DNA of 64,000 nt from a virus. This document shows positions 1 to 64,000 of the stretch, in pieces; the stretch's first letter is position 1, and every line of letters starts with the position of its first letter. The stretch lies in IMG/VR virus record IMGVR_UViG_3300035183_000841, positions 1 to 64,000 of that record. One strand, written 5' to 3'. The notes beneath the pieces were generated by a model that saw nothing but the letters and a program-made list of their open reading frames with translations, did not search any database and was not told the origin of the DNA. A program made the translations under genes and the position numbers.

Positions 1-13
1 AAGGGAGTGAGGG

Positions 14-685
14 ATGACGGAGATCGACTACTGGCGCCAACTCGACCTGATCTCACCGAACGAACTCCGGGATGCTTTCGTGACCATCATCGGGGTCGGC
101 GGCATCGGCTCTCCGACTGCACTGGCCCTTGCGAAGATGGGGGTTCCCGAGATCGAAGTGTGGGATGCCGACACAGTAGAGAACCACAACCTGCCGGTGC
201 AGTTGTATCGTAAGAGTGATATCGGCAGGAAGAAGGTCCATGCCCTCGCCGATGTGTTGGCAGAGTTCACCGGCGCAGTGGTCCATCCGGTGGATAGGAA
301 GTTCACTAGGAACGATTCTTTCTCGAAGAAGGGAATCGTCATCTCTGCAGTCGATTCCATGTCCGCGAGGAAGAACATCTGGTACGCAGTCAAGAAGAAC
401 AAGAACCTGGTGGACACTTACATCGATGCCAGGATGGGCCTAGAAGTGGGATGGGTGCAGGTAGTAAACCCGCTTTCAGCTCAAGATGTAACAAGATATT
501 CTAAGACATTGTACAGTGACGAGGATGCGGTAGATTTGCCTTGTACGGCCCGCGCCGTATGGTACAATGAGGTTTGTATCGCAGCCGTCATAGGGAGGAT
601 AGTGAGAGGGGTGGTAAAACGGCAGCCGGTAGACAGAGAAGTCACTTTTGATCTGAACATGATGATCTTCACCACATCCCAGTGA
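14..685 (+). CDS. E1-like (ThiF/MoeB superfamily) adenylating enzyme
   Basis: A 223-residue protein with the Rossmann nucleotide-binding signature GVGGIGS at residues 27-33, an acidic DAD at 51-53 followed by ENHN at 56-59, and a conserved-looking D114 in AVDS. A candidate catalytic cysteine is C177 in DLPCTAR; C188 is a second possibility. ThiF/E1 enzymes adenylate the C-terminus of a ubiquitin-like protein. At 223 residues it is a minimal single-domain form without a rhodanese or UFD-like extension. The next gene, 38 bases away, encodes a ubiquitin-like protein, which supports the pairing. The usual arginine-containing NLNRQ-like segment reads NLPVQ here, so the adenylation chemistry should be checked. 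The start ATG follows a GGGAGTGAGG stretch. Family is confident; substrate is inferred. Confidence 0.85.
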   Translation: MTEIDYWRQLDLISPNELRDAFVTIIGVGGIGSPTALALAKMGVPEIEVWDADTVENHNLPVQLYRKSDIGRKKVHALADVLAEFTGAVVHPVDRKFTRNDSFSKKGIVISAVDSMSARKNIWYAVKKNKNLVDTYIDARMGLEVGWVQVVNPLSAQDVTRYSKTLYSDEDAVDLPCTARAVWYNEVCIAAVIGRIVRGVVKRQPVDREVTFDLNMMIFTTSQ

Positions 686-723
686 TAGTCCCTTACGGAT
701 ATTGGGAAAGGAGGTGAAAAGAA

Positions 724-945
724 GTGGTCAAGGTTGCTATCTTCGGCTCTGACGTTCCGGTCAAGGTCGTCGAGGCTGGCGCTCTGAAGTCGGTCCTGGA
801 GCGAGTCTTCGACAACCGCCGTTCCGCCGAGGAGGCCATCGAGGGGTACACGGTGCGACTCAACGGCACCACCGTTGACGACCTCGGGACGTACGTCCCG
901 GAGGAGTCGCTCGTCACCCTCGTGCCTGAGGTGAAGGCGGGCTAA
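724..945 (+). CDS. Ubiquitin-like beta-grasp (MoaD/ThiS-type) protein
   Basis: A 73-residue protein starting at a GTG after a strong AAAGGAGGTGAA site. The pattern is that of small beta-grasp proteins: hydrophobic strand VKVAIFGS, a helix near residues 20-33, EGYTVRLNGTTVDD, then SLVTLVPEVKAG at the end. Bacterial relatives usually end in GG; this one ends in AG, so either activation tolerates Ala or the protein acts without conjugation. Adjacency to the E1-like gene implies joint function, as modifier plus activating enzyme or as sulphur carrier. No JAB protease or E2-like gene was seen nearby, but the window begins just upstream. Confidence 0.75.
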   Translation: MVKVAIFGSDVPVKVVEAGALKSVLERVFDNRRSAEEAIEGYTVRLNGTTVDDLGTYVPEESLVTLVPEVKAG

Positions 946-952
946 GGCCGGC

Positions 953-1033
953 ACGGACGAAAGTCTGTCGTAACAGTCAGATCTTCCGCCGGGAGGAGTC
1001 GGGTTGGTACCCCTCCCCCTCCTCCCGGCGGAA
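953..1033 (+). terminator. Tandem hairpins after the ubiquitin-like gene
   Basis: A short GAAA-loop hairpin (about 953-968) is followed by a perfect 15-bp stem: arm 984-998 (TTCCGCCGGGAGGAG) pairs with 1019-1033 across a 20-base loop. There is no U-tract, so it may be a terminator, an RNA end protector or a processing site. It separates the E1/ubiquitin-like pair from the next gene. Confidence 0.6.
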
Positions 1034-1088
1034 CCGACCTCTCACTCAAGTAGTTGGAAGCAATGATGGGAAGGGGGGATTTTTGGCA

Positions 1089-1388
1089 ATGAATGAAACT
1101 ACTTTCGATGAAATCATCAAGTCACTCGAGGTCGCCATCACGAATCACGTCGAGGCAATCTTGAGTCTAGCCACCGTCGCAGCTCACAATCCTGCCGTCG
1201 CATCGCGCTGCATGGAACTCGTCGGCGCAGAAGTCATCAGATTCATGGAGCAGATCGGATTCCCTCAGCCGCAACTCGATACGAACTCCATGCGAGGTGC
1301 CATCTTCGCTCTCGAAGCGTTCGCAGGGAAGAACAACAACCACTTCACGCCGGAGACAGAGGACTACCGTCCGGGTATCTATCTCTAA
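1089..1388 (+). CDS. Hypothetical helical protein
   Basis: A 99-residue protein not recognised. ATG 1089 is preferred over an in-frame TTG at 1083 because the GGGGGGA ribosome site lies 8 bases upstream of the ATG. The sequence is mostly amphipathic helix (FDEIIKSLEVAITNHVEAIL) with one cysteine and a polar Asn/His-rich stretch near the C-terminus. It stands between the hairpins after the ubiquitin-like gene and another short unknown gene. Confidence 0.75.
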   Translation: MNETTFDEIIKSLEVAITNHVEAILSLATVAAHNPAVASRCMELVGAEVIRFMEQIGFPQPQLDTNSMRGAIFALEAFAGKNNNHFTPETEDYRPGIYL

Positions 1389-1411
1389 GACCGAGGGGGG
1401 TTTTCACTTCG

Positions 1412-1660
1412 ATGCCTAAGGTCATCGATTTCACTCCAGCCCCTCCAGGGGGCAAGGTCGCGAAGAAGCAGTGCCAGCCAGAAATCAACGGCAAACAGTC
1501 GAAGAAGCCCATCAAGACGAGAACTGTCACCATCGATGGAGTGAAGTACAAGGTCATCGTCCTGCCGCCGGAACCGGAAGCCGCGATGATGGACTCTAGG
1601 TTCATCTGGGGCGATGGCCCGAAGAAGAAGCCGACTCTCGCTCTAAATCACAAGATCTAA
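1412..1660 (+). CDS. Hypothetical basic protein
   Basis: An 82-residue, Lys/Pro-rich protein of unknown function. A central TRTVTIDGVKYKVIVLPPEP segment looks like a short beta unit; the N-terminal 30 residues are basic and probably disordered. Start ATG follows a GGGGGG-rich site. It lies 23 bases after the preceding gene, so the two are probably co-transcribed. Confidence 0.7.
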   Translation: MPKVIDFTPAPPGGKVAKKQCQPEINGKQSKKPIKTRTVTIDGVKYKVIVLPPEPEAAMMDSRFIWGDGPKKKPTLALNHKI

Positions 1661-1674
1661 GGAGGTGACTTGAT

Positions 1675-1797
1675 ATGGCCGAGGAGCTTGCACTTGGTTG
1701 CACTAGGAAGGACGGGTGGGGCAATCCAGATACCGGTCCTTGGGACTGCTTCGACCCCGACTGTCCGATGCATGGGGACAAAGAGGAAGAGGAGTGA
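1675..1797 (+). CDS. Small Cys/Asp-rich protein (40 aa)
   Basis: A short gene with an excellent GGAGGTGA site 7 bases before ATG. The peptide is acidic at its end (KEEEE) and carries C9, C25, C30 and H33 in a WDCFDPDCPMHG segment, so it could bind a metal ion. The function is unknown. Confidence 0.65.
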   Translation: MAEELALGCTRKDGWGNPDTGPWDCFDPDCPMHGDKEEEE

Positions 1798-1867
1798 GGT
1801 TCCGGTACGCACTAAAATCCGCGTGCCGGAAGAGTCGGAGTCGGAAAGGAGGAGTGGGAAGGTGAGG

Positions 1868-2239
1868 ATGGACCAGTACGTCGGGCTCACAGATAGGGCG
1901 AAGAAGTGGCTCGACGAGAACGCCACACGCCTTGAGTGGGTCAAGACCGTCACTTATTCTGACGGCAGACAGGAGACCTTCCAGGGTTCCGTGATCGAGT
2001 GGGAAGCGTACGGAGTCATCCGTGGGGCTTGGAATGATGAGGTAGCTGCACTCCGTCGGTACACGCTCAAGGACGGAAGTCGCCTCGAGGAGTTCGTCCT
2101 TGCGCAACCGTGGTCGTCTGGACCGATGTATTTCATCGGACTCAGGCCGGCACCGGATTCGCCTGCCAACTCTCTGGCGTCGGTCGCCCCTTGTGACGAG
2201 TTGAACTGGCACGAGTGGGAAATCCAGCGGGAGCTGTGA
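1868..2239 (+). CDS. Hypothetical protein
   Basis: A 123-residue protein (alternative start GTG 1862, better spaced from AAAGGAGG at about 1845-1852). It has aromatic-rich beta-like segments (VKTVTYSDGRQETFQG, WHEWEIQREL). No known domain was recognised. The stop is followed immediately by the ATG of the next gene, which shows translational coupling. Upstream, at about 1810, is an ACTAAAATCC element like those at 6679 and 16410. Confidence 0.7.
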   Translation: MDQYVGLTDRAKKWLDENATRLEWVKTVTYSDGRQETFQGSVIEWEAYGVIRGAWNDEVAALRRYTLKDGSRLEEFVLAQPWSSGPMYFIGLRPAPDSPANSLASVAPCDELNWHEWEIQREL

Positions 2240-2431
2240 ATGCTGTATCAAGACCGCATCAACGGAGCAGTCGTATGCGAGGACCATGCCGGTCCAGTGA
2301 GGCATTCGGACTGCTACGATTTCGTGCCGATGACACACACCGAGGAGTCTCTCTGGCGAGAGTTCATCACGTCGATCCACGGCCCGAACGCATCACTGTG
2401 TGAGTGGTGTAGGGCTCGAGTTATGACTTGA
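2240..2431 (+). CDS. Small zinc-ribbon-like protein
   Basis: A 63-residue protein starting at the ATG directly abutting the previous stop. It contains C13, H16 and C25 in the first half and CEWC near the C-terminus, a plausible zinc site. The function is unknown; it belongs to the many small Cys-pair proteins of this phage. Confidence 0.65.
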   Translation: MLYQDRINGAVVCEDHAGPVRHSDCYDFVPMTHTEESLWREFITSIHGPNASLCEWCRARVMT

Positions 2432-2448
2432 AAGGAGGTGAAACGGGG

Positions 2449-3384
2449 ATGAGGATTAGGCCGCTTAGTGAGGAGCCGGCGAAGGAGGTGAAGTGGCTTT
2501 GGCGGCCTTACATCCCCTATGGGGCTGTCACTATCTTGGAGGGCGATCCCGGTTCTGGAAAGTCGTGGTTGGTCATGAACATCACTGCTGCCATCACGAA
2601 TGGTCGGGCACTCCCGTACAAGCGTAGGTCATCCCCAAAGGGAGTGATTTACCTTTCGGCGGAAGATGACAGTAGCACTGTCATCAGGCCGAGGCTCGAG
2701 TTGATGGGCGCGAATCTGGATAGGGTCTTCACGATCGACATGACTAAGTCTTCCAGACTGCTCGACATCATGAACAGTGCGATCGAGGATGTTGGAAAAG
2801 TCGGTATGGTAGTCATCGACCCGATCCAGGCTTTCTTCCCATCAATGTATGGCCTGAGTGTGGTCAGGGACACGATGTTTTCTTTGTACACGACTGCATC
2901 AGAGAAGGACATCGCAGTTGTCTGTATCAGGCATTTCACTAAGGGAGGGCGAGGGATGTACCGAGGGCTGGGCTCTATCGACTTGGCGGCGGCAGCTCGG
3001 TCTATCCTCGTGACGGGGACTACTCTGGCCTACCCCGACATCCGAGTGATGGGACATCTGAAGTCCTCGTACGCTGAGGTCGGCAATAGCCTCGGGTACA
3101 TCATCGACAAGCATGGATTCAAGTGGACAGGAGAAGTTGATGTTTCAGCAGCAGATCTGCTCTCAACTAGTCCTACTTCGGAGGTACGTTCGGCGCTTGA
3201 AGAAGCTAAGGAGTTCCTACTCACGATGCTCGAAGACGGCGAAGCACTTGCGAAGGACGTTCGGCGGGAAGCATCCGAACTCGGGATTTCATCGGGGACG
3301 CTCATGCGGGCTCGACGACATCTCGGAGTGAAGGCGAAGAAGGTCGGCGGGAGAGGAGGTTACTGGGTACTCACTATGCGGTAG
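2449..3384 (+). CDS. RepA-like AAA ATPase (RecA/DnaB fold)
   Basis: A 311-residue ATPase. Walker A GDPGSGKS lies at residues 32-39, YLSAEDD at 68-74, Walker B VVIDPIQ at 121-127, and an RHFTKGG sensor-like segment at 161-167. This order is typical of the P4/plasmid RepA-like hexameric helicase or RAD51-like group (AAA_25). The C-terminal about 70 residues contain a helix-turn-helix-like region ending RGGYWVLTMR, as in RepA-type proteins. The likely role is helicase or recombinase loading at replication. ATG 2449 is chosen because AAAGGAGGTGA is optimally spaced; the open frame extends a few codons upstream. A separate DnaB-like helicase lies at 59953-62229. Confidence 0.85.
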   Translation: MRIRPLSEEPAKEVKWLWRPYIPYGAVTILEGDPGSGKSWLVMNITAAITNGRALPYKRRSSPKGVIYLSAEDDSSTVIRPRLELMGANLDRVFTIDMTKSSRLLDIMNSAIEDVGKVGMVVIDPIQAFFPSMYGLSVVRDTMFSLYTTASEKDIAVVCIRHFTKGGRGMYRGLGSIDLAAAARSILVTGTTLAYPDIRVMGHLKSSYAEVGNSLGYIIDKHGFKWTGEVDVSAADLLSTSPTSEVRSALEEAKEFLLTMLEDGEALAKDVRREASELGISSGTLMRARRHLGVKAKKVGGRGGYWVLTMR

Positions 3385-3406
3385 AGACTCAGGGTTGCTC
3401 TCTTGT

Positions 3407-3443
3407 GAAGAATCCAAGAATCCACGATTTGTATGGATTCTTC
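3407..3443 (+). terminator. Hairpin after the RepA-like gene
   Basis: A perfect 10-bp stem, GAAGAATCCA (3407-3416) with TGGATTCTTC (3434-3443) across a 17-base loop that repeats AGAATCCA. It sits alone in the 104-base gap before the next gene and has no U-tract. Confidence 0.5.
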
Positions 3444-3488
3444 AAACCGATAAGTACCTATTCTAACAACTGAAAGGAGGACTTAGAT

Positions 3489-4241
3489 ATGACGCACTTC
3501 CCTGTTGCGGTGATCCTGCCGAAGGACGCGGACCAGGAGTTCGCTGATGACATCGTTCACAAGCTCATGATGCCATACGATGAGGAACTCCAAGTGCCTC
3601 CCTACAAGAGGCGGTGCTGGTGCGTAGAGTCGAAGGCATACGCTGCCCTTGAGGCGAAGGAGGATGAGTTCGACGCCAAGATCAAGGAACTCAGGAAGTC
3701 ATTCGAGCCCATCGAGGAGAGCATCAGGGCGAAGTATCCGAACGCTCCGAAGGAGTTCGATCCATTCGACCCATACCTGAGTGAAGATCAGGAGCGTGAA
3801 TACTTCATCATGTCGGACGAGTTGGACTTCGCATGGACCCAGCATATCAAGGAGTTCACTGAGTACCGCGAGGCCGAGAAGGCGAGGCTCGAGAACGAGG
3901 TCGAGCCGGATCAGGACTGCGAAGAGTGCGGAGGTACCGGATTGCAGGTGACGACGTACAATCCCAGATCGAAGTGGGATTGGTACGAGGTCGGGGGTAG
4001 GTGGCACGGCGACTTCGATCCGACTGACCAGCAGCGGGACGTGCTCCTGGTCGAGGAGATGGTCCCAAGGCCGCCTTACGCCTACATCACTCCGGATGGG
4101 GAATGGCATGAGCGCGGACTCGTCGGGTGGTTCGGAGTTTTCTCGAACGAGAAGTCGCTCGGTGATTGGTCGAATGAGTGGAGGGAGGTGAGAGAGCGAT
4201 TCAGTGGACATTACTGTGTTATCGTAGATGCCCATATCTAG
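3489..4241 (+). CDS. Phage protein with CxxCxGTG finger and WDWYEVGGRW motif
   Basis: A 250-residue protein of a family common in actinobacteriophages but without an assigned function. An N-terminal segment (VAVILPKD) is followed by a charged helix at residues 50-130, then CEECGGTG at 144-151, a DnaJ-like single zinc knuckle, and SKWDWYEVGGRW at 161-172. Start ATG follows AAAGGAGG. Family recognition is from the motif pair; the role is unknown. Confidence 0.75.
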   Translation: MTHFPVAVILPKDADQEFADDIVHKLMMPYDEELQVPPYKRRCWCVESKAYAALEAKEDEFDAKIKELRKSFEPIEESIRAKYPNAPKEFDPFDPYLSEDQEREYFIMSDELDFAWTQHIKEFTEYREAEKARLENEVEPDQDCEECGGTGLQVTTYNPRSKWDWYEVGGRWHGDFDPTDQQRDVLLVEEMVPRPPYAYITPDGEWHERGLVGWFGVFSNEKSLGDWSNEWREVRERFSGHYCVIVDAHI

Positions 4242-4246
4242 AGTAA

Positions 4247-4275
4247 TTGTCTAGTGTAAGTAATGCTGGTAGAAT
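4247..4275 (+). promoter_or_regulatory. Sigma70-like promoter
   Basis: TTGTCT, 17 bases, TAGAAT, preceded by TGG immediately before the -10 as in other promoters in this window (6811, 13795, 15648). It lies between two + strand genes and would start transcription near 4282. Confidence 0.6.
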
Positions 4276-4318
4276 CGCTTTACTGCTAGAAGGTCTGGCA
4301 GGAGAAAGGAGGGAATAA

Positions 4319-4738
4319 GTGCCTAAGGTGCCACAGGAGGGAGCGGTCACTCCTCCGAAGCGTCGTGGCGGCAGGGTTAGTATCCGCCAGCAGGAAGTGC
4401 TTGAGGCACTCGAGATGCTCAAGAAGGGGGAGGGCAGTCTCGTCGAGAGCGAGGATGGAGTCAAGTACCTGTGCATCGCGCTTGATCCGTCGAAGGTGGA
4501 GACGGTCGCTCAGGCGAAGTCAGCCCTCTACAACCTGCGTTGGAAGTTGAACCCGAAGAACCCTAAGACGGCAGGGGATGCCGAACTCTACGAGTATTTC
4601 TTCTCCAAGGAGTTCGGGCGTGGAGCAGTGAAGGTGGAGGAGCAGAGCGGGGAGATCCTCCTGTTCGTTCCACTGTCGTTCGCCGCGCAGACCATCACTG
4701 CAAAGAAGAAGAAGGAGAAGGAGCCGGCAACGGCCTAG
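4319..4738 (+). CDS. Hypothetical basic protein
   Basis: A 139-residue protein starting at GTG after AAAGGAGGGA, downstream of the promoter at 4247. It has a basic Pro/Lys N-terminus (PPKRRGGRVSIRQ), a helical middle and a Lys-rich C-terminal tail (KKKKEKE). The layout suggests nucleic-acid binding, but no family was recognised. Confidence 0.75.
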   Translation: MPKVPQEGAVTPPKRRGGRVSIRQQEVLEALEMLKKGEGSLVESEDGVKYLCIALDPSKVETVAQAKSALYNLRWKLNPKNPKTAGDAELYEYFFSKEFGRGAVKVEEQSGEILLFVPLSFAAQTITAKKKKEKEPATA

Positions 4739-4755
4739 TGGCATGATCCCGGTAC

Positions 4756-4808
4756 GGGGTAGGGGGGAGTGTATACCCCAGGGGGGTATCCCGGATACCC
4801 CCTACCCC
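4756..4808 (+). terminator. Branched G/C-rich stem-loop
   Basis: Outer 11-bp stem GGGGTAGGGGG (4756-4766) pairs with CCCCCTACCCC (4798-4808). Inside, GGGTATCC and GGATACCC form a second stem. It fills the 95-base gap between two genes and is probably a terminator or processing element. Confidence 0.55.
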
Positions 4809-4833
4809 TACCGCCAAGTGGGGAGGGGGTGCA

Positions 4834-5019
4834 GTGTACGAGATGGGTAGGTTCTTAGTGACCGAGAGGTCGGGACGACTGTTCGGCGGGGAGAAGCGGT
4901 TCGGTTACATCTGCAAGCACTGCGGAGCGTTGCGGACCGATGTAGCCATGTCACTACGCGATCTGGACAAGGAATACGAGAAGCACGAGTGCGACAAGGA
5001 GGAGGGCGCAGATGAGTGA
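4834..5019 (+). CDS. Small zinc-ribbon-like protein
   Basis: A 61-residue protein starting at GTG after GGGGAGGGGG. CKHCG in the middle and HEC near the C-terminus make a plausible Cys3His zinc site. It overlaps the next gene by 8 bases. Function unknown. Confidence 0.65.
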   Translation: MYEMGRFLVTERSGRLFGGEKRFGYICKHCGALRTDVAMSLRDLDKEYEKHECDKEEGADE

Positions 5020-5266
5020 GATGGACAGATTCATCACTGCTATCCTTCACGAGATCGCCGAGACGAGCAGTGAGGACACCCCAAGCGGGCGCAGCATCAA
5101 GGCTTTCGACCTAGCAGTGTCGAAGGATGAGGAGGCGCTCGACCTGTGGAGGCAGGAACTCAGGTCGGCTGCCGCTCAGGCGGCGCGTCGGTGGACGAAT
5201 CGTAGTCGCTATCGCGCCTACAAGGAGCAGAGGGACCGAGCTCGACTTGAGGGGGAGAGACAGTGA
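5012..5266 (+). CDS. Hypothetical protein
   Basis: An 84-residue helical protein, acidic at the N-terminus and strongly basic at the end (ARRWTNRSRYRAYKEQRDRAR). ATG 5012 follows GGAGGAGGG and overlaps the preceding gene. The following gene starts in a 4-base GTGA overlap, so the three genes 4834-5469 are translationally coupled. Confidence 0.7.
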   Translation: MSEMDRFITAILHEIAETSSEDTPSGRSIKAFDLAVSKDEEALDLWRQELRSAAAQAARRWTNRSRYRAYKEQRDRARLEGERQ

Positions 5267-5469
5267 AGTCTTATGATGTCCTCGGCTATACCTTCCCAGG
5301 GTATGCCGTATGCCTCGACTGTCATCTCAAGGTGGAGCATGAGTGCGGCGTTGAAGATTCTTGCTACCCCATCTTCGCCGACTCAGAGTGGGATTACATC
5401 CCCGCTTGTGACATCTGCGGGGAAGCCATAGAGGGAGTGAGAATCACGGAGGAGTTTCGCTCGCTCTAA
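5263..5469 (+). CDS. Small double-CxxC protein
   Basis: A 68-residue protein started by GTG in a GTGA overlap. CLDCH near the N-terminus and CDICG near the C-terminus form a treble-clef or ribbon-like zinc site. Function unknown. Confidence 0.65.
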   Translation: MKSYDVLGYTFPGYAVCLDCHLKVEHECGVEDSCYPIFADSEWDYIPACDICGEAIEGVRITEEFRSL

Positions 5470-5526
5470 AAGAGCGGCGAGAAGAGAGTCGGAATCTGAA
5501 GCGGAAAAGTGACTAGAGGAGGTTAG

Positions 5527-5793
5527 GTGCTACTCCCGATCGACAACTACGATACAATGGTAAACACCCACGAAGTGGCGGCTTGCGGTTTGGCGTACGA
5601 CAAGGACATCCCTAAGGAGGCCCAGAAGCAGGCTGCGGAGAACTTAGAGCCGTTCAAGCGCTGGTACATCTGGGTCACTCTGAAGAGTGGCCACAACATC
5701 ACTGGAATGAGTCTCGGTTATGGACCAGGAGCGAAGAAGTTGGGGAAGGAGATGCTACACAGCCTCGCCAACGCTATCGCAGGAGGTGACTAG
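5527..5793 (+). CDS. Hypothetical protein
   Basis: An 88-residue protein with a GAGGAGGTTAG site before GTG. The first half is acidic, the second carries WYIWVTLKSGHNITGMSLGYGPG, a beta-hairpin-like segment. No family recognised. Confidence 0.7.
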   Translation: MLLPIDNYDTMVNTHEVAACGLAYDKDIPKEAQKQAAENLEPFKRWYIWVTLKSGHNITGMSLGYGPGAKKLGKEMLHSLANAIAGGD

Positions 5794-5795
5794 AG

Positions 5796-5864
5796 ATGGC
5801 ATCACCAGGAGACCGAGCACTCTTGCGCGAAGCGTGCGATAAGTCTCCATGGACGGTGAGGTGA
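5796..5864 (+). CDS. Putative 22-residue peptide
   Basis: ATG preceded by a good GGAGGTGACTAG site within the end of the preceding gene, reading 22 codons to TGA. The following gene starts one base later. It may be a genuine micropeptide or simply a ribosome-loading leader for the next gene. Confidence 0.35.
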   Translation: MASPGDRALLREACDKSPWTVR

Positions 5865-5865
5865 G

Positions 5866-6042
5866 ATGTTCTTCAAGCGCCACTATGAGTTCATCGCAGA
5901 GGTTCTGAGTCGTATCCAGCCGCCTTCGGTGAGGCTTCAGGTGGCATCGGAGTTCGCGAAGGCGTTCAAGGAAGACAACCGTAACTTCGATACGGCAAAG
6001 TTCATCGCCGCAGTTAGGCGGCAGAGGGGAGGCGACAGGTGA
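5866..6042 (+). CDS. Small conserved phage protein (58 aa)
   Basis: A 58-residue protein beginning MFFKRHYEFIAEVLSRI and containing EFAKAFKEDNRNFDTAKFIAAV split across its second half. This layout (KRxHYExIAxVL ... FAxxFxxDNxxFDxxxFxxA) is a very widespread small phage protein of unknown role. It overlaps the next gene by four bases (GTGA). Confidence 0.75.
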   Translation: MFFKRHYEFIAEVLSRIQPPSVRLQVASEFAKAFKEDNRNFDTAKFIAAVRRQRGGDR

Positions 6043-6320
6043 AGTTCATCAAGATCGAGAACAAGGTTTACGGACTGTTGCCGGTCGAGATGTTGTTCCG
6101 AGCAACTGATATCATCAGTAGGAACGAGGAAGTGGCCGCGAAGGACGAGATGGGCCAGTCCGATTGGTCGGATTGGGAGGAACTCGACACGGCCTACTCC
6201 GAGTTCGTCCACGACCTCGTTGACCACTTCTTCTCCGACGGGACAGACACCATCGCCAAGATCGAGTCGATCGCTGGAAGTTGGGATCCGGGAGTTGACA
6301 TCGATGTTTCTGACATCTGA
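6039..6320 (+). CDS. Hypothetical acidic protein
   Basis: A 93-residue acidic protein starting at GTG in a GTGA overlap. It contains SDWSDWEELDTAYSEFVHDL and a helical acidic core. No family recognised. Confidence 0.7.
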   Translation: MKFIKIENKVYGLLPVEMLFRATDIISRNEEVAAKDEMGQSDWSDWEELDTAYSEFVHDLVDHFFSDGTDTIAKIESIAGSWDPGVDIDVSDI

Positions 6321-6399
6321 GTTATCTGGTACAATCATCTTGAGCATCGCATTCTTAGTGTATCTGTTGATCGATAAATGGCTAGATAGGAGGAGTTAG
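6304..6399 (+). CDS. Small membrane peptide (31 aa)
   Basis: An ATG inside the end of the preceding gene opens a 31-codon frame with one hydrophobic span (GTIILSIAFLVYLLI) and a basic end (KWLDRRS), that is, a single-pass membrane peptide. A second such peptide follows at once. GGGAG lies 9 bases upstream of the ATG. Confidence 0.5.
   Translation: MFLTSELSGTIILSIAFLVYLLIDKWLDRRS
6307..6335 (+). promoter_or_regulatory. Possible extended -10 promoter
   Basis: CTGGTACAAT at 6326-6335 matches the TGG-TAnnAT core shared by the other promoters in the window. The -35 (TTTCTG at a 17-base spacer) is poor. It lies inside a small gene. Confidence 0.3.
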
Positions 6400-6519
6400 A
6401 TGTTATTCGGAGTTCAGACTGAGATCCTTATCGCGGCAGGCGCACTCGCGCTCATGATCCTCTACATCCTTGCCGGGGAGTTCAGGTTCTGGCGGCAGAA
6501 GCGGAACTTCTGGAGGTGA
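6400..6519 (+). CDS. Small membrane protein (39 aa)
   Basis: ATG follows AGGAGGAGTTAG. One transmembrane segment (ILIAAGALALMILYILA) is followed by an aromatic basic tail (FRFWRQKRNFW). It is adjacent to the 31-residue membrane peptide. Such pairs can be membrane-acting lysis or exclusion peptides, but the function is not known. Confidence 0.6.
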   Translation: MLFGVQTEILIAAGALALMILYILAGEFRFWRQKRNFWR

Positions 6520-6521
6520 AG

Positions 6522-6662
6522 ATGGGAAAGCCACTGAAGAAGGCACAGGAACGACTCGAGCGGAGGATCCACGGCGGAGACGGAACCCATCGCGCTGGTA
6601 AGTGCGGGTGCGACTTGTGGTTGAAGAAGGGATACCGCAAGCCGGGCTCGATGAAGAAGTGA
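6522..6662 (+). CDS. Small basic CxC protein, paralogue of 13276-13416
   Basis: A 46-residue protein sharing HGGDG, CGC, W.K.GYRKPGS and a final KK with the 46-residue protein at 13276. It is very basic and may bind nucleic acid. The pair lies at either side of the GAGT/ACTC-rich island, just before the first and before the last TATAAAGTC elements. Confidence 0.7.
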   Translation: MGKPLKKAQERLERRIHGGDGTHRAGKCGCDLWLKKGYRKPGSMKK

Positions 6663-6691
6663 CTAAATCCTGGGACTAAAATTCGGCCCCG

Positions 6692-6707
6692 TATAAGGTC
6701 CGACTCC
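6692..6707 (+). repeat. TATAAGGTC element (diverged first copy)
   Basis: TATAAGGTCCGACTCC, a variant of the TATAAAGTCCCGACTC element found at 13505, 13562, 14153 and 15508. It is preceded by two CTAAA elements (6663-6682) and is followed by a perfect 8-bp hairpin, GGCAGAGT (6746-6753) with ACTCTGCC (6758-6765). Confidence 0.55.
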
Positions 6708-6810
6708 GAAAAGGTAGTTAAAGTCCACTAGACTCTCTCGGGGGGGGCAGAGTCGGCACTCTGCCGGCGGGCACTCTCGAACAGGTGTTCGGATGAGTGG
6801 GGAAATAGTA

Positions 6811-6840
6811 TTGTCAACTCTGATCCCGAGATGGTATCAT
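6811..6840 (+). promoter_or_regulatory. Sigma70-like promoter
   Basis: TTGTCA (6811-6816), an 18-base spacer ending in TGG, and TATCAT (6835-6840). The predicted start at about 6847 coincides with the first base of an 8-bp hairpin. It lies in the 550-base gap 6663-7215. Confidence 0.7.
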
Positions 6841-6846
6841 ATGTGT

Positions 6847-6945
6847 AGGATCGACAGAGAGTTCGATCCTAGAGTGAACCTTGAAAGTTGCATAGAGGGG
6901 GAGGCGACTCCGGAGTCGGGACCGAGATGGCCCGAGGAGTCGCCT
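6847..6945 (+). ncRNA. Structured leader or small RNA
   Basis: Starting at the predicted +1 of the 6811 promoter, AGGATCGA (6847-6854) pairs with TCGATCCT (6863-6870), and AGGCGACTCC (6902-6911) pairs with GGAGTCGCCT (6936-6945). No good coding frame starts before 7216. The RNA could be a leader of the 7216 gene or an independent RNA. Confidence 0.35.
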
Positions 6946-7215
6946 GGCTAACAGGCCAACGGAGATCCACTCATGCCATGGGGGCACGGAGTGCGAAACG
7001 GGGACCGGACACTCTCCCGGTTCCACTCACCTCGTATCCACTCCTCGGCGGTCGAGCGGAAGTGACAAGGGGAAGAGTCCGCCACCGTCGCCCATCGGAC
7101 CTCTGAGTCGATCCCCTCGACGAGAGTCGAGACGACACCGCAGCCTGGCCGAGCCCCGAAGAAGTCCTCACTAAAGACTCCGAGTGAGCAAACACGGAGT
7201 CGGAAGGAGTCGGGG

Positions 7216-7848
7216 ATGGACATGACGTTCGTCTGTCAGAAAGCACTCCACCAGGAGTGCTCCGGGAACATCCTGGAGCGGACCCGACGTGGAGTGCGCA
7301 GGCACCGGTGCGAGTGCCGGTGCCACGACGGAGTCGCCGGCGCCGGAGTGGCCAAGCCCAAGCGGGCCACCGCTCCGAAGGGCGAGCGGTGCGCACTCTG
7401 CGGCGCCGTCGGCGACCTCGTGAAGTCGGTCGGCGAAGAGTGGATCTGCGCCGACCGATGCAGCGGCAGCGTGGCATTCACTCAGCGGACCAAGAAGTGC
7501 CCTGAGTGCAACGGGGTGATGTGGCGACTCACCCCGCCAGAGGAGGAGGACGAGGACGAGGGAGTGTGGGTCTGCTCCAGCCGAGCCCACACTCCGATCC
7601 CGGAAAAGAGTCGGCTGACCATCCGCAACGGGGTCATCCGGCTCACTTTCCCCGACGGGAGAGTCTACGAGCAGACCGTCGGGAAGACCAGGAAGAGTCG
7701 CAAGAAGAAGAAGCCGGCGAAGCGGGTCCACACTCACAAATGGGTGTTCGACCCGGAAGAGTCGGTCATGCGCTGCGCTTCCTGCCGGAAGCGTGGCGAG
7801 AAGAAGCAACTCCGCCGGGCGCCGCGACGCCGGCGGCAGACACTCTGA
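7216..7848 (+). CDS. Multi-zinc-ribbon protein
   Basis: A 210-residue protein with several Cys clusters: C-E-C-R-C-H near residues 33-37, CALCG near 60, CPECN near 95 and CASCRK near 193. Basic stretches (KTRKSRKKKKPAKR and the C-terminal RRAPRRRR) suggest nucleic-acid binding. A central acidic run PPEEEDEDEG separates the fingers. Its stop codon lies within the stem of the following hairpin. Function unknown. Confidence 0.7.
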   Translation: MDMTFVCQKALHQECSGNILERTRRGVRRHRCECRCHDGVAGAGVAKPKRATAPKGERCALCGAVGDLVKSVGEEWICADRCSGSVAFTQRTKKCPECNGVMWRLTPPEEEDEDEGVWVCSSRAHTPIPEKSRLTIRNGVIRLTFPDGRVYEQTVGKTRKSRKKKKPAKRVHTHKWVFDPEESVMRCASCRKRGEKKQLRRAPRRRRQTL

Positions 7849-7868
7849 CTCTACTAAAGATCAGAGTG
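7841..7868 (+). terminator. Hairpin with CTAAAGA loop spanning the stop codon
   Basis: CACTCTGA (7841-7848) pairs perfectly with TCAGAGTG (7861-7868). The 12-base loop contains ACTAAAGA. The TGA stop of the preceding gene is in the left arm. The 9344 hairpin has the same architecture with another sequence. Confidence 0.6.
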
Positions 7869-7917
7869 GAAAAAGGGCCGAGTCGGCAAGGGAGTGAGAG
7901 TGAGGACAGGAGGGACC

Positions 7918-8190
7918 ATGCAGACGTTCGACGAACTCTACGAGCAAGCCTACAACATCGCAGTCATCGGCGCGTCGAACCCGATCGGCGTTGCCGGCAC
8001 TCTGCACGAAGCCATGTTGTTCCTGAGTCGGAAGGGGTTCGACCACTCCGACATCAGGAACTCAACACCCATCCGGGCCATCGCGGCCCAATTGAACTTC
8101 CTCCTCGGGCAGGGACTCGGTCCCGAGGAGTCGGATCTCGGGCTCCTCATGACGTGGCGAGAGGAGCTCAGTCGGAAGGCGGAGGAGTAA
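7918..8190 (+). CDS. Hypothetical protein
   Basis: A 90-residue helical protein; ATG 7918 follows GGAGGGACC. It has no Cys and no recognised domain. An upstream in-frame GTG (7894) lacks its own site. Confidence 0.65.
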   Translation: MQTFDELYEQAYNIAVIGASNPIGVAGTLHEAMLFLSRKGFDHSDIRNSTPIRAIAAQLNFLLGQGLGPEESDLGLLMTWREELSRKAEE

Positions 8191-8207
8191 GGAAGGAGGG
8201 AGTCACG

Positions 8208-8462
8208 ATGGCCTGGAAGACACTCAAGACCATCTCTGCCATCCGTCAGGGGGAGTCGGGGGGGTTCCTCCCTGGGGGGGACTCTATCAACATCTCACTC
8301 GTCGAGGTGCGAGGCAAGCGACTCATCGACGTGCGAGTGTTCGGAGGGAGGGGCTACAATGGCCCCACCAAGGCCGGCTTCGCACTCGACGAGGCGTCAC
8401 TCAGCGCCCTCATCACGGCACTCACCGCCGCGAAGAAGGCGCTGAAGGACAAGAAGAAGTAG
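8208..8462 (+). CDS. PC4-like single-stranded nucleic-acid binding protein
   Basis: An 84-residue protein whose core INISLVEVRGKRLIDVRVF, then PTKAGFALDEASLSALITAL, matches the PC4/YdbC pattern: strand, RGKR..DIR strand, a PTKxGxxL turn and a C-terminal helix. PC4-fold proteins bind single-stranded DNA or RNA as dimers and influence transcription or replication. The start follows GGAAGGAGGGAG. The assignment rests on pattern only; a fold search would decide. Confidence 0.55.
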   Translation: MAWKTLKTISAIRQGESGGFLPGGDSINISLVEVRGKRLIDVRVFGGRGYNGPTKAGFALDEASLSALITALTAAKKALKDKKK

Positions 8463-8473
8463 AATCCACTCTT

Positions 8474-8547
8474 GAGTGGGGTGAGGCGCTGTGGGGGTGG
8501 AGTCACCTTAGGCGCCGGGACCACGTATCCACGGCCTCACCCCACTC
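8474..8547 (+). terminator. Long-range 14-bp stem after the PC4-like gene
   Basis: GAGTGGGGTGAGGC (8474-8487) pairs perfectly with GCCTCACCCCACTC (8534-8547); the 46-base interior contains GGCGC pairs. It is followed at once by CCCCGCTAAAGATGGCGGGG, a second small hairpin with the CTAAA element in its loop. Confidence 0.6.
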
Positions 8548-8602
8548 TCAACCCCCGCTAAAGATGGCGGGGCAAGAGAGTCGGACTCGGGAAGGAGTGA
8601 GA

Positions 8603-8758
8603 GTGAAGGTCTTCTGGTGGGTGCTTGAGGGCCCTAACGGGGAGTTGCTCCCCGGCAAGGAGGGCGGGCTGCTGGACTCCTTCGGCACGCGGGTGGCGGG
8701 GCCGTACCCGACTCTCCGCGAGGCCAAGGCGGCAATCAACTCGATCCTGAACCGCTGA
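8603..8758 (+). CDS. Hypothetical small protein (51 aa)
   Basis: GTG 8603 follows GGGAAGGAG. The peptide begins MKVFWWVLEGPNGELLPG and reads as a compact alpha/beta unit ending PTLREAKAAINSIL, like short WxxxGxxG plus helix proteins common in phages. Function unknown. Confidence 0.6.
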   Translation: MKVFWWVLEGPNGELLPGKEGGLLDSFGTRVAGPYPTLREAKAAINSILNR

Positions 8759-8769
8759 AGGGAAGCGAG

Positions 8770-8958
8770 ATGAATTGCTCACTCTGCGGGCAGATGATGT
8801 GGGACAACTCCATGTGCCCGCGTTGCGACTTCGCGCCGGAGCCGGAGTCCCCTCAGAGGTCGCCGTACTGCTCACTCTGTGGGGCTCTGATGGACGGAGC
8901 AGGAGAGTTCCTGTTCTGTCCGAACTGCGACCCTGAGTATGTGAAGGGAGGTGACTAG
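8770..8958 (+). CDS. Double zinc-ribbon protein
   Basis: A 62-residue protein made of two CxxC...CxxC ribbons (CSLCG...CPRCD and CSLCG...CPNCD), an internal duplication. Double zinc ribbons often bind nucleic acid or proteins. The ATG lies 11 bases after the preceding stop. Confidence 0.7.
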   Translation: MNCSLCGQMMWDNSMCPRCDFAPEPESPQRSPYCSLCGALMDGAGEFLFCPNCDPEYVKGGD

Positions 8959-9108
8959 ATGACCACCATCGGGTGGCCACTCCGGGAAGTCGAGATCCCG
9001 GATGAGTTCCAATTCGACCTGCCGGTCCTCGAGCCCGTCGAGGAGCCGGCGACTCTGCCGGTGGAGGAGCCGGCGACTCTGCCGGTCGAGGAGCCGGCAC
9101 TCGTCTAG
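8959..9108 (+). CDS. Pro/Glu repeat protein (49 aa)
   Basis: ATG follows GGAGGTGACTAG. After 20 residues the protein consists of about three copies of LPVEEPAT, encoded by a near-perfect 24-base tandem repeat at about 9025-9105. It is acidic and probably disordered; copy number could vary by slippage. Function unknown. Confidence 0.6.
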   Translation: MTTIGWPLREVEIPDEFQFDLPVLEPVEEPATLPVEEPATLPVEEPALV

Positions 9109-9153
9109 GTTCACTCTCCCTTCGGGGAAACACGATTCAGAAAGGAGTCGGAA

Positions 9154-9333
9154 ATGTTCATCGTCAACGTCCCCATGACACTCGGCGGGAAGCGTGTCTC
9201 GCGGCGACTCGCCGAGCAGGCCGCAGTCGAGCACGTCAAGCGGGAGAAGCGAGTGCTCACTCGGGTCGTCGGGGTCGTCCCGTCGGCCCAGAGTGGGACG
9301 TTCCAGGTCGTCTTGCAGAAGGTCCGACTCTGA
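9154..9333 (+). CDS. Hypothetical small basic protein (59 aa)
   Basis: ATG follows AAAGGAGTCGGAA. Basic helical middle (RRLAEQAAVEHVKREKR) and beta end (GTFQVVLQKVRL). A small UUCG-type hairpin (about 9117-9128) precedes it. Function unknown. Confidence 0.6.
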   Translation: MFIVNVPMTLGGKRVSRRLAEQAAVEHVKREKRVLTRVVGVVPSAQSGTFQVVLQKVRL

Positions 9334-9343
9334 ATTCGGGTTT

Positions 9344-9389
9344 GTCGGCACTCCACCCCCGCTAAATCCCCGTCCGCCGGAGTGCCGAC
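9344..9389 (+). terminator. 11-bp hairpin with GCTAAATC loop
   Basis: GTCGGCACTCC (9344-9354) pairs perfectly with GGAGTGCCGAC (9379-9389); the 24-base loop carries GCTAAATC. The same element type occurs at 7841 and near 8556 and 10541. Confidence 0.65.
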
Positions 9390-9467
9390 TCGCGGAGAGT
9401 CGGAGTGCGCCGCCGCCACCCCCGAGCGCGCTCCGACTCTCCGCCTTCCCCCAGGAAAGGAGGAGTG

Positions 9468-9743
9468 ATGAACCTGCCCCCAGGCGTGGGAGTGTTCGAC
9501 ATCCCCGGTAACCGACCCGAGGATGAGGTTTGGGAACTCTTCATCGAAGAGTTCTACAAGCGCTTCAAGGAGCAGTATCCCTCATCCTTCAAGAGGATGG
9601 AGTCGCTCCTCGACGACGACGAGTTCTTCGACGCGCTGGGCGACGCACTCATCATCGCCTACGAGATGGGCGAGAGTGCCGGCTTCTCGAGTGGCCGGCT
9701 CGAGGCAGAGTTGGATCGGTACTACGAGGAGGTGGAAGAGTGA
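9468..9743 (+). CDS. Hypothetical acidic protein
   Basis: A 91-residue acidic helical protein starting at ATG after AAAGGAGGAGTG. It is rich in Glu/Asp and aromatic residues (ELFIEEFYKRFKEQYPSSF). It overlaps the next gene by a GTGA. No family recognised. Confidence 0.65.
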   Translation: MNLPPGVGVFDIPGNRPEDEVWELFIEEFYKRFKEQYPSSFKRMESLLDDDEFFDALGDALIIAYEMGESAGFSSGRLEAELDRYYEEVEE

Positions 9744-9955
9744 AGGTAATCCTGACCACCGAGTCCGGCGAGCAGCTCATCCTCATCGAGCGACTCGCCC
9801 CGGAGGATTTCGAGTCGCCGGCGTCGGAGTGGCTGATGGCCCAGCTCCGAGAGGCGATCGCACTCCGGAAGTCGGTGGATGAGCAGTTCGACCGTCTGAA
9901 CGAGACCTTGTTCGACCGGGAACTCTCCTTCCCGGTCGAGGATTTCGAACTCTGA
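9740..9955 (+). CDS. Hypothetical protein
   Basis: A 71-residue protein started at GTG in a GTGA overlap. MKVILTTESGEQLILIERL reads as two short strands, followed by a helix. Function unknown. Confidence 0.65.
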   Translation: MKVILTTESGEQLILIERLAPEDFESPASEWLMAQLREAIALRKSVDEQFDRLNETLFDRELSFPVEDFEL

Positions 9956-9969
9956 GAAAGGAGGTGACT

Positions 9970-10062
9970 ATGAGAACGCGACTCGGTGAGTTCATCATCA
10001 TCTGGTCGCTCGTGACCGCACTCTTCTGCGAGTGGGTCATCGCTCTCCGTATCGTCCGGTAA
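9970..10062 (+). CDS. Single-pass membrane peptide (30 aa)
   Basis: Strong AAAGGAGGTGACT site before ATG. The peptide is one hydrophobic span (FIIIWSLVTALFCEWVIAL) flanked by Arg at both ends. Function unknown. Confidence 0.55.
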   Translation: MRTRLGEFIIIWSLVTALFCEWVIALRIVR

Positions 10063-10086
10063 GAGCCCGAAAGGAGGGAGTTGCTT

Positions 10087-10500
10087 ATGGCAAAGTCGAG
10101 CACGAAGAAGTCGCAGCCGAAGAAGTCGCAGCCGAAGAAGTCGCAGCCGGCCAAGCCCAAGACCAAGGAGTCGCCGAAGAAGGAGTCGCCGGCCCGGAAG
10201 AGGAGTCCCCGTGGCCAGGGCGACGTGAGCCGTATCGACTCCGTCGTCACGGCTGTCCTCGAGGGGCGACTCGGGAGCGCCAGGGACGGCGTGAAGGCGG
10301 AGTTGCAGCTCAACGGCACTCCCAGGAGTGCCTGGTGGAACTGGCTCTGGTACCACCGTCAGCGCCAGACTCCGACCTACGCCGCGATGATTTACCGAGG
10401 GATGCCACTCGTGGAGGAGAGTGGCAAGGTCTTCCTCATCTGGAGTGGCGAGCAGGTCGCCGAGATGAGGAAGGCGTACAAGGCAGCGAAGAAGTCGTAA
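10087..10500 (+). CDS. Basic protein with KKSQP tandem-repeat tail
   Basis: A 137-residue protein. The first about 45 residues are a Lys/Ser/Pro tail with three KKSQP repeats, encoded by a 15-base tandem repeat near 10105-10150, resembling histone H1-like tails. The remainder contains GTPRSAWWNWLWYHRQRQTP and VFLIWSGEQVAEM. Such a layout suggests DNA binding or compaction. ATG 10087 is spaced well after GGAGGGAG; TTG 10081 is less likely. Confidence 0.65.
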   Translation: MAKSSTKKSQPKKSQPKKSQPAKPKTKESPKKESPARKRSPRGQGDVSRIDSVVTAVLEGRLGSARDGVKAELQLNGTPRSAWWNWLWYHRQRQTPTYAAMIYRGMPLVEESGKVFLIWSGEQVAEMRKAYKAAKKS

Positions 10501-10508
10501 CTCCATCC

Positions 10509-10540
10509 GTGGGGGAGTCGGGGCAACCCGACTCCCCCAC
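10509..10540 (+). terminator. 14-bp GCAA-tetraloop hairpin
   Basis: GTGGGGGAGTCGGG (10509-10522), loop GCAA, CCCGACTCCCCCAC (10527-10540): a perfect and very stable stem just after the preceding stop, followed by CCGCTAAAGG. A second hairpin with arms TCCGACTC and GAGTCGGA sits right before the next ribosome site. Confidence 0.75.
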
Positions 10541-10599
10541 CCGCTAAAGGAACCGGTCGGCAGAGTCCGACTCGCGGAGAGTCGGAAAGGAGCATTCGG

Positions 10600-11817
10600 A
10601 TGTACCGCTCTGTGAATCAGGAATATGAAGTCTACATCGCGGAGTCCGACGGCGACAATCGCCGGCGACTCGGCGACAAGCAGGTGTGGTGGTTACTGAC
10701 TCTCCTCAATCGCGAGGACGAGGACAGCTGGCTGTCACTTCCGGCATACCGGCCACTCATGAACGCCATCGCGGATCACAACTCCATGAGGGCGACCGGG
10801 TGCCGACCGGGGTGCCCACTCCCAGCGACGCACGTCGTCGTGCGCCGGCGCTGCGAGTGCCGGAAGGGCGACGTGCTGTTCCGACTCGTCCACGAGTCGG
10901 AGCTCAAGATGTCCCATCGACTCGTGGAAGAAATCGTGGACGGAGTCCGCGAAGCCTTCGAGGGGGGCGGGGCGGTCCTCATCACGAACTCCACGACATC
11001 GTACTACCCCGGCATCAGGAGTGTCGGCCGCGATGTCGATCCTCTGGAGATCGAAGTCGGGAAGCGGGCGGCGGAAGCGGTGAGGTACCCACTCTGGGTG
11101 TCCATCGCGAGGAACCTGCGTCGCGCTAGGGAGACCGGTCAGGCACTCCTCATGGAGAACCTCAGCGGCGGCGAAGTGTTGGATTACGTCACTCACAACG
11201 CCGCCTTCTGCGAGGGAGTGCCCGAGGAGGCCGACCGGCGGCTCGACCCGCAGGAGCACGAAGTCGCCGTCTTCGGAGTGCACGGCTGGTCCGTCTTCGA
11301 CACTCTGAACCCGACGCTCCGCATCGCGGTCTGGCTCTCGGAGTCGGCCACCTGGGCGAAGCAGGCGGCGGAAGGAAACTCCATCATCGGGCTCCGCTTC
11401 TGGAGTCTCGATTACGACGGGCCGGTCACTCTGAGGGGCTCGTTCGGAGCGGCTTGGACGAGTCCGCGTCTCACGGCGACGTGCGACAAGCTGCACTCCG
11501 CTCCGGACAGTGAGCACACCTGCGGCATCTACGCCATCCTCCGGGACGGGGTGCAGCCCGAACTCTCCTCGGCGGGTTTCTGGCGGTACGGGACTCCGAC
11601 GTTCGGACTCGTCTCCTGCTCCGGCAAGGTCATCGTCCACGAGCGGGGAGTCCGTAGCCGGCACGCCACGTGCCGACTCCTCATCGTGTCGGACGAGGAC
11701 AAGCGGCAACTCATCCTCGCCAACCTGCCGGCATGGCGGGAGACCCGAGTCCTCACCTACGACGAGGCACTTCGGGCCATCGAGGCGGGGCTGCCGGCGT
11801 CGGAACTCATGAAGTGA
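10600..11817 (+). CDS. Protein with actinobacterial CGIYA/GKV domain (405 aa)
   Basis: The C-terminal third contains GLRFWSLDYD, a SPRL segment, HTCGIYA, then GLVSCSGKVIVHERGVRSRHA. The - strand gene at 16470 carries the same series (GVRLWSVDAN, SRC, ARCGFYA, GVITLHGKVFEHTYGYRAE), so both share a domain of a type I know from actinobacterial proteins of unknown function. The first 270 residues include a Cys-rich stretch (CRPGCPL, CECRKGD) and helical parts with no recognised fold. The start follows AAAGGAGC. Confidence 0.65.
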   Translation: MYRSVNQEYEVYIAESDGDNRRRLGDKQVWWLLTLLNREDEDSWLSLPAYRPLMNAIADHNSMRATGCRPGCPLPATHVVVRRRCECRKGDVLFRLVHESELKMSHRLVEEIVDGVREAFEGGGAVLITNSTTSYYPGIRSVGRDVDPLEIEVGKRAAEAVRYPLWVSIARNLRRARETGQALLMENLSGGEVLDYVTHNAAFCEGVPEEADRRLDPQEHEVAVFGVHGWSVFDTLNPTLRIAVWLSESATWAKQAAEGNSIIGLRFWSLDYDGPVTLRGSFGAAWTSPRLTATCDKLHSAPDSEHTCGIYAILRDGVQPELSSAGFWRYGTPTFGLVSCSGKVIVHERGVRSRHATCRLLIVSDEDKRQLILANLPAWRETRVLTYDEALRAIEAGLPASELMK

Positions 11818-11847
11818 GGAAGGGGCGCGGATGAATGTTCCTTCCTC
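11816..11847 (+). terminator. Hairpin at the stop of the 405-residue gene
   Basis: GAGGAAGG (11816-11823) pairs with CCTTCCTC (11840-11847); the left arm overlaps the TGA. The gap 11818-11914 holds nothing else convincing; a short ATG frame here has only six codons. Confidence 0.45.
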
Positions 11848-11914
11848 CTGAAGAACCCATACTCCAGTACCTAGAGTGTCGGTATCCAGAAGTCCGAAAG
11901 GGGGCGCTGAAAAG

Positions 11915-12181
11915 ATGTTCCAAGATCGTATCAAAACACTCTCCTGCGGATGCAACTACGACACCCTCACAGGAGCCTGTACCGCACAGTGCCGGTACCA
12001 CCGCATCTCCGAGGCGGTGAGACTCTTGAACGAGGTGCTCCGGGAGATGGACGAGGAGGCGGGAGAGTCTGCGGCTGAAGAGTTGGATCTTCCAGAGTAC
12101 GACGACATCTGTGACGAGTGCGGACACCCGCATCTCGAGGGCACCCCATGCCCCATCTGCCACATGGACTCGGACTTCTGA
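11915..12181 (+). CDS. Cys-rich small protein (88 aa)
   Basis: N-terminal SCGCNYDTLTGACTAQCRYH contains four Cys and a His, and the C-terminus has CDECGHPH and CPICHM, so two metal sites are likely. An acidic helix lies between. ATG 11915 follows GAAAGGGGG. Function unknown. Confidence 0.6.
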   Translation: MFQDRIKTLSCGCNYDTLTGACTAQCRYHRISEAVRLLNEVLREMDEEAGESAAEELDLPEYDDICDECGHPHLEGTPCPICHMDSDF

Positions 12182-12435
12182 GTCGGAGCATCTAGGGGGA
12201 CTCCCGGATATCGACCCGGAACGGACTCTAGGAAGGGGGGGACGGAGGGCCTAACCCCACTCTACCGCCCAGACTCACTAAACCTAACTCCCTACGAGTG
12301 TGAAAACCATTAGCCCCACTCTTGAGGCTAACGAGTGAACATCCGCCCTGAGCCATCCCGCCCGGAGCCGGCGGCCACTCAAACCGGGCGACTCTGAGTG
12401 CCGACTCCGCAGGGGCGCGACTCAAAGGAGGAATC
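12182..12435. other. Intergenic stretch with hairpins
   Basis: No supported gene. It contains CACTAAACC at about 12275, TTAGCC/GGCTAA arms of a 6-bp hairpin near 12310-12335, and many ACTC/GAGT words, ending in AAAGGAGGAATC before the next ATG. Confidence 0.5.
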
Positions 12436-12669
12436 ATGCCTGTCAATCGGTACCACATCACCTTCGAGTTCGAGGTCACCATCCCGGCCAACCGACTCCG
12501 CGACCTCGCCGACTTCGGCGAAGACCCGGAGACTCGGTTCCTGGAGGAGTTGGAGGAGTACCTGACCATCCGCGACTTCGAGAAGGTCGTGGAGTCGTAC
12601 CTCCAGGACTACGTGGCCTACGACATCAAGGTTGGGGGAGGTGGAGTGAAGAAGATCAAGAAGATGTGA
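12436..12669 (+). CDS. Hypothetical protein
   Basis: A 77-residue protein starting with MPVNRYHITFEFEVTIPANR, a beta strand pair, followed by an acidic helix and a Gly/Lys-rich end. Excellent AAAGGAGGAATC site. Function unknown. Confidence 0.65.
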   Translation: MPVNRYHITFEFEVTIPANRLRDLADFGEDPETRFLEELEEYLTIRDFEKVVESYLQDYVAYDIKVGGGGVKKIKKM

Positions 12670-12732
12670 CTTCGTACCCTTGCCGGCATTGTCACTCTGA
12701 ACACGTCCCTGCTACAAGAAAGGAGACTCGAC

Positions 12733-12930
12733 ATGGGAGTGTACAACCCCGACGGCTCCTGGGAGCCACTCGCCCCTGAGGAGAAGTTCATATTCCGCCC
12801 ACTCTCGCCTGAGGAGGTTCTCGAGTTCCGCAAGTACGCACTCGAGAACGATCCGCCGGCCGACACTCCGGTCAGCATCCTGCATCCCGTCTGCGTGGAC
12901 ATCTGGAGGATGCGGGGAGTGCTGAAGTAG
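12733..12930 (+). CDS. Hypothetical protein
   Basis: A 65-residue protein; ATG after AAAGGAG. Contains PLAPEEKFIFRPLSPEEV and one Cys. Function unknown. Confidence 0.6.
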   Translation: MGVYNPDGSWEPLAPEEKFIFRPLSPEEVLEFRKYALENDPPADTPVSILHPVCVDIWRMRGVLK

Positions 12931-12953
12931 AACTCTCAAACCCTGAAGTTGAG

Positions 12954-13079
12954 ATGAAGGTCATCCTCCAGCCGTCCTTCAGACTCATCAAGAAGGAGTC
13001 CAGGAAGGAGGCAGTCAAGAAGGCGCACAGAGAGTTCCGCCGGCAGATCCGGGCGGAGAAGACCCTGAAGTTCCGGTAG
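12954..13079 (+). CDS. Very basic small protein (41 aa)
   Basis: A 41-codon frame, over one third Lys/Arg (IKKESRKEAVKKAHREFRRQ). The ribosome site is weak, so the start is uncertain. It could bind nucleic acid. Confidence 0.45.
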   Translation: MKVILQPSFRLIKKESRKEAVKKAHREFRRQIRAEKTLKFR

Positions 13080-13275
13080 CCCACTGCGAGTGACGTTGCC
13101 GGCCGGGGGGAGTCGGGCCGCGTGAGTCGCCGGCCGGCTCCCCCCCTGGGCGGGCCGTGTGAGGTCGCCGCCGGCTCCCGCTCGGTCGCCCCCCGGTCGG
13201 CCGCTCGCAGTCGGGCACTCACAGTGGCGCACTCAAGAGTCGGACTCGTAGAGTCCGACTCCGGGAAGGAGTGAC
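13080..13275. other. GC-rich intergenic stretch ending in a hairpin
   Basis: No gene seen. CGCCGGCCGGC-type repeats fill 13095-13170. An 11-bp hairpin, GAGTCGGACTC (13237-13247), loop GTA, GAGTCCGACTC (13251-13261), sits directly before the GGGAAGGAG ribosome site of the next gene. Confidence 0.55.
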
Positions 13276-13416
13276 ATGGCAAAGGCACAGCGTAAGGCAC
13301 TGAAGAAGTTGGCTATCCGGGTCCACGGTGGGGACGGACTCCACCGAGAGTCCGGGTGCGGCTGCGCAGTCTGGGCGAAGCAGGGCTACCGCAAGCCCGG
13401 CAGCCTCAAGAAGTGA
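13276..13416 (+). CDS. Small basic CxC protein, paralogue of 6522-6662
   Basis: A 46-residue protein of exactly the same length as that at 6522, sharing HGGDG, HR, CGC, and GYRKPGS.KK. Very basic. Preceded by the 13237 hairpin and followed by a strong terminator. The duplication within one phage suggests a useful, possibly DNA- or RNA-binding role. Confidence 0.7.
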   Translation: MAKAQRKALKKLAIRVHGGDGLHRESGCGCAVWAKQGYRKPGSLKK

Positions 13417-13428
13417 ACGACCCTGACT

Positions 13429-13461
13429 CTGGGGCCCGACTCGGTCGCGGTCGGGCCCCAG
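13429..13461 (+). terminator. 12-bp GC-rich hairpin
   Basis: CTGGGGCCCGAC (13429-13440) pairs with GTCGGGCCCCAG (13450-13461) across a 9-base loop, 12 bases after the stop of the 46-residue gene. Confidence 0.7.
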
Positions 13462-13504
13462 GGTCGCGCTCCAGACTCTGAGTCCCCCACTCAAAGTCGG
13501 GACG

Positions 13505-13706
13505 TATAAAGTCCCGACTCTGGCCGGCTGCGCCGGCGACTCCACACTCAAAGTCGCCTCGTATAAAGTCCGACTCCAAAGGGCACTTCGAAGTCGCGAC
13601 TCTGAGGCGGCGACTCTCTGGACGGCGGCGCTTCAAGATCAGAACCTCACTTCGAAGTGAGATCCACCTCACTTCTTGGAGTCCTTCACTATAAGGGCCA
13701 ACTCCA
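13505..13706 (+). repeat. TATAAAGTC element cluster
   Basis: TATAAAGTCCCGACTC at 13505-13520, TATAAAGTCCGACTCC at 13562-13577, and a diverged TATAAGGGCC at 13690. Each is preceded by CACTC/CACT or CGTC and followed by a GACTC word. The stretch 13417-13794 has no supported gene. The copies resemble binding sites for a sequence-specific protein rather than sigma70 promoters, because no -35 is conserved. Confidence 0.6.
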
Positions 13707-13794
13707 GAGTGGCCGACTCTGCTGGAGTCGGACTCCGAAGAGTCAACTGCCCCACTGGACCAGTCCTAGTTGGAGTCTACCGAGTCACTGGTGG

Positions 13795-13824
13795 TTGTCG
13801 GATCCGTGACGTAGGTGGTACAAT
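13795..13824 (+). promoter_or_regulatory. Sigma70-like promoter (repeat A)
   Basis: TTGTCG, 18 bases, TACAAT, with TGG before the -10. The 30 bases are almost identical to the promoter at 15648 (TTGTCGGATCC.TGACGTAG), so the two are duplicates. It precedes the 53-residue gene at 13870. Confidence 0.75.
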
Positions 13825-13869
13825 CCCGTCACGATGGACGGTAGGCACGGGAGGAAGGGGGTGAGTCGC

Positions 13870-14031
13870 ATGGTCTACGTCATCGTGCCGGCAGCATCCG
13901 AGACGGCGGAGTCGGTCACTCTGACGGCGGCGCTGCTCTGGGCGGCCAGCCGCGTCCTCGAGGGGCACTCCATCCGGATCCACACTCCGGACGAGGGGGT
14001 CGTGGAGTTCCTCGAGGAGGACGAGGAGTAA
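13870..14031 (+). CDS. Hypothetical small protein (53 aa)
   Basis: Begins MVYVIVPAASETAESVTL and ends in acidic residues (EFLEEDEE). ATG 13870 sits 9 bases after AAGGGGG. It has its own promoter and terminator and so is a single-gene transcription unit. Function unknown. Confidence 0.65.
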   Translation: MVYVIVPAASETAESVTLTAALLWAASRVLEGHSIRIHTPDEGVVEFLEEDEE

Positions 14032-14047
14032 GCGACTCCACGGAGAG

Positions 14048-14079
14048 GGGCCGGCGACTCTGTCGCCGGCCCTTTCTCT
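14048..14079 (+). terminator. Rho-independent terminator
   Basis: GGGCCGGCGAC (14048-14058), loop TCT, GTCGCCGGCCC (14062-14072), then TTTCTCT. Textbook form, ending the 13870 gene. Confidence 0.85.
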
Positions 14080-14138
14080 GTGCCCTCGTGGATCGGCACT
14101 CTCACTCTGGCAGAAGTCGGCCACTCACAGTCGCGCAC

Positions 14139-14190
14139 TATAAAGTCCGCGCTATAAAGTCCCGACTCTGCAGGATTTCCCCACTATAAG
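14139..14190 (+). repeat. TATAAAGTC elements, convergent region
   Basis: TATAAAGTCC at 14139, TATAAAGTCCCGACTC at 14153-14168 and TATAAGTGCCC at 14185. The whole 14080-14395 stretch between convergent genes has no supported coding frame and is dense in ACTC/GAGT words. Confidence 0.55.
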
Positions 14191-14395
14191 TGCCCACTCA
14201 AGAGTGGCCGACTCTGCTACCGACCCAGAGGGAGTCGCACTCCAGAGTCGGCCACTCCCACTCTGGTGTCAGAGTCAGCACTTTCTTGCGCCGGCCGGTG
14301 GCCGACTCAGATCTGGGCGACTCCGAGTGCCCACTCTGGGCGACGCACTCTGAGTGCCGCACTCGGAAGTCGGCACTGCCGAGTGGGCAAAAGAG

Positions 14396-14425
14396 AAGGC
14401 CGGCCCCTGAGTCGGGACCGGCCTT
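14396..14425 (-). terminator. Terminator for the - strand genes
   Basis: AAGGCCGG (14396-14403) pairs with CCGGCCTT (14418-14425), with a GTCGGGA/CCCC interior that extends pairing. Seven bases beyond the stop of the 14433 gene when read on the - strand. Confidence 0.7.
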
Positions 14426-14432
14426 CCTCCCC

Positions 14433-14633
14433 CTACTTCTCGATGCCGACCCACCACACAGTGTGGTGGTCGATCACTTCGGCCACGTGAGTGGCCTCGG
14501 GGTCGATGCAGTAGCACCGACTCCCGTCGATGTCCTGGAGGCACGACCACGTGCCCCAGGACGCCGCGAGTCCCGCTTCCCAGATGGACTCCTCGGCTTC
14601 GTCGTGGTTCGTGAATCGGTAGGTGTTCTTCAT
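14433..14633 (-). CDS. Hypothetical small protein (66 aa)
   Basis: Starts MKNTYRFTNHDEAEESIWEA after GGGAGGAGTGAG. Two Cys (C31, and C41 in RCYCID) and a His-rich HVAEVIDHHTVWW end. Function unknown. Confidence 0.65.
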   Translation of the reverse strand: MKNTYRFTNHDEAEESIWEAGLAASWGTWSCLQDIDGSRCYCIDPEATHVAEVIDHHTVWWVGIEK

Positions 14634-14644
14634 CTCACTCCTCC

Positions 14645-14944
14645 CTACTTCGCGTCCGCGATCCGGGCGCGGAGTTCCTTGACGAGCGCCCTCACGCTCG
14701 TCGGATCGAACTCCACCTCGAGGAGTCCGTCCGATGCCTCCCGCTCCTTCCAGCGCCGGACCGCACTCAGGTCCTCCAGATCGTCCTTGTTCGGCCACCG
14801 GAGGATGATGCATCCGTCGGTCTCGAGTCCGTACCCCATACGGAGCATCATGGCGGCGAACATCGCCGCCGTCTTGGAGTCGGCCTCCTCGACCACGTGG
14901 TCCGTGCCGGCCACGGACGGGAAGGCGAGGACAAGATCCTCCAT
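14645..14944 (-). CDS. Hypothetical protein
   Basis: A 99-residue protein; ATG 14944 lies 6 bases after GGAGGTGA. Helical, with AAMFAAMMLRMGYGLETDGCIILRW split by a loop. First gene of a short - strand operon with 14433-14633. Function unknown. Confidence 0.65.
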   Translation of the reverse strand: MEDLVLAFPSVAGTDHVVEEADSKTAAMFAAMMLRMGYGLETDGCIILRWPNKDDLEDLSAVRRWKEREASDGLLEVEFDPTSVRALVKELRARIADAK

Positions 14945-15015
14945 TCTCACTCACCTCCTTCCTCCTACTCGAACCTTCCGCTAGGCTCCCTCCCGCCGGA
15001 TCTCACTCTAGGGGC

Positions 15016-15234
15016 TTATCGGTCCACGTAGGCTCGCCGCACGTCCACCACCATGCGTGCGGCTCCTGCGGTGCCTTCCGACTCCAGGCACGCTTCGCAG
15101 ATCTGGTTGAGTCCGATCATCCCCTCGTGCGCCCATGCGCAGGATTGCAGGTGGCCGCACTCCAGCTCGACGGCCAGCGCCCAGAAGAGTCGCCGGCGGT
15201 TCCTCACGTGCTCGGGAATCCTCAGAGTCCGCAT
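15016..15234 (-). CDS. Small CxxC protein (72 aa)
   Basis: ATG 15234 after GGAGGAGG. Contains ECGHLQSCAWAHEG and CEAC, a plausible zinc site of the type found in many actinobacteriophage small proteins (ECGH near a later CxxC). Function unknown. Confidence 0.65.
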   Translation of the reverse strand: MRTLRIPEHVRNRRRLFWALAVELECGHLQSCAWAHEGMIGLNQICEACLESEGTAGAARMVVDVRRAYVDR

Positions 15235-15493
15235 GATTCCTCCTCCCTCGGCGGGAGGGAGTCTGGCGGAGGGCTCAAGTAGAGTCTCTATGATGTTCTC
15301 AAGGTACCGTACTACCGTGCCGTATCGTACCGCGATTGCTCGAGCCTAGCAAGTATCGTCTTGACGCAACACCGAACGTATGTTCGAGCCTCAGGATCGG
15401 ACGGGTTCCAGACTCCAAGCCCGGCGGCGGGTGAGTGAGGAAAGGGCGCGGCATGATCTTCACTCATGAGTCGAAGTACCTTCCCGACTCTAC

Positions 15494-15524
15494 TATAAGT
15501 CCCGTCGTATAAAGTCCCGACTCC
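15494..15524 (+). repeat. Last TATAAAGTC elements
   Basis: TATAAGTCCCG at 15494 and TATAAAGTCCCGACTCC at 15508-15524. The stretch 15235-15560 has no gene I can support and marks the right border of the GAGT/ACTC-rich island. Confidence 0.55.
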
Positions 15525-15563
15525 ATTGGAGTCGCACTCTGCCGGAATGTTTGGCCTCGGGGT

Positions 15564-15608
15564 CAACGTTGGGTCGGGAGCTCAACGTTGAGCTCGGCGC
15601 TCAAGGTT
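15564..15608. promoter_or_regulatory. Palindromic operator-like array, copy 1
   Basis: Three half-sites spaced about 19-20 bases: CAACGTTG at 15564, CAACGTTG in the 18-base palindrome GAGCTCAACGTTGAGCTC (15579-15596), and CTCAAGGTT ending at 15608. The 25 bases 15584-15608 recur with three changes at 16318-16342. Two further direct repeats, GGATCGTCGTGGGGG, follow at 15611-15625 and 15633-15647, just before the promoter. Confidence 0.65.
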
Positions 15609-15647
15609 TCGGATCGTCGTGGGGGCGCGCCCGGATCGTCGTGGGGG

Positions 15648-15677
15648 TTGTCGGATCCATGACGTAGATGGTACAAG
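15648..15677 (+). promoter_or_regulatory. Sigma70-like promoter (repeat A copy)
   Basis: TTGTCG, 18 bases, TACAAG. Nearly identical to the promoter at 13795. It points at the 15686-15737 hairpin, so its product would be a very short hairpin RNA or a transcript antisense to the 15761 gene. Confidence 0.6.
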
Positions 15678-15685
15678 GCGCGCCC

Positions 15686-15737
15686 GGCCACATAGCAAGC
15701 GCCCCGGCCACGTGGCCGGGGCGCTGATGCTATGGCC
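15686..15737. terminator. Cruciform with 28-base perfect palindrome
   Basis: The bases 15698-15725 are a perfect palindrome (AGCGCCCCGGCCAC plus its complement). Outer arms GGCCACATAGC (15686-15696) and GCTATGGCC (15729-15737) extend it. It would terminate both the - strand gene ending at 15761 and the + promoter at 15648. Confidence 0.75.
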
Positions 15738-15760
15738 GAACGGGCGCTCTATCCCTATCC

Positions 15761-16219
15761 CTACTTGTTCGCCTTGAGGGCGCGCTTGTGCTCGGCCACG
15801 GCCTCACGGATGAGGGCGCGGTCGGCCACGATGTAGCAACGCCCGTTGGCCTCGATGATGGGCGCCCGCAGCATGAGCACCCATCCGATGCGCTGGTACA
15901 GGTCGGCGCTGTGCGCCGAGCCCTCCGGCCTCAATCGGTTTGTGATGAGGCAATTGAACACCTTCCCGATTGAGGGACCGTGGCCGCCTTCCGGGCGCAG
16001 CGGGAGGTCGGCTTCGATGCGCACGGCCACGTTGTCCGTGCGCTCCTCCGAGGCCGCGCTGTAGCCACGCGGCCACAAGATAGCGCCCCACAGCGCCCGC
16101 GAGGGCGCGTGAGCGCCCGAGGCCGCGGCCTCGGCCGCGGCCTCAAGCGCGGCCACGATGGCCGCTGTAGCGTTGCTCGGGCGCGAGGCCGCCCGAGCGC
16201 GCGCGTTGCGCTTACTCAT
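15761..16219 (-). CDS. Ala-rich hypothetical protein in a GGCCAC/GGGCGC-rich segment
   Basis: A 152-residue protein starting MSKRNARARAASRP after GAGAGGAG. An Ala-rich helix (residues 25-45) precedes an alpha/beta part with VRIEADLPLRPEGGHGPSIGKVFNCLITNRLRP across 75-110. No family recognised. DNA of this gene is loaded with GGCC, GGCCAC and GGGCGC words and nearly lacks the GAGT/ACTC words of the adjoining island. It is flanked by the two operator copies, so it may be an autoregulated regulator or a transferred cassette. Confidence 0.7.
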   Translation of the reverse strand: MSKRNARARAASRPSNATAAIVAALEAAAEAAASGAHAPSRALWGAILWPRGYSAASEERTDNVAVRIEADLPLRPEGGHGPSIGKVFNCLITNRLRPEGSAHSADLYQRIGWVLMLRAPIIEANGRCYIVADRALIREAVAEHKRALKANK

Positions 16220-16259
16220 GATGGCTCCTCTCTGCGCCCGTTCGACCATAGCACCGTGG

Positions 16260-16288
16260 ACGATACCATCTTCGGGCGCGCCCGTCAA
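16260..16288 (-). promoter_or_regulatory. Sigma70-like promoter, - strand
   Basis: On the - strand: TTGACG, 17 bases ending in TGG, TATCGT. Predicted start near 16253, 34 bases before ATG 16219. Confidence 0.7.
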
Positions 16289-16317
16289 CATCTTACTCTA
16301 CCATAAGACTGGGGCTT

Positions 16318-16342
16318 AACGTTGAGCTCGAGTCTCAAGGTT
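16318..16342. promoter_or_regulatory. Palindromic operator-like element, copy 2
   Basis: AACGTTGAGC, five bases, TCTCAAGGTT: imperfect 10-bp half-sites. It is 22 of 25 identical to 15584-15608. It lies about 30 bp upstream of the -35 of the - strand promoter, a position typical of an activator site. The gap 16343-16469 also repeats CATCTCCGAC.GCCACT twice (about 16396 and 16450) around an ACTAAAATTCC element; no gene is seen there. Confidence 0.6.
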
Positions 16343-16469
16343 AGGGCATGAGTGCGACACCGTGGGGGCGCAGGCCCCGGGGGCGCGGGGCCACCCATCT
16401 CCGACGGCCACTAAAATTCCGCCCGGAAACATCTCCGGAGGCAAGCCGCATCTCCGACAGCCACTTGCC

Positions 16470-17171
16470 TCATGAGACATCCAGGATGTGGAACCTCACT
16501 CCGGGGTACGCGGAGATGTCGATGTTACCCGTCGCGACCGAAGGGATGAACACCTCACGTACCTTCGCGTACTCCGCTCGGTACCCGTAGGTATGCTCGA
16601 AAACCTTGCCGTGCAAGGTGATCACGCCGATGGCGTGGAGCCCTCCCCTCGGAAGCCCGTTAACCGCACCGGGTTTCCAGGCGTAGAACCCGCACCGGGC
16701 ATGGCGGGCGCACCCGGAGGAGAGCCGCATACCTCCGGACTTCATGAACGCCATGGGGTTCACGCACCGCGATGGGCCGACCTCCTCTTCCCAGGAGAAA
16801 TCCACCACCCAGGAGCGCAACCTCCGATCCTGGTTGGCATCGACCGACCAGAGCCTAACGCCGACGAGTCCTTGGTCGGCCCAGTCCCTCGCCGCGTTGA
16901 TCGCCCCAGCGACCATGAGCGTGGTGAACTGGCACTCATGCCCCCGATGGCCCGTCGTCGAACGGTCGAGGAACGAACAGTTGCAGACGTTCACCCCTTC
17001 GGCGTACCGGGCATCGCCGACCCATCCGATGTCGTACCCCTCTTCCCTGCGGTCGATGATGAGCCCTACGTGCATCCGGTGGAGCCGTTGGAGCGCCACG
17101 GTTATCGCCTCGGTGGTGAGCATCGCTCCGTGGCTCGAATAGTAGACGACCGGCACGGCGTTAGACCTCAT
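16470..17171 (-). CDS. Protein with CGFYA/GKV domain, paralogue of 10600 gene
   Basis: A 233-residue protein. Conserved landmarks: GVRLWSVDAN, SRC, ARCGFYAW, GVITLHGKVFEHTYGYRAEYAKV. The same order is present in the C-terminal third of the + strand gene at 10600. I recognise this series from actinobacterial proteins of unknown function. Its ATG overlaps the end of the upstream DUF1599-like gene by 11 bases, so the two are coupled. Confidence 0.65.
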   Translation of the reverse strand: MRSNAVPVVYYSSHGAMLTTEAITVALQRLHRMHVGLIIDRREEGYDIGWVGDARYAEGVNVCNCSFLDRSTTGHRGHECQFTTLMVAGAINAARDWADQGLVGVRLWSVDANQDRRLRSWVVDFSWEEEVGPSRCVNPMAFMKSGGMRLSSGCARHARCGFYAWKPGAVNGLPRGGLHAIGVITLHGKVFEHTYGYRAEYAKVREVFIPSVATGNIDISAYPGVRFHILDVS

Positions 17172-17469
17172 CGGACATCGGGAGCTCGAAATACCCTTTG
17201 CGCACCATGAGTGCGATGATGGCGTATCCCGCCATGTCGAGCCAACTATCGTCGAGTCCTTCGTTCACGGGGGCGTTGCCCCGTTCGATGAGGTTCTTGA
17301 TCCTGGCGAACTTGTCCCATATCCGCACCAGGAGCGCCCTCTCAGGGCCGAACGGCGAATGCAAGATGTTGTACGGGCCGTAGTCGTGTTGCTTCCTCAC
17401 GACCGTATCGCGGATCTCTTTGACCACGGCATCGATGGCCTCCTCGAAGGAGGATGGAGATCTCTTCAT
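17161..17469 (-). CDS. DUF1599 (nucleotide modification associated domain 1-like) protein
   Basis: A 102-residue protein with KQHDYGPYNI, RIWDKFARIKNLIERG, NEGLDDSWLDMAGYAIIALM. This is the compact DUF1599/Nmad1 signature, known from phages and from gene neighbourhoods linked to modified nucleotides; the biochemical activity is not established. ATG 17469 is 11 bases after AAGGAG. First gene of a - strand pair with 16470. Confidence 0.8.
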   Translation of the reverse strand: MKRSPSSFEEAIDAVVKEIRDTVVRKQHDYGPYNILHSPFGPERALLVRIWDKFARIKNLIERGNAPVNEGLDDSWLDMAGYAIIALMVRKGYFELPMSDEV

Positions 17470-17526
17470 TGAAAATTCAACTCCTTGAATGATGGCGCTT
17501 CCAGGCTCATCATCATCCTACCACGG

Positions 17527-17802
17527 ATGGCGAGCAAAGGATCGAAAGAGAGCCACAAGTTGCGGAGCAAGGCCAGGGATAGATGGCAACAAGTGGTGAA
17601 AGTGTACGGCAAGTCGTGCTTCTATTGTGGTACGATGCCTGCGGACACGATTGACCATTATATCCCGCTCGGGAAGGGCGGCACGAACGATCTGTCCAAC
17701 CTCCGCCCTGCCTGTCGGGCATGCAACGAGTCGAAAGGAGATGAGCTACCGACGCGATGGCAACCACCACGAAGAAGGACGACGCCCCCGACACCCTCGT
17801 GA
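17527..17802 (+). CDS. HNH endonuclease
   Basis: A 91-residue protein with CFYCG, TIDHYIPLGKGGTND, and LRPACRACNESKGD: the complete ββα-metal HNH layout with two CxxC pairs (the first His of HNH in DHYIPL, the Asn and last residues in ACNESKGD). A free-standing HNH of this size is usually a homing or packaging-associated nuclease; the location between divergent operons fits a mobile homing type. ATG 17527 is the plausible start; no strong site is visible. Confidence 0.8.
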   Translation: MASKGSKESHKLRSKARDRWQQVVKVYGKSCFYCGTMPADTIDHYIPLGKGGTNDLSNLRPACRACNESKGDELPTRWQPPRRRTTPPTPS

Positions 17803-17990
17803 GGTGCAAGCATTGCGGTGCAACGCAGATGATATCTGCCCGATACTGCCTCATCAACACCTGGCCTAGGTGCCACGACGAGGCGATGCATCTAGAGGAG
17901 ACCACCGCCGACATCGGGCAGATTATCAACGACATCAACCGCGTATCTTGGAGGATCTGGCGTGGAGAGCGTGACAAGAAGAAGAAGTGA
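17757..17990 (+). CDS. Small zinc-finger protein (77 aa)
   Basis: CKHCG, C35 in ISARYCLINTWPRCHDEA and a following His give a Cys4/His-type site; the rest is helical with a Lys tail. It overlaps the HNH gene end and the WhiB gene start. Function unknown. Confidence 0.6.
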   Translation: MATTTKKDDAPDTLVRCKHCGATQMISARYCLINTWPRCHDEAMHLEETTADIGQIINDINRVSWRIWRGERDKKKK

Positions 17991-18261
17991 TGAGTGGAAG
18001 ATATCTGCGAAGTGCAGGGAGTACGACCCGGAATGGTGGTTCGAAGATGCATCTCCAGAGGAGAACAGCCGCGCCATCTGGATATGCCTGAACGAGTGTC
18101 CGGTGAAGGACACATGCCTCGAGTACGCCGTGACCCACATGATCGAGCACGGCATCTGGGGTGGGCTCCGGGCCTATGCGAGGCGGAAGTGGCAGGAGTT
18201 CAGCGGGTTCGTGCCGACCGAGGAGCGTAGGCCCATCATCATCGACACCAGGAAGCTCTGA
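17962..18261 (+). CDS. WhiB-family iron-sulphur transcription regulator
   Basis: A 99-residue protein with the WhiB signature: C18, C42, C46 and C52 (C...CxxxCxxxxxC), LEYAVTHMIEHGIWGGL with the GIWGG turn at 64-68, and a basic RRKW stretch after it. WhiB-like proteins carry a 4Fe-4S cluster and bind the principal sigma factor to alter transcription; they are confined to actinobacteria and their phages. GTG 17962 is well placed after TTGGAGG. The protein probably reprograms host or phage promoters. Confidence 0.9.
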   Translation: MESVTRRRSDEWKISAKCREYDPEWWFEDASPEENSRAIWICLNECPVKDTCLEYAVTHMIEHGIWGGLRAYARRKWQEFSGFVPTEERRPIIIDTRKL

Positions 18262-18683
18262 TGGAGTTCTCCGGGCTTTCCCCACGGAACTGCGGGGAGC
18301 ACCGTTCCGTAGGTTCCCGAGCCTGGTGCATCGACTGCAACGACTGGTGTACGTCGCACCTTCCGTGCATCGGTTGTTCGCGACTGCCCGTGGATGACCT
18401 CATCTACGCGATAACGCAGGCGAGGTACAAGTGGGGAGATCAAGATCACATCTCCCCTATGGCATGGCTCACGATCCTGACCGAAGAGGTGGGCGAGGTC
18501 GCGCACATCGTCTGTGACCACCTCATGATCTCCGGCGATGGGGATTCGTCCCACTATCCGGAGAAGTACGATGAATTCGCGAACCTGAGGAGTGAAATCG
18601 CTCAGGTCGCCGCCGTGTGCATCAGGTGGATGCTCGCCATCGATGCCGAGGAGGACAGGAGGACGACCGATGGACGCTTTTAG
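18261..18683 (+). CDS. Cys-rich finger fused to MazG-like domain
   Basis: A 140-residue protein. Residues 11-39 hold seven Cys in a CxxH/CxxC series (CGEH, CIDCNDWC, CIGC), a zinc domain. Residues 45-130 have the MazG-like all-alpha pattern with EEVGEV at 75-80 and SEIAQVAAVCIRWM later, the metal-binding acidic positions of nucleotide pyrophosphohydrolases. A house-cleaning or ppGpp/dNTP-hydrolysing role is possible. Start overlaps the WhiB stop by one base (TGATG). Confidence 0.65.
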   Translation: MEFSGLSPRNCGEHRSVGSRAWCIDCNDWCTSHLPCIGCSRLPVDDLIYAITQARYKWGDQDHISPMAWLTILTEEVGEVAHIVCDHLMISGDGDSSHYPEKYDEFANLRSEIAQVAAVCIRWMLAIDAEEDRRTTDGRF

Positions 18684-18858
18684 CGTTGCGCTCAGGAAAG
18701 CCTCCGAAACGCTGCTCAGGGTCGCAGGCGATATCGAAGGTGTCGTCGATATGCTGAGCGTCTGGGAGTGCAGTAACGAAGCATCTAGGTCAGAGTACAT
18801 ATGGCAGCTCCTGGTCGAGCTGGCTGGTGACTTATCGAAAAGAGCGGAGAATCGATGA
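18670..18858 (+). CDS. Hypothetical helical protein (62 aa)
   Basis: ATG lies within the end of the MazG-like gene. Almost entirely helical (FSVALRKASETLLRVAGDI). The next gene begins in an ATGA overlap. Function unknown. Confidence 0.6.
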   Translation: MDAFSVALRKASETLLRVAGDIEGVVDMLSVWECSNEASRSEYIWQLLVELAGDLSKRAENR

Positions 18859-19097
18859 GTAAGGACTTGTACATCTTCGTTTCTGATGATATTGTCTTAG
18901 TCCTGCTCCCATGCACTGCCTCACATGCTTCAAGATGGACGAAGATAAACAACGATATACTCACCCTCATACTCCTGTACTCGATCGATGTCGAAAGGTA
19001 CGATCATCCTTGCGGTTGCACGAGCATCGTCCCCATCGGCATCAGTAGCAGTGACTTGATGTGGCTTAGAGATGAGCACGAACTTCTTCGTCTATGA
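18855..19097 (+). CDS. Tandem Cys/His family member 1 (HPCGC protein)
   Basis: An 80-residue protein with C20 and H24, a hydrophobic helix, and CGC at 53-55 within HPCGC. It shares this series with the proteins at 19451 and 19641, making a local paralogous family with a likely metal site. Function unknown; the family was not recognised. Confidence 0.6.
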   Translation: MSKDLYIFVSDDIVLVLLPCTASHASRWTKINNDILTLILLYSIDVERYDHPCGCTSIVPIGISSSDLMWLRDEHELLRL

Positions 19098-19326
19098 GAA
19101 GGATAGGGGGATCACTTCCCATGTCGGAAAGAGGTTCGCCGCAGGGGGAGGGAAGATAGGGTGGATGTGGGACATGTCTCCGGAGCTCTTCTGGATGGTG
19201 CTTTCGGTGGAAGACCCACTTTTCAAGGATGAACTTGGCAACACGTACACGTTCGATGAGATGGCAAACATCATCCGTCGCGTTGATGAGATAGACTACG
19301 GGTTCGTGGGGAGGGATTTCTTGTGA
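19072..19326 (+). CDS. Hypothetical protein (84 aa)
   Basis: Begins MSTNFFVYEKD, like the start of the protein at 19641 (MSTYFVHKN), but lacks the CGC. It contains GGGKIGWMWDMSPELFWMVL and FDEMANIIRRVDEIDYG. The 25-base overlap with the preceding gene indicates coupling. Function unknown. Confidence 0.6.
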   Translation: MSTNFFVYEKDRGITSHVGKRFAAGGGKIGWMWDMSPELFWMVLSVEDPLFKDELGNTYTFDEMANIIRRVDEIDYGFVGRDFL

Positions 19327-19454
19327 AGCTGCGATGCAGGATAGGTTGGCATAAGGTCGTTCCGTACGGGTGGTCGTTCCCGTTCCCGTTCGTGTGTATA
19401 GATTGCGGCAGAACCTTCCAACTCACACATTTCGGGCTGAGGCGGATAAGATGA
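19323..19454 (+). CDS. Small Cys protein (43 aa)
   Basis: GTG in a GTGA overlap. Peptide with RCRIGWHK, then FVCIDCGRTFQLTHFG: a CxxC with H/C partners, similar to a half zinc finger. Ends in an ATGA overlap with the next gene. Confidence 0.5.
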   Translation: MKLRCRIGWHKVVPYGWSFPFPFVCIDCGRTFQLTHFGLRRIR

Positions 19455-19663
19455 GATACTTCATCCATAGATGTTTCAGTCTGGGTAGACCACCACATGC
19501 GATGATGATGCCGTCTCGATGCGAGCTGCATAGCGGGAACCTTTGGTGGGAAGAGATTGATGAGTCGACGTTCAACATGGTGATGCTCGCGACCTCTAAA
19601 GTCACCAAGCATCCCTGCGGGTGTGTCGAGATATCCGAAAATGAGCACGTACTTCGTCCATAA
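19451..19663 (+). CDS. Tandem Cys/His family member 2 (HPCGC protein)
   Basis: A 70-residue protein starting MRYFIHRC; C24-x2-H27, an amphipathic helix, and CGC at 56-58 in HPCGC. Paralogue of the 18855 and 19641 proteins. Function unknown. Confidence 0.6.
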   Translation: MRYFIHRCFSLGRPPHAMMMPSRCELHSGNLWWEEIDESTFNMVMLATSKVTKHPCGCVEISENEHVLRP

Positions 19664-19901
19664 GAATTGCAATGACCCTCTCGTAAAAGCGCACTTGATA
19701 GTTGCATGCCCTAAACATGAGAAACAATTATTTGAATACCCGTACGAATGGCCCCCCATCACCGGTCACGTTCTGAGCTTCGTCCTGCTCGCTGAAGATA
19801 TCGTATATGGAGAACTTAAGTGTGGATGCAGAGAATCATATGCGGCAAAAATCACTAAGGAGTTCATATTGTCAATCCAAGGTGACGATGATGAAGATTG
19901 A
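19641..19901 (+). CDS. Tandem Cys/His family member 3 (KCGC protein)
   Basis: An 86-residue protein starting MSTYFVHKN; C23-x2-H26, a helix GHVLSFVLLAEDIV, CGC at 61-63 and an acidic tail. Third copy of the local family. Overlaps its neighbours by 23 and 14 bases. Confidence 0.6.
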   Translation: MSTYFVHKNCNDPLVKAHLIVACPKHEKQLFEYPYEWPPITGHVLSFVLLAEDIVYGELKCGCRESYAAKITKEFILSIQGDDDED

Positions 19902-20100
19902 ATACCGGTGGTCGTGGCGGACGAACGAGCTGGAGGTTCTGTGCAAGTTCGACCTGGAAGAGATCAGGAGCGCCGATTATTTCTTATGGGACCTTATCAA
20001 GCGAACTCCGAAGGATGAGCGCGCACGCATATCCAGGCAGATACTCGGGCTGGCCATCATGGCGGACAAGATAGAGGAGATGAGCAAAGATCGTAGTTGA
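19888..20100 (+). CDS. Hypothetical protein (70 aa)
   Basis: Two possible ATGs (19888, 19891). Starts MKIEYRWSWRTNELEVLCKF and is otherwise helical and charged. Last gene before the Pup promoter. Function unknown. Confidence 0.55.
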   Translation: MMKIEYRWSWRTNELEVLCKFDLEEIRSADYFLWDLIKRTPKDERARISRQILGLAIMADKIEEMSKDRS

Positions 20101-20124
20101 TTTTCGTATCATCAGGTATATCAT
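20097..20124 (+). promoter_or_regulatory. Promoter of the Pup homologue
   Basis: TTGATT, 16 bases, TATCAT. The predicted start near 20131 lies about two bases before the ATG, so the Pup mRNA would be effectively leaderless, a common actinobacterial feature. No ribosome site precedes the ATG, which fits. Confidence 0.55.
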
Positions 20125-20132
20125 GACTATAG

Positions 20133-20339
20133 ATGAAACAGGAGAGGGTGCAGAAACAGAAGAAACCAGCGAGGCGTCAGGAAGAGCCCCTACCGCAAGA
20201 GACGGATTCGCCCCAAAAGAGCGATGCCTCTGATAAACTCATATCCGAACTCGACGACATCCTTGACGAGATCGACGAGGTGCTCGAGGAGAACGCCGAG
20301 GAATTCGTGAAGAACTACATCCAAAAAGGGGGACAATGA
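20133..20339 (+). CDS. pup: Prokaryotic ubiquitin-like protein (Pup) homologue
   Basis: A 68-residue protein whose last 24 residues read DEIDEVLEENAEEFV then KNYIQKGGQ. From memory this matches mycobacterial Pup (DEIDDVLEENAEDFVRAYVQKGGQ family end) at 19 of 24 positions, including GGQ. In actinobacteria Dop deamidates the terminal Gln, PafA links Pup to lysines, and the coiled part binds the Mpa proteasomal ATPase. The N-terminal 30 residues differ from host Pups, being Lys/Arg/Pro-rich (KQKKPARRQEEPLPQ). No pafA, dop, mpa or proteasome gene was seen in the window, so it would have to use host enzymes. Gene is probably leaderless. Confidence 0.92.
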   Translation: MKQERVQKQKKPARRQEEPLPQETDSPQKSDASDKLISELDDILDEIDEVLEENAEEFVKNYIQKGGQ

Positions 20340-20366
20340 CGAGAAAATCCGCCGGAAAGGAGGAAT

Positions 20367-20729
20367 ATGCACAAAAAACTACCTGTTTCCGCGCAATATC
20401 GGGTCGCTGGGAACCTCTGTAAGGCACTCGCCGCATCGAAGAACACCGTAGATAAAGCACTGCTCATATGCGGCTATGCCGCCATCTTGAAGAGGATCTC
20501 GGAGAGCAACCTCATCGCGGTTTCTTCGTATGCTGGTGTAGACTTCACCGATGGTACGCCATCGGATATCCTGCGCTACTACGTGAAGGCAGGCTTCATC
20601 GAGATCATCGATGAAGGGAAGGGAGTGGCAAGCATCTTCGATGATGATATCATTGAAGAAGAAGATGATGAACTTCGCTATGCGAAGGCGCAGATCGAGA
20701 AATACAGGAGAGATCTTCTGAATGGCTGA
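20367..20729 (+). CDS. Hypothetical protein downstream of Pup
   Basis: A 120-residue protein with an excellent AAAGGAGGAAT site. A helical first half (QYRVAGNLCKALAASKNTVD), a possible winged-helix segment with DILRYYVKAGFIEII, then an acidic stretch (FDDDIIEEEDDEL) and a basic helix. The likely co-transcription with Pup makes it a candidate adaptor or target. No family recognised. Confidence 0.65.
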   Translation: MHKKLPVSAQYRVAGNLCKALAASKNTVDKALLICGYAAILKRISESNLIAVSSYAGVDFTDGTPSDILRYYVKAGFIEIIDEGKGVASIFDDDIIEEEDDELRYAKAQIEKYRRDLLNG

Positions 20730-21036
20730 ACCTATCGGAGAATACCTATGCAAGAAGTGCGGCAAGATGCCGATAGATAATCCGTCTGCCGTGGTCATCA
20801 CGTTCCCCGAAGGGCTTAAGATGCCTGTCGCCGAGATAAAGTGCCACGGATGCGGCTCGAAGGTCCGTTCCGAGCTCACTTGGGAGGATGCCATCTTGTT
20901 CGATCAGGCGGGCGTCACCGTGAGGGGCTTCTCATTCGTAAGAGGGCCAGCACTCACCCAAGAAGAGATAGATTCATTCATCGCGAACTTCGACCGGGAA
21001 GTCGAACGATTCTTGGATATCTGTAGCCGCAAATGA
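20722..21036 (+). CDS. Zinc-ribbon protein (104 aa)
   Basis: CKKCG near the N-terminus and CHGCG at residues 41-45 form a zinc ribbon with strands between. Overlaps its neighbours by 8 and 4 bases. Function unknown. Confidence 0.65.
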   Translation: MAEPIGEYLCKKCGKMPIDNPSAVVITFPEGLKMPVAEIKCHGCGSKVRSELTWEDAILFDQAGVTVRGFSFVRGPALTQEEIDSFIANFDREVERFLDICSRK

Positions 21037-22013
21037 TCGACTCCATCGCTATCTACATGGTTCCACCATCACAGGGGCCCGTGGATGGGTACTCCTACGC
21101 TGGTCTGAAGATGGTCGAGGCACTGAAAGCACTAGGGTACTCGACCCCATGGCGCGATGATGATGCTCCCGTTTCGATCTCTTTCTGCCAGCCGGAATGG
21201 TATTCCCATGCGCAGTCTCAGTTCCGTATCGGATACACCCCATGGGAATCCACCGTGATACCGAAATGGTGGCCCCAACACATGAACGAGATGGATCTCA
21301 TCTGGACCACTTCGAAGTTCTGCAAGGAAGTATTCGAAGACAATGGGGTTACGACCGAGATCCTCGTGGTACCGCACGGGATCGACATCAATGAATTCAC
21401 ACTATCACCTCGCAAGGAGGAAGATACCTTCTATTTCCTCCATATAGGAGAACCGGCGACCAGGAAGGGCGGGCAGATGGTCGTCGATGCGTTCTGCAAG
21501 GTCTTCGCCGATGACGATTCGACCAGGCTCATCATCAAGGCGAACGGATGGGCCGAGTGTCGGCTCCGCGAGCCGTTCGGGCCGGTCGATACTCACCCGA
21601 GGATAGAACTGATAAAGGAACTTCTGAACATCCACGAGTTAAACGCCCTTTACCACCGCTGCCATGCGCTGATCTACCCATCGAACGGAGAAGGGTTCGG
21701 ACTTATCCCGTTCCAGGCCATCGCCACCGGTATGCCGACGGCAGCGGTCGTATGGGGGGGCATAGCGGAGTTCGGCGAGTACTGCATCCCTATCGATTAC
21801 AAGGTGGGGTCATCCGGCCACAGCTACCATCTCGGCGATTGGGCGCATCCAGACTTCGACAGCCTCTGCGAGGTGATGTATGATATCCGGCACCGGTACT
21901 CAGACTATGCAAGGGATGCCTACGATAACGCATTGGACGTTAGGAGGGAGTGGCAGTGGAAAGATATCATAGAGAACGCATTGAACATCAGTCTTTCTAA
22001 AGGCAAATCCTGA
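21033..22013 (+). CDS. GT-B glycosyltransferase (GT4-like)
   Basis: A 326-residue protein with a GT-B architecture: N-terminal part with GYTPWEST, the linker LVVPHGIDINEF, and a C-terminal domain with FLHIGEPATRKGGQMVVDAF, LYHRCHALIYPSNGEGFGLIPFQAIATGMP. The EGFGLIPFQA stretch is the nucleotide-sugar binding E-x7-E region. Donor and acceptor unknown. Together with the aminotransferase and acetyltransferase downstream it may decorate DNA, virion proteins or the host surface. Confidence 0.85.
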   Translation: MIDSIAIYMVPPSQGPVDGYSYAGLKMVEALKALGYSTPWRDDDAPVSISFCQPEWYSHAQSQFRIGYTPWESTVIPKWWPQHMNEMDLIWTTSKFCKEVFEDNGVTTEILVVPHGIDINEFTLSPRKEEDTFYFLHIGEPATRKGGQMVVDAFCKVFADDDSTRLIIKANGWAECRLREPFGPVDTHPRIELIKELLNIHELNALYHRCHALIYPSNGEGFGLIPFQAIATGMPTAAVVWGGIAEFGEYCIPIDYKVGSSGHSYHLGDWAHPDFDSLCEVMYDIRHRYSDYARDAYDNALDVRREWQWKDIIENALNISLSKGKS

Positions 22014-22087
22014 CCCCCTCAGGGGACGGGAGTATACTTTCCCTCATCTTCGGTTGATTCGAGTAAACCATTCAGGAGGTGCTTCAG

Positions 22088-24841
22088 TTGTCTTCACCGC
22101 AACTTACGGAACAAGCTATCAGGGTATTGGAGGAGAGGTATTTCGATAAGGACGAGAACGGGAACATCATCGAGGATTGGGAAGGTCTTTCACGAAGGGT
22201 CGCCAGAGCTATAGCTTCTATCGAGTCCAGGTACGGGGTTGACCCGAGGCCGTGGGAGGAGTCGTTCTTCGACGCGATCTACAACCTCCGTTTCGTGCCG
22301 AACAGCCCAACACTGTTCAATGCTGGATCGCGTGGCGGGCTCGGGCTGCTGAGCGCCTGCTTCGTTCAGGTGCCCGACGATTCACTTGACTCTATCATGT
22401 TGCATGCTTGGCGTTCGGCGAAGCTGTTCCAGGCTGGCGCTGGAGTAGGGTATAACTTCTCCAACCTGCGGGAAGAAGGGGCCATGGTCCGTTCTTCCAT
22501 GCGTCCATCCTCTGGAGCGATCTCCTTCATGTACCACATCTTCAACTCCATCGGCGAGGTCGTGAAGCAGGGCGGTCGTCGGCGCGCAGCGATGATGGGT
22601 CTTCTGAACGATGACCACCCAGAGATCGAGAGGTTCGTCACGTTCAAGAATCATGAATCTTCACTTACGAACTTCAACATCTCGGTGTTCGCCTCCAACC
22701 GGTTCATGGAATCCGTTGAGAAGAACAAGCCGTGGCACCTCCTGGGTAGAACCAGCGGCAACGTTGTGAAGACCATCTCTGCGAAGGCGCTGATGGAGCA
22801 GATCGCCGAGAACAACTGGAAGATGGCCGAACCCGGGATGATCTGGCGCGACGCCATCAACCGGTACAACCCACTAGCTCATCTCGGCGAGAAGTATCAG
22901 ATCAACGCGGTGAATCCATGCGTCAGTGGAGACACCCGCATCCTGACCTCCCATGGTTATGTGCCGATACGTTCGGTGGTGGGGACCAAGGTGGAGGTCT
23001 GGAACGGCCAGCAGTGGTCGAAGGTTACCCCTAAGGTGACGGGTAGGAACCAGGACATGCTGAAGGTCACGCTGAGCGACGGCTCCCAGCTGCGATGCAC
23101 CCTGTACCACGGGTTCCACATCTGGGATGAGTCTCGTCCGTTCAGCCGGAGCACCCCGGTCCTGGTGGAGGCCAAAGACCTCCGTCCGGGCATGAAGCTG
23201 TGGAAGTACCAGATGCCCGTCATCGTAGAGGGCGAAGAGGTCGATACATCCGTCGCCTACACCCAGGGCGTGTACGCCGGGGACGGCTATCTCGCTAAGG
23301 ATCGGCAACAGCCGTGGGTGTACCTGTACGGGGAGAAGACGAACCTGCTGGACGGGATGGTGTACAGGTACCAGCACACTTCCGATAAATCACGCAGGGT
23401 AGAGGTCTGCCTCGATAGGGATGTGATCAAGGAGAAGACCTTCGTACCGTTCAACTGGTCTCTCGACGCCAGGTTGGCATGGCTTGCTGGGCTGATCGAT
23501 ACCGACGGGACCATCACTCGAGATGGGAGCATCCAGATCGGAAGCATCAACAAGGAGTTCCTTGATGAAGTGAGGCTGATGCTTACCACGATGGGTGTTC
23601 GGGCTAAGGTGACGTTCATGCGTTCCGGCGGTCCTCGTCGGATGCCCGATGGTCATGGGGGGACGAAGGAGTACGAGACCAAAGACTGCTACCGTTTGAT
23701 CATCGCGGGGTCTGATGTCGTCACCCTCCGCCAGTACGGGCTCAGCGACTTCCTCCGCAGGGTGGACGTGCGGAACGTCTCCTGCAACCGCAGCGCCACC
23801 CAGTTCGTCCGCGTCGTCTCCGTAGAGCCGGATGGATTCGAGGAGGAAGTGTTCTGCTTCAATGAGCCGATCAATCACACCGGCACGTTCAACGGAATAG
23901 TCACGGCGCAGTGCTCCGAAGCTACCCTTCTCAATTTCGGCAATTGCTGTTTGGGGAGCATCAACCTCGTGAAACACTTGCATGGCAAGGAGATCGACTG
24001 GGATGCGCTTGAAGCGACCACCCGTCTCGCCGTGCGGTTCCTCGATGATGTCATCGACGCCGACAACCATGTCGCGCCGGAGTTCGAGAAGGCCGCGAAG
24101 GATGTGCGCCGTATCGGCATCGGCGTAACCGGTTTCGCAGATGTGCTCGTGATGATGGATATCGTCTACGGCTCCGAATCCTCGTTCCGGGTGGCTCATG
24201 AGGTAGCTTCGTTCCTGAACCGGATCGCCGTTGATGAGTCGAGCAAGATCGCGATGGAGAAAGGACCGTATCCGCTGTGGGACAAGAGCCTTCACAAGGA
24301 CATGGGGCTCGTCCTTCGGAACATCTCGCTCCTTTCCATCGCACCAGAGGGTTCGAGGTCCATCATCACCAACACCTCGCCTTCGATAGAGCCGAACTTC
24401 GGCAGGGTTATAGTGAGGACCAACAAGGGGATCGGATCAGGAACGTTCCCCCATCCGCTCGCATCGAACCCGGCGTTCCGGACGACCTACGAGGTCCCGT
24501 TCTGGGCGCACATCAAGATGCAGTCCGTGTGGCAGAACGCGATGAACGAGAATATGGTCGGTCAGGCGATAAGCAAGACGAACAACGCGCCGAAAGACAT
24601 AAGTCCTGACGAAATGGCAGAAGCGTATCTCGAGGCATGGCGGATCGGATGCAAAGGGCTCACCGTGTATCGGGACACCAGTCGAGATGCGGTTTATTAC
24701 GAGCATAAGGATGATGAAGTCCGGGACGAACACGGCAGGCTCGTGCTAGAATGCGCTACCGGTGTATGTGACATAGGTATGGCGAAGCCTCCTGTAAGGG
24801 CATTCAAGGAGCACGATGACGCAAAGGTATTACGGGGATGA
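22088..24841 (+). CDS. nrdJ: Adenosylcobalamin-dependent ribonucleotide reductase with intein
   Basis: Class II reductase interrupted by an in-frame intein. Landmarks: NSPTLFNAG, GLLSACFVQVPDDSL, SSGAISFMYHIFNSIGEVVKQGG split by a short gap, NPCSE rebuilt on splicing, and NTSPSIEPNFG. The mature protein would be about 586 residues, short for the family. It reduces ribonucleotides for phage DNA synthesis. The likely start is TTG 22088, eight bases after AGGAGG; the GTG at 22079 overlaps the ribosome site. A TATACT at 22033 may be its -10, but no clear -35 is seen. The 3' end overlaps the acetyltransferase gene by 26 bases. Confidence 0.93.
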   Translation: MSSPQLTEQAIRVLEERYFDKDENGNIIEDWEGLSRRVARAIASIESRYGVDPRPWEESFFDAIYNLRFVPNSPTLFNAGSRGGLGLLSACFVQVPDDSLDSIMLHAWRSAKLFQAGAGVGYNFSNLREEGAMVRSSMRPSSGAISFMYHIFNSIGEVVKQGGRRRAAMMGLLNDDHPEIERFVTFKNHESSLTNFNISVFASNRFMESVEKNKPWHLLGRTSGNVVKTISAKALMEQIAENNWKMAEPGMIWRDAINRYNPLAHLGEKYQINAVNPCVSGDTRILTSHGYVPIRSVVGTKVEVWNGQQWSKVTPKVTGRNQDMLKVTLSDGSQLRCTLYHGFHIWDESRPFSRSTPVLVEAKDLRPGMKLWKYQMPVIVEGEEVDTSVAYTQGVYAGDGYLAKDRQQPWVYLYGEKTNLLDGMVYRYQHTSDKSRRVEVCLDRDVIKEKTFVPFNWSLDARLAWLAGLIDTDGTITRDGSIQIGSINKEFLDEVRLMLTTMGVRAKVTFMRSGGPRRMPDGHGGTKEYETKDCYRLIIAGSDVVTLRQYGLSDFLRRVDVRNVSCNRSATQFVRVVSVEPDGFEEEVFCFNEPINHTGTFNGIVTAQCSEATLLNFGNCCLGSINLVKHLHGKEIDWDALEATTRLAVRFLDDVIDADNHVAPEFEKAAKDVRRIGIGVTGFADVLVMMDIVYGSESSFRVAHEVASFLNRIAVDESSKIAMEKGPYPLWDKSLHKDMGLVLRNISLLSIAPEGSRSIITNTSPSIEPNFGRVIVRTNKGIGSGTFPHPLASNPAFRTTYEVPFWAHIKMQSVWQNAMNENMVGQAISKTNNAPKDISPDEMAEAYLEAWRIGCKGLTVYRDTSRDAVYYEHKDDEVRDEHGRLVLECATGVCDIGMAKPPVRAFKEHDDAKVLRG
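22919..23911 (+). mobile_element. LAGLIDADG intein in nrdJ (331 aa)
   Basis: Begins CVSGDTRIL (Cys1, block A) and ends INHTGTFNGIVTAQ before the +1 Cys of the extein NPCSE motif. So it sits right before the predicted radical cysteine and splicing is needed for activity. The endonuclease part contains GVYAGDGYL and WLAGLIDTDGTI, the two LAGLIDADG helices. The penultimate/terminal residues are Ala-Gln rather than His-Asn. Confidence 0.9.
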
Positions 24842-25364
24842 GACGTATTGGTTCCGCCCTGTAGAGGAATCTGACCTCGAAGTACTGACAGAGCATAGGA
24901 ACGACTTCGAGACTTGGACCAAGCTAACATCGCCCCTGCCCGTGATGGCTCATCGGCAGGCCAGATGGCTCGAGTCTTTAGGCCATGAAAATATGTATTT
25001 CATAGGCCACTACAGAGAGGACGGCATGAGCCTGCTTCGGCTCACCGATATCGACTGGGCGAACCGTCATGCCGCCGTAGGGCTGGATGTGTTCAAGCCG
25101 TACCGTGGGTTCGGCCACGCGAAACCACTCTTCGCCCTGCTCTGTAGGTATGCCATACGGGAACTGGGGATGCACAGGCTATGGCTCTTGGTGCTCGAAG
25201 ACAACATCGCCGCCCAACGGGTCTATCGTTCGGTGAACTTCATTGAGGAGGGACGGTTCAGACAGCACATATTCAGGCACGGGAAGTTCAAGGATTACGT
25301 ATTGATGGGAGTATTGGAGGAAGAATTCGATGATTCAGCAATTCAAAGTTCATATGAATCCTGA
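24816..25364 (+). CDS. GNAT-family N-acetyltransferase
   Basis: A 182-residue RimJ/RimL-like GNAT: FRPVEESDLEVL, then AAVGLDVFKPYRGFGHAKPL (acetyl-CoA loop), and LWLLVLEDNIAAQRVYRSVNF (the N-AxxxYxxxGF-like helix). Sequence and context resemble the acetyltransferases that act on amino-sugar nucleotides in sialic-acid-like pathways. Next to a sugar aminotransferase it likely acylates the amino sugar; a protein substrate is also possible. Confidence 0.8.
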   Translation: MTQRYYGDETYWFRPVEESDLEVLTEHRNDFETWTKLTSPLPVMAHRQARWLESLGHENMYFIGHYREDGMSLLRLTDIDWANRHAAVGLDVFKPYRGFGHAKPLFALLCRYAIRELGMHRLWLLVLEDNIAAQRVYRSVNFIEEGRFRQHIFRHGKFKDYVLMGVLEEEFDDSAIQSSYES

Positions 25365-26442
25365 GGCCGTCAACAAGGTGAGAACCGTTCTCGGTTCCGG
25401 CTACATCGGCCAGGGATCCCGCGTCGAGGAGTTCGAGGAGCGGCTGAAGGAGAAGCTTGGTTTCAGTTATGGGGTAACGGTGAACTCAGGGACGGCCGCA
25501 CTCACGCTCGCGCTCCGATTGATCGGGGTCGGGCCGGGGGATTCGGTGGTGAGCACCCCGATGACCTGTTTGGCTACCAATGCCGCTATCACGCTCACCG
25601 GGGCAGACATCGTATGGGCTGATATCGATAAGTACGGCAACATCGATCCCGAGTCGGTAAGTGAGTCGATAAGGCCGAACACGAAAGCGGTCATGGCTGT
25701 CGACTGGGGTGGTATCCCTTGCGACTTCGATGCGCTTCGGAAGGCGATCGATGCAGCTCCGGCGAGAGGCACCCACGATATCCCGATCATCCAGGATGCT
25801 GCCCACGCCTTCGGTGCGACGTACCATGGCCGTCCCGTCGCTGCATGCGCCGACTACACCGCCTTCTCTTTCCAAGCCATCAAGCACCTCACCACCGGTG
25901 ATGGGGGGTTGCTCGTCGTCCCCGCGTCCCAGTACAAACGGGCTAAGCTGCTCAGGTGGTACGGACTCGATCGCACTTCCGGGGACAGGATGCGATGCCT
26001 CCAGAACGTCTATGAGATCGGCGATAAAATGCACATGAACGATATCGCCGCCGCGATAGGGCTCGGAAATCTCGAGTCCGTCGATGAGGTCGTGGCCAAA
26101 CACCGCGAGAACGCCAGGTACTACAACGACATCTTCTCGCTCTACGGCGGACTGGTGGAAGTCCCACCAGGTGACGTAGATCCCTCTTACTGGATATACA
26201 CCATCCACGTACCGGAACCAGCGGATTTCGAGCAGTTCATGTTCCACAACGGCGTCTCGGTATCGAGAGTACACAACCGGAATGACAACTACACCGCCTT
26301 CGAAGCATACTGGAAGCCGCTGCCGAACCTAGATAAGTGGTTCTCCACCATGACCTGTATCCCCGTCGGGTGGTGGCTGACCGTCGAGGACCGTAGTCGA
26401 ATCACTGAGCTGGTTATCCGCTACATCACTCCGAGCTGGTGA
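25330..26442 (+). CDS. DegT/DnrJ/EryC1/StrS-type sugar aminotransferase
   Basis: A 370-residue PLP enzyme: SGYIGQGSRVEEFEERL, NSGTAALTLALRLIGVGPGD, D156 in IIQDAAHAFG, and the PLP lysine K185 in SFQAIKHLTTGDGG. These enzymes aminate keto-sugar nucleotides. ATG 25330 follows GGAGGAA within the end of the GNAT gene, which indicates coupled expression. With the GNAT and glycosyltransferases this forms a plausible amino-sugar transfer pathway. Confidence 0.9.
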   Translation: MIQQFKVHMNPEAVNKVRTVLGSGYIGQGSRVEEFEERLKEKLGFSYGVTVNSGTAALTLALRLIGVGPGDSVVSTPMTCLATNAAITLTGADIVWADIDKYGNIDPESVSESIRPNTKAVMAVDWGGIPCDFDALRKAIDAAPARGTHDIPIIQDAAHAFGATYHGRPVAACADYTAFSFQAIKHLTTGDGGLLVVPASQYKRAKLLRWYGLDRTSGDRMRCLQNVYEIGDKMHMNDIAAAIGLGNLESVDEVVAKHRENARYYNDIFSLYGGLVEVPPGDVDPSYWIYTIHVPEPADFEQFMFHNGVSVSRVHNRNDNYTAFEAYWKPLPNLDKWFSTMTCIPVGWWLTVEDRSRITELVIRYITPSW

Positions 26443-26443
26443 T

Positions 26444-26899
26444 ATGAAAACCAGGTTCGTCGATAAACTCATCGGTATGGCTTCGTCTGTGGACGGGCGG
26501 TACCGTCTTGCAGCTATGGTCTATGACGACAAACACAACCCGATATCGTTCGGGACAAACTCCTATGTGAAGACCCATCCCGTCCAAGCGGCGCTGACCG
26601 GAGCGCAGAAGATCTTCATCCATGCTGAGATACAGGCACTGCTTCGAGCTTCCGGGAGACAAAGTAGAGGCATCTTGGTCGTGCGTGTGAACAAACATGG
26701 GCTTGCCATGGCGAGGCCGTGTCGTGCCTGTTATTGGGCCATCATCGTTTCTGGGCTAAGTGAGATTATGTATTCAGATGAAACTGGTTCTATCATGAAA
26801 GAGTATGTCGATAGACCTGATGAGATTCAAGGTAGGATTCGTATGTTTAACGGTCGGCCATTGGGATCTCATGTACGACCACATGAGGAGTTTGTATGA
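26444..26899 (+). CDS. Cytidine/deoxycytidylate deaminase-like protein
   Basis: A 151-residue protein with H60-A-E62 and P92-C93-x2-C96, the zinc and proton-shuttle residues of the cytidine deaminase fold. Such phage enzymes usually convert dCMP to dUMP; nucleoside, sugar-linked or other substrates cannot be excluded, and the chain lacks an evident nucleotide-binding insert. ATG is one base after the preceding stop. Confidence 0.75.
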   Translation: MKTRFVDKLIGMASSVDGRYRLAAMVYDDKHNPISFGTNSYVKTHPVQAALTGAQKIFIHAEIQALLRASGRQSRGILVVRVNKHGLAMARPCRACYWAIIVSGLSEIMYSDETGSIMKEYVDRPDEIQGRIRMFNGRPLGSHVRPHEEFV

Positions 26900-27461
26900 G
26901 TGCTGGCCCCATCCAAACAAAGAGGTTTACATCGTACCGAATCTCGACTTCCGGTTATCTGTTTCCGGCGCACTTAACAAGGGCTTCCGTTGGGCCTTGC
27001 GGGATGGATGCGACTACATCGTCTACGCCGCTGACGATGTGATCATCAAGGGTGACGACATCGAGCGGCTCCTCACGACGCTGATAGAGGAGGATAAGTG
27101 GGTCGTCTCCCTACAGCTCGGTGGGCTTGCGTTCTTCGCTATCAATCCGGTTGTCTTCGATGAAGTGGGATACTGGGATGAAGGGTTCTACCCGGCGTAC
27201 TTCGAAGATAACGATTGGTACTACCGCATCAAACTGAAAGACCCGAACAGGTACAAAGAGATACCCGGCCAATCGGTCCATCTAGAGAGTGTCACCTTGA
27301 AGCGGATGAGCCCGCATGAAGTGGAGAAGCATCATATCAATTTCCGCCGTAACCGAGACAGGTACATCGCCAAGTGGGGCGGAGAGCCTTACCATGAGAC
27401 GTTCACCGTTCCATGGAACGGCGCGGAACCACCTGGTTGGGCGGTAGGAGATACAGCATGA
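26820..27461 (+). CDS. GT-A fold glycosyltransferase (GT2-like)
   Basis: A 213-residue protein beginning MRFKVGFVCLTVGHW. It contains ADDVIIKGDD (DxD-like metal motif), VGYWDEGFYPAYFEDNDWYYRIK (the ED acid region of GT2 proteins) and a basic C-terminus. ATG 26805 is an alternative start. The gene overlaps the deaminase by 80 bases. Probable second glycosyltransferase of the sugar cluster. Confidence 0.8.
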   Translation: MRFKVGFVCLTVGHWDLMYDHMRSLYECWPHPNKEVYIVPNLDFRLSVSGALNKGFRWALRDGCDYIVYAADDVIIKGDDIERLLTTLIEEDKWVVSLQLGGLAFFAINPVVFDEVGYWDEGFYPAYFEDNDWYYRIKLKDPNRYKEIPGQSVHLESVTLKRMSPHEVEKHHINFRRNRDRYIAKWGGEPYHETFTVPWNGAEPPGWAVGDTA

Positions 27462-27829
27462 TTAACGATCAGGAACGTGCATTCATACGCCGCATCAACA
27501 GAACTCGACTATTGCATGGCCTCCCGAGACTGAAGCACGCACCGGACCAGGTATTCATCAACGCTCAGAGGCATAGCAAGAAGATGCTCGCGGAGAACCG
27601 TTTGTACCACAGCGACCCGCTCTCGACCGCCGTTGAAGGTGTGGACGTATGGAAAGTCGCGAGGGAGAACGTAGGTGTCGGCCTGTCTGTTCGGTCATTG
27701 CACAGGGCATTCATGGCATCTGAATACCATCGCCAGAACATCCTCGCTCGTGACGTGAGCAAGGTTGCCGTCGGCATCGCCTTCGGTGACGAAGGGCAAC
27801 TTTGGGTTACGGTCATCCTGTATGGATGA
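27458..27829 (+). CDS. CAP/SCP-domain protein
   Basis: A 123-residue protein with the CAP fold order: FIRRINRTRLLHGLPRL, AQRHSKKMLAENRLYHSDPL, ENVGVG, HRAFMASEYHRQNIL, and VAVGIAFGDEGQLWVTVILYG. His residues equivalent to the CAP cavity are present. No signal peptide is visible, unlike typical secreted SCP proteins, so release may need lysis or it is a virion part. GGAG precedes ATG by 7 bases. Confidence 0.8.
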   Translation: MINDQERAFIRRINRTRLLHGLPRLKHAPDQVFINAQRHSKKMLAENRLYHSDPLSTAVEGVDVWKVARENVGVGLSVRSLHRAFMASEYHRQNILARDVSKVAVGIAFGDEGQLWVTVILYG

Positions 27830-27913
27830 TTAGCCGATTTCTGGCTAAATCTTGCCTTTTTCATCGAGAAACACTACGATTTCATCAGAAAATTCCTAAA
27901 AATGGAGTGATTT

Positions 27914-28231
27914 ATGTCGAAATTATGGGTTCCACCCAACCAGACCTTCATCTGCTTATGGCTCGATGAGAACGGCAGATATGTGGTCAACGAAGATGGT
28001 GAGTTCCTCTGTGCGGAGTCCAAACGGATGGGTGATCCAGAGGTCGAGAAGAACATGAGGGCCGCTGCCAGGTACTACGGCATCGAAGGCGGTCAGCCGG
28101 TGTGGCGGCGCGGTCGGAAGGTCACGCATATGGAGTATGACACCCAGATGGAGCGACTCCTGGCCGGGCAGATCCCCGATGAGCGCGAGGCCATCGAAGC
28201 CGCAAAGGAGATTATGAAGGATGATGGATGA
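27914..28231 (+). CDS. Hypothetical protein upstream of portal
   Basis: A 105-residue protein starting MSKLWVPPNQTFICLWLDENG. The C-terminal half is helical and charged. It overlaps the portal gene by 11 bases and so is probably a structural or assembly partner. The preceding 84-base gap holds no clear element. Confidence 0.65.
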   Translation: MSKLWVPPNQTFICLWLDENGRYVVNEDGEFLCAESKRMGDPEVEKNMRAAARYYGIEGGQPVWRRGRKVTHMEYDTQMERLLAGQIPDEREAIEAAKEIMKDDG

Positions 28232-29783
28232 TTTCAGTGAAGGATTCGTAGAGATCGACCTGGACATCCTAAGTACGCACTCCATCCAGAAAACTGGATT
28301 CGATGACCCATTCTTCAAAATTCATATTGATGGACTTCCTGATGAGCTTCGCAAGGATATCTCTAAGCTAGAGAAACAGGCAGCACGAGAGGCGAAATCT
28401 AAGTCTCTAGATGCCGAAGCGCTCACCGCATACGATGTCTTCCAGCTCGTGCCTCCGCCATACAACCTGGAGGCTCTCGCCAAGCTCTACGAGAAGAACG
28501 CGGCCCACAATGCGGCGGTGACCGCTAAGGCCATCAACATCTGTGGTCTCGGGTACGACATCATCAACTCTCCGGAAACCGAGCTGAAGATAGAACGTCT
28601 CCAGGGGAGCAAACAGAAACTCGAGAAGCTCACGACTGAGCTGAAGAAGGAGCGGATACGGCTTCAGCGACTCCTCGAAGAACTCAATGACGATGACGAG
28701 TTCTCGGAGATTATGGTGAAGATATGGACAGATGTAGAGTCCCTAGGCAATGGGTACCTAGAGATCGGGCGGAACCTTTCCGGCAAGATAGGGTATATCG
28801 GCCATATCCCGGCCCACACGATACGGATACGAGCGAACAGGGACGGGTTCATCCAGGTCGTTGGAAATAGGTACGTATTCTTCAGGAACTTCCGTGATTT
28901 GGAAACACCTAACCCCCTGAAGAACGACCCAAGACCGAATGAGATAATCCACTTCAAGAAGTATTCTCCTAACTCAACCTATTACGGGATCCCCGACATC
29001 ATCGCTGCCATGCCAGCGGTTATGGGCGATGCGATGGCGAAGGAATACAACATAGACTATTTCGAGAACAAGGCTGTCCCGAGGTACGCCTTCATCACCA
29101 AAGGGGTCAGGTTGTCCCAGGAGGCCGAACGTACGCTGAAGGAATATTTCAGGACAGAACTCAAGGGCAAACATCACGGAACCCTGTACATCCCACTCCC
29201 AGCTGGAATGAACCAGAACGTCGATGCCCGATTCGAGCCCATCGAGGTACGACCTCAGGAACAGTCATTCGTAACCTTCATTAAGGAATCCAGGCTCGAA
29301 GTCCTTATGGCTCACCGTGTTCCGCCGCCCAAGGTGGGCATCTACGAGGACACGAACCTCGCCGTCTCACGGGACGCCGACAGAACGTTCAAGGAGCAGG
29401 TCTGCCGACCGGAACAGCGGCGGCTGGAAAAGAAGATGAACATCTTCTTCCAAGAACTATCAGGTTCAAGAGCATTCCGACTCAAGTTCAAGGAAGCAGA
29501 CATCATCGATGAGGATGTCCGCAGTCGGTTCCATGACCGATACCTGCGCACCAGGGTCCTCAAACCGAACGAGGTCCGCAACGCGCTCGGGTTCCCGTCC
29601 GTCCCCGAAGGTGAAGACTTCCTCCCCGTGCCCGGAACGGTGTCGGCGGGCAACAACCCGGTCGGACAGGCAGAGGGTAACCGCAGGAAGACCTCCGACA
29701 GGCTCCGTCCGACCGATGGCGGGCCCCTCCAGGCCGAACGCGGGGCGGAACAAGATCGGGGCGCCCCTGAGAGGAGACGATGA
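28221..29783 (+). CDS. Portal protein (PBSX/HK97-like)
   Basis: A 520-residue protein. The N-terminal 120 residues have NAAVTAKAINICGLGYDII; the centre DVESLGNGYLEIGRNLSGKIGYIGHIPAHTIRI, HFKKYSPNSTYYGIPDIIAA, and HHGTLYIPLP. The C-terminus carries VLKPNEVRNALGFPSVPEG, the conserved end helix of phage portals, followed by a polar tail. It forms the dodecameric DNA gateway at one capsid vertex. A coiled coil at about 115-155 is extra. No terminase gene precedes it. Confidence 0.9.
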   Translation: MMDDFSEGFVEIDLDILSTHSIQKTGFDDPFFKIHIDGLPDELRKDISKLEKQAAREAKSKSLDAEALTAYDVFQLVPPPYNLEALAKLYEKNAAHNAAVTAKAINICGLGYDIINSPETELKIERLQGSKQKLEKLTTELKKERIRLQRLLEELNDDDEFSEIMVKIWTDVESLGNGYLEIGRNLSGKIGYIGHIPAHTIRIRANRDGFIQVVGNRYVFFRNFRDLETPNPLKNDPRPNEIIHFKKYSPNSTYYGIPDIIAAMPAVMGDAMAKEYNIDYFENKAVPRYAFITKGVRLSQEAERTLKEYFRTELKGKHHGTLYIPLPAGMNQNVDARFEPIEVRPQEQSFVTFIKESRLEVLMAHRVPPPKVGIYEDTNLAVSRDADRTFKEQVCRPEQRRLEKKMNIFFQELSGSRAFRLKFKEADIIDEDVRSRFHDRYLRTRVLKPNEVRNALGFPSVPEGEDFLPVPGTVSAGNNPVGQAEGNRRKTSDRLRPTDGGPLQAERGAEQDRGAPERRR

Positions 29784-29911
29784 GTGGTGAATCTTGCGGA
29801 TATCACTGTCCGGTATGTAACCATTGCTGCGCTTACGTATTGAAGATTTCCGGGCCACAGATAGAGTTGGAGTGTCAACGTTGCGGATGGAGATGGGCAG
29901 TAGAGATTTGA
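29780..29911 (+). CDS. Com-like small zinc ribbon (43 aa)
   Basis: ATGA overlap with the portal stop. HCPVCNHCCAYV and CQRCGWRW form a CxxC...CxxC ribbon similar to Mu Com and other phage translational regulators. Its position right after the portal gene supports a late-gene regulatory role, but this is inference. Confidence 0.55.
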   Translation: MSGESCGYHCPVCNHCCAYVLKISGPQIELECQRCGWRWAVEI

Positions 29912-29951
29912 CATTTGCCTTTTTACTTTAGATGTTTCATCTTCATATTGA

Positions 29952-32039
29952 ATGCCGTACCGTAACGTTGCCGAAGCGGAGAAGAAAAATCCAGGCATCC
30001 GCGGACTTTCGCCCAAGGCGAAACGCGCCTGGGTGGCAGCATTCAACTCGGCCAAAGCCGAGGGAAAAGACGACGAGGCAGCCGCGAAGATCGCCTGGTT
30101 CGCGGCGAAGAGGGTTATGACGAAGATACAGGTACAAGATGACAACCTAGCGATAGGTATCCCATTCGAAAAGATCGACATCAAGAACAGGACGGTAGAG
30201 GGTTTCGCGACCCTAGATAACATCGATTCATCTGGAGAGATAGTTGATTTCGAAGCTTCCCGACAGGCTTTCCGTAACTGGCTCGGCAATATCCGCGAGA
30301 TGCACGGCCCGAAAGCCGTTGGGAAGGCACTCCACGTCGAGGAACGCGACCGGGAAGTCGATGGGAAGAAGTACCGTGGCATGTACGTTAAAGCGTATAT
30401 CTCCAAGGGCGCCCAAGACACCTGGGAGAAGATCCTCGACGGGACACTGAAAGGGTTCTCGCTCGGCGGTCGTGTGCTCGAGAAGCGGCCGGAGATCATA
30501 AAGTCCGACAATGATATCTACGCACGCCGCCAGGTCATGCGGATCACGAAATACACCCTCGGTGAGCTATCGGTGGTGGACAATCCGGCGAACCCGCTTG
30601 CCCTGTTCGACGGGGTAGAGCGCACATCCCTCGTGAAGTTCGCCGATGGGGCCCTGGAGGCGACCGATGTCCTGGCCGATGACGCTCCCATCGAGCGGTT
30701 CATCTTCTACTGCGATACGTGTGACGTAGCCAAGGTCGTCTCGGACGTTTCCGATGCGGAATGCCCGACGTGCCCGGAAACCATGATCCACGTGGCGACC
30801 ACGTACGAGCGGCCCGATGAAGGAGATATCCGCAAGATGGTGGAAGAGTTCAAGGATAAACTGAGCAAACTACAGGAAGAGGCCGTGGATGATACCGGCA
30901 AGGTCACGAAAGCATCCGTCAACTATCGCGTCGCCGACGGCGGATATTCGTGCGCCGGATGTATGCACTACCTCCAGAACCTCGGCAAATGCGAGAAGGT
31001 TGAGTACGACATATCCGCGAACTACGTCTGCGATCTCTTCGAGAAACGCGCAGAGCCAGAAGAGATCGAGCCTATCGAGGTGTACGGCAACGTCACCCAG
31101 AAATCAGAGATGACGGAGGAGGTGTCTCCCCTCATGGACGAGGAAGCCGAAGTGATCGAGAAGCGGGAGTTCTCGGATAAGGAACGTAAACGACTCGCTC
31201 GACAGGGGCTGGCGTTGCCGGATGGGAGTTACCCGATCGTTACGGTAGAAGACCTACAGAACGCCATCCGCGCATACGGTCGAGCCAGTGACAAGGAGAG
31301 GGTCAAGCGTTGGATCATCCGAAGGGCTCGTGCTCTGGGCAGGACGGATCTCCTGCCAGACGAGTGGAAGGTGTCCATGTCGAAGTCTGAAGATCCGGAC
31401 TTGCAAATGAACTCTACAGATGATACTAATCTAGTTACTATTTTGGATGAGTTCATAAACGAGATAGTGAACAGGATAAACAAATCTGCCCCTCAGGCTG
31501 AACGGGGAGGTGATCTGGAAACGGTGGATAAGGATTCCCTATCTAGGATTCTGGACATCCTCAAGTCCGCCATCGGCAATGTTGAGGACATCCTTACGAA
31601 GGCCGGTATCACTCGTCTGAATGATGAGGATGCCGCTGAAGTGGACCACGTTGAGGATGTATCGTTGCCCGCTGCGTCTGCCGACGCGGCCCCAGGAAAG
31701 GTCGATACGGACGGCGTTGGGGCAACCCAGGAGACGTTTGCCGAAACTCCTGGAGAGACGAACGTTCTCCCGCATGCCTTCGGCAAGGCCGAGGGTTCTG
31801 ATGAGGAGACGGAGAGTCTCGTGAAGGCGGTCATCACCGAGGAGATCGGCAAACTTGCAGGGAAACTGGACACCGCTTTCGAGGCTATCGAACAGCGTTT
31901 CTCTGAGTTCGCAGAGCGCATGGAGAAGCTTGAGAACAGCGGTGCTGGTAAGAAGTCTAGCGAAGTAAATGTCTCAGAAGAACTGAAGAAGTCCCGCGAT
32001 TCGTTCTGGGGTGGAAAGTTCTTCTCGGGGGATATCTAA
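29952..32039 (+). CDS. ChaB - prohead protease - zinc - scaffold fusion
   Basis: A 695-residue multidomain protein. Residues 1-60 are ChaB-like (NVAEAEKKNPGIRGLSPKAK). Residues 60-240 resemble XkdF-type prohead proteases (IDIKNRTVEGFATLDNID, GTLKGFSLGGRV, LGELSVVDNPANP). Then two Cys clusters (FYCDTCD...CPTC and YSCAGC...KCEKV...YVCDLF), a segment ARQGLALPDGSYPIVTVEDL typical of actinophage protease C-termini, and a Glu-rich coiled coil to the end that probably is the scaffold. It precedes the capsid gene. A start at the internal Met (MTKIQVQ) is possible. Confidence 0.8.
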   Translation: MPYRNVAEAEKKNPGIRGLSPKAKRAWVAAFNSAKAEGKDDEAAAKIAWFAAKRVMTKIQVQDDNLAIGIPFEKIDIKNRTVEGFATLDNIDSSGEIVDFEASRQAFRNWLGNIREMHGPKAVGKALHVEERDREVDGKKYRGMYVKAYISKGAQDTWEKILDGTLKGFSLGGRVLEKRPEIIKSDNDIYARRQVMRITKYTLGELSVVDNPANPLALFDGVERTSLVKFADGALEATDVLADDAPIERFIFYCDTCDVAKVVSDVSDAECPTCPETMIHVATTYERPDEGDIRKMVEEFKDKLSKLQEEAVDDTGKVTKASVNYRVADGGYSCAGCMHYLQNLGKCEKVEYDISANYVCDLFEKRAEPEEIEPIEVYGNVTQKSEMTEEVSPLMDEEAEVIEKREFSDKERKRLARQGLALPDGSYPIVTVEDLQNAIRAYGRASDKERVKRWIIRRARALGRTDLLPDEWKVSMSKSEDPDLQMNSTDDTNLVTILDEFINEIVNRINKSAPQAERGGDLETVDKDSLSRILDILKSAIGNVEDILTKAGITRLNDEDAAEVDHVEDVSLPAASADAAPGKVDTDGVGATQETFAETPGETNVLPHAFGKAEGSDEETESLVKAVITEEIGKLAGKLDTAFEAIEQRFSEFAERMEKLENSGAGKKSSEVNVSEELKKSRDSFWGGKFFSGDI

Positions 32040-32062
32040 AAAGGAGGTGAATCAGTAAAAAA

Positions 32063-33049
32063 TTGGACACTAGCGAACTGCTTCAGAAGGTAGTCGATAC
32101 AACGCTAGTTGGCTCCGGCGGTGGCGGTATCCTCAACCCGGAACAGGCAGACCGATTCATCGACTACATGGTCGACAACGGCGTCCTGACGAAGGAAGCC
32201 CGTGTCGTTCGGATGAACGCTCCGGTGAGGGAGATTGACCGTATCGGACTAGGGACCAGGCTAGCCCGACTCGCAACGGAGAACGTCGATGATGGCGTCA
32301 ACGCTGCCCCTACGTTCTCGAAAATCGCTCTCCAGACCGTGAAGATCCGTCTCGACTGGCGACTCACATCTGAATCACTGGAGGACAACATCGAGCGAGA
32401 TGACCTTGAGGACCACGTTGCACGGATGATGGCAACCCAGCTCGGCAACGACCTGGAAGACCTGTACATCAACGGAGATGTGGCCAGCTCGAACGCACTG
32501 CTCAAGGCACTCGATGGGTGGCGGAAGCTGAGCCTCAACAGCGCCCATGTCGTCGGCAACCCGTCTCAGAGCGGCACGTACAAGCTCTCTAAGGAGACCT
32601 TCAACGCTGCTCTCAAGGCGATGCCGAACAAGTACATGCAGCGCAGGGCTGACCTACGGTGGTACACCGGGTCCGGGGTCCTTCAGGACTTCCTGAACGG
32701 GCTGACCGACCGGTCGACACCTCTCGGTGACGCCGTAATCTTCGGCACTCCCGGCGGGACCCAGGGTGGCGGCCTAACTTCGATTCGCCCCTTCGGAATC
32801 CCCCTCGTGGAGGTCCCTCTGTTCGACTCAACGCTGAGCGGCACCTACTCCGGTGCTTCGGGGAACCACAGTTACGTAGAGCTGACCTTCCCGCAGAACC
32901 GTATCGTGGGCATCCAGCGCGAGATCAAGGTCTACCGCGAGTTCATGCGGCGCACCGATGCCGTCGAGTTCACCGTCTACACCCGTGTAGCGGTGGCGAC
33001 GGAAAATCTCGACGCCCTCGTGTACGTCAAGGATGTCAAGCTCCAGTAA
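32063..33049 (+). CDS. Major capsid protein (HK97 fold)
   Basis: A 328-residue protein beginning MDTSELLQKVVDTTL at a TTG, 12 bases after AAGGAGGTGA. Landmarks: GGGGILNPEQADRFIDYMVDNGVL, TSESLEDNIERDDLEDHVARMMA, LYINGD, SDNG-like WYTGSGVLQDFLNGL, and IPLVEVPLF. The layout is that of the P2-like/actinophage major capsid protein. Length and position after the protease-scaffold fusion fit. TTG as a start and the unusual distance deserve N-terminal confirmation. Confidence 0.9.
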   Translation: MDTSELLQKVVDTTLVGSGGGGILNPEQADRFIDYMVDNGVLTKEARVVRMNAPVREIDRIGLGTRLARLATENVDDGVNAAPTFSKIALQTVKIRLDWRLTSESLEDNIERDDLEDHVARMMATQLGNDLEDLYINGDVASSNALLKALDGWRKLSLNSAHVVGNPSQSGTYKLSKETFNAALKAMPNKYMQRRADLRWYTGSGVLQDFLNGLTDRSTPLGDAVIFGTPGGTQGGGLTSIRPFGIPLVEVPLFDSTLSGTYSGASGNHSYVELTFPQNRIVGIQREIKVYREFMRRTDAVEFTVYTRVAVATENLDALVYVKDVKLQ

Positions 33050-33092
33050 CCGAACCGGGATAGCCTAGAGGCTAGATAAAAACAGCAAAGGT

Positions 33093-33128
33093 AAGTACGG
33101 CGGCAAGTCAGATCTTGTCGCCGTACTT
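33093..33128 (+). terminator. 15-bp terminator after capsid gene
   Basis: AAGTACGGCGGCAAG (33093-33107) pairs with CTTGTCGCCGTACTT (33114-33128), with one G-U pair, and is followed by TC. A smaller TAGCC/GGCTA hairpin lies at 33061-33074. Confidence 0.75.
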
Positions 33129-33151
33129 TCATCTAGCTGGCGCGACCATGC

Positions 33152-33229
33152 TATACTGACCATGCAAGAGGGAACCCTCTCGCTCCTGCGTTGCGGGGGC
33201 GACTGGCCGGAGAAGGGGTTCCCTCTTGC
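33152..33229 (+). ncRNA. Promoter -10 plus hairpin leader 1
   Basis: TATACT (33152-33157) predicts transcription from about 33164, exactly where a 14-bp stem begins: GCAAGAGGGAACCC (33164-33177) with GGGTTCCCTCTTGC (33216-33229). The 38-base loop holds CTCC/GGAG and GC-rich complementary bases. It ends 20 bases before the 33249 start codon. No good -35. Confidence 0.5.
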
Positions 33230-33248
33230 TCATTTCTGGAGGTACACC

Positions 33249-33725
33249 ATGCGAGAAGACCTGGAGAAGCGGCTGCTCGGGATTAAGCCACGGTTCTTCG
33301 CTGGCATCGACTACCCGAAGTCATCCCTCATGGTGTTCGGGTTCGAATGCGGGGACGGGTGGTTCCATCTTATAGAGGAACTGCTCCTTGCCGCGAAACA
33401 ACGAGTCGAAGCCGGCGGATGGGGGTCATTCAGGGTCGTCCAGGTTAAAGAGAAGTTCGGTGGGCTGAGGTTCTACTACGAGGGCGGCGATGAGCATTTC
33501 GCCGGTATGGTGGAGATGGCGGAAAGGTTGAGCTTCCGTATATGTGAGGCATGCGGAGCGTGGGCTACTGAGACGAGGATAGCTCGTGACCCCGAAACAG
33601 GAGAACCTAGAGGTTATTGGGTCGCAACGCTGTGTGCCGAACACCACCGAATGAGGGATTCCGGGCTCAAGAGAGGAGAGGTGCCCAGCTCGGCCGCTCC
33701 AGCGTTCGAACAGGGGAACGATTAA
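33249..33725 (+). CDS. Conserved phage protein with VKEKFGGLRFYY motif
   Basis: A 158-residue protein. The motifs CGDGWFHLIEELL, VQVKEKFGGLRFYYEGG, and ICEACGAWA belong to a family I know as widespread in phages and bacteria with unknown function. GGAGG precedes ATG 33249 by 7 bases; an ATG at 33162 would translate the hairpin leader and is unlikely. Confidence 0.75.
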   Translation: MREDLEKRLLGIKPRFFAGIDYPKSSLMVFGFECGDGWFHLIEELLLAAKQRVEAGGWGSFRVVQVKEKFGGLRFYYEGGDEHFAGMVEMAERLSFRICEACGAWATETRIARDPETGEPRGYWVATLCAEHHRMRDSGLKRGEVPSSAAPAFEQGND

Positions 33726-33741
33726 GTCGTAGGCTCCTTGA

Positions 33742-33820
33742 TATACTGGCCGCGCCTTCCGAATGGAAGAGCCCCTCTCCCTGGGGGCGGGATGGTATCG
33801 TGGCCCGTCATCCCGCCCCC
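33742..33820 (+). ncRNA. -10 plus hairpin element 2
   Basis: TATACT (33742-33747) is followed at 33756 by CTTCC-GAAT-GGAAG and then by a 12-bp stem, GGGGGCGGGATG (33783-33794) with CATCCCGCCCCC (33809-33820). It ends before the next promoter. No convincing -35. Could also terminate the 33249 gene. Confidence 0.4.
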
Positions 33821-33834
33821 TCCTCCTCAGAGGG

Positions 33835-33864
33835 TTGCAATAAGTATGTAAGTGGTGCTAAAAT
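33835..33864 (+). promoter_or_regulatory. Sigma70-like promoter
   Basis: TTGCAA, 18 bases, TAAAAT. Predicted start about 33871, four bases before the next hairpin leader. Confidence 0.65.
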
Positions 33865-33870
33865 GAATAT

Positions 33871-33956
33871 GCAATGGGGCGTCTTTATGGGGCCTTTGGT
33901 GCGGTTGTCGTCCCCGAACGCCTCTGCCGTGTCGGAGGCCCCATATGGACGCCCCA
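33871..33956 (+). ncRNA. Hairpin leader 3
   Basis: TGGGGCGTC (33875-33883) pairs with GACGCCCCA (33948-33956), and inside it ATGGGGCC (33887-33894) pairs with GGCCCCAT (33937-33944). The 42-base apical loop is unpaired or folds weakly. The stem ends 18 bases before the next ATG. Confidence 0.5.
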
Positions 33957-33974
33957 AGTTAAGACAGGAGGGCT

Positions 33975-34286
33975 ATGGAAATCTTCGAAGTGCCGGAAGG
34001 CAGTTGGTATGATGAATCTAGTTTCACCGTCTCCAGCGATGGGGCGGTGTTCGTGTGGGGCAATAACCGTGTCCTTGGTTACGCCCCCCTCATCTCTGCC
34101 ATAGATTCAGAGGAATACATCGAATCACTGGAGCAGTCGAAAATCCAGTACCGTTCCGATCTCAAGCCGATGATGTGGATCGACCTTACTGGCAAGACTT
34201 GCTCGATATGCGACGCACCTGCGGCGAGTTTCATCCGGTTCGATGACGGAGATTACGAGTACTTCTGCGAACGTTGCTCGTGCTAA
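33975..34286 (+). CDS. Hypothetical protein with C-terminal CxxC pairs
   Basis: A 103-residue protein; AGGAGGGC precedes the ATG. N-terminal beta segments (SSFTVSSDGAVFVWGNNRVLG) and a C-terminal CSICDAPAASFIRFDDGDYE followed by CERC, a zinc ribbon. Function unknown. It is expressed from the 33835 promoter. Confidence 0.65.
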   Translation: MEIFEVPEGSWYDESSFTVSSDGAVFVWGNNRVLGYAPLISAIDSEEYIESLEQSKIQYRSDLKPMMWIDLTGKTCSICDAPAASFIRFDDGDYEYFCERCSC

Positions 34287-34299
34287 GGAGGGAGTGGGC

Positions 34300-34695
34300 A
34301 TGGCGAAAGACGCTGTAACCAGCGAAGATGTTCGTCCCCGGAGGGGCGATGCTGAGAAAGTCCTTGGAGGCCCCCCACCAGAAGAGGATGCCGATGTGGC
34401 TGGGACCAACGTCGGCGCTGACACCGTAGAGGCCATCCAGGAGATGGCGAAGAAGGAAGAACAAAAGCTCCGTCAAGAGCAGACCAGGAAAGTTCTCGAA
34501 GAAGCTGCGCTACCTGGTCGCGTCTTGCTGAAGATGGAGCGCAAGAACTCTTCCTGGACCACCCGTTCCGGCGTGATCTTCACCCAGGAACACCCCTTCC
34601 AGCTCGTCCCCGAAGAAGAGGTCGAGGAGTTGGTGCGCGAAGGTGGTTTCCGCAGGGCAGATCCCCAAGAGGTCGTCTACTTCTACGCGTCATAA
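34300..34695 (+). CDS. Virion- or head-associated hypothetical protein
   Basis: A 131-residue protein; GGAGGGAGTG precedes ATG 34300. Acidic and disordered N-terminus, a coiled helix (AIQEMAKKEEQKLRQEQTRKV), then TRSGVIFTQEHPFQLVPEEEVEEL, resembling short capsid-proximal proteins of actinophages whose C-terminus binds the head. Function not established. Confidence 0.6.
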   Translation: MAKDAVTSEDVRPRRGDAEKVLGGPPPEEDADVAGTNVGADTVEAIQEMAKKEEQKLRQEQTRKVLEEAALPGRVLLKMERKNSSWTTRSGVIFTQEHPFQLVPEEEVEELVREGGFRRADPQEVVYFYAS

Positions 34696-34714
34696 GCACA
34701 GAAAGTCCATAGCC

Positions 34715-35827
34715 TTGAACATCGAGCAGAACATCAACGGGCATATAGTTCATACCGTTACGAGCTATGATGAATACCTCCTGGAGGGAATCGTCCAGAA
34801 GTACGGTTTGAATCATCGGGTCCTCAGGGCGAAACATTCCGACTTCGGGATAGAGGAGATAGCCGCTCTTCTGCCTGGCTATTCGAAGGTCCTCAGCGTG
34901 AAGACCGATACCGAACACGCTATCTTCCTCCACAAGAACAACGAAGAGTTAGTGAACGTCTACATCACGCCATCTCGGATGGTGAACCTCGTCGTCTGCG
35001 CCGTAGATAGTCGCGCAGAAGACATCATGAACCGTCTCTTGGGGCACCTACCGAGCCCGGTGGTCGGCGATGATAGCGTCCTCGTGAGGTTCTGGCATCT
35101 AGGGAGGTACGCGGAATCCTACGACAGACGGATCGAGGTCCCGTCATTCGACTCGATAGTGCATAATTATGCGAAGTCTACGACTAGGCCAGCGCTGGAA
35201 GCACTTTTCAAGCGCTTCCTCCCAGATGCGGCGCAAGGGGGCAAACTCATCTTGTGGCACGGCGATCCTGGCACAGGGAAGACATATGCCCTGAGAGCGC
35301 TCGCCAGGGAATGGCGGGATTGGTGTAGGTTTCACTATATCCTTGACCCGGAGAACTTCTTCGGGTCAAACGCCTCCTACATGCTCGAAGTCCTCTTGCA
35401 GGAACATTTCGAAGACGACCTGTGGAAACTCGTGGTTTGCGAAGATACCGGCGAGCTCCTTTCCAGGACCGCTAAGGCCGAAACTGGTCAAGGGTTGTCG
35501 AGGCTCCTGAACCTCTGTGATGGGCTCATCGGGCAGGGCTTGAAGATCCTCATCCTGATTACTACCAATGAAGATCTGGGGCGCCTCCATCCAGCGGTGA
35601 CGAGGCCGGGCAGATGCGTGGCCGATATCACGTTCCAGCCGTTCCAAGACAGTGAGGCTGCGGAGTGGTTGGAGGCGCATGGCGTTCCTCATGACGGCCA
35701 TCGCCCCAGACTTCTTGCTGAACTTTATGATATTATAAACAAGCAACAAATCAGAGATGACACCCCGGTGAAGCCTGTAGGGTTCGCACCGATAGACCTC
35801 ACCGAGATGGTTATGGAGAAACGATGA
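34715..35827 (+). CDS. AAA+ ATPase (DUF5925-like plus AAA domain)
   Basis: A 370-residue protein from TTG 34715 (an open frame continues upstream to 34643). The N-terminal 175 residues have no recognised fold. Walker A GDPGTGKT is near residue 183, Walker B LVVCEDTGEL near 240, and ITTNEDLGRLHPAVTRPGR gives sensor 1 and arginine finger. This order is as in FtsH/ARC-type AAA+ proteins and actinobacterial DUF5925 proteins. It could be an unfoldase or remodeller. The nearest other protein-degradation element in this phage is Pup at 20133. The upstream ribosome site is weak, so the start is uncertain. Confidence 0.8.
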   Translation: MNIEQNINGHIVHTVTSYDEYLLEGIVQKYGLNHRVLRAKHSDFGIEEIAALLPGYSKVLSVKTDTEHAIFLHKNNEELVNVYITPSRMVNLVVCAVDSRAEDIMNRLLGHLPSPVVGDDSVLVRFWHLGRYAESYDRRIEVPSFDSIVHNYAKSTTRPALEALFKRFLPDAAQGGKLILWHGDPGTGKTYALRALAREWRDWCRFHYILDPENFFGSNASYMLEVLLQEHFEDDLWKLVVCEDTGELLSRTAKAETGQGLSRLLNLCDGLIGQGLKILILITTNEDLGRLHPAVTRPGRCVADITFQPFQDSEAAEWLEAHGVPHDGHRPRLLAELYDIINKQQIRDDTPVKPVGFAPIDLTEMVMEKR

Positions 35828-35934
35828 ATATCGGAGAATTCGAAAGGGAGATCTGGGTGCCTGAACCAGAAGATGTTCCAATGCTTATCCCAGACAAGGA
35901 AGACGAACGAGAGAAAGAACCAGTTCCTGTATGA
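35824..35934 (+). CDS. Small acidic protein (36 aa)
   Basis: ATGA overlap with the ATPase stop. Reads EIWVPEPEDVPMLIPDKEDE, a short Pro/Glu peptide like the REIxxEPLPDxxP proteins found in actinophage genomes. Function unknown. Confidence 0.55.
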   Translation: MNIGEFEREIWVPEPEDVPMLIPDKEDEREKEPVPV

Positions 35935-36053
35935 GGAGAAAGAAGAATCAAGACCCTCGAGAGTTAGAGAAGAGGGTCAGTGACCTCATCGAAAGAGTGA
36001 AGGCGATAAGAGAATCAGTGAAGGAGTTGATTGAACTTGTCAGCGGTAGATGA
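35931..36053 (+). CDS. Coiled-coil peptide (40 aa)
   Basis: ATG in an ATGA overlap. Heptad-like ELEKRVSDLIERVKAIRESV suggests a short coiled coil. Function unknown. Confidence 0.5.
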   Translation: MRRKKNQDPRELEKRVSDLIERVKAIRESVKELIELVSGR

Positions 36054-36180
36054 GATAAAGCCCTGTGACAGATGCGGCGGTAAAGATTTCCCAGTATATC
36101 CTTGTCTCTGCGGCAAAGAGTTTTGCGCTTGGTGTGATTTCAGGCATTCCGATTGGTGTTTGATCCTGCATGACCGCTAG
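36037..36180 (+). CDS. Cys-rich finger (47 aa)
   Basis: TTG start 10 bases after AAGGAG. CDRCGG, CLCGKEFCAWCDFRHSDWC: eight Cys and two His in 47 residues, a cross-brace-like arrangement similar to AN1/B-box fingers. The start codon is inferred. Confidence 0.5.
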   Translation: MSAVDEIKPCDRCGGKDFPVYPCLCGKEFCAWCDFRHSDWCLILHDR

Positions 36181-36182
36181 CT

Positions 36183-36260
36183 ATGTTGGATATAGCACTT
36201 ATCGTACTCTTACTGCTGGTTGTGCTATGGCTCGGGTGCCTAGGCTGTGATGGACAGTGA
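36183..36260 (+). CDS. Membrane peptide (25 aa)
   Basis: A 25-codon frame with a single hydrophobic segment (ALIVLLLLVVLWLGCLGC). The next gene starts in a GTGA overlap. Could be a small membrane peptide. Confidence 0.4.
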   Translation: MLDIALIVLLLLVVLWLGCLGCDGQ

Positions 36261-36433
36261 AGATCTACCTAAGTGGTGATACTAGAGATTCGATATTGAG
36301 ATGCGAATGGTGTGGTCGCGAACTTGACCATATCCCCCCGATGGAAGCTCCTGAAACCATCTGTGGTCCATGTATGGCGAGACTAAGATTTACCCGTAAC
36401 ATAGGTGAGCCTAGGGATGAGAGGAATCGGTAA
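36257..36433 (+). CDS. Zinc-ribbon protein (58 aa)
   Basis: CEWCG and CGPC, 17 residues apart, with a basic C-terminus. GTG in a GTGA overlap. Function unknown. Confidence 0.55.
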   Translation: MKIYLSGDTRDSILRCEWCGRELDHIPPMEAPETICGPCMARLRFTRNIGEPRDERNR

Positions 36434-36437
36434 TCTG

Positions 36438-36563
36438 GTGATTACTTACATACTTACCGTCATCATATTCACGACGCTCGCATGGGTCTTCTTCAACCTT
36501 CTGGAGCGATTCGCTCGATGGTGGGATGCCAGGAAGGATGACATCCCTAGGACCGATGATTAG
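36438..36563 (+). CDS. Membrane peptide (41 aa)
   Basis: GTG start; ITYILTVIIFTTLAWVFF is a transmembrane segment followed by a charged tail (RWWDARKDD). Function unknown. Confidence 0.45.
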   Translation: MITYILTVIIFTTLAWVFFNLLERFARWWDARKDDIPRTDD

Positions 36564-36736
36564 TCCCGTTTCACCAAACTACAAACCAAACTACAACTGG
36601 TACATGATAGCCAGTGTTAGTCTTATGATAAGACTATGTTGTGACTCGTTGCATCAAGAGCGGGCCATGAGCATCTCGCACAAATCGATGTTGAGTTGTG
36701 GGCCAACATGGCATAAAATGGTAAGGATATTTAAAT
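36564..36736 (+). promoter_or_regulatory. Hairpin and promoter of the second HNH gene
   Basis: CCAAACTACAA is directly repeated near 36575-36600. A 7-bp hairpin AGTCTTA-TGA-TAAGACT lies at 36619-36635. TTGAGT (36691-36696), 17 bases, TAAAAT (36714-36719) predicts a start at about 36726, only 11 bases before ATG 36737. Confidence 0.6.
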
Positions 36737-37030
36737 ATGACACACGCATCGCCATGTCAAATCCATCGTTACCATAGTCCGCACGTCGTCGATACCGATG
36801 TGCATCATATCGTGCCTCTTTCCTGGGGTGGTCCCAACATCCCTTCTAACAAAGTTTCCATCTGCCCGACCGGGCACCGCAACGTGCATGAACTTCTACG
36901 TGAATACGCTGAGTTTGGTGGAACTCCGCCGTGGGAGATTAGATGTCGGTTCTCGGTGGCAGAGAGAGAACTCGCCCAGCGAGGATGGGATGGATACATA
37001 AAACTGGAAAATGAAATCTTGGCGCATTAA
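36737..37030 (+). CDS. HNH endonuclease-like protein
   Basis: A 97-residue protein: CQIHRYHSPHVVDTDVHHIVPLSWGGPN and CPTGHRNVHELL. The HHIVPL, N and H residues match the HNH core; a zinc-binding Cys pair is incomplete. It is inserted between head genes with its own promoter, so a homing role is plausible. Confidence 0.75.
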   Translation: MTHASPCQIHRYHSPHVVDTDVHHIVPLSWGGPNIPSNKVSICPTGHRNVHELLREYAEFGGTPPWEIRCRFSVAERELAQRGWDGYIKLENEILAH

Positions 37031-37039
37031 TCTGATTGC

Positions 37040-37933
37040 GTGCAGATATACTACCAGTCAACTTCTTTCTTAAGATTTACTATCATCGTAGATTCACAGC
37101 CCGCCGATGCAGACATCATCGCTGGGCAGTACCAGGTTTTCGCCACCGTTAAGAAAATCCCTGATGGCACCATCATCATCAGCGATGAGGCGACCGATCG
37201 TGAGTCGCTCGGTGTGTACCTGTTAACGCTCCCGCCGTCGAAGACATCGACGCTCGGGCGTTACCAGGTGACCTGGACGTATACCGTCTCCGGAGTCACG
37301 AACACGAGGACGACATTCTACGAGGTCGTCGTCGCTCATGTGACCGCATCGGAGATACGCTCTGAGGTTCCTGAGCTTGCGAACAAGACCGACGACGAAA
37401 TCTACCGGAAGGAACGACTGGCCAGGCAGATAATCGAGACGTACTGCAACCAGCGATTCACTTTCGAACTCGGGAAGACCTACAAGGTGCTCGGTACCGG
37501 CAGGAACACGCTCCTGCTTCCGAACCGGATCTTCACACTCACCAGCGTGAAGGCCGGCGCAGATACGGTTGAGGATATCACGGCATACGTCGAGATACAT
37601 GACGACTACCACCTAAGGTGGGCACAAGCCCCCTGGGGGGTAGATCTTGCAAGGGAGTTCTTCGATACCTATCTGTTCAAGAAGAATGAGGTATACCGGG
37701 TTACCGGTGATTGGGGGTGGCAGTACGTCCCCGAAGAGGTGAAGTTGGCCACGATATATCTAATCAAAGACTATTTCACCGACGATTACGTCCTCAGGCA
37801 ACATGGGATCATAAGTGCGAACATAGGAGATGAGTCTTACCGGTTCGCCGACGAGTTGTGGCCGAGCACGGGGAACGTTGATGTAGATGCGCTCCTGTCG
37901 AACTACGTCAGACCTCGCGTAGAGGTGATCTAG
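37040..37933 (+). CDS. Head-tail connector protein
   Basis: A 297-residue protein from GTG 37040. The first 100 residues form an Ig-like beta domain (YYQSTSFLRFTIIVDSQ). The rest matches head completion proteins: ARQIIETYCNQRFTFELGK, TLLLPNRIFTLTSV, WGWQYVPEEVKLATIYLI. Its place after capsid genes and before the stopper supports the role. The family assignment is by pattern. Confidence 0.7.
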   Translation: MQIYYQSTSFLRFTIIVDSQPADADIIAGQYQVFATVKKIPDGTIIISDEATDRESLGVYLLTLPPSKTSTLGRYQVTWTYTVSGVTNTRTTFYEVVVAHVTASEIRSEVPELANKTDDEIYRKERLARQIIETYCNQRFTFELGKTYKVLGTGRNTLLLPNRIFTLTSVKAGADTVEDITAYVEIHDDYHLRWAQAPWGVDLAREFFDTYLFKKNEVYRVTGDWGWQYVPEEVKLATIYLIKDYFTDDYVLRQHGIISANIGDESYRFADELWPSTGNVDVDALLSNYVRPRVEVI

Positions 37934-38284
37934 TTGAGGTCCTATACGCCGTACCCATTCCTCATCGATGTCTACAAGAAGACCATCGACTACGACGATT
38001 CCGGACAGAGCGTAGAGGTCTGGACGCTCGACAGGACGGTGAAGGTCAACTACATGCCGGCCCGAGGCGAGGAACGTCTCGTCGGGAGAGTGCAGAACCC
38101 ACACAGCTACACGATATGGACTGAAGATACCGATGTCTCGGTGACCGATCAGCTCCGGAATCTCCGCGATGCGGGTGGGAATCTCGTCGAGGAAGGGGCG
38201 CTGAATGTGATCTCGGTCAAGAAGTTCCCGAGGCTCGGCAAGGTCAGACATTGCGAAATCAACGCACAGGTGATACTTGACTGA
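37934..38284 (+). CDS. Head-tail stopper-like protein
   Basis: A 116-residue beta-rich protein starting at TTG directly after the preceding stop. YPFLIDVYKKTIDYDDSG and VNYMPARGEERL agree with the small barrel proteins closing the head. Followed by TGATG overlap with the next gene. Confidence 0.65.
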   Translation: MRSYTPYPFLIDVYKKTIDYDDSGQSVEVWTLDRTVKVNYMPARGEERLVGRVQNPHSYTIWTEDTDVSVTDQLRNLRDAGGNLVEEGALNVISVKKFPRLGKVRHCEINAQVILD

Positions 38285-38898
38285 TGGCGAACTTCATCAT
38301 CAACAAGAGAACCAATGAAATCCTATACCGGGCGACCACCGGCCCCTTCAAGGGGACTTACGTCCGTATCAAGAATGCCGACATCCTGGGTAAAATCGCC
38401 AAAGCGAGCAACCTCACCACGAGGTATCTGGCCAGAGATGCCGCCAACGCTGCGTTCGATCTCTACGATTCGTGGTCACGTAGGATGCCGGAACCGGTGA
38501 AGGGTAAGTTCGTCATAGACGTTTCCCCTAGTTCAGACCAAAGATACCTCGTTCAAGCCACCGTCCTTCAAGAACCAGGTGAGAGACGACCGAAGAGTAG
38601 GGCCACCGTCTTCGTGGACAAATCCGGCAGGGTGATGCGCGGTAGGAGATACCGCAATCTACGCGAAGCTCCTTCGATCAGTCTTTACGTGGCTCGTGAA
38701 CTGCACATCGCACTCGAGGCGGCGATGGTTGAGGTGCAAGAGGCATCCAGAGAGCGTGTGCAGAGAACGATCAGAGAAGCCATGCAAGAGTTCGGTGTTA
38801 AGATGGGTGGCAGAATCCGTGCCCCCATAGGCGGGATCGAATTCGGCGGGAAATACTATAAGGGAGGACAATACCTACCCGTCAAACAATGGCGATAG
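38284..38898 (+). CDS. HK97 gp10-like tail completion protein
   Basis: A 204-residue basic protein located where tail completion proteins normally lie. N-terminal ITKRT-like beta segment, helix SNLTTRYLARDAANAAFDL, and long helix RVQRTIREAMQEFG. Identification is from order and size. Confidence 0.55.
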   Translation: MANFIINKRTNEILYRATTGPFKGTYVRIKNADILGKIAKASNLTTRYLARDAANAAFDLYDSWSRRMPEPVKGKFVIDVSPSSDQRYLVQATVLQEPGERRPKSRATVFVDKSGRVMRGRRYRNLREAPSISLYVARELHIALEAAMVEVQEASRERVQRTIREAMQEFGVKMGGRIRAPIGGIEFGGKYYKGGQYLPVKQWR

Positions 38899-39401
38899 TA
38901 AACAACAAGGTAAGCGCACTTCGCAAAAGGACATCGACGAAGTCATATTCGGTAGAGGTGAAGGTCAACAAGCCAGACTTCACCGAAGCCGTGTACATCC
39001 TCAACGATTACCTGATGTCCGATGCGCAACTGAAGAATCTGATGGGTGGTCCGTTCGTAATCCAACCTATGGTCATCGATGCTCCTTCCGGTGGGCCGAG
39101 CACCCCGTATATTAGGTACGTGTCCCTCCCCGCGATAGGCCCGATATGGAGGGTGAGAGCCGATATCGTCAGATACTACATAGGTAGTAAGAGCTATAAA
39201 GAATCTGGGAAGATCCAGGAAAGGTTGAAGGAGTTACTCATCGTAGATGACTCCCTCCCACCTTTCCCTCTGAAAAATGACAAATTCAAGATACAGTCGA
39301 TAGACTTCTTAGGCGGCACAGCCCCTACCGGCCCCGACCAGGAAGAAGGCGTGATGGAGCGTGGTGTGAACGTTGCGATAATATACACCGTGCTATCATG
39401 A
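38889..39401 (+). CDS. Tail terminator-like protein
   Basis: A 170-residue protein in the position of the tail terminator, with PDFTEAVYILNDYLMSD and a beta segment IWRVRADIVRYYIGSKSY. It ends 56 bases before the tail tube gene. Order-based call. Confidence 0.55.
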   Translation: MAIVNNKVSALRKRTSTKSYSVEVKVNKPDFTEAVYILNDYLMSDAQLKNLMGGPFVIQPMVIDAPSGGPSTPYIRYVSLPAIGPIWRVRADIVRYYIGSKSYKESGKIQERLKELLIVDDSLPPFPLKNDKFKIQSIDFLGGTAPTGPDQEEGVMERGVNVAIIYTVLS

Positions 39402-39457
39402 TATTGACTTTTAGATACTCACACGACAAACTATGATTGCCAAGGAGGTGAACCAGG

Positions 39458-39997
39458 ATAGCAGTCACAATCAACAACATCATCGTGGGTGCGGGGAACC
39501 TCTTCATTTCCGCCAAGAACGTTGCGCTTGAGAGCCTGAGCGCCGCTGCCCGTGAGCCGTATCACGTCGGGGCAACGGTTGATGGCGTGGAGATCGCATA
39601 TGAGCCGGATTACACGGATATCGTCGTAGACCAACTGAAGGACGCCGCCATCATCTTCCAGAACGGTTTCCGGGTGACGGTTAGGACCCAGCTCGCCGAA
39701 GCGACCCTCGCGAACCTGAAGATGGCATGGGGCATGCCGGACTCTGCGCTTACGTCCAACAAGCTCAGCATCGGCGTTCCGCCGGACGAGCCAACAGAGA
39801 GGAAGCTCCTCGTCATAGGACGCAACCCGCAGGACTTCGAGCGGAGGTACTTCGCACGTCGAGCGGTAGCTGTAGACACATCATCGCACATGCTCAGACG
39901 GGCCGAAGCGACGCTGTTCCCCGTCGCCTTCCGCCTCCTCGGCGATCCTGCATACACCGGCTCCGAGTACGGGTACATAGAAGACGCAACCTCATAA
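39458..39997 (+). CDS. Major tail tube protein, apparently started at AUA
   Basis: A 179-residue protein. The frame opens right after a TGA at 39449. The only standard start, GTG 39485, is nine codons in, has no ribosome site, and would remove the conserved-looking AVTINNIIV. An AAGGAGGTGA site is ideally spaced for the ATA codon at 39458. Core: GAGNLFISAKNVALESLSAAA, IAYEPDYTDI, DPAYTGSEYGYIED. It resembles actinophage tail tube proteins that begin MA.TxxNIxVGxGxLYxAP. A terminator follows. Confidence 0.8.
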   Translation: MAVTINNIIVGAGNLFISAKNVALESLSAAAREPYHVGATVDGVEIAYEPDYTDIVVDQLKDAAIIFQNGFRVTVRTQLAEATLANLKMAWGMPDSALTSNKLSIGVPPDEPTERKLLVIGRNPQDFERRYFARRAVAVDTSSHMLRRAEATLFPVAFRLLGDPAYTGSEYGYIEDATS

Positions 39998-40040
39998 CGG
40001 CACTCGGCTACCACTCCCTCCTTTCCCTCCCGAGTGCAAA

Positions 40041-40068
40041 GAAGGGGCGACCGCCCGGTCGCCCCTTC
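40041..40068 (+). terminator. Rho-independent terminator after tail tube gene
   Basis: GAAGGGGCGACC (40041-40052), loop GCCC, GGTCGCCCCTTC (40057-40068), then TCCTAT. The rest of 39998-40238 shows no gene; a ribosome site ends it. Confidence 0.85.
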
Positions 40069-40238
40069 TCCTATGACCAGATTCGCTTTGGATGTTATCG
40101 GTGTGGATATCGGACATTTACCGGATGTATGTCAGCACTGACGCAACCTGGACTTTTCATCGCTGTTACTGCTAACATTAGATCGACGAATACAGCTGAG
40201 AGGGCCTCGAACAGGTCCGGCGAAGGAGGTTGTGTGTG

Positions 40239-40562
40239 ATGAGTAACAAAGATCATGTAGCAAGGATAGAGTCGGCTATCGAATTCGCCGACGGGAAGGT
40301 TCGAACGGTAAAACCACTCACAATCAAGTCTCTACGTAAGTTCGTCAAGGTTATCGAGGGCCTTAACGTCGGCCCTGATACGCCGATGACCGATGAGACG
40401 ATCGACAAGATGGTAGAAGCGGCTACGATAGCGCTGGAGCAGATTGACCCAGAGCTCGCCCGCGACAAAGAGGCGGTGGAGTCTGCCCTGGATATGGACG
40501 TTTTCCAGAAACTCATGACGGTGGCGATGGGTAATCGCCTGATGGACCCAAATCAAGGGTAG
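40239..40562 (+). CDS. Tail assembly chaperone G
   Basis: A 107-residue helical protein (ATG 40239, GGAGG nine bases upstream) between tail tube and tape measure, the invariant location of this gene. It ends shortly after a slippery sequence at 40547. Helices with VKVIEGLNVGPDTPMTDETID and acidic content are typical. Confidence 0.8.
   Translation: MSNKDHVARIESAIEFADGKVRTVKPLTIKSLRKFVKVIEGLNVGPDTPMTDETIDKMVEAATIALEQIDPELARDKEAVESALDMDVFQKLMTVAMGNRLMDPNQG
40547..40553 (+). promoter_or_regulatory. Programmed -1 frameshift site CCCAAAT
   Basis: C-CCA-AAT in the chaperone frame is an X-XXY-YYZ heptamer four codons before the TAG stop. A -1 shift enters an open frame that runs without stop to 40876. 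The G-rich stretch GAGGGGGGAGG just downstream may assist. Confidence 0.75.
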
Positions 40563-40876
40563 AGGGGGGAGGAACGAAGTTCGAGGACATCCCGCTAGCG
40601 AAGTTCGAATCGGAGGTCTTCTGCGAGGTCGGGGCGTGGAAGAACTATGAAGAACTCGAGGAATATATGACCATGGATGAGCTTTTCCTGGCTTATGAAG
40701 CAGCTGCGGAACGCCAGAAGCGGCTCATGAAAGTCGTGGCTGCTGCACTTGGAGCGCCCTACGACGAAGGTAGTTCTTCTTCAGAGTCTTCCGGATACCC
40801 CCCGGGAACGTTCGTTGATGACAAGGGCAACGTGGCACAACTATTCGGTTACAGGAAGGTGGACAAGATTGAATAG
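40550..40876 (+). CDS. Tail assembly chaperone T extension (frameshift product)
   Basis: The -1 frame has no obvious initiation site and begins inside the G gene. It gives a fusion of about 212 residues, with FEDIPLAKFESEVFCEVGAW, an acidic helix, EAAAERQKRLMKVVAAALGAP and a Ser-rich end. Such G/GT pairs control tail assembly at a fixed ratio. The end overlaps the tape measure start. Confidence 0.75.
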   Translation, partial: KSRVEGGGTKFEDIPLAKFESEVFCEVGAWKNYEELEEYMTMDELFLAYEAAAERQKRLMKVVAAALGAPYDEGSSSSESSGYPPGTFVDDKGNVAQLFGYRKVDKIE

Positions 40877-43800
40877 GCCGGTCATCGGCCACACGCAATC
40901 CGGCAAACCGGTATATCCGATAGCCGGAGGAGCGGTATCGGATAACCAGATTACGGTCGAGGTCCAGTTCTCTGCGGATCTCGGTAACCTTGAGCACGCA
41001 CTCAGAACAGCCAACGCTCAACTGAACCAGTTGTCCATGACCAATGCGAGGGTCATGCAGACGACCGGCAAACTCTTGCCCACCCTTTCCGACCAGATCC
41101 TCGTCCTAAAGGCATTGGCTTCTGAGGGAGACAAGACAGCGAAGACACTTATAGATGTTGCCCACTCTCAGGGAGCCTTTTATACCGCCTTCTCGGGTAA
41201 CGTCAAACAGAACCTGGCAGCTCTATTCAGGAGCAGGACTTCTTACAAAGAGTTCACCAAGCAACTCCAAGCGGACTTCGCGAGAACTGCAGTCATCAGC
41301 AACCAGGCCGGGCAAGCGCTCACGACGGTTGCCGACGATATAGCTCTTCGGTACCGGCTGATGGGCCAGGTCATGGTCGAGAACATCGACCGTGCCGCCA
41401 CGAAGATGATCACGCTGGGTAAACAGGCCCAGTGGGTTGGTCGTCAGCTCATCGTCGGTGTAACCGCTCCCGTCACCGCCGCCTTCTACATGCTGAGCAG
41501 AGAAGCCCTGCAATTGTCCAGGGCAGAAACGGAACTCGTCAAGTTCATGATGGGGACCGGTGAAAGCGCTTCCGAGGTGGCTGCGCGCATCAAGAAGGAG
41601 CTTATACCGCAACTTCAGCAAGTCTCGGTAGAACTTGGCGTTGCACAAGAAGAGACCGTCAACCTGGCGGCTTCGTGGGTTGCAGCCGGTTTCGATAATG
41701 AAGCCTTGCTCGTTCAGATAACCAAACTTACAGAGCAACTCGCAGCTCTGACCCAAGGCGACCTCGAACTGGCTGATGCTCAGGAACTCGTTAGGTCAAT
41801 CATGGCTACCTTCTTCGACCAGACCGAAGAAGGGGTGAGACAAACCGAGGAGGCGCTGCACCAGCTCCAGCTCATCCAATCAATCACTTCGCTGCAGATG
41901 GCTGACATGGCCAAAGCGTTGCCGCTCGTATCGTCGGTGGCGAAGACACTTAGTCTGAGTGTATCCGAGATTGCAGCGATGCTGGCCGGTATGCGCCAGC
42001 TCGGTGTGCAGGCTCCGGTAGCGGCGAACGCATTGAAGTTCGGACTAGCGAGACTGGTTGAACCTACTGAAGAAGCGAAAGCATCATGGGAGGCCCTCAC
42101 AGGCACCGATCTCGGCAAGATCCTGTTCGAGGGTGGCGAACCGCGAGGGCTAGCCGCCCTTCGCGACATCTTCAACATCCTTTCGAAGCTGAACTCAGAG
42201 CAAAGGACCCAGATGGCTGCGCTGCTGTTCGGTGCCCGGCAGTATGACCGATTCCTGAAACTCATACAGGCGATGAAGGACCCAACGTCCGACTTCGCCA
42301 AGGCCATGCTCGCCGTGCAAGACCAGACGAAGGCCGACTCTTTCTGGCAGGAGCAGCTGAACGCCGTCCTCGATTCCGCAGTGAAGAAATGGGAGCGGTT
42401 CAAGGTTCAGATCCAGGTATTCGCGGCTAGACTTGGTGAGATAGTCCTCCCCCAGATGGAGAAGGTCATCAAGGGGTTCCTCAGGATGCTCGAAGTCATC
42501 GACAAGCTGCCAGATTCGGTGAAGAGGCTTGCCGTGACCATAGCTTCACTCGCCGCCGCGATGGGTCCGCTCATCTACTCCATGGCGTTCATCAAACAGA
42601 TCATCCCGGGCAACATCATCAAGATCCCTGCGTTCATCGGCAGGAAGATATTCGGTGTTCGTGGCGTCGAAGCTCCTGAAGCTACAGTTCCCGGGATAGC
42701 TGGTTTGGTCCTTGAGGGCGTACCCTTGCTCGGACAGCCGATCACTGCAGCAGAACTAACGATAGCTAAAGAGATGCAAGTTAGAGAGATAGCCAAAAAA
42801 CTTGCATCTGCAGTGCCTGGAGCGAATATCTCGCGGAAGATCTTCGAACTTCCGACCAGCACGTTGGTTGCTGCTGCTGGAGGCAAAGCACTCACTAAAG
42901 AAGAACTTAGGCCATTAGCATATACCCTCTTTAGGGAGACTGAGTCTGGCAAGAAGGTGATGCTTTCATACAACAAGATAAAAGAAGCGCTTGGCATCAC
43001 CATAGCTGAGGCTACATCGTCAGGGATAGCCTCAGGCGCGACCGCAGCGGCAACCACGAAGAAAGGCTTTTTCAACAGCATACGATCTGTGTTCAGTACC
43101 GCCACTGCTGCGGGGATGGAAGACGCGACGAAGAACCGCACGTTCATAGGCAGATTCTTCGCCAACATGCAGAGCGGATTCAGGGGTCTATTCGGAAGTT
43201 TCGAGACGAACGTTGTCGCTGGTACTGGCGCTCAAGGCGCAGGGAGATTCGCTAAGATACTGCTCCAATTCACTTCTGCTTTACCGAAGATAATCCTACT
43301 TGTCACGGTAGCGATCGGCGTGATGGCGCACTGGCGCCAGATATGGGAAGGACTTGCCCCTTCGATCACCAAGGTGATCAAGATCCTCTCCGGAACCTTC
43401 ACGAGGATAGCCGAGACAATCACGAGAGCCATCAAGGGGGCCGGTGACGGAGCGAAATCAACCAAAGAGATTTGGGTCGAGTTCGGCCAAGTTGTCGGAA
43501 TGATGTTGGAGGGGATTGCGAAAAGAATCGACGAACTCTCCAAAGCCTTTGGACCACTCATCGGGTGGTTCGTCCGTATCGGTAAGGTCGCATTCGAAGC
43601 CATAGCTCCTATATTCAACTTGCTCTCCGGCGATTTCAAGGGGTTCATCACCGGCATCACCAGGGCCGGGAAGGGTATCGATGCTATCACCCGATCCATC
43701 GGCTACATGGTGGCCATCCTCACGGTCGCATACACCGCTTGGAGGGTTTACAACAGTCAACTTGTTCAAGCAACACTTGGCACGTTCGGGTTAACGGAGG

Positions 43801-46604
43801 CAACGGTAAGTCTCGGTACTGCCTTGAAGGGCCTCAATTTCTCAGGATGGTTGGCGATGTTCAGCTTGGTAGCGGCCGGGATCGAGTTGATCATCAACCT
43901 GTTCCATAAGAACGACCAGACCGCACAAGAACTCGCAAAAAGTCTATCTGAACTCACTGACGAGTTCGCTGATTTCATCAACAAAGCCAAGCAGCTCACC
44001 TCAGAAGATGATCTATCACAGTTCGCAGAACTAGCGGCTCAACAGTTCGACACCCTCAAGAAGAAGATCGGTGATCTCGCAGTTGAGTTCGGAAAACTCA
44101 GACCAGTCCCGCCACTTATGGATCGGGTCATCGCAGCGACAAACGTCTTGATCCCGCTTATGGCCGATCTTAATGAACTTACTGCTGATCAGCTCAAGAT
44201 TACGCAAGATGTTTTCGCACAGAAACTCAAAGAGGTCGGCCTTGAGAGGCGGATGACAGCCGAGATTATCAATGAGCTCAAACTTCGCAGAGCAGCACTT
44301 ATCGCTCAGAGAGATGAGATCGTTAAGAATGCACAAGCCTCTATCTATGATGACGAAAGTAGATCCAAGTTCACCGGTGAGGTACTGAAGAAGCAACTAT
44401 CATTCATAGATAGCCAACTCGATCAAATCGATAAACTCCTCGAAGAGCAGAACATCAAACTGCAACGCTTGAACATCCTGTTGCCAGTCTTCACGAGGCT
44501 GAACAAGACAGCGTTCGAAAGCGCTTGGGCTGATAAGTTCAACGAGTCCATATCTTCGACATATTCACTGCTTGATAAGGCGAAGTTCGCCATCGAAGGT
44601 ATGGGAGGAGCCGCCGATAAGACGAAGAAGAGCATGGAGGATCTCAAGGATACCCTTGCGAATCAGCTCGGCGATGTGATTGACCGGTTCGTATCTGCCG
44701 TCCTGGAGTCTTTCGATAGGCAGACCGAGTCCATGGTCGATGCCATGCAGGCCAGGATAGACAAGGTTTCGGAGTTCTACGACAAACAGATCGAGAAGAT
44801 TAATGAACTGAACGACAAAGAGGACTGGCTCCAACAGCAGAGGGAGTACCGCCAGCGCCGGGAAGAGCTGCTTCGTCAGATGGAACTCAACTCCGCCATC
44901 GCCGCACTGGAACGCCGCAAGGCCATCGCGATGGGCCAGTTCGACGAAGCGAAACTCATCTCCCTGCGCGCACAAGCCGACCGTGAGGCTTCTGAGCGAC
45001 AGCTCAAGGAACTCGATGAACAACACAAACGTGATGTCATCCGCAGGCAGCGCGAGTTGCGCATCAAGGAACTCCAGGCGGAGAAGGAACGCAAGGTTGC
45101 CCTCCTCGAAGCGCAGCAGGAACAACTACAGAAGATGCGGGATGCCCAGCGAACAGTCCTGCAGAACATGCTCGATGACCTCACTGAGTTCGGTGCTCGC
45201 AACAAGAAAGAGTGGATGAATCTCAGGGATGAGATCCTCAAACTCGTCGACAACTACGGCATCAACCTGAACGAGATCAACAAGACCCATATGGAGGTAT
45301 TCGGGCGCAACCTGGCTCAAGAGTTGCGCGATGCCTTCCATGATGCGCAGATAGAAGCATCTCGAAGTGCCGAACAGACAGGCAAGACGATCGGCAACTC
45401 ATTGGCCGAAGGTGTGTCGCAGAGCGAGGCGTTGAAGAAAGTCGATGAGATGTTCCAGAAGGTCAAAGAGTACGAACAGCGCATCAGGATGCTCAAGGCC
45501 AAGGGGATACTCGATGAGGCAACCGCAACCCAGTTGTGGAACAAAACACTGGCCGGCATCAAGAAAGACATATACGAATTAACCCATCAGACATTCCACA
45601 CAGGTGGCTTCGTTGGTGGCCGTGGAGAGGTTCCGGCCATACTCGAAAGCGGAGAATACGTCCTCCGTAAAGAAGCAGTTCAAGCCATCGGCAAGGCGCG
45701 GCTCGATCAGATAAACGACAACGAGCCGAGACGATACCACTTCGGTGGCTTGGTGAGAGCTTCATCTGCATATCTCACTTCAGGTATCGGTCAGATGATG
45801 AGCCTGTTCGGGTTCTCCGCCGGGCAGAGGATCGGGACCGGACTTGGCGTATACCTCATCAAAGCTCTGGTCGAGAATATCGCCGCGAGAGCTGGTGAGG
45901 CAGTGAAAAATGTTGCAGTGCAAACGTTCAAGGGGAGGGGGCCGTTCAGGACGTTCCCTATCGCTGGAACGAGGAATTACAGTTACTCCGATACGTTCGG
46001 CGCACCAAGACCTGGCGGTAGGACGCACCAAGGTATCGACATCATCGCACCGATGGGCACGCCGGTGGTCGCTACCTTCCCGGGGTTCATAGAGAGGGTA
46101 CCGAACGAACTCGGTGGACTTGCGGTTCATGTAAGAGGCTCGAGGGGTTACACGTACAATGCTCACTTCAGTAAGTATGGCAAGTCCGGTAGGGTAGGAA
46201 CAGGGGATGTCATCGGATACGTGGGGCAGACCGGTAATGCCAAGTATTCGGTGCCTCACCTCCACTTCGAGTGGCACCCCAACAACGGCCCAGCAGTCGA
46301 CCCGTACCAGTATCTGAGAGCCGTTGACCCGAAACTGAACCCGAAGATGCACACCGGCGGTATCGTGAGGTTCAACACCCCAGCCATGCTTCACTCAGGA
46401 GAGACGGTCATCCCGGCAAGCGTGACGAAGGCTCTGTCTCGTGCAGGTAGCCAGCCTCCTGTGGTGAACGTGAACGTGACGATTGAGGGTGACATCTACG
46501 GAGACGAGAACTCTTACCGCAGGCTCTATGAAACGCTCGAGCGGGTCGGTAACAAGGTTGCACGGCAAAGGGGGGTGGATAACGTCTACCTGACGATCGG
46601 TTAA
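40869..46604 (+). CDS. Tape measure protein with M23 peptidase domain
   Basis: A 1,911-residue protein; TTG 40869 is preceded by GGAAGGTGG at a good distance and overlaps the T stop. N-terminal GHTQSGKPVYPIAGG; a minor-tail region with RQLIVGVTAPVTAAFYMLSREAL; hydrophobic spans around residues 810-830 and 940-1000; long coiled coil near 1360-1500 (nt 44700-45250). GGF-VGG-RGEVPAILESGEYVL and MHTGGIV motifs flank a C-terminal M23 metallopeptidase: HQGIDIIAPMG, AHFSKYG, GQTGNAKYSVPHLHFEWHP (nt about 46020-46290). The peptidase likely cuts host peptidoglycan at entry. Length predicts a tail of roughly 280-300 nm by the usual 1.5 angstrom per residue rule. Confidence 0.93.
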   Translation: MNRPVIGHTQSGKPVYPIAGGAVSDNQITVEVQFSADLGNLEHALRTANAQLNQLSMTNARVMQTTGKLLPTLSDQILVLKALASEGDKTAKTLIDVAHSQGAFYTAFSGNVKQNLAALFRSRTSYKEFTKQLQADFARTAVISNQAGQALTTVADDIALRYRLMGQVMVENIDRAATKMITLGKQAQWVGRQLIVGVTAPVTAAFYMLSREALQLSRAETELVKFMMGTGESASEVAARIKKELIPQLQQVSVELGVAQEETVNLAASWVAAGFDNEALLVQITKLTEQLAALTQGDLELADAQELVRSIMATFFDQTEEGVRQTEEALHQLQLIQSITSLQMADMAKALPLVSSVAKTLSLSVSEIAAMLAGMRQLGVQAPVAANALKFGLARLVEPTEEAKASWEALTGTDLGKILFEGGEPRGLAALRDIFNILSKLNSEQRTQMAALLFGARQYDRFLKLIQAMKDPTSDFAKAMLAVQDQTKADSFWQEQLNAVLDSAVKKWERFKVQIQVFAARLGEIVLPQMEKVIKGFLRMLEVIDKLPDSVKRLAVTIASLAAAMGPLIYSMAFIKQIIPGNIIKIPAFIGRKIFGVRGVEAPEATVPGIAGLVLEGVPLLGQPITAAELTIAKEMQVREIAKKLASAVPGANISRKIFELPTSTLVAAAGGKALTKEELRPLAYTLFRETESGKKVMLSYNKIKEALGITIAEATSSGIASGATAAATTKKGFFNSIRSVFSTATAAGMEDATKNRTFIGRFFANMQSGFRGLFGSFETNVVAGTGAQGAGRFAKILLQFTSALPKIILLVTVAIGVMAHWRQIWEGLAPSITKVIKILSGTFTRIAETITRAIKGAGDGAKSTKEIWVEFGQVVGMMLEGIAKRIDELSKAFGPLIGWFVRIGKVAFEAIAPIFNLLSGDFKGFITGITRAGKGIDAITRSIGYMVAILTVAYTAWRVYNSQLVQATLGTFGLTEATVSLGTALKGLNFSGWLAMFSLVAAGIELIINLFHKNDQTAQELAKSLSELTDEFADFINKAKQLTSEDDLSQFAELAAQQFDTLKKKIGDLAVEFGKLRPVPPLMDRVIAATNVLIPLMADLNELTADQLKITQDVFAQKLKEVGLERRMTAEIINELKLRRAALIAQRDEIVKNAQASIYDDESRSKFTGEVLKKQLSFIDSQLDQIDKLLEEQNIKLQRLNILLPVFTRLNKTAFESAWADKFNESISSTYSLLDKAKFAIEGMGGAADKTKKSMEDLKDTLANQLGDVIDRFVSAVLESFDRQTESMVDAMQARIDKVSEFYDKQIEKINELNDKEDWLQQQREYRQRREELLRQMELNSAIAALERRKAIAMGQFDEAKLISLRAQADREASERQLKELDEQHKRDVIRRQRELRIKELQAEKERKVALLEAQQEQLQKMRDAQRTVLQNMLDDLTEFGARNKKEWMNLRDEILKLVDNYGINLNEINKTHMEVFGRNLAQELRDAFHDAQIEASRSAEQTGKTIGNSLAEGVSQSEALKKVDEMFQKVKEYEQRIRMLKAKGILDEATATQLWNKTLAGIKKDIYELTHQTFHTGGFVGGRGEVPAILESGEYVLRKEAVQAIGKARLDQINDNEPRRYHFGGLVRASSAYLTSGIGQMMSLFGFSAGQRIGTGLGVYLIKALVENIAARAGEAVKNVAVQTFKGRGPFRTFPIAGTRNYSYSDTFGAPRPGGRTHQGIDIIAPMGTPVVATFPGFIERVPNELGGLAVHVRGSRGYTYNAHFSKYGKSGRVGTGDVIGYVGQTGNAKYSVPHLHFEWHPNNGPAVDPYQYLRAVDPKLNPKMHTGGIVRFNTPAMLHSGETVIPASVTKALSRAGSQPPVVNVNVTIEGDIYGDENSYRRLYETLERVGNKVARQRGVDNVYLTIG

Positions 46605-46606
46605 CC

Positions 46607-47023
46607 ATGGCCATATCACTTCCCAAGGGATCACTGATAACGATCAACTCCACACAACTGAGCGAGCACAACAGAAGTGCGATGCAGTTGCAGCGGGAGA
46701 TATTGAAGTCCGACCAGAGAACGGTCACTGGCGTGATGCGTAGGTATTTCATCGGCCAGAAACGCCGGATAGCGATATCGTGGGAACGGCTACCCGCACT
46801 CGACAGCCAGACCGTAGATGGGAAGACCGGTAGGAATTCGCTGAAAGCCCTCTACGAAGCTAACATCGGCAATACTGTGACGGTATCCTATTACGAGGTT
46901 GACTCTAACAACAATCAGACGCAGGTGACGTTTACCGGATTCATCGATTCATATGAAGAGACGCTGCTGAAACGCTACAGTTCTCAGCTTTGGGACGTGA
47001 GTATAACCTTAGTGGAGCAGTGA
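46607..47023 (+). CDS. Minor tail protein
   Basis: A 138-residue protein right after the tape measure. Beta-rich: LITINSTQLSEHNRSAMQLQ, RIAISWERLPALD, YYEVDSNNNQTQVTFTGFIDSY. The sequence suggests a tail-tip barrel, possibly a distal tail-like adaptor. The call is mostly positional. Confidence 0.6.
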   Translation: MAISLPKGSLITINSTQLSEHNRSAMQLQREILKSDQRTVTGVMRRYFIGQKRRIAISWERLPALDSQTVDGKTGRNSLKALYEANIGNTVTVSYYEVDSNNNQTQVTFTGFIDSYEETLLKRYSSQLWDVSITLVEQ

Positions 47024-47029
47024 TGTGTG

Positions 47030-49756
47030 ATGCAATCGATAAGTGCAAACCTTACGAGCGCTCTCGGCGCTGGAGTTCTTTCTCCGAAAACCCGTATCGT
47101 TATGCATCTATCGAACAACCGCACAGGCTCCCCTACCGTCACCGCCGATACCGACAAGAACAAGGTAGCGATAGTTGACGGTTGGTACGTCCCTTCCATG
47201 AAGTTCGCGAGAACCGATTCGGAATACCTCACTGACGACTGGGCTAGGATATGGCCGATGGATGTCGGCACGAACACGAAGGTGCCATGGACCAGCTCAT
47301 CGAATCCACCCACCACCATAACCGTCGACTACGGTCAACCGGTGAACTGCAACAAGATACTCATCAGCACTGACCCATTCGTCGATCGGGCCACCCAGAT
47401 AACGGTGCAGATAGATAAAGGTTCCGGGTTCCAGACAATCGCCAACAACTATTCGCCTAGCGGGTACCTGACTGAACTATACCTGCAATCATCTGATGGG
47501 AACACCTGGAGCGATACAGTCAACAGGAACTATCTGACGCAGATCTATAAAGTCAGAGTAACCATCAATGCAACAGCATCTGGATACCCCGTCCAGGTCT
47601 ATGAGATTGATGCCATGATCGAGGCAGATATATCTGATGATGTACTATCCTGGACCATAAATAAAGACAGAGACATCTCTTCCCAAACAGCATCACCTAT
47701 CGGGATGAGCAATGCCAATTCTGCATCGATAACGCTCGACAACTCATCGAATAAGTACAACAACGAGTCATCTCAGAGCCCATACAAGGACATGCTATAC
47801 CCGAACGTCAGGTTCGATATATGGCTCGGTTTCAAACTCCCAGATTCCTCATACGAATATGTGAAACAGGGGGTTTTCTACGCAGACTCTTGGGATATGT
47901 CCAACGACACATCTCAGGTCAGCGTTTCATGTCGAGATGGCTCGAAATTCCTGCAAGATTACAAAGTAACTTCGATCCTGTATGAAAACTGGCAGATAAG
48001 TGACATCATGCGCGATATCACGGAACGAGCTGGCATAAAGGATAAAGCCATCGACACTTCCCTATCGCTAGATATCACGAGACCAGAAGGTGATCATGTA
48101 GATATCATCGATGTCGAGGACACCGTATGTATCCCGAAACGCCATACCGTTTGGACCGTGGATGACCAAACCTACTGGCAGTTCCTGCAAGAAATCGCAC
48201 TTGCAGATCTAGGGTCATTCTATTTCGATGAGACCGGCACTTTCGTGTTCCAAACCAAAGAGTGGATGAAGAAAACCACGGTGAACCTCACCTTAGATCA
48301 GGATGTACACATCATCTCCGCCAAGCACAGGAACGAGATCGTGAAGAACAGCTTCAGCATCGAGTACACGATACCGAAAGTGACAGATCACAGCGTCGGC
48401 CTTTGGGAGGCCGATGATCCCACCATCCTCGATGCAACGACCCTTGGAGGTTCCATCGCCGCGAGTAACACCGTTATCCCAGCCGGTGATATCAGCGACT
48501 GGCCAAAGAAGGGCTACATCAAGATAGACGACGAGATAATCCGTTACGATAACAGAACCGACAGTGCTTTCTACAACTGCGCTAGGGGAGAACTGCATAC
48601 CAATCCTGCTAGCCACTCTGGTGGTAAAACGATATATGAGATAAGGAAGTTCGAGGTCGAATTCTCACAAGCCCCGGCAACAGATGTCGCGATCCTTTTT
48701 ACGAATGAGGTGTACACAGACATCATCGCAACCAACTTCGGTCCGTTCAAGGGTGAGTTCTACCTCCTGAACAACAACAGTGGCCTTACCATCGTTGAAG
48801 GTGCGCACGTCGAAACCGCGCTAGATGGACTTCCAGAGTTCCTCATCATCTACGGCAGGGCGATAGACGACCAAGAACCGCAAACGATAAACGTTCGAGA
48901 CGATACATCGATACGCAGATGGGGAGAACAAGAGTTCGTGATATCGTTACCATGGGTGCAATCAGAGATACACGCTAAAACACTAGCCGATTTCATGGTT
49001 GACGTGTTCAAGAAGCCCGTAGTATTCATCGATGCCGAAGTGTTCGCCATACCGCACCTGCAGATCGGTGATATCGTCAAGATCAACTATCCACGACTCG
49101 GAGTTCAGTCCAAGGCTTTCCATGTGGTGGGGATCACCATATCCGGCGGAGTGCCAGCAATCTCGCAGAGCCTAAGACTGAGGTCGGTGACGGTACATGA
49201 CATGACGACGTATGACATTATCACGAAGCCGCACTCAGTCGATGCTCTCTTAAAGGCGAGGAAGACAAGATCGGCCGCTATCGATGCCTACATAAACAAG
49301 AGATCCGTAAAGGTATCTATAGATTCATCGATACTGTTACGCGCAAGGACATCACACTATATCGACGCATATGTGTCCAAACCTACTGTTTCCCACTCGA
49401 TAGATGCATTCATACCTTCATACAACAAGGTTATACATAACCTGATAACCCAGATCACAGCCGCAAATAAGATTACCTGCAATGTTTTCTCGAGCACCAA
49501 GAAGACGATCAATATCACCGGCGATGTTTCTTCTGCAATCCAAAAGACAAGCAAGATTAACCACTTAATGGACTCGAGCACCAAGAAGACGATCAACATT
49601 AACAACTCAACGAACTCGGACATCAAGAAGACGACCCAGACCAACCACTCAATGAACTCGGACATCAAGAAGACGATTAAGACCAACCACTCAATGAACT
49701 CGGGCATCAAGAAGACGACCCAGACCAACCACTCAATGGACTCCATGATATCATAA
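47030..49756 (+). CDS. Tail hub/baseplate protein with C-terminal repeats
   Basis: A 908-residue protein (ATG 47030; GTG 47027 possible). Regions: F5/8-like lectin segment about 60-180 (YGQPVNCNKILISTD, NTWSDTVN), then a hub segment with DISSQTASPIGMSNANSASITL, KDMLYPNVRFDIWLG, and IMRDITERAGIKDKAID; further PVVFIDAEVFAIPHLQIGDI. Residues 740-805 have repeated IDA(Y/F) units. The end is built from 14-residue repeats. This fits the tail-tip hub that binds fibres or the receptor. Confidence 0.75.
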   Translation: MQSISANLTSALGAGVLSPKTRIVMHLSNNRTGSPTVTADTDKNKVAIVDGWYVPSMKFARTDSEYLTDDWARIWPMDVGTNTKVPWTSSSNPPTTITVDYGQPVNCNKILISTDPFVDRATQITVQIDKGSGFQTIANNYSPSGYLTELYLQSSDGNTWSDTVNRNYLTQIYKVRVTINATASGYPVQVYEIDAMIEADISDDVLSWTINKDRDISSQTASPIGMSNANSASITLDNSSNKYNNESSQSPYKDMLYPNVRFDIWLGFKLPDSSYEYVKQGVFYADSWDMSNDTSQVSVSCRDGSKFLQDYKVTSILYENWQISDIMRDITERAGIKDKAIDTSLSLDITRPEGDHVDIIDVEDTVCIPKRHTVWTVDDQTYWQFLQEIALADLGSFYFDETGTFVFQTKEWMKKTTVNLTLDQDVHIISAKHRNEIVKNSFSIEYTIPKVTDHSVGLWEADDPTILDATTLGGSIAASNTVIPAGDISDWPKKGYIKIDDEIIRYDNRTDSAFYNCARGELHTNPASHSGGKTIYEIRKFEVEFSQAPATDVAILFTNEVYTDIIATNFGPFKGEFYLLNNNSGLTIVEGAHVETALDGLPEFLIIYGRAIDDQEPQTINVRDDTSIRRWGEQEFVISLPWVQSEIHAKTLADFMVDVFKKPVVFIDAEVFAIPHLQIGDIVKINYPRLGVQSKAFHVVGITISGGVPAISQSLRLRSVTVHDMTTYDIITKPHSVDALLKARKTRSAAIDAYINKRSVKVSIDSSILLRARTSHYIDAYVSKPTVSHSIDAFIPSYNKVIHNLITQITAANKITCNVFSSTKKTINITGDVSSAIQKTSKINHLMDSSTKKTININNSTNSDIKKTTQTNHSMNSDIKKTIKTNHSMNSGIKKTTQTNHSMDSMIS
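49619..49744 (+). repeat. Three 42-base tandem repeats
   Basis: Units at 49619-49660, 49661-49702 and 49703-49744 encode the 14-residue unit (D/G)IKKT(T/I)(Q/K)TNHSM(N/D)S. Diverged copies continue upstream to about 49490. In frame, so copy number changes would not break the gene. Confidence 0.8.
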
Positions 49757-49760
49757 AGAC

Positions 49761-50066
49761 ATGACTAGGAGGAAGTCGGACAAACAGAGGTCGGACGAGA
49801 TAACTGAGCGACTACACAGCATACTTCGCCCTAAAGTCCAACTGATAGAAGATGCTGCATGCGAAGACGGCCAGACATCCATACCTCCTCAAGAAGAAGA
49901 TGACGAGGGGTCTGGTATAGACTATGATCTTGTGCCCCCAACGCTCACCGTTGTTTCAGAGACTATGAAGTGCAAACATAAGAAAGACTGGGTAAACATC
50001 ACTGTCAGCTATGACGCGGTAGATGATTTTGAATATGAATTCGAAATAATCGAGGCTGATCTCTGA
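49761..50066 (+). CDS. Hypothetical protein between tail genes
   Basis: A 101-residue acidic protein (EEDDEGSGIDYDLVPP). Basic helical N-terminus. Overlaps the following fibronectin-type gene by one base. Probably a small tail component. Confidence 0.6.
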   Translation: MTRRKSDKQRSDEITERLHSILRPKVQLIEDAACEDGQTSIPPQEEDDEGSGIDYDLVPPTLTVVSETMKCKHKKDWVNITVSYDAVDDFEYEFEIIEADL

Positions 50067-51262
50067 TGTCTATAGAGTACAAGACGTTCAAGAGACTCGA
50101 TTTCGATACCAGGTATTTCATCAGGGCTCGAGTGAAGTATAAAGGCAAGGTCAGTCCATGGCTCGAACCACCCCTCGATTACACGACTATGAAGAGGACA
50201 GATGTCCCCGCCCCGACCGGGGTCTCCCTCTCTTTTGACCGCAAGGAGAAGAACAGGCATAACCCTATCCGCTGCATCGTGACATGCGACGAGGTTAAAA
50301 ACCACTGCGGTGATGATGTCGATTACTACGTATTCCAACTGTGGAGATGGGATCCCGTAAATTGGTCTCTACTCGACACTGAGCCTGTGCAAAAGGCGAA
50401 GGTCGAGGCAAAAGATGAGGATGCCAACACGACCGTGAAGGCGATATTCACCAATGTCAGACAGAAAGGTTGGTACGTAGCCAGGGTTAGGGCCATCTCT
50501 GATCGACACAGGAGTAAATGGTCTGCCTTCTCTTCTCCAGGAAGCGCATCCGACTCAGTGGCACCCCCTACACCGTTGAACGTCACTATCCATGACAAGG
50601 CGACGAACAGGATTGTCATCGACTGGGACGCGCCATCAGACGATAACGATAGCGAACAGATACACCCGGATATAGCTTATTTCCAGATACAGCTATCTAC
50701 TTCAAGTGGATTTTCCAGTATCTATAAATTCGATAGATACCATATCGGGACATCTAGGTCATGGAAGATCAGAGAGTCCGATCTAGGCGAGACTTTCTAC
50801 GCAAGAGTTAGATCGGTAGATGGTTCAGGGAACAAATCGAGCTGGGTTCCGGCTACCATTATCGGAAACAGCTCACCAAGCGCAACACCAGATGGTGCCA
50901 CCGTCGGGACCGGCAAGACCATCCTCACCTTCACGATAGCAGGAGATGCCCAGGTCAAGGTCTACAAGCCACGAACCCGGGCGGAGGAGGACATGACTAT
51001 CAAGAGGGTCACCGGCGACTTCGATGATGTGCCGACGGGGGCGGATCTCATCATCGACATCCTGGTCGGAGGTGTGTCTATCTTCAGTTCGCAAGCGAAC
51101 ATGTTGCACATCCAGGATGGCGGTGACGGTAAAGGAACGACTACCGCGATAGCCAACCCGAATATCTCCGAAGGTCAGTCGATAAAGGTCTCGGTTGTTC
51201 AGGTGGGCACGAACCAGCCTGGCGGAAACGGTACAGTGCGGCTCGTGTGTACTACGAGGTGA
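50066..51262 (+). CDS. Tail protein with fibronectin type III domains
   Basis: A 398-residue protein. FDTRYFIRARVKYKGKVSPW and YFQIQLSTSSGF...FYARVRSVDGSGNKSSW show two fibronectin III-like domains; the C-terminal 130 residues are beta-rich (TGKTILTFTIAGDAQVKVY) with Gly-rich NGTVRLVCTTR at the end. Likely a fibre or hub extension that contacts the host surface. Confidence 0.75.
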   Translation: MSIEYKTFKRLDFDTRYFIRARVKYKGKVSPWLEPPLDYTTMKRTDVPAPTGVSLSFDRKEKNRHNPIRCIVTCDEVKNHCGDDVDYYVFQLWRWDPVNWSLLDTEPVQKAKVEAKDEDANTTVKAIFTNVRQKGWYVARVRAISDRHRSKWSAFSSPGSASDSVAPPTPLNVTIHDKATNRIVIDWDAPSDDNDSEQIHPDIAYFQIQLSTSSGFSSIYKFDRYHIGTSRSWKIRESDLGETFYARVRSVDGSGNKSSWVPATIIGNSSPSATPDGATVGTGKTILTFTIAGDAQVKVYKPRTRAEEDMTIKRVTGDFDDVPTGADLIIDILVGGVSIFSSQANMLHIQDGGDGKGTTTAIANPNISEGQSIKVSVVQVGTNQPGGNGTVRLVCTTR

Positions 51263-51265
51263 TGG

Positions 51266-51592
51266 ATGGTGAGGACGAAGTATTGCCTCCGGGCCCAGTC
51301 TGCGAGTTTCGGACCGTGGCCCCTCACGTTGGGCTTGAGCGAAAGCAATACGACGGTGAACTCGTTCCTGCGGGTATCCCTGTACGTTCTCACGGCGCAG
51401 GACGCCATCCGTGGCTTCATCTACGACGGCAGCAAGTCCTGTCACGTCATGACCCCCAGCGACACCCGGACTTATTTCGGCCACGACCAGGCATACAACT
51501 ACACACTACGCTTGATCACATGGTGGTCGGCCGAGTCATTCAGCGGGATTAGCGGCGGGGAGCTACAGGTCGTCCAGGAGAGGGTGGGATGA
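51266..51592 (+). CDS. Hypothetical fibre-associated protein
   Basis: A 108-residue protein from ATG 51266 (a competing frame reads from 51247). Beta-rich with two Cys; ends in an ATGA overlap with the propeller gene. Its base composition, like that of the next gene, is more GC-rich than the surrounding tail genes. Confidence 0.55.
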   Translation: MVRTKYCLRAQSASFGPWPLTLGLSESNTTVNSFLRVSLYVLTAQDAIRGFIYDGSKSCHVMTPSDTRTYFGHDQAYNYTLRLITWWSAESFSGISGGELQVVQERVG

Positions 51593-52527
51593 CGACCTAC
51601 AGCTGGCAGATACTCCCGTCCCTAGGCTCCTACACCGACTACTCCGATGCCTACGCGATTAACGACTCCGGTAGGATCGTGGGGATTTCGTACCTGGGGA
51701 ACACAGCGAATGCGGTCGCGTGGGATCCAATCTCCGTCGTGAACGCGCTCACATCGGGGCAGAATAGCGCCGCGACGGACGTAAGCTCTAACGGGCACAT
51801 CTGCGGTCAGGACAACTTCGGCCACCCCTGCGTGTGGACCTCCCTGGCGGCCAGCCCCATAATCCTCGATGACGGCGGGTATGGGAGCTGGGTCAACCCT
51901 CTCGGGATTAACGGGAGCGGGCAGGTGGTGGCCTTTAACACGCTCTCCAGCTCGCAGTACGGCTGGCTCTGGCCCACCTACGGGTCCACCCATCAGCTCT
52001 TGAGCCCTTTGCCTGGGACGACGAGCTCCGCCGCCTACGCGATTAACGACTCCGGCAGGATCGTGGGGATTTCGTTCCCGAACAATACGCCCACGTACTG
52101 GGAAGCCTCCGATCCCGCCACTCCCTACGCCCTGCCAATCGGGTCGGCGGATGTCGGCAACGCCAATAACATCTCGCCGAGCGGGATCATCTGCGGGAGC
52201 GTGCGGATCGGAGGTGTGTTCTACGGAGCGCTGTGGACGCCCCCCGGATACGCGCTCACCGTCCTTCCGGGATACAACAGCATCTGCTACGGCGTGAACG
52301 ACGCCGGCGTGGCCGTCGGGGAGAGCGGTGGGCACGCCTGCGTCTGGGAAGGGGGACTGCTCACCTTCCTGCCCGAGCCTGTCGACGCACCGAACTCCTA
52401 CGCCGGCGAGATCAACGCTGACGGCTGGATCGTCGGCCAGGTGGCGGATGCCAACTACAACTACCACGCGACCCTTTGGAGGCCGCAGACTTCCGATCTC
52501 TCCGGCTGGGGCATCATCCTGGTCTGA
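51589..52527 (+). CDS. HAF-repeat beta-propeller adhesin
   Basis: A 312-residue protein built of six or seven repeats of the type YAINDSGRIVGIS...(A/W)LW: AINDSGRIVGISYLG, DVSSNGHICGQDN, GINGSGQVVAFN, AINDSGRIVGISFPN, NISPSGIICG,  GVNDAGVAVGES, EINADGWIVGQ. This is the extracellular HAF repeat, expected to fold as a beta-propeller. No signal peptide, so it is probably a tail-fibre adhesin. Codon choice (many ATT, few ATA) differs from its neighbours. Confidence 0.8.
   Translation: MTTYSWQILPSLGSYTDYSDAYAINDSGRIVGISYLGNTANAVAWDPISVVNALTSGQNSAATDVSSNGHICGQDNFGHPCVWTSLAASPIILDDGGYGSWVNPLGINGSGQVVAFNTLSSSQYGWLWPTYGSTHQLLSPLPGTTSSAAYAINDSGRIVGISFPNNTPTYWEASDPATPYALPIGSADVGNANNISPSGIICGSVRIGGVFYGALWTPPGYALTVLPGYNSICYGVNDAGVAVGESGGHACVWEGGLLTFLPEPVDAPNSYAGEINADGWIVGQVADANYNYHATLWRPQTSDLSGWGIILV
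51649..52075 (+). repeat. 43-base direct repeat within the propeller gene
   Basis: Bases 51649-51691 and 52033-52075 differ at one of 43 positions. The identity exceeds what protein conservation needs, which points to recent duplication or gene conversion. Confidence 0.8.
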
Positions 52528-52604
52528 ACTTGGTTCTGAGTTCACCCTCGACAAGAACCATGTGCCCCTAGATTGTCATAATGACTGTGAGGTAATATAT
52601 AGAT

Positions 52605-53099
52605 ATGCCTTTCAAACCAGTGCAGTGGCAGGAACTAGAAGTAATCAAAAGTTCCAAACTTAACGACATGGTGAACAACGACGAGTTCCTGTGGCGTCGT
52701 AAGGTATCCGGTTCCGTCCGGAATATAGATCGCGATGGGAACCCTAGGGCCGTTCCTCGATACCTGAATGAGGGGCTCGTGATGTGCGCCGGGTACAACG
52801 AGTTCACTCCAGGAGCCTCATTCCCAGAAGATTCCAAGGATGGTAAGAGGAAGGTTACACCTGTCTTCGAACGGGAGTTCAAGTTCCCGAAAGATACCTT
52901 CGACCCAGAGTTCAAACCCATAGTGATATGCACGGTCGGCACCAAAAACGGCATAAGGAAGATAACCTGGACCATCAAAACAGTATCTTCTTCTAGATTC
53001 GTGATAACTATACGTGAACTAGCAGCTTCAGCCAGCTTCGAAAGAGACATGGAGTACTTCGTCAATTGGATTGCCATGGGGGTAGGTCTGCTGCCATGA
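52605..53099 (+). CDS. Tail fibre-type protein
   Basis: A 164-residue protein with a typical fibre N-terminus (WQELEVIKSSKLNDMVNND) and a beta-rich C-terminal part, FDPEFKPIVICTVGTKNGIRK, similar to small receptor-binding lectin-like folds. Next gene starts in an ATGA overlap. Confidence 0.6.
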   Translation: MPFKPVQWQELEVIKSSKLNDMVNNDEFLWRRKVSGSVRNIDRDGNPRAVPRYLNEGLVMCAGYNEFTPGASFPEDSKDGKRKVTPVFEREFKFPKDTFDPEFKPIVICTVGTKNGIRKITWTIKTVSSSRFVITIRELAASASFERDMEYFVNWIAMGVGLLP

Positions 53100-54286
53100 G
53101 ATTCAAGGAAGATGTGACTTGGTACCCTGGCAAACCCGTAACGCTCGAGAGCCTCACCGATATGTACTTCAATGATCTTGCCTTGATGTACGGTAAGCTT
53201 GAGTGCAAACTCAGCAATATCGACCCTTCAAACTACGAGCGCAGATCTAACAAATGGATCATCAATAAGATCGCCACCTATTCCAATCAATTATCGATAA
53301 CACCAGGTGCCGATCTTGGATACGACTCAGATGAACACGCATATTTCACGAAAGAGCACGAGTTCCCGCCAGAGTACTGGCACAAACGATACTTGCCTGT
53401 AGTCACCATAACCCCAGTAGGGAACCCGACGATTCCGCAAACGGTAACCATCAATAACGTGACACCAAGCAGGATCACCTATACTGTGTTCGTACCAGAG
53501 AAGAGGACGATAGAGCGAGACAGGGAGTTCAATCTGTCTATCTTCGCCGTAGGTGTCAGGGGAGAAGATTCGATAATCCTCGATTCTGATATCAATCATA
53601 CCCCTGGGCCGCCAGATACCGGACTGCAGGTTTGGTACGACGCCCAGTCACTTTCCGGATACTCGAACGGACAATCGGTGCCGTCTTGGCCAGATCTTTC
53701 TGGGCATAGCGGAGCGGCTACGCAACCGACAACAACGGCTCAACCCACCTACCTCTCGTCTGGCATCAACGGTCGTCCGGCCCTGAAGTTCGATGCGAAC
53801 CAATATTTCAACATGCCATCCGTTGATTCGGTCAAGGTCCTGGAAGAGTGCACGATTGCAGCCGTAGTACTAGACAGGATGGATGTCGCGGATAGCACCC
53901 GTACTTTCATAGAAAGGACCCAATCGATACGGGCTATACATGCTACATCTCCACTACGCTGGAAATACGAGGTGGCGAAATCGTCATCCCTATTTGTATC
54001 GGTAATCGGCCCAAATGTGCAAGCCAACACCCCTATCCTGTATATCGGCAATCACTCTGTCAATGACGGTGAAATCAATCTAAGGATAAATGGGATAGAC
54101 CAAGGGACGAAAACCGGCTTGACAGAAATAAATTCAGGGACATCTTGGCAAATTGCTCGGCGTGACTCAACTGCCTTCGGCGCGTTCACGATAGGAGAAA
54201 TACTGGTCTACAAGCGCAGACTTACTAAGAACGAGATAGAAGACCTAGAGTATCATCTGGCCAATAAGTGGGGGTTGTCGATATAA
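53096..54286 (+). CDS. Tail fibre with LamG/ConA-like lectin domain
   Basis: A 396-residue protein. Residues 1-160 repeat the fold of the previous fibre (VTLESLTDMYFNDLALMYGKL, YLPVVTITPVG). Residues 175-396 match a concanavalin-like lectin domain found in phage fibres: LQVWYDAQSLSGYSNGQSV, WPDLSGHSGAATQP, GRPALKFDANQYF, IGEILVYKRRLT...HLANKWGL. Likely glycan binding. Last + strand structural gene. Confidence 0.8.
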   Translation: MRFKEDVTWYPGKPVTLESLTDMYFNDLALMYGKLECKLSNIDPSNYERRSNKWIINKIATYSNQLSITPGADLGYDSDEHAYFTKEHEFPPEYWHKRYLPVVTITPVGNPTIPQTVTINNVTPSRITYTVFVPEKRTIERDREFNLSIFAVGVRGEDSIILDSDINHTPGPPDTGLQVWYDAQSLSGYSNGQSVPSWPDLSGHSGAATQPTTTAQPTYLSSGINGRPALKFDANQYFNMPSVDSVKVLEECTIAAVVLDRMDVADSTRTFIERTQSIRAIHATSPLRWKYEVAKSSSLFVSVIGPNVQANTPILYIGNHSVNDGEINLRINGIDQGTKTGLTEINSGTSWQIARRDSTAFGAFTIGEILVYKRRLTKNEIEDLEYHLANKWGLSI

Positions 54287-54586
54287 CTAGTCGTCTTCTG
54301 TCTCTAACCCAGACAGGATCTCTATACATAAATCGCACGTTATCTGACTTTCCTGATCAAGTGGATGTAGAATTGCGGGGTCAATATCTCTACCCCACAT
54401 ATAGGTCAACGTAAACCCACATAAAGTTTGCGGGACAGACACCATCCAGGTTGTGCTATCGATATTCTGTGTTCCAAAACACAGATGGGAAAATCCGTCC
54501 ACGACATTGAAAACCCACATAAACCCCTTCAAAGTTAAGTAGTTAATCTCATGCTCTTTCAACGTGATGCCATTCTTAATGGCCAT
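54287..54586 (-). CDS. LCG/CDxC family protein 1
   Basis: A 99-residue protein with EINYLTLKGFMWVF, LCGF and ITCDLC near the end. It shares this arrangement with the proteins at 55230 and 58297. Probable single metal site. It directly abuts the convergent fibre gene with no visible terminator. Confidence 0.6.
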   Translation of the reverse strand: MAIKNGITLKEHEINYLTLKGFMWVFNVVDGFSHLCFGTQNIDSTTWMVSVPQTLCGFTLTYMWGRDIDPAILHPLDQESQITCDLCIEILSGLETEDD

Positions 54587-54595
54587 CCCAGACCC

Positions 54596-54793
54596 TCAAG
54601 GGATGATAAGGGTTTCTTTGCCGCAATATCTGCAACGCACCTCGAAACGTCCAACGGTTTCCCACAGATGCCCCCAAGGCCATGACCAGAAACAGGCCCG
54701 TGAAGCTAATCGCTGTTCCCTCATGTATCGGCGCTCCATCCTACGACACTCACGTATCTCATCAACCATCTGTCGCTTCGTACGCTCTACCAT
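54596..54793 (-). CDS. Small basic protein with CRYCG end
   Basis: A 65-residue protein; start at ATG 54793 after AGGGAG. A basic helix (MVDEIRECRRMERRYMREQR) and a C-terminal VRCRYCGKE. Function unknown. Confidence 0.55.
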   Translation of the reverse strand: MVERTKRQMVDEIRECRRMERRYMREQRLASRACFWSWPWGHLWETVGRFEVRCRYCGKETLIIP

Positions 54794-54803
54794 CACATAC
54801 TCC

Positions 54804-54986
54804 CTACTGCTTCCTCTTAGCCCGAAGCGCGGCATCGATCAGGTATTTGTTATAAGACTTCTCCTTGCTTCCACTCTCCAAGATCTTCAATTCACGGATG
54901 CGCTTCGCACACAGACGGCAGGTACTGAACTTGTCCATGCCGTGCTCGATAAGCCTATCGCCGACGAGATGCGTGATGGTACCCAT
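54804..54986 (-). CDS. Small CxxC basic protein (60 aa)
   Basis: ATG 54986 after GGGAGGTGAG. Contains CRLC and a Lys/Arg-rich end. Function unknown. Confidence 0.6.
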   Translation of the reverse strand: MGTITHLVGDRLIEHGMDKFSTCRLCAKRIRELKILESGSKEKSYNKYLIDAALRAKRKQ

Positions 54987-55011
54987 CGCTACTCACCTCC
55001 CAACTTATCGC

Positions 55012-55224
55012 TCACTTCGGCCAACACCTCCCCTTGTGACAACGCTCGTGCGCGTGCCTCCGGTATTCCGCGTGACACAGCCTTATGCATTCCGACGAGC
55101 GGTGACACAACTCGAAGGCGGGACCCCCGTAGTTGTCGAACAGAACCCACAGGGACATACCGCCCATGAAGAGCAGCAGGGGGACACCCATCACCAACAA
55201 AATCCCGATGGCTTCATCATCCAC
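55012..55224 (-). CDS. Membrane protein with Cys/His tail (70 aa)
   Basis: GTG 55224, 8 bases after AGGGAG. One membrane span (IGILLVMGVPLLLFMGGMSL) and a tail rich in Cys and His (CHRSSECIRLCHAEYRRHAHERC). Function unknown. Confidence 0.55.
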   Translation of the reverse strand: MDDEAIGILLVMGVPLLLFMGGMSLWVLFDNYGGPAFELCHRSSECIRLCHAEYRRHAHERCHKGRCWPK

Positions 55225-55229
55225 TAATC

Positions 55230-55526
55230 TCACTCCCTAGCTATTTCGTTTTTCTTAAGCACGAAGTCCACACAAATATCACATGTTATCGGCATATCGG
55301 TCCTTAACGGGTTATTGAATAATTGTGACATATCAAGCAGTGCCGTAAATATCGACAGCACCTTTACCCCGCATACCGTTGCTCTACAATCCTTATTAAA
55401 GAGGTGGATATTGTCTAGACTAGACACGTAGTAGATATATCCAGCTAAAGTATAGAATACGACTTCTTCCTCTGTCAGATAGATACGCGGTCTATCATTC
55501 CCGAACTTCGTCTGTGTCGACGACAA
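55230..55526 (-). CDS. LCG/CDxC family protein 2
   Basis: A 98-residue protein when started at TTG 55526; an ATG at 55562 would lengthen it inside the upstream gene. Shares (I)xLTExE...YTLxGY, VCGV, and MPITCDICVDF with the 54287 protein, and the same length, which supports the TTG. Start uncertain. Confidence 0.55.
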   Translation of the reverse strand: MSSTQTKFGNDRPRIYLTEEEVVFYTLAGYIYYVSSLDNIHLFNKDCRATVCGVKVLSIFTALLDMSQLFNNPLRTDMPITCDICVDFVLKKNEIARE

Positions 55527-55932
55527 CCTCTTGCTCCTCGAACGGAAGCAGCTCCACTCCATATAGGACAGGATGGTTCTCCCTAAACCTCCCGGTATTT
55601 ATGATACTACCGTCAGGGAATACCCACGATATACACTGCACGTTCTTCCCGTTCACCGTCTGTTGCCAGCCCACCATATGGATCGTCCAGTTCTTCTCCC
55701 CGGTGATGCCGGACATCGAATGCCGCTTACGGTAAATCAGGCGCTGCCCCGGATCGAGGGCATATGCGATAACGGTGAAGTCTTTCCCCTTCAGGCGAAG
55801 GTGGAACTCCGACACTCTCTTCCTGTCAATATCCTCGTAGCGGTTCTCCGTACCGTCTGGCTCGTGCTGGCGCAAGATGGACCCGTCAGCATAAACCGCA
55901 ATCCACTCCAGATTGTCCATTTCATTACTCAT
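55495..55932 (-). CDS. Conserved phage protein (LIYRKR type)
   Basis: A 145-residue protein. WIAVYADGSILRQHEPDG, YEDIDRKRVSEFHL, RLIYRKR, IHMVGWQQTVNG, WVFPDGSI. The set is a family I know from many phages, function unknown. It appears leaderless: TGGTATCAT (-10 at 55944-55939) puts transcription start at the ATG. Confidence 0.75.
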   Translation of the reverse strand: MSNEMDNLEWIAVYADGSILRQHEPDGTENRYEDIDRKRVSEFHLRLKGKDFTVIAYALDPGQRLIYRKRHSMSGITGEKNWTIHMVGWQQTVNGKNVQCISWVFPDGSIINTGRFRENHPVLYGVELLPFEEQEVVVDTDEVRE

Positions 55933-55938
55933 ATATTC

Positions 55939-55944
55939 ATGATA
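55939..55944 (-). promoter_or_regulatory. Extended -10 of the 55932 gene
   Basis: On the - strand TGG-TATCAT, with no good -35, followed seven bases later by the ATG. It matches the TGGTAnnAT core of other promoters here. Confidence 0.45.
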
Positions 55945-55958
55945 CCAGATTCCCCAGA

Positions 55959-56333
55959 CTACTTGGGTATCTCATCGTATGTTACATCGAAATGTGAGAT
56001 AGCCCATGCGAAAAGCGCTAGAAGACAGCCCAATGAAAATGGCCTATGGAATCCTAGCCATGTCGCTCCTATGGAACCCGTGAAGAAACCTATCAGCGTT
56101 ACTATAAGCCATCTTGGCAGGAAGAACGCGGAAACATAGGTAAGCGGGGGCAATCTGTCCCCCTTATGGAGGAGCGCCACCCCTTCTGGTATGCCGAACC
56201 CGATTGCGGCTGCTACCGCCCATGCCCGGAATGGAACGAAGAACGCTGAGACTAGAAGGGATGCAGCGATAATCCCCCACATGAATATCCACCATCTCGC
56301 CCACTGTGAGGGGCGTTCACTCCACCTCTTCAT
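55959..56333 (-). CDS. Multi-pass membrane protein
   Basis: A 124-residue protein with three or four membrane segments (WWIFMWGIIAASLLVSAFFV, WLIVTLIGFFTGSIGATW). It overlaps the next upstream gene (ATGA). A holin role is possible because of the proximity of the endolysin. Confidence 0.6.
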   Translation of the reverse strand: MKRWSERPSQWARWWIFMWGIIAASLLVSAFFVPFRAWAVAAAIGFGIPEGVALLHKGDRLPPLTYVSAFFLPRWLIVTLIGFFTGSIGATWLGFHRPFSLGCLLALFAWAISHFDVTYDEIPK

Positions 56334-56533
56334 TCTGAGAACCCGTTCACCCCACGGACCTTACGCAGCCAAGCCCGCATCTTCCGGGCTTCCCACCAGA
56401 TTCGCAACCTCGATGGCTTCTGCTGTTTCTGCCGTTCACAACGGCAGAACTCTGGGGGCACAACTAGACCGTCATTGATCTCTGCCAATGACCAGTGACC
56501 ACATTCTCCCCGTACCGAAACTACCCAATTCAT
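56330..56533 (-). CDS. Small protein with ECGHW motif (67 aa)
   Basis: Starts MNWVVSVRGECGHWSLAEIND with C-x-C later (FCRCERQ) and a basic C-terminus. This ECGH...CxC pattern is typical of small actinophage proteins. Overlaps its neighbours by 4 bases at each end. Confidence 0.55.
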   Translation of the reverse strand: MNWVVSVRGECGHWSLAEINDGLVVPPEFCRCERQKQQKPSRLRIWWEARKMRAWLRKVRGVNGFSE

Positions 56534-56772
56534 GGCACAGCAGTTCTACTTTTCTTGTTTGGATGTTGCCTAACAGTATTCTCTACCCGCTCCAGACGGT
56601 CAACGACCTTCTCTAGTGCAACCCTGACCTCTGTCAGGGCTTCGGTATGGGCGCTCATATGATTCCCTAGGAATCCTAGTGTGTCATTCATCGTCCTGCG
56701 CAGAGTTCTCGCGACGTGTATAAGTCCGATGATGGCAGCGACACCTACCGTGATATCACCCCACTGTATCAC
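56530..56772 (-). CDS. Holin-like protein, membrane span plus coiled coil
   Basis: An 80-residue protein from GTG 56772 (CGAGGTGA upstream). One membrane segment (ITVGVAAIIGLIHVA) and a long heptad helix (ALTEVRVALEKVVDRLERVENTV) are the layout of XhlA-type holin helpers. Directly downstream of the peptidase gene. Confidence 0.6.
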   Translation of the reverse strand: MIQWGDITVGVAAIIGLIHVARTLRRTMNDTLGFLGNHMSAHTEALTEVRVALEKVVDRLERVENTVRQHPNKKSRTAVP

Positions 56773-56776
56773 CACA

Positions 56777-57436
56777 TCACCTCGCACATGGTGGAACCCC
56801 CGTGGCAAGTGGGAATCCAGAAACATGGATATGGTCGGTATGCGGGTCGATGCCGCCGTAAGCGTGCCACCCTTCGCTCCTTGTCCATATCCTCCTGTTG
56901 TAGATGACCTCTGCGACATCGAGGACATCGTAGTTCTTAACCAAGAAGTCAGCAATATCCCCCATCAGTGTGTCATGATGGATATCCCAAGCATTCTTGA
57001 ATGCGTGCTGGCTCCAATTCGATGAGCCGGCTATATGGCGGCAGTTGTAGATGCCCCAGCTCTCTACGCCATGGAACTGATTAACGACCGTCCCGTAAAT
57101 CTTATCTATCGCCGGGGTTCCTATCGTGTCAGCAACGACGACGAGGTTTATCTCGACTTTCCTAATCTCCCAGACCGCACCGTCAGAAGACTTGATGCGA
57201 TACATAGTCCCAACATCGACCTTGGGGAGAACTTCTCTTAACCTCCCAATGATATCGCTGAGCGGTTTCGGAGTACTCCACCTACCTTCGCCTCGCTTCA
57301 GTCGGAATTCTGGTTCATGCTTCGAGGCTCTATTCTGGAGGATGTCGAGGACCCGCTCCTTCTTGGCGGGTTTCGTCCACTTCCCGTCCGGCACATTCCG
57401 TAGGCGGTAACGGGTCTGGATAAGAGAGTCACTCAT
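56777..57436 (-). CDS. Endolysin-like M15/extensin-type peptidase
   Basis: A 219-residue protein. The C-terminal half has GSSNWSQHAFKNAWDIHH and GGIDPHTDHIHVSG, the H..D and HxH zinc ligands of the M15/VanY and extensin-like fold. The N-terminal half (residues 1-90) contains RYRLRNVPDGKW and DIIGRLREVLPK. It likely cleaves peptidoglycan cross-links for lysis. Start ATG 57436 is apparently leaderless. Confidence 0.75.
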   Translation of the reverse strand: MSDSLIQTRYRLRNVPDGKWTKPAKKERVLDILQNRASKHEPEFRLKRGEGRWSTPKPLSDIIGRLREVLPKVDVGTMYRIKSSDGAVWEIRKVEINLVVVADTIGTPAIDKIYGTVVNQFHGVESWGIYNCRHIAGSSNWSQHAFKNAWDIHHDTLMGDIADFLVKNYDVLDVAEVIYNRRIWTRSEGWHAYGGIDPHTDHIHVSGFPLATGVPPCAR

Positions 57437-57442
57437 ATTCAC

Positions 57443-57470
57443 ATTGTAGCAACTATATTTTCACGTTCAA
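57443..57470 (-). promoter_or_regulatory. Promoter of the lysis genes
   Basis: On the - strand TTGAAC, 16 bases, TACAAT; predicted start coincides with ATG 57436. The gap 57471-57582 holds no other supported element. Confidence 0.55.
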
Positions 57471-57582
57471 CAAATCGAGCAAGAGTGATGGCCCTTTATA
57501 TTCCTCCAAGCGACAGCGAAGCCCCTCGCGTCTTACGCGCTGGGACTCCGCTTGTGCTTTGTGCCTTGACGAACTAGGACGT

Positions 57583-58128
57583 TTACGTTTCGTCGTACTG
57601 CCAAGTGAGCTGTTCTGCTGTCGTGACTCCGGGTCCGGCGGTCGAGACAACGGCGACCTGGTAGATGACGAAGTCCCCGAAGTCACCGGTCGTCGATCCG
57701 ATTGAGCCGTTCACCGATAGCGGCGAAGCGGACGTGTACTGGAACGCGTTTGTGGCAGTAGTCGGGCTCAACGCCGATGTGTAGTTCGCAGAAGTGAGCT
57801 GGTTGCCGCTCGTACCGACAGTGCCGCTAGCCTGCACATACGCGCTACACGTCGCAACGTTGAGCGAAATACCTGTCCCCATCGAGTTCGTGCCGTCCGT
57901 GTACCACTTGATGTTGTTGATCGCCGTTGATGGAGCGGATGTTGCAGACAGCCTCGTGGCCACCCAGAACGAGTAGTTCGTACCGGAAGAAGGCACCGGG
58001 ATAGGGTTGTTGGTTCCAGGGTTCGGGTCATCAGCCGTTGCCGCCCTGTTGGTTGTCCCGGTGATGTCGGTCTTCGTTGGAGAAGCGCTCGAACCGGTCC
58101 ACCTCATTATTTTAACTGTTGCTGCCAT
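57583..58128 (-). CDS. Virion or fibre protein (GTNYSFW type)
   Basis: A 181-residue Ser/Thr/Ala-rich protein. MAATVKIMRWTGSSASPTKTDIT, PVPSSGTNYSFWVATRL, INNIKWYTDG, TGDFGDFVIYQVAV, and LTWQYDET at the end. Proteins of this sort are frequent in environmental phages as structural or decoration proteins. Function by analogy only. Confidence 0.65.
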   Translation of the reverse strand: MAATVKIMRWTGSSASPTKTDITGTTNRAATADDPNPGTNNPIPVPSSGTNYSFWVATRLSATSAPSTAINNIKWYTDGTNSMGTGISLNVATCSAYVQASGTVGTSGNQLTSANYTSALSPTTATNAFQYTSASPLSVNGSIGSTTGDFGDFVIYQVAVVSTAGPGVTTAEQLTWQYDET

Positions 58129-58296
58129 CTCTTCCTACATCAACTCCTAGTTGCAAGATTTATTTATCTTGGGTGACTCCACACCTCCACATGAGGCTAA
58201 ACGATATTCGACTACAAGGCAATACCCGTGTGGAGCGGTCGTTCATGAGAGATACGATATTCAAATCGCTATCGTTTGAGCGATAATTTTAAATCT
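58129..58296. other. Intergenic stretch
   Basis: 168 bases, AT-richer, without a supported gene. TATCGTTTGAGCGATAA at about 58270 forms an imperfect hairpin that may terminate the - strand 58297 gene. Confidence 0.4.
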
Positions 58297-58725
58297 TCAG
58301 CCTCTAAACCGCAATAGAGGCAGAGGTTTAGCGGCGCAACCACGGTGATTCTTCGTGGTTATCCCTATCCGCTCTAGACATACGTCGCATATATCATCGC
58401 CAACTCTCAGATGGCGGAAACTCACGAGACAATCTCTGTACCCCGAATCGTCGTAGAGCCTCGTCAGTCCAGTAAAAGTGCTGACCTTTATGAGGAGATC
58501 TGCCTCACTATTTGCTAGATCGATACTTTTGATTGAAGTCGGGATGATGTAGACCATCATATAGCGCACACCGCACAGGGTATCTATGGCCAGATCATTT
58601 CTTGTTGATAGATGCGCTTTACGATCAGATAACCACGCCTTGAATGTCTTAATCTTGCGCTTAATGACCATGTACCGCTCATCCCTGAACTTGATATAGA
58701 CAGCCTCTGCTTCGCAGATGCGCAT
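58297..58725 (-). CDS. LCG/CDxC family protein 3
   Basis: A 142-residue protein, ATG after GAGAGGAG. Basic N-terminus (YMVIKRKIKTFKAWL), TLCGVRYM, and DICDVCLERI near the C-terminus, as in the 54287 and 55230 proteins but with a longer tail. Located immediately downstream of the tRNA pair. Function unknown. Confidence 0.6.
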   Translation of the reverse strand: MRICEAEAVYIKFRDERYMVIKRKIKTFKAWLSDRKAHLSTRNDLAIDTLCGVRYMMVYIIPTSIKSIDLANSEADLLIKVSTFTGLTRLYDDSGYRDCLVSFRHLRVGDDICDVCLERIGITTKNHRGCAAKPLPLLRFRG

Positions 58726-58746
58726 GACATCTCCTCTCGGGAGGGG

Positions 58747-58819
58747 TGGGGCGAGTGGGGATCGAACCCACGACCGTCGGATTAAAAGTCCGCTGCTCTG
58801 CCAACTGAGCTACCGCCCC
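58747..58819 (-). tRNA. tRNA-Lys(UUU)
   Basis: Acceptor GGGGCGG pairs with TCGCCCC; anticodon loop CTTTTAA with TTT; T-arm GTGGG-TTCGATC-CCCAC. CCA is not encoded. All four stems are intact. Confidence 0.95.
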
Positions 58820-58827
58820 CTCCATGC

Positions 58828-58904
58828 TGGTTGGGCGCCAGGGAATCGAACCCTGCTCCAGATGTTTATAAGACATCCGCCAGCTACCAGCTAGCATGCG
58901 CCCA
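58828..58904 (-). tRNA. tRNA-Ile(UAU)
   Basis: Acceptor TGGGCGC pairs with GCGCCCA; anticodon stem GATGT/ACATC with loop CTTATAA, anticodon UAU reading AUA; T-arm CAGGG-TTCGATT-CCCTG; CCA encoded. AUA codons are frequent in the structural genes, and the tail tube gene may start at AUA. Confidence 0.93.
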
Positions 58905-59001
58905 TAAGTGGCGAGGACGGGAGTATGTGGCGCATTCGCTTACCTTCCCCAAGGGTCTATATTCTTTTGTAAAGAAGCCTCCCGCCCTCGCCGAGAGGAT
59001 T

Positions 59002-59643
59002 CTACCCGACGGACAAATCCCGCTCCATCGCTAAACAAATCTCTAGAGCAAGCTCTCTCGGTATCTTTGCTTTTATCTCAGATGGGGTTCTACTTTGGAC
59101 GCCTGTCAATGACCCCCTAGGAGCCCTTACATGGCAAGGGTCTCCATTACTACAGATAGGTCTGGGGGCCCAACTTTTAGGGAACCCTCCCCAAAGGTCG
59201 GTCGGCTTCATGTACTTCAGCCCGTACTGGCAGTAAGTTACAGTAACCCTATCGAACCTGGCCATCATAGGAAGTTTCCTGAGCTTAGCCCTGGGGTTCT
59301 CTATAACGAAGAATCTAGGAGACATCTGTTCGATAAGATTTATTGTCTTCTCGACCAGCTTAACTGCATGTGCAGCTTCCGGCGTCTTCGGGGAATGGGG
59401 GTTCGGGTCATCCGGTCCGGTCCAGTTCCGCCCAATCCGAAGAACCGAAAACGCCTCGCACGGAGGGCTAGCGAGGATCGCATCTGGCCTCCATGGGAAA
59501 TCCTCTGGTTCTACTTCCAAGATGTCAGCAACGATATCAGGGTGGAACTTCGGATCTATATCGAGGGTGATAACTTCATGCCCGCGCTCTAGAAACGGCT
59601 CACTCCACCCCTTGAGACCACAGAAAAGGTCTATAACATTCAT
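59002..59643 (-). CDS. C5-cytosine DNA methyltransferase-like protein
   Basis: A 213-residue protein. DLFCGLKGWSEPF (motif I), LDIDPKF, ASPPCEAFSV (motif IV with Cys62 in PPC), FFVIENPRA (motif VI, ENP at 115-117 instead of ENV) and YCQYGLKYMKPTDLWGG (motif VIII-like). It lacks an evident target recognition domain and is short, as are several phage versions. It may methylate or otherwise protect phage DNA. Confidence 0.8.
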   Translation of the reverse strand: MNVIDLFCGLKGWSEPFLERGHEVITLDIDPKFHPDIVADILEVEPEDFPWRPDAILASPPCEAFSVLRIGRNWTGPDDPNPHSPKTPEAAHAVKLVEKTINLIEQMSPRFFVIENPRAKLRKLPMMARFDRVTVTYCQYGLKYMKPTDLWGGFPKSWAPRPICSNGDPCHVRAPRGSLTGVQSRTPSEIKAKIPRELALEICLAMERDLSVG

Positions 59644-59645
59644 GG

Positions 59646-59933
59646 CTACTCGACCTTTAGATACTTGTTGTCCAATACTCCCAATATCTGTTTCGACTTC
59701 TTCTTCCCGAGATAGACGCCATAGACGGATATAGTATACGAGAAGTTCTCTTGGTCTTTGTTGTACTCCCAGTACAACTGCGGCAGGATGTCGATTACCG
59801 GCACATACCCCCTCTCACGCATATCCTCGATCAACCTATCTTCCAGCTCTTTACGGATACGTAGGATCGCCTCGCCGTCTACTGCAACGCCATCTATTGA
59901 GAATCTCTTTATGTTCCTCGTTACGATAGACAT
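59646..59933 (-). CDS. Hypothetical protein (95 aa)
   Basis: ATG 59933, nine bases after CGGAG. Contains KRFSIDGVAVDGEAILRIRKELE and a beta end (YTISVYGVYLGKKKS). Lies between helicase and methyltransferase. No family recognised. Confidence 0.6.
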   Translation of the reverse strand: MSIVTRNIKRFSIDGVAVDGEAILRIRKELEDRLIEDMRERGYVPVIDILPQLYWEYNKDQENFSYTISVYGVYLGKKKSKQILGVLDNKYLKVE

Positions 59934-59952
59934 GTATATGTACTCCGATAAT

Positions 59953-62229
59953 CTACCAATCGTGGACAGTAAAGACCCCAGCGTCCCAATCCCAAGTCGC
60001 CTTGAATGCAAACAGCTCTGACCTCCTGGACTTCTTAGCTTCAACCGTGACAAGTTGCCCAGATCTGAACAATGATAGAACCAAGTCACTGTCGTAGGCA
60101 AGCTGTTTGCTCCAGGCCACCTCATTGAGTTCCGGTGCTCTACTGTCATGACCTTCCTCCATGGTAACAGCAACTATATCTATGATCGGGATACCGTATC
60201 TTACTGCCATCCTTTTGAAATCCTTAGACAGGTTACGGTGTCTTTCTGTTTCAGAACTTCCTCTTCTTGAATCACTAATGAGAGCGTGGTAATCGCAATT
60301 ATGGCTCATACCGAAATCGGTCAGATAGGTATGACTGTTCGTCTGGATCGGGACGAATACATCCTGTCCGATGGGCGTCACGCTTTTCACCCTCGTCCAT
60401 AGGAAACCCGAGTCTATGAAGGCAGACCTCATCCCGTTTCCGGCATCATCATAAGAGACAAGTGCATACGTCTGCTTCGTTTCTGAAACTATCCCGTTCG
60501 GGAACTCTCTTATACCTGGAGCCGCCGACTTGTATATGGAAGAGGAAACCCCCAGCCTAGCCAATATCCTTCTCAGTGCCAGTAATCCAGGAAGATGGAC
60601 GCTAACGATGCTCCTCCTCCTGTCTGTGTCTCTTGAACCGTCGGCGGCGAAGTACCCGTCTACAAGTGCCCTCTGATATGTGAAGTCGATCCTCTCCACC
60701 CAATCGGGAGGACACTTCATAGAGTTCCCTACCCTCCAGGTCCTCAACCACCTAGCCAATGCGACGTTGCAGAAACTTACCTTTTTGCACCCATTCAACT
60801 GGCGCACAAGGTACTTCTTGTTGCTGAGTAACGACGTGATCCTTTCGAATGTTTCTGTGTCGTTATCCGCTATAGAGACTTCAACTCTGTTTTGGTTGAG
60901 ATTGCCGTCTCCCCACCAATACCCGAAGAACCACCACCAATCTTTATCATAGAATTCATCTGGAACGTATTTGATGACTTTGCTTCTTATCTTATTTTCT
61001 ATTGGTTGCGGTTCAATCACCTCGTAATCTATCGGGAACCCTATGTAATGCGAAGAAGTCAGATCCTTGGCCTCTACCCAACCGTCTACGCCTCGTATGT
61101 TCAGGTATGAGTCAGCGATGTCTGGATTCTCTTTCAGATAGTCTTTACCACGCGATTTCCAATCAAGTATCCTATTCACGATCCTAATCCTTTCTTTGAA
61201 ATCTACGAATCTAGCCCAATAACGATGCTCATGGGTGACTATCTCGCTGAACGGTATACCCCTGAGTCGCACCTCAACGCCTTCAGATACTCGCTCTATT
61301 GCTGTTGGATGTTCCTCAACACGCATCCACTTGCCTTCATCGAAGATCATCGTGCCTTTCTTATGGCAAACAACCATATCCGGCCTATATTGTTCAATCT
61401 TCATTTGAATTGTTGTTTGTGTTATCTCATCAAGACCTTCATTCGTAACTATCCAGAACGGCTGTTTACCAGGATAGGTCTTGGCAGCCCAATCTTCGTA
61501 CGAGTCTATGTTGATGTTCCTGGCGTTTATGAGTCCGGTGTTCGATAGCGAACCGCCGCCCAGTAGCGTGTCAACCCGATACCCGATCTGTATATCGTCC
61601 ATCTCCAATGACACATACATCGGCTTGTACCCCATCTTCCATGCATGGGTAGCCAGGTACGTAGCGAACCATGTCTTCCCACTACCGGTCCATCCCATGA
61701 TGACGATGAAGTCACCCTTCTGCCATCCGCCGAAGAGGAGGTCGAGCTGCGGGATGCCGGATGGGATGCCGAGGATTTGCTTCCCGTTGTCGGACAACTC
61801 GGCCCTTTCCCGGAGGGAGTTCACCCTCAACCAATATTCGTTCGCAAGATCTCGGTCGCGGACGACATCGGTCTGATATCCAAGGACTGAAGACTTGGCG
61901 AAGATGTATTCTAGAGCTTCTCTTGGGTTTTCTTCGAGCATCCTCGAAGAGTTGACGAGTAAGTCTTCGATCCTGAATCTGAGGTACTCGTTGTTCACCT
62001 CATCGATCAGGTATTCGAGCGTAGCCTCAGTATGCTCAGGGTCGAAGTCAGGGAACTTATCTTTGATTATATCGAGGGTGGGCGAAGTGCGATACTTCAT
62101 GTAATAGTTCTCGATGAAGTTCCATATGTCCTTATGGAACTGTATCGAGTTGGCCACCTTCCCGTTTATGGCCTTCGTGACATCGCGCTCTTCTAGGACC
62201 TTCGTGATAAGTGCAGCTTCAAGATTCAT
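59953..62229 (-). CDS. dnaB: DnaB-like replicative helicase with intein
   Basis: A 758-residue precursor; the mature helicase is about 401 residues. Walker A GWTGSGKT, YVSLEMDDIQIGYRVD, Walker B region PDMVV-CDYH rebuilt after splicing, and SKDFKRMAVRYGIPIIDIVAV with LNEVAWSKQLAYDSDLVLSL. The N-terminal helical region matches DnaB-like proteins. It unwinds the replication fork. The first 11 bases overlap the upstream gene. Confidence 0.9.
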   Translation of the reverse strand: MNLEAALITKVLEERDVTKAINGKVANSIQFHKDIWNFIENYYMKYRTSPTLDIIKDKFPDFDPEHTEATLEYLIDEVNNEYLRFRIEDLLVNSSRMLEENPREALEYIFAKSSVLGYQTDVVRDRDLANEYWLRVNSLRERAELSDNGKQILGIPSGIPQLDLLFGGWQKGDFIVIMGWTGSGKTWFATYLATHAWKMGYKPMYVSLEMDDIQIGYRVDTLLGGGSLSNTGLINARNINIDSYEDWAAKTYPGKQPFWIVTNEGLDEITQTTIQMKIEQYRPDMVVCHKKGTMIFDEGKWMRVEEHPTAIERVSEGVEVRLRGIPFSEIVTHEHRYWARFVDFKERIRIVNRILDWKSRGKDYLKENPDIADSYLNIRGVDGWVEAKDLTSSHYIGFPIDYEVIEPQPIENKIRSKVIKYVPDEFYDKDWWWFFGYWWGDGNLNQNRVEVSIADNDTETFERITSLLSNKKYLVRQLNGCKKVSFCNVALARWLRTWRVGNSMKCPPDWVERIDFTYQRALVDGYFAADGSRDTDRRRSIVSVHLPGLLALRRILARLGVSSSIYKSAAPGIREFPNGIVSETKQTYALVSYDDAGNGMRSAFIDSGFLWTRVKSVTPIGQDVFVPIQTNSHTYLTDFGMSHNCDYHALISDSRRGSSETERHRNLSKDFKRMAVRYGIPIIDIVAVTMEEGHDSRAPELNEVAWSKQLAYDSDLVLSLFRSGQLVTVEAKKSRRSELFAFKATWDWDAGVFTVHDW
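60298..61368 (-). mobile_element. LAGLIDADG intein in the helicase (357 aa)
   Basis: N-terminal Cys in CHKKGTMIFDEG; C-terminal TYLTDFGMSHN with His-Asn, followed by the +1 Cys of CDYH. The endonuclease has FFGYWWGDGNLNQN and ALVDGYFAADGS. The insertion is in the Walker B strand, a common intein site in helicases. Confidence 0.9.
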
Positions 62230-62566
62230 CTATCTTGAATTCCCCCATCTTGCGCCTAGTCTTTTCCAATAGTTCCTCAACCCTTTTCTTCGCGGCATCT
62301 TCATTTTCTGATGCTCGCAAGCACTCATCTATCTTCTCTATGAAGGACCATAGATCATGCTTAGTCCTGGTCCTGAAGTAGTACTCCAGCGCCCTACCGA
62401 CCTCGCTAACGGTATAGTGTTCACCGACCCTTTCCGCTGCTCTCACCATCGGCCAGTTGACGAGATACTTGCTGCCGTGAGCGTACTCGTACTGGTCGAT
62501 GAACATCTCAACGATCCTCTTCGAGGCATTGGTTCTCTTCTTGCTCGATTTGGATCCCGTAGACAT
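62219..62566 (-). CDS. Probable helicase loader or replication accessory
   Basis: A 115-residue basic helical protein (KSSKKRTNASKRIVEMFIDQYEY). The segment WPMVRAAERVGEHYTVSEVGRALEYYF resembles winged-helix parts of replisome proteins. Position just upstream of the helicase supports a loader role. ATG 62566 in a TGATG overlap. Confidence 0.55.
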   Translation of the reverse strand: MSTGSKSSKKRTNASKRIVEMFIDQYEYAHGSKYLVNWPMVRAAERVGEHYTVSEVGRALEYYFRTRTKHDLWSFIEKIDECLRASENEDAAKKRVEELLEKTRRKMGEFKIDES

Positions 62567-62802
62567 CACTCGTTCATTATGCTTTCGGCCCGCTCCACGG
62601 CGTTATCGACCTCCCGCTCGACGACACGCCAAGCCCTGTCCCACGCCTGTTCATCCGACTCATCGGGACGCCTGGTGATGGACACGGAAGAGCCGAAACT
62701 GATCGATGAATAGTTCGGTAGCCCTTTCTTGAATTCGAGATGGACAGTGATCTTGTCTCCGGGATCAGTGAGATCGATGTCCTTTGCAGATTTCTTCGGC
62801 AT
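62566..62802 (-). CDS. Conserved small actinophage protein
   Basis: A 78-residue protein from ATG 62802 after AAGGAGGGAAAACTG. Reads MPKKSAKDIDLTDPGDKITV and ends with helix DRAWRVVEREVDNAVERAE. Small proteins of this layout accompany replication genes in actinophages. Function unknown. Confidence 0.65.
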   Translation of the reverse strand: MPKKSAKDIDLTDPGDKITVHLEFKKGLPNYSSISFGSSVSITRRPDESDEQAWDRAWRVVEREVDNAVERAESIMNE

Positions 62803-62954
62803 CAGTTTTCCCTCCTTACCAATAGTTCTTCGTATTTGTCTACCTTCATGAAAACAGTTCTGCCGCAATTGATACACAACAGCTCGACATCATCCCTGCT
62901 GTCAGATTCAACCTTGACGACGAACCCCTTGCACCGATTGCACCTTAGAGACAC
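62802..62954 (-). CDS. Small zinc ribbon (50 aa)
   Basis: GTG 62954 overlaps the stop of the IMPDH-like gene (TAGTG). CNRC and CINC bracket a beta hairpin, a minimal ribbon. Ends in a TGATG overlap with the next gene. Function unknown. Confidence 0.6.
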   Translation of the reverse strand: MSLRCNRCKGFVVKVESDSRDDVELLCINCGRTVFMKVDKYEELLVRREN

Positions 62955-64000
62955 TATGCTTTATCACCCCTGAACACCATGTGGGGTAGAGCCTCTACCG
63001 CCCCATTATAAGTCACCTCGATGAGCCGATCCATCTCATGGACATCATCGATAGAGCCGCAACCCATGTAGGCCAGTCCAAGACGTATGCCTTTCACGAA
63101 ATCGGCGAACGTCTTCTCGAAATCATAGTCGATATCGAGCAGGAACTCCTCCCCCTCTACGGCATAATCGACTTCCCCCTTATCCTTCAGAGCCGAATCG
63201 GAGGCCATCCCCCTGAATACCTTCTTCTTCACGATACGTTCGCCGAAATCTATCTCGGTAACCCCCTTCTGCAACAACTCACCTGTATCGGTACCTTTAA
63301 CCGGAGCGACCATGGAGCGCACCACACTGTTGAGATTCGACTTCTCTCCGGTATTCACTAGCATGACCGGCCCCGCCGAAACTGGGTACGGAGCCAGTAC
63401 GCCTCCCAGCATCACCGCATCAGCTCCGGCCGCTATCGCCTTCACGGCATCGCCACTCGTGCGGATACCGCCATCAGCAACTATCACAACCTGACTATCT
63501 AGATGATCCCTCGCCCTGGCTGCATCCATGATCGCCGTTATCTGGGGAACACCTACACCAGCTACTTTCCTGGTCGTACAGGCACTCCCTCCTCCGATGC
63601 CGACCCGCAGCACATGAGCGCCAGCCTCTATATAGTCACATGCCGCCTCGTAAGTGCATATATTGCCGGACATCACGATGACATCATGGCCAAGACCGAC
63701 CAGCTTGTCCGTCCTGTCCAGAGCGGCTTCGGTATGCCCGTGAGCGACATCGATGGTGATGAGGCTAGCCCCAGCCTCGATGAGACTCAATGCACGTTCC
63801 CACGAGTCGCCGTTCACGCCGACAGCCGCACCAACATAGAACCCCTCATCGGCCAATGTCTTCACAATCTCTACCTGGGTGTCGATGGCACAGTACCGAT
63901 GTACTACCCCGATCCCCCCATTCGACGCAATGAACCTAGCCATGCTATAGCCGGTTACGGTGTCCATGGGAGAAGAGAGGATGGGGATATCCAGAACCAG
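62954..64000 (-). CDS. guaB: IMP dehydrogenase/GMP reductase (5' truncated)
   Basis: At least 349 residues; the frame runs off the window's right edge. SSPMDTVTGYSMA, TIDVAHGHTEAAL, VMSGNI, GIGGGSACTTRKVAGVGVPQ with the catalytic Cys, IVADGGIRTSGDAVKAIAAGADAVMLGG are signatures of the TIM-barrel family. No CBS domain is visible. Whether it is IMPDH (guanine nucleotide synthesis) or GMP reductase is not settled; the guaB symbol is provisional. Confidence 0.9.
   Translation of the reverse strand: MVLDIPILSSPMDTVTGYSMARFIASNGGIGVVHRYCAIDTQVEIVKTLADEGFYVGAAVGVNGDSWERALSLIEAGASLITIDVAHGHTEAALDRTDKLVGLGHDVIVMSGNICTYEAACDYIEAGAHVLRVGIGGGSACTTRKVAGVGVPQITAIMDAARARDHLDSQVVIVADGGIRTSGDAVKAIAAGADAVMLGGVLAPYPVSAGPVMLVNTGEKSNLNSVVRSMVAPVKGTDTGELLQKGVTEIDFGERIVKKKVFRGMASDSALKDKGEVDYAVEGEEFLLDIDYDFEKTFADFVKGIRLGLAYMGCGSIDDVHEMDRLIEVTYNGAVEALPHMVFRGDKA

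Follow-up and report, generated by a model that had tools for sequence, protein, structure and literature searches.

Why should one tetranucleotide recur about every 28 bases across ~9 kb of an uncultured phage, through genes and gaps alike? The question is raised by the first 64,000 nucleotides (the window analysed here) of IMG/VR record IMGVR_UViG_3300035183_000841, where an island (Table 1) carries 311 GAGT/ACTC words, ~35/kb against ~7/kb elsewhere in the record; roughly one-third of all copies fall in about one-tenth of its length. The first-pass annotation had called this region saturated irrespective of reading frame, on the strength of about 12 copies at 7201–7560; the exact count there is 8 GAGT plus 4 ACTC, and over the whole island the saturation is stronger than first put. 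The expectation for the 311 words is 60.6 under an order-0 model, 110.8 under an order-1 Markov model and ~64 from the rest-of-record rate. Longer forms are also in excess, with GAGTC found 140 times (12.5 expected), GAGTG 127 times (14.2) and GAGTCGG 48 times (1.3), and the effective element, approximately RGAGTSSS, is longer than GAGT itself. The palindrome GCCGGC is the second enriched word (36 sites, ~1.3 expected), and 11 of its 36 sites lie at +5 of a GAGT, where 1.3 are expected per offset. Maximum-likelihood limits for a single segment are 6181–15540 (34.6/kb inside, 7.7/kb outside). The right edge is sharp, while the left side has a weak shoulder, in which the conservation of the words is not unusual.

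Table 1. Coordinates of the island and of the features discussed in the text.
Feature	Position	Strand	Remarks
Left shoulder	1..6662	genes on +	15/kb, 1.28x order-1 expectation
GAGT/ACTC-saturated island	6663..15530	both	146 GAGT + 165 ACTC; GC ~0.63
210-aa cysteine-rich protein with basic tail	7216..7848	+	inside island; no Pfam/PHROG match
Example GAGTCGCCGGCGCCGGAGT	7331..7349	+	two GAGT 15 bp apart, GCCGGC at +5
137-aa protein with K/SP-rich basic tail and predicted domain	10087..10500	+	94% identical in sibling
405-aa gene product	10600..11817	+	inside island
46-aa gene	13276..13416	+	inside island; 2 words
Noncoding, word-saturated	13417..13834		RNA folding excess beyond words, z -5 to -8
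Window-specific DNA, unaligned to sibling	13581..14367		40 words, 51/kb
Noncoding, word-saturated, mostly missing in sibling	14032..14432		strong inverted repeats, z -7 to -12
Tandem tiling example	14323..14367	-	GAGT at 14364, 14350, 14336, 14323; spacings 14, 14, 13

The words are balanced between the strands, occupy all codon phases, and are denser in noncoding (46/kb) than in coding DNA (29/kb). Within coding DNA, 167 copies are observed, compared to 78.8±5.4 when the island's own codons are permuted between synonymous positions, and to 56.7±5.8 when the null is drawn from the codon usage of the structural genes. These codon-preserving nulls are surpassed by ~16–19 standard deviations. The enrichment neither disappears under a codon-matched null nor extends at equal density across the genome.

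A single close sibling was found, IMG/VR 3300010938_000039, and it carries the same saturated island. In this comparison, which involves two related genomes only, GAGT is the most conserved 4-mer of the island (86.7% vs. a mean of 70.1%, z 5.3), whereas it is not an outlier in the structural genes (86.5 vs. 84.0) or in the left flank (84.9 vs. 79.5). Identity at fourfold-degenerate sites reaches 89.2% in the 8-bp element (189/212) compared to 79.0% outside (388/491; p 0.0012), and noncoding identity 93.2% compared to 89.3% (p 0.004); for the GAGT core by itself, the fourfold-site difference is not significant (p 0.14). The gain per base is modest, with ~0.90–0.94 in the word and ~0.88 in its flanks. 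A compensating turnover, in which a loss in one sibling lies near a gain in the other, was seen in 11 cases vs. 6.5 expected (p 0.04), an excess too weak for use. The saturation also reaches lineage-specific DNA, that is, the segment of the window that does not align to the sibling.

A local bias of mutation or copying, together with the spread of short imperfect repeats, could in principle enrich GAGT without any function and leave the rest as a by-product. The island does stand apart in GC and codon usage, it holds families of imperfect 24–48 nt repeats in which some word contexts recur, and the flanks of 52 of 310 sites share at least 14 of 20 positions, compared to ~9 in column shuffles. 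However, the flanks of ~83% of the sites lie within the shuffled range, conservation of the words is above, not below, that of other tetramers, and the alternative alleles fall on many different tetramers and show no mutational direction. Copying would not produce the spacing gap that persists in coding DNA, described below, and this explanation is considered unlikely.

That gap belongs to a spacing rule newly found here. Only 5 pairs of same-strand words start 7–12 bp apart, compared to 33 expected (Markov-3/4/5 nulls, 200 simulations each, minimum 15), while 37 pairs lie 13–15 bp apart, compared to 16 expected (null maximum 30). Convergent words 10–21 bp apart are likewise depleted (10 vs. 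33, null minimum 18), whereas divergent words at the same distances are not (37). The gap persists in coding DNA alone, with a single pair. In the sibling, the corresponding values are 6 vs. 23, 21 vs. 11 and, for convergent words, 5 vs. 23; as 186 words are common to both genomes, these values are not independent evidence, and the 13–15 bp peak of the sibling alone is matched by a few Markov simulations. Within the empty zone, the frequency of the word drops to approximately the genome background, as would be expected if the benefit of a second word were lost there rather than the word actively avoided. Among the 24 commonest 4-mers, the gap and the contact peak occur together, besides GAGT, only in AGTC, AGTG and AGAG, all of which share bases with GAGT or with the context it usually has. 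The idea of a strict 14-bp period was rejected: the periodogram value (5.2) falls within random placement (null maximum 5.7), and the claim is restricted to the hard-core gap and the contact peak. Such spacing would be expected of sites with a one-sided footprint of ~13–14 bp, where an overlapping second site brings no benefit.

The spacing also bears on two other proposals. In one, an enzyme of the phage or of its host would methylate GAGTC (MlyI/PleI-type) or GANTC, and the phage does encode methyltransferases of the D12 adenine type (78786–79712) and the C5 type (59002–59643). GAGTG is, however, enriched like GAGTC (127 vs. 140), and 124 of the 129 GANTC sites in 7001–15000 are GASTC, leaving ~5 GAWTC, which are not enriched, contrary to what a CcrM/HinfI-type enzyme would predict; nor is the spacing rule predicted by modification, which makes this proposal highly improbable. 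The other is a recombination or uptake signal, either Chi-like or DUS/USS-like, which would share with the island a high density of short words read on either strand. Chi and uptake words, the former also polar, are distributed genome-wide. The island words, on the contrary, are concentrated at 35/kb vs. ~7/kb elsewhere and balanced in orientation, and hard-core spacing is unexpected for such words; a signal of this kind is hardly probable at all.

An RNA-level or promoter signal, in which the words would belong to hairpins, to terminators or to promoters of the phage (CACTAAAG / CACTATAAG elements), must also be weighed. Two noncoding segments (Table 1) fold far better than their shuffles even with the words held fixed, and CTAAA/TATAA elements lie on the + strand only. 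Nevertheless, the saturated noncoding segments 12182–12435, 15235–15530 and 6664–7215 show no folding excess, and the words are equally frequent on the two strands and present within genes. An Rfam search of the island returned no family. Promoters for a T7-like RNA polymerase were set aside as well: the motifs are suggestive, and no such polymerase was matched in the record, in a search whose positive control failed. Overall, this reading is very unlikely.

The explanation favoured here, with a probability of about 0.6, is that the island is a selected array of ~300 sites at which a sequence-specific DNA-binding protein assembles into a nucleoprotein domain. The selected DNA-level signal proposed in the first-pass annotation is supported by the codon nulls, by a conservation confined to the island, by the occurrence on both strands and in coding and noncoding DNA, and by the spacing; of the options it listed, nucleoprotein binding alone accounts for the steric spacing, and uptake, Chi, modification and start-associated repeats fare poorly. 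The protein would recognise the GAGT core within the longer element on either strand and cover ~13–14 bp, chiefly 3' of GAGT. Point changes under selection would add words in genes and gaps wherever a neighbour does not block them, and blocking by neighbours would generate the contact peak at 13–15 bp, the empty zone at 7–12 bp and the freely occurring back-to-back (divergent) pairs. Binding over 9 kb would then build a nucleoprotein domain on an early-gene region. If this region belongs to a terminal repeat (see below), such a coat could shield or arrange the ends of the DNA, or govern early transcription. If a protein binds the words, a site every 28 bp has been superimposed on ~20 genes with their coding kept, an extreme case of overlapping codes and a natural system to study to what extent selection can inscribe protein-binding positions in coding DNA; it could also uncover a novel means for phages to coat, shield or switch part of their DNA. 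The spacing statistic needs sequence only, and can be applied to any genome to find hidden arrays and estimate a footprint.

The phage carrying the island appears to be distantly related to Stanwilliamsviridae, a family of Streptomyces phages: its portal, capsid, RNR, glycosyltransferase and tape-measure genes follow the family order, and the portal has 42–48% amino acid identity to many members. A portal scan of GTDB genomes yielded just distant relatives (41–42%) in metagenome bins and no host. Among the island genes, many of which have GAGTCGG-like words adjoining the ribosome site, the product of 10087–10500 is a speculative candidate for the word-binding protein, as its predicted order (H-E-H-H-E-E-H) is winged-helix-like; fold searches for two DNA-binding candidates, this one included, gave no significant match. 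The C-terminal part of the 10600–11817 product resembles, by eye, that of 16470–17171 (-) outside the island, a likeness that BLASTP at E 1e-3 did not recover. The 46-aa gene is a paralogue (59% amino acid identity) of 6516–6662, which lies outside the island and holds 0 words. In the family member Yaboi, the left direct terminal repeat (12,432 bp, GC 0.557 vs. 0.472) stops 6.0 kb short of the glycosyltransferase gene, and 5.5 kb separate the end of the island (GC 0.63) from the homologue of that gene, which suggests that the island is, or overlaps, a long direct terminal repeat, the record being a fragment without ends. The Yaboi repeat has no comparable dominant word.

Contig scans with the 10600–11817 protein, the glycosyltransferase (as a single sequence and in a family alignment), and the 10087–10500, 7216–7848 and major capsid proteins found the island in no contig beyond the sibling. 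The island region is absent from the 3.1 kb examined of one near-identical contig, and a relative with 56% capsid identity shows no GAGT excess in 28 kb. No saturation was found in the stretches examined of 53 contigs matching GAGTCGGAAAGGAG, and two short contigs with TATAAAGTCCCGACTC were rejected as chance matches, their gene content resembling that of RNA phages. Screening of ~130 other loci revealed no further long tetramer-saturated island, the strongest case being a GTGACA cluster in Yaboi.

Among known systems, iteron arrays, parS clusters and silencer sites resemble the island in being cis arrays, and theirs nucleate large protein–DNA complexes. Iterons and parS are longer sites that span tens to hundreds of bp, and known xenogeneic silencers favour AT-rich DNA. 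The island is GC-rich, unlike known silencer targets, and neither record, both being incomplete, gave an Lsr2 HMM match, which does not fit Lsr2-type silencing.

Parallels are also found in actinophages. The start-associated sequences of cluster K mycobacteriophages (SAS/ESAS) are also words repeated many times in an early region; the SAS, 13 bp long (GGGATAGGAGCCC), lies at gene starts and keeps mostly to one orientation (PMC3203893). The island words, in contrast, fill gene bodies and gaps on two strands. The stoperators of cluster A mycobacteriophages (L5/Bxb1) are asymmetric short sites, scattered over the phage genome inside and between genes and bound by one repressor (PMC6550527, PMC9283540), and as a particular function of the protein-binding array, a phage repressor might similarly block transcription through the island, whose sites are asymmetric, short and spread across an early region. 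Stoperators, however, are longer and much less dense, and most of them run in the direction of transcription (PMC6550527), whereas the island packs ~300 sites with a 4–8 bp core and ~14 bp tiling into one 9-kb block, with a 146 to 165 split in mostly + transcribed DNA, and no repressor or integrase was found among the proteins searched; this function is quite unlikely. The GTGACA array in the DUF2637 gene gp35 of Yaboi and its homologues, from the same broad phage family, shares with the island a short asymmetric word, occurrence on both strands, high density (26 in ~430 bp) and an intragenic location, directly before the structural genes. It differs in occupying one gene tail only, in its word, and in a minimum spacing of ~6–9 bp with no 13–15 bp peak; a DUF2637 HMM had no match in either of the two incomplete records. 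A more far-reaching form of the protein-binding array, put forward tentatively, is that the ~9 kb, coding and noncoding, evolved to hold the maximal number of non-overlapping sites for one abundant phage protein, a 'packing code' by which the entire early or terminal region would be wrapped in a coat dedicated to it. If so, the virus would make a chromatin domain of its own, specified by sequence and distinct from the stoperators, iterons and silencers known so far.

GAGT and its complement ACTC occur 311 times between positions 6663 and 15530, compared to about 64 expected from the remainder of the 84,709-base IMG/VR record, of which the window covers 1–64,000. This is by far the strongest local enrichment of any tetramer in the whole record (log-likelihood ratio 182); the runner-up, AGTC (73), mostly overlaps GAGT. 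The 12 copies counted by the first-pass annotation in 360 bp (7201–7560) were exact on recount. Its claim of a selected DNA-level signal independent of reading frame was also supported: the 167 words in the coding part of the island exceed both codon nulls (79±5 after synonymous-codon shuffling, 57±6 with structural-gene codon usage), and word density is higher still in the noncoding DNA. Base preferences around GAGT lengthen the word to about RGAGTSSS. A second enriched word is the palindrome GCCGGC (36 sites versus ~1.3); 11 of the 36 sit at exactly +5 relative to the first base of a GAGT.

The island lies 5' of the glycosyltransferase-RNR-portal block, amid approximately 20 small genes, and no convincing Pfam or PHROG family was found for any of those searched. 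The portal, protease, capsid, tape measure, ribonucleotide reductase (RNR), and glycosyltransferase genes indicate that this phage is distantly related to the Stanwilliamsviridae, a family of Streptomyces phages, with a portal protein 42–48% identical to those of Yaboi, Gilson, and others. The remainder of the record encodes primase, DNA polymerase, UvsX, a Cas4-like nuclease, RuvC, two methyltransferases, and terminase. The split family matches of RNR and DnaB suggest inteins.

Features in and around the island (window positions unless stated)
Position	Feature	Observation
6516–6662	Basic protein, paralogous to that at 13276–13416 (48/46 aa)	Just outside the island; 0 GAGT words
10087–10500	Speculative candidate word-binding protein	Lysine/serine-proline-rich tail; domain predicted H-E-H-H-E-E-H
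13276–13416	Basic protein, second paralogue	Inside the island; 2 GAGT words
13417–13834, 14032–14432	Strongly folding noncoding segments	RNA folding far beyond shuffles with words held fixed (z −5 to −12)
15551–16310	Separate 760-bp segment surrounding a minus-strand ORF (176 aa)	GGGCGC/GCGCCC n=19 (whole record 55); GGCC abundant; missing from the sibling at the corresponding place
22079–24841	RNR gene	Family match split, middle part unrelated
59953–62229	DnaB gene	Family match split, middle part unrelated
78786–79712 (of the record)	D12-type adenine methyltransferase	

One sibling contig, IMGVR_UViG_3300010938_000039 (62.8 kb), is collinear with the window at 84–96% identity and carries the same island at its 15.4–22.4 kb with similar word density. 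Of the large blocks, the island has diverged furthest between these siblings (90% identity, 75% alignable), yet GAGT is its best conserved tetramer, with 186 of ~215 aligned occurrences kept (86.7%, versus a mean of 70.1% over all island tetramers). GAGT does not stand out in this way elsewhere, scoring 86.5 against 84.0 for the structural genes and 84.9 against 79.5 for the left flank. Identity at fourfold-degenerate sites is 89.2% inside the 8-bp element versus 79.0% elsewhere (p 0.0012), and for noncoding bases the figures are 93.2% versus 89.3% (p 0.004); for the 4-bp core alone, conservation at fourfold sites was not significant (p 0.14). Window-specific DNA missing from the sibling is also saturated (22–51 words/kb). 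A mutational or repeat-copying origin of the words is weakened by this conservation, by the scattering of alternative alleles, and by flanks that, at most sites, do not resemble one another. Since a relative further removed, with 56% capsid identity, shows no such island in 28 kb, it appears restricted, as far as the searches show, to this small phage group.

Elsewhere between the siblings, GATC, above all GGATC, is the least conserved word in the left flank, positions 1–6662 (33% vs. 75% for 5-mers); the phage also encodes the D12-type adenine methyltransferase listed in the table. The end of the sibling contig (61001–62782) has a GC content of ~0.70, far from the phage average, which could reflect misassembly or DNA of foreign origin.

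Distances between words are non-random. Same-strand words are depleted at 7–12 bp (5 observed vs. 33 expected), also within coding DNA, and in excess at 13–15 bp (37 vs. 16). Convergent pairs (GAGT...ACTC) are scarce at 10–21 bp (10 vs. 33, with none at 10–14 bp) and common at 7–9 bp and 22 bp; no such depletion affects divergent pairs (ACTC...GAGT) at 5 bp or more. These values were never attained by island-trained Markov models of order 3–5 (200 simulations each). Spacing in the sibling is alike (6 vs. 23, 21 vs. 11, and 5 vs. 23, respectively), most sites being common to both and hence not independent. Among the 24 commonest tetramers, gap and contact peak occur together only in those overlapping GAGT or its usual context. 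Because words in the empty zone occur at about the genome background rate, active avoidance is not required; a second word there apparently confers no advantage. No strict 14-bp periodicity is asserted, as the periodogram does not go beyond what random placement yields.

The gaps and the contact peak are what a protein covering ~13–14 bp, mainly 3' of GAGT, would be expected to leave, and the best reading of the island is a row of binding sites recognised by a sequence-specific DNA-binding protein. Nucleoprotein binding had been among the functions first proposed; the spacing fits such a footprint, while binding itself is what we infer. The protein would occupy GAGT sites along the island, serving as coat or organiser of the region. 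One small protein (table) is a speculative candidate binder, its predicted domain being compatible with a winged helix; structural searches gave no significant match.

Rival readings fare worse. Modification at GAGTC or GANTC fails, as GAGTG is equally enriched and GAWTC is not; Chi-like or uptake-type words are contradicted by distribution and polarity, and both stoperators and start-associated sequences by word orientation and position. RNA structure would explain only the two unusually folding segments, possibly structured RNA or terminator clusters, whereas other saturated noncoding segments lack unusual folding. CTAAA/TATAA elements (e.g., CACTAAAG, CACTATAAG, CGTATAAAGTCCCGACTC), which in the noncoding parts of the island occur only on the + strand and frequently 5' of genes, are possible phage promoters.

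The position of the island offers a hint of function by analogy. The left 12,432 bp of Yaboi form a direct terminal repeat (GC 0.557 vs. 0.472) ending 6.0 kb short of the glycosyltransferase gene, and terminal repeats of ~11 kb have been reported in BE1 phages (PMC5764925). The island, too, is rich in GC, and 5.5 kb separates its end from the homologous gene; it may therefore coincide with, or overlap, the terminal repeat of this phage.

In Stanwilliamsviridae, a DUF2637 membrane-protein gene (Yaboi gp35, at 14182–14598 of the Yaboi sequence used, and six further loci) holds 13–26 GTGACA/TGTCAC words on both strands in its low-complexity tail, and its homologue in the satellite phage MiniFlayer has ~16 TGCGAA words instead; the appearance is that of an intragenic array of binding sites specific to the lineage. 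Phage arrays of binding sites are already known as a kind. A limited search of the open-access literature found no described array this dense and long that is written into genes on both strands and whose spacing reveals a footprint. That the island is something categorically new, a protein coat specified by sequence over part of a phage genome, seems less likely than not.
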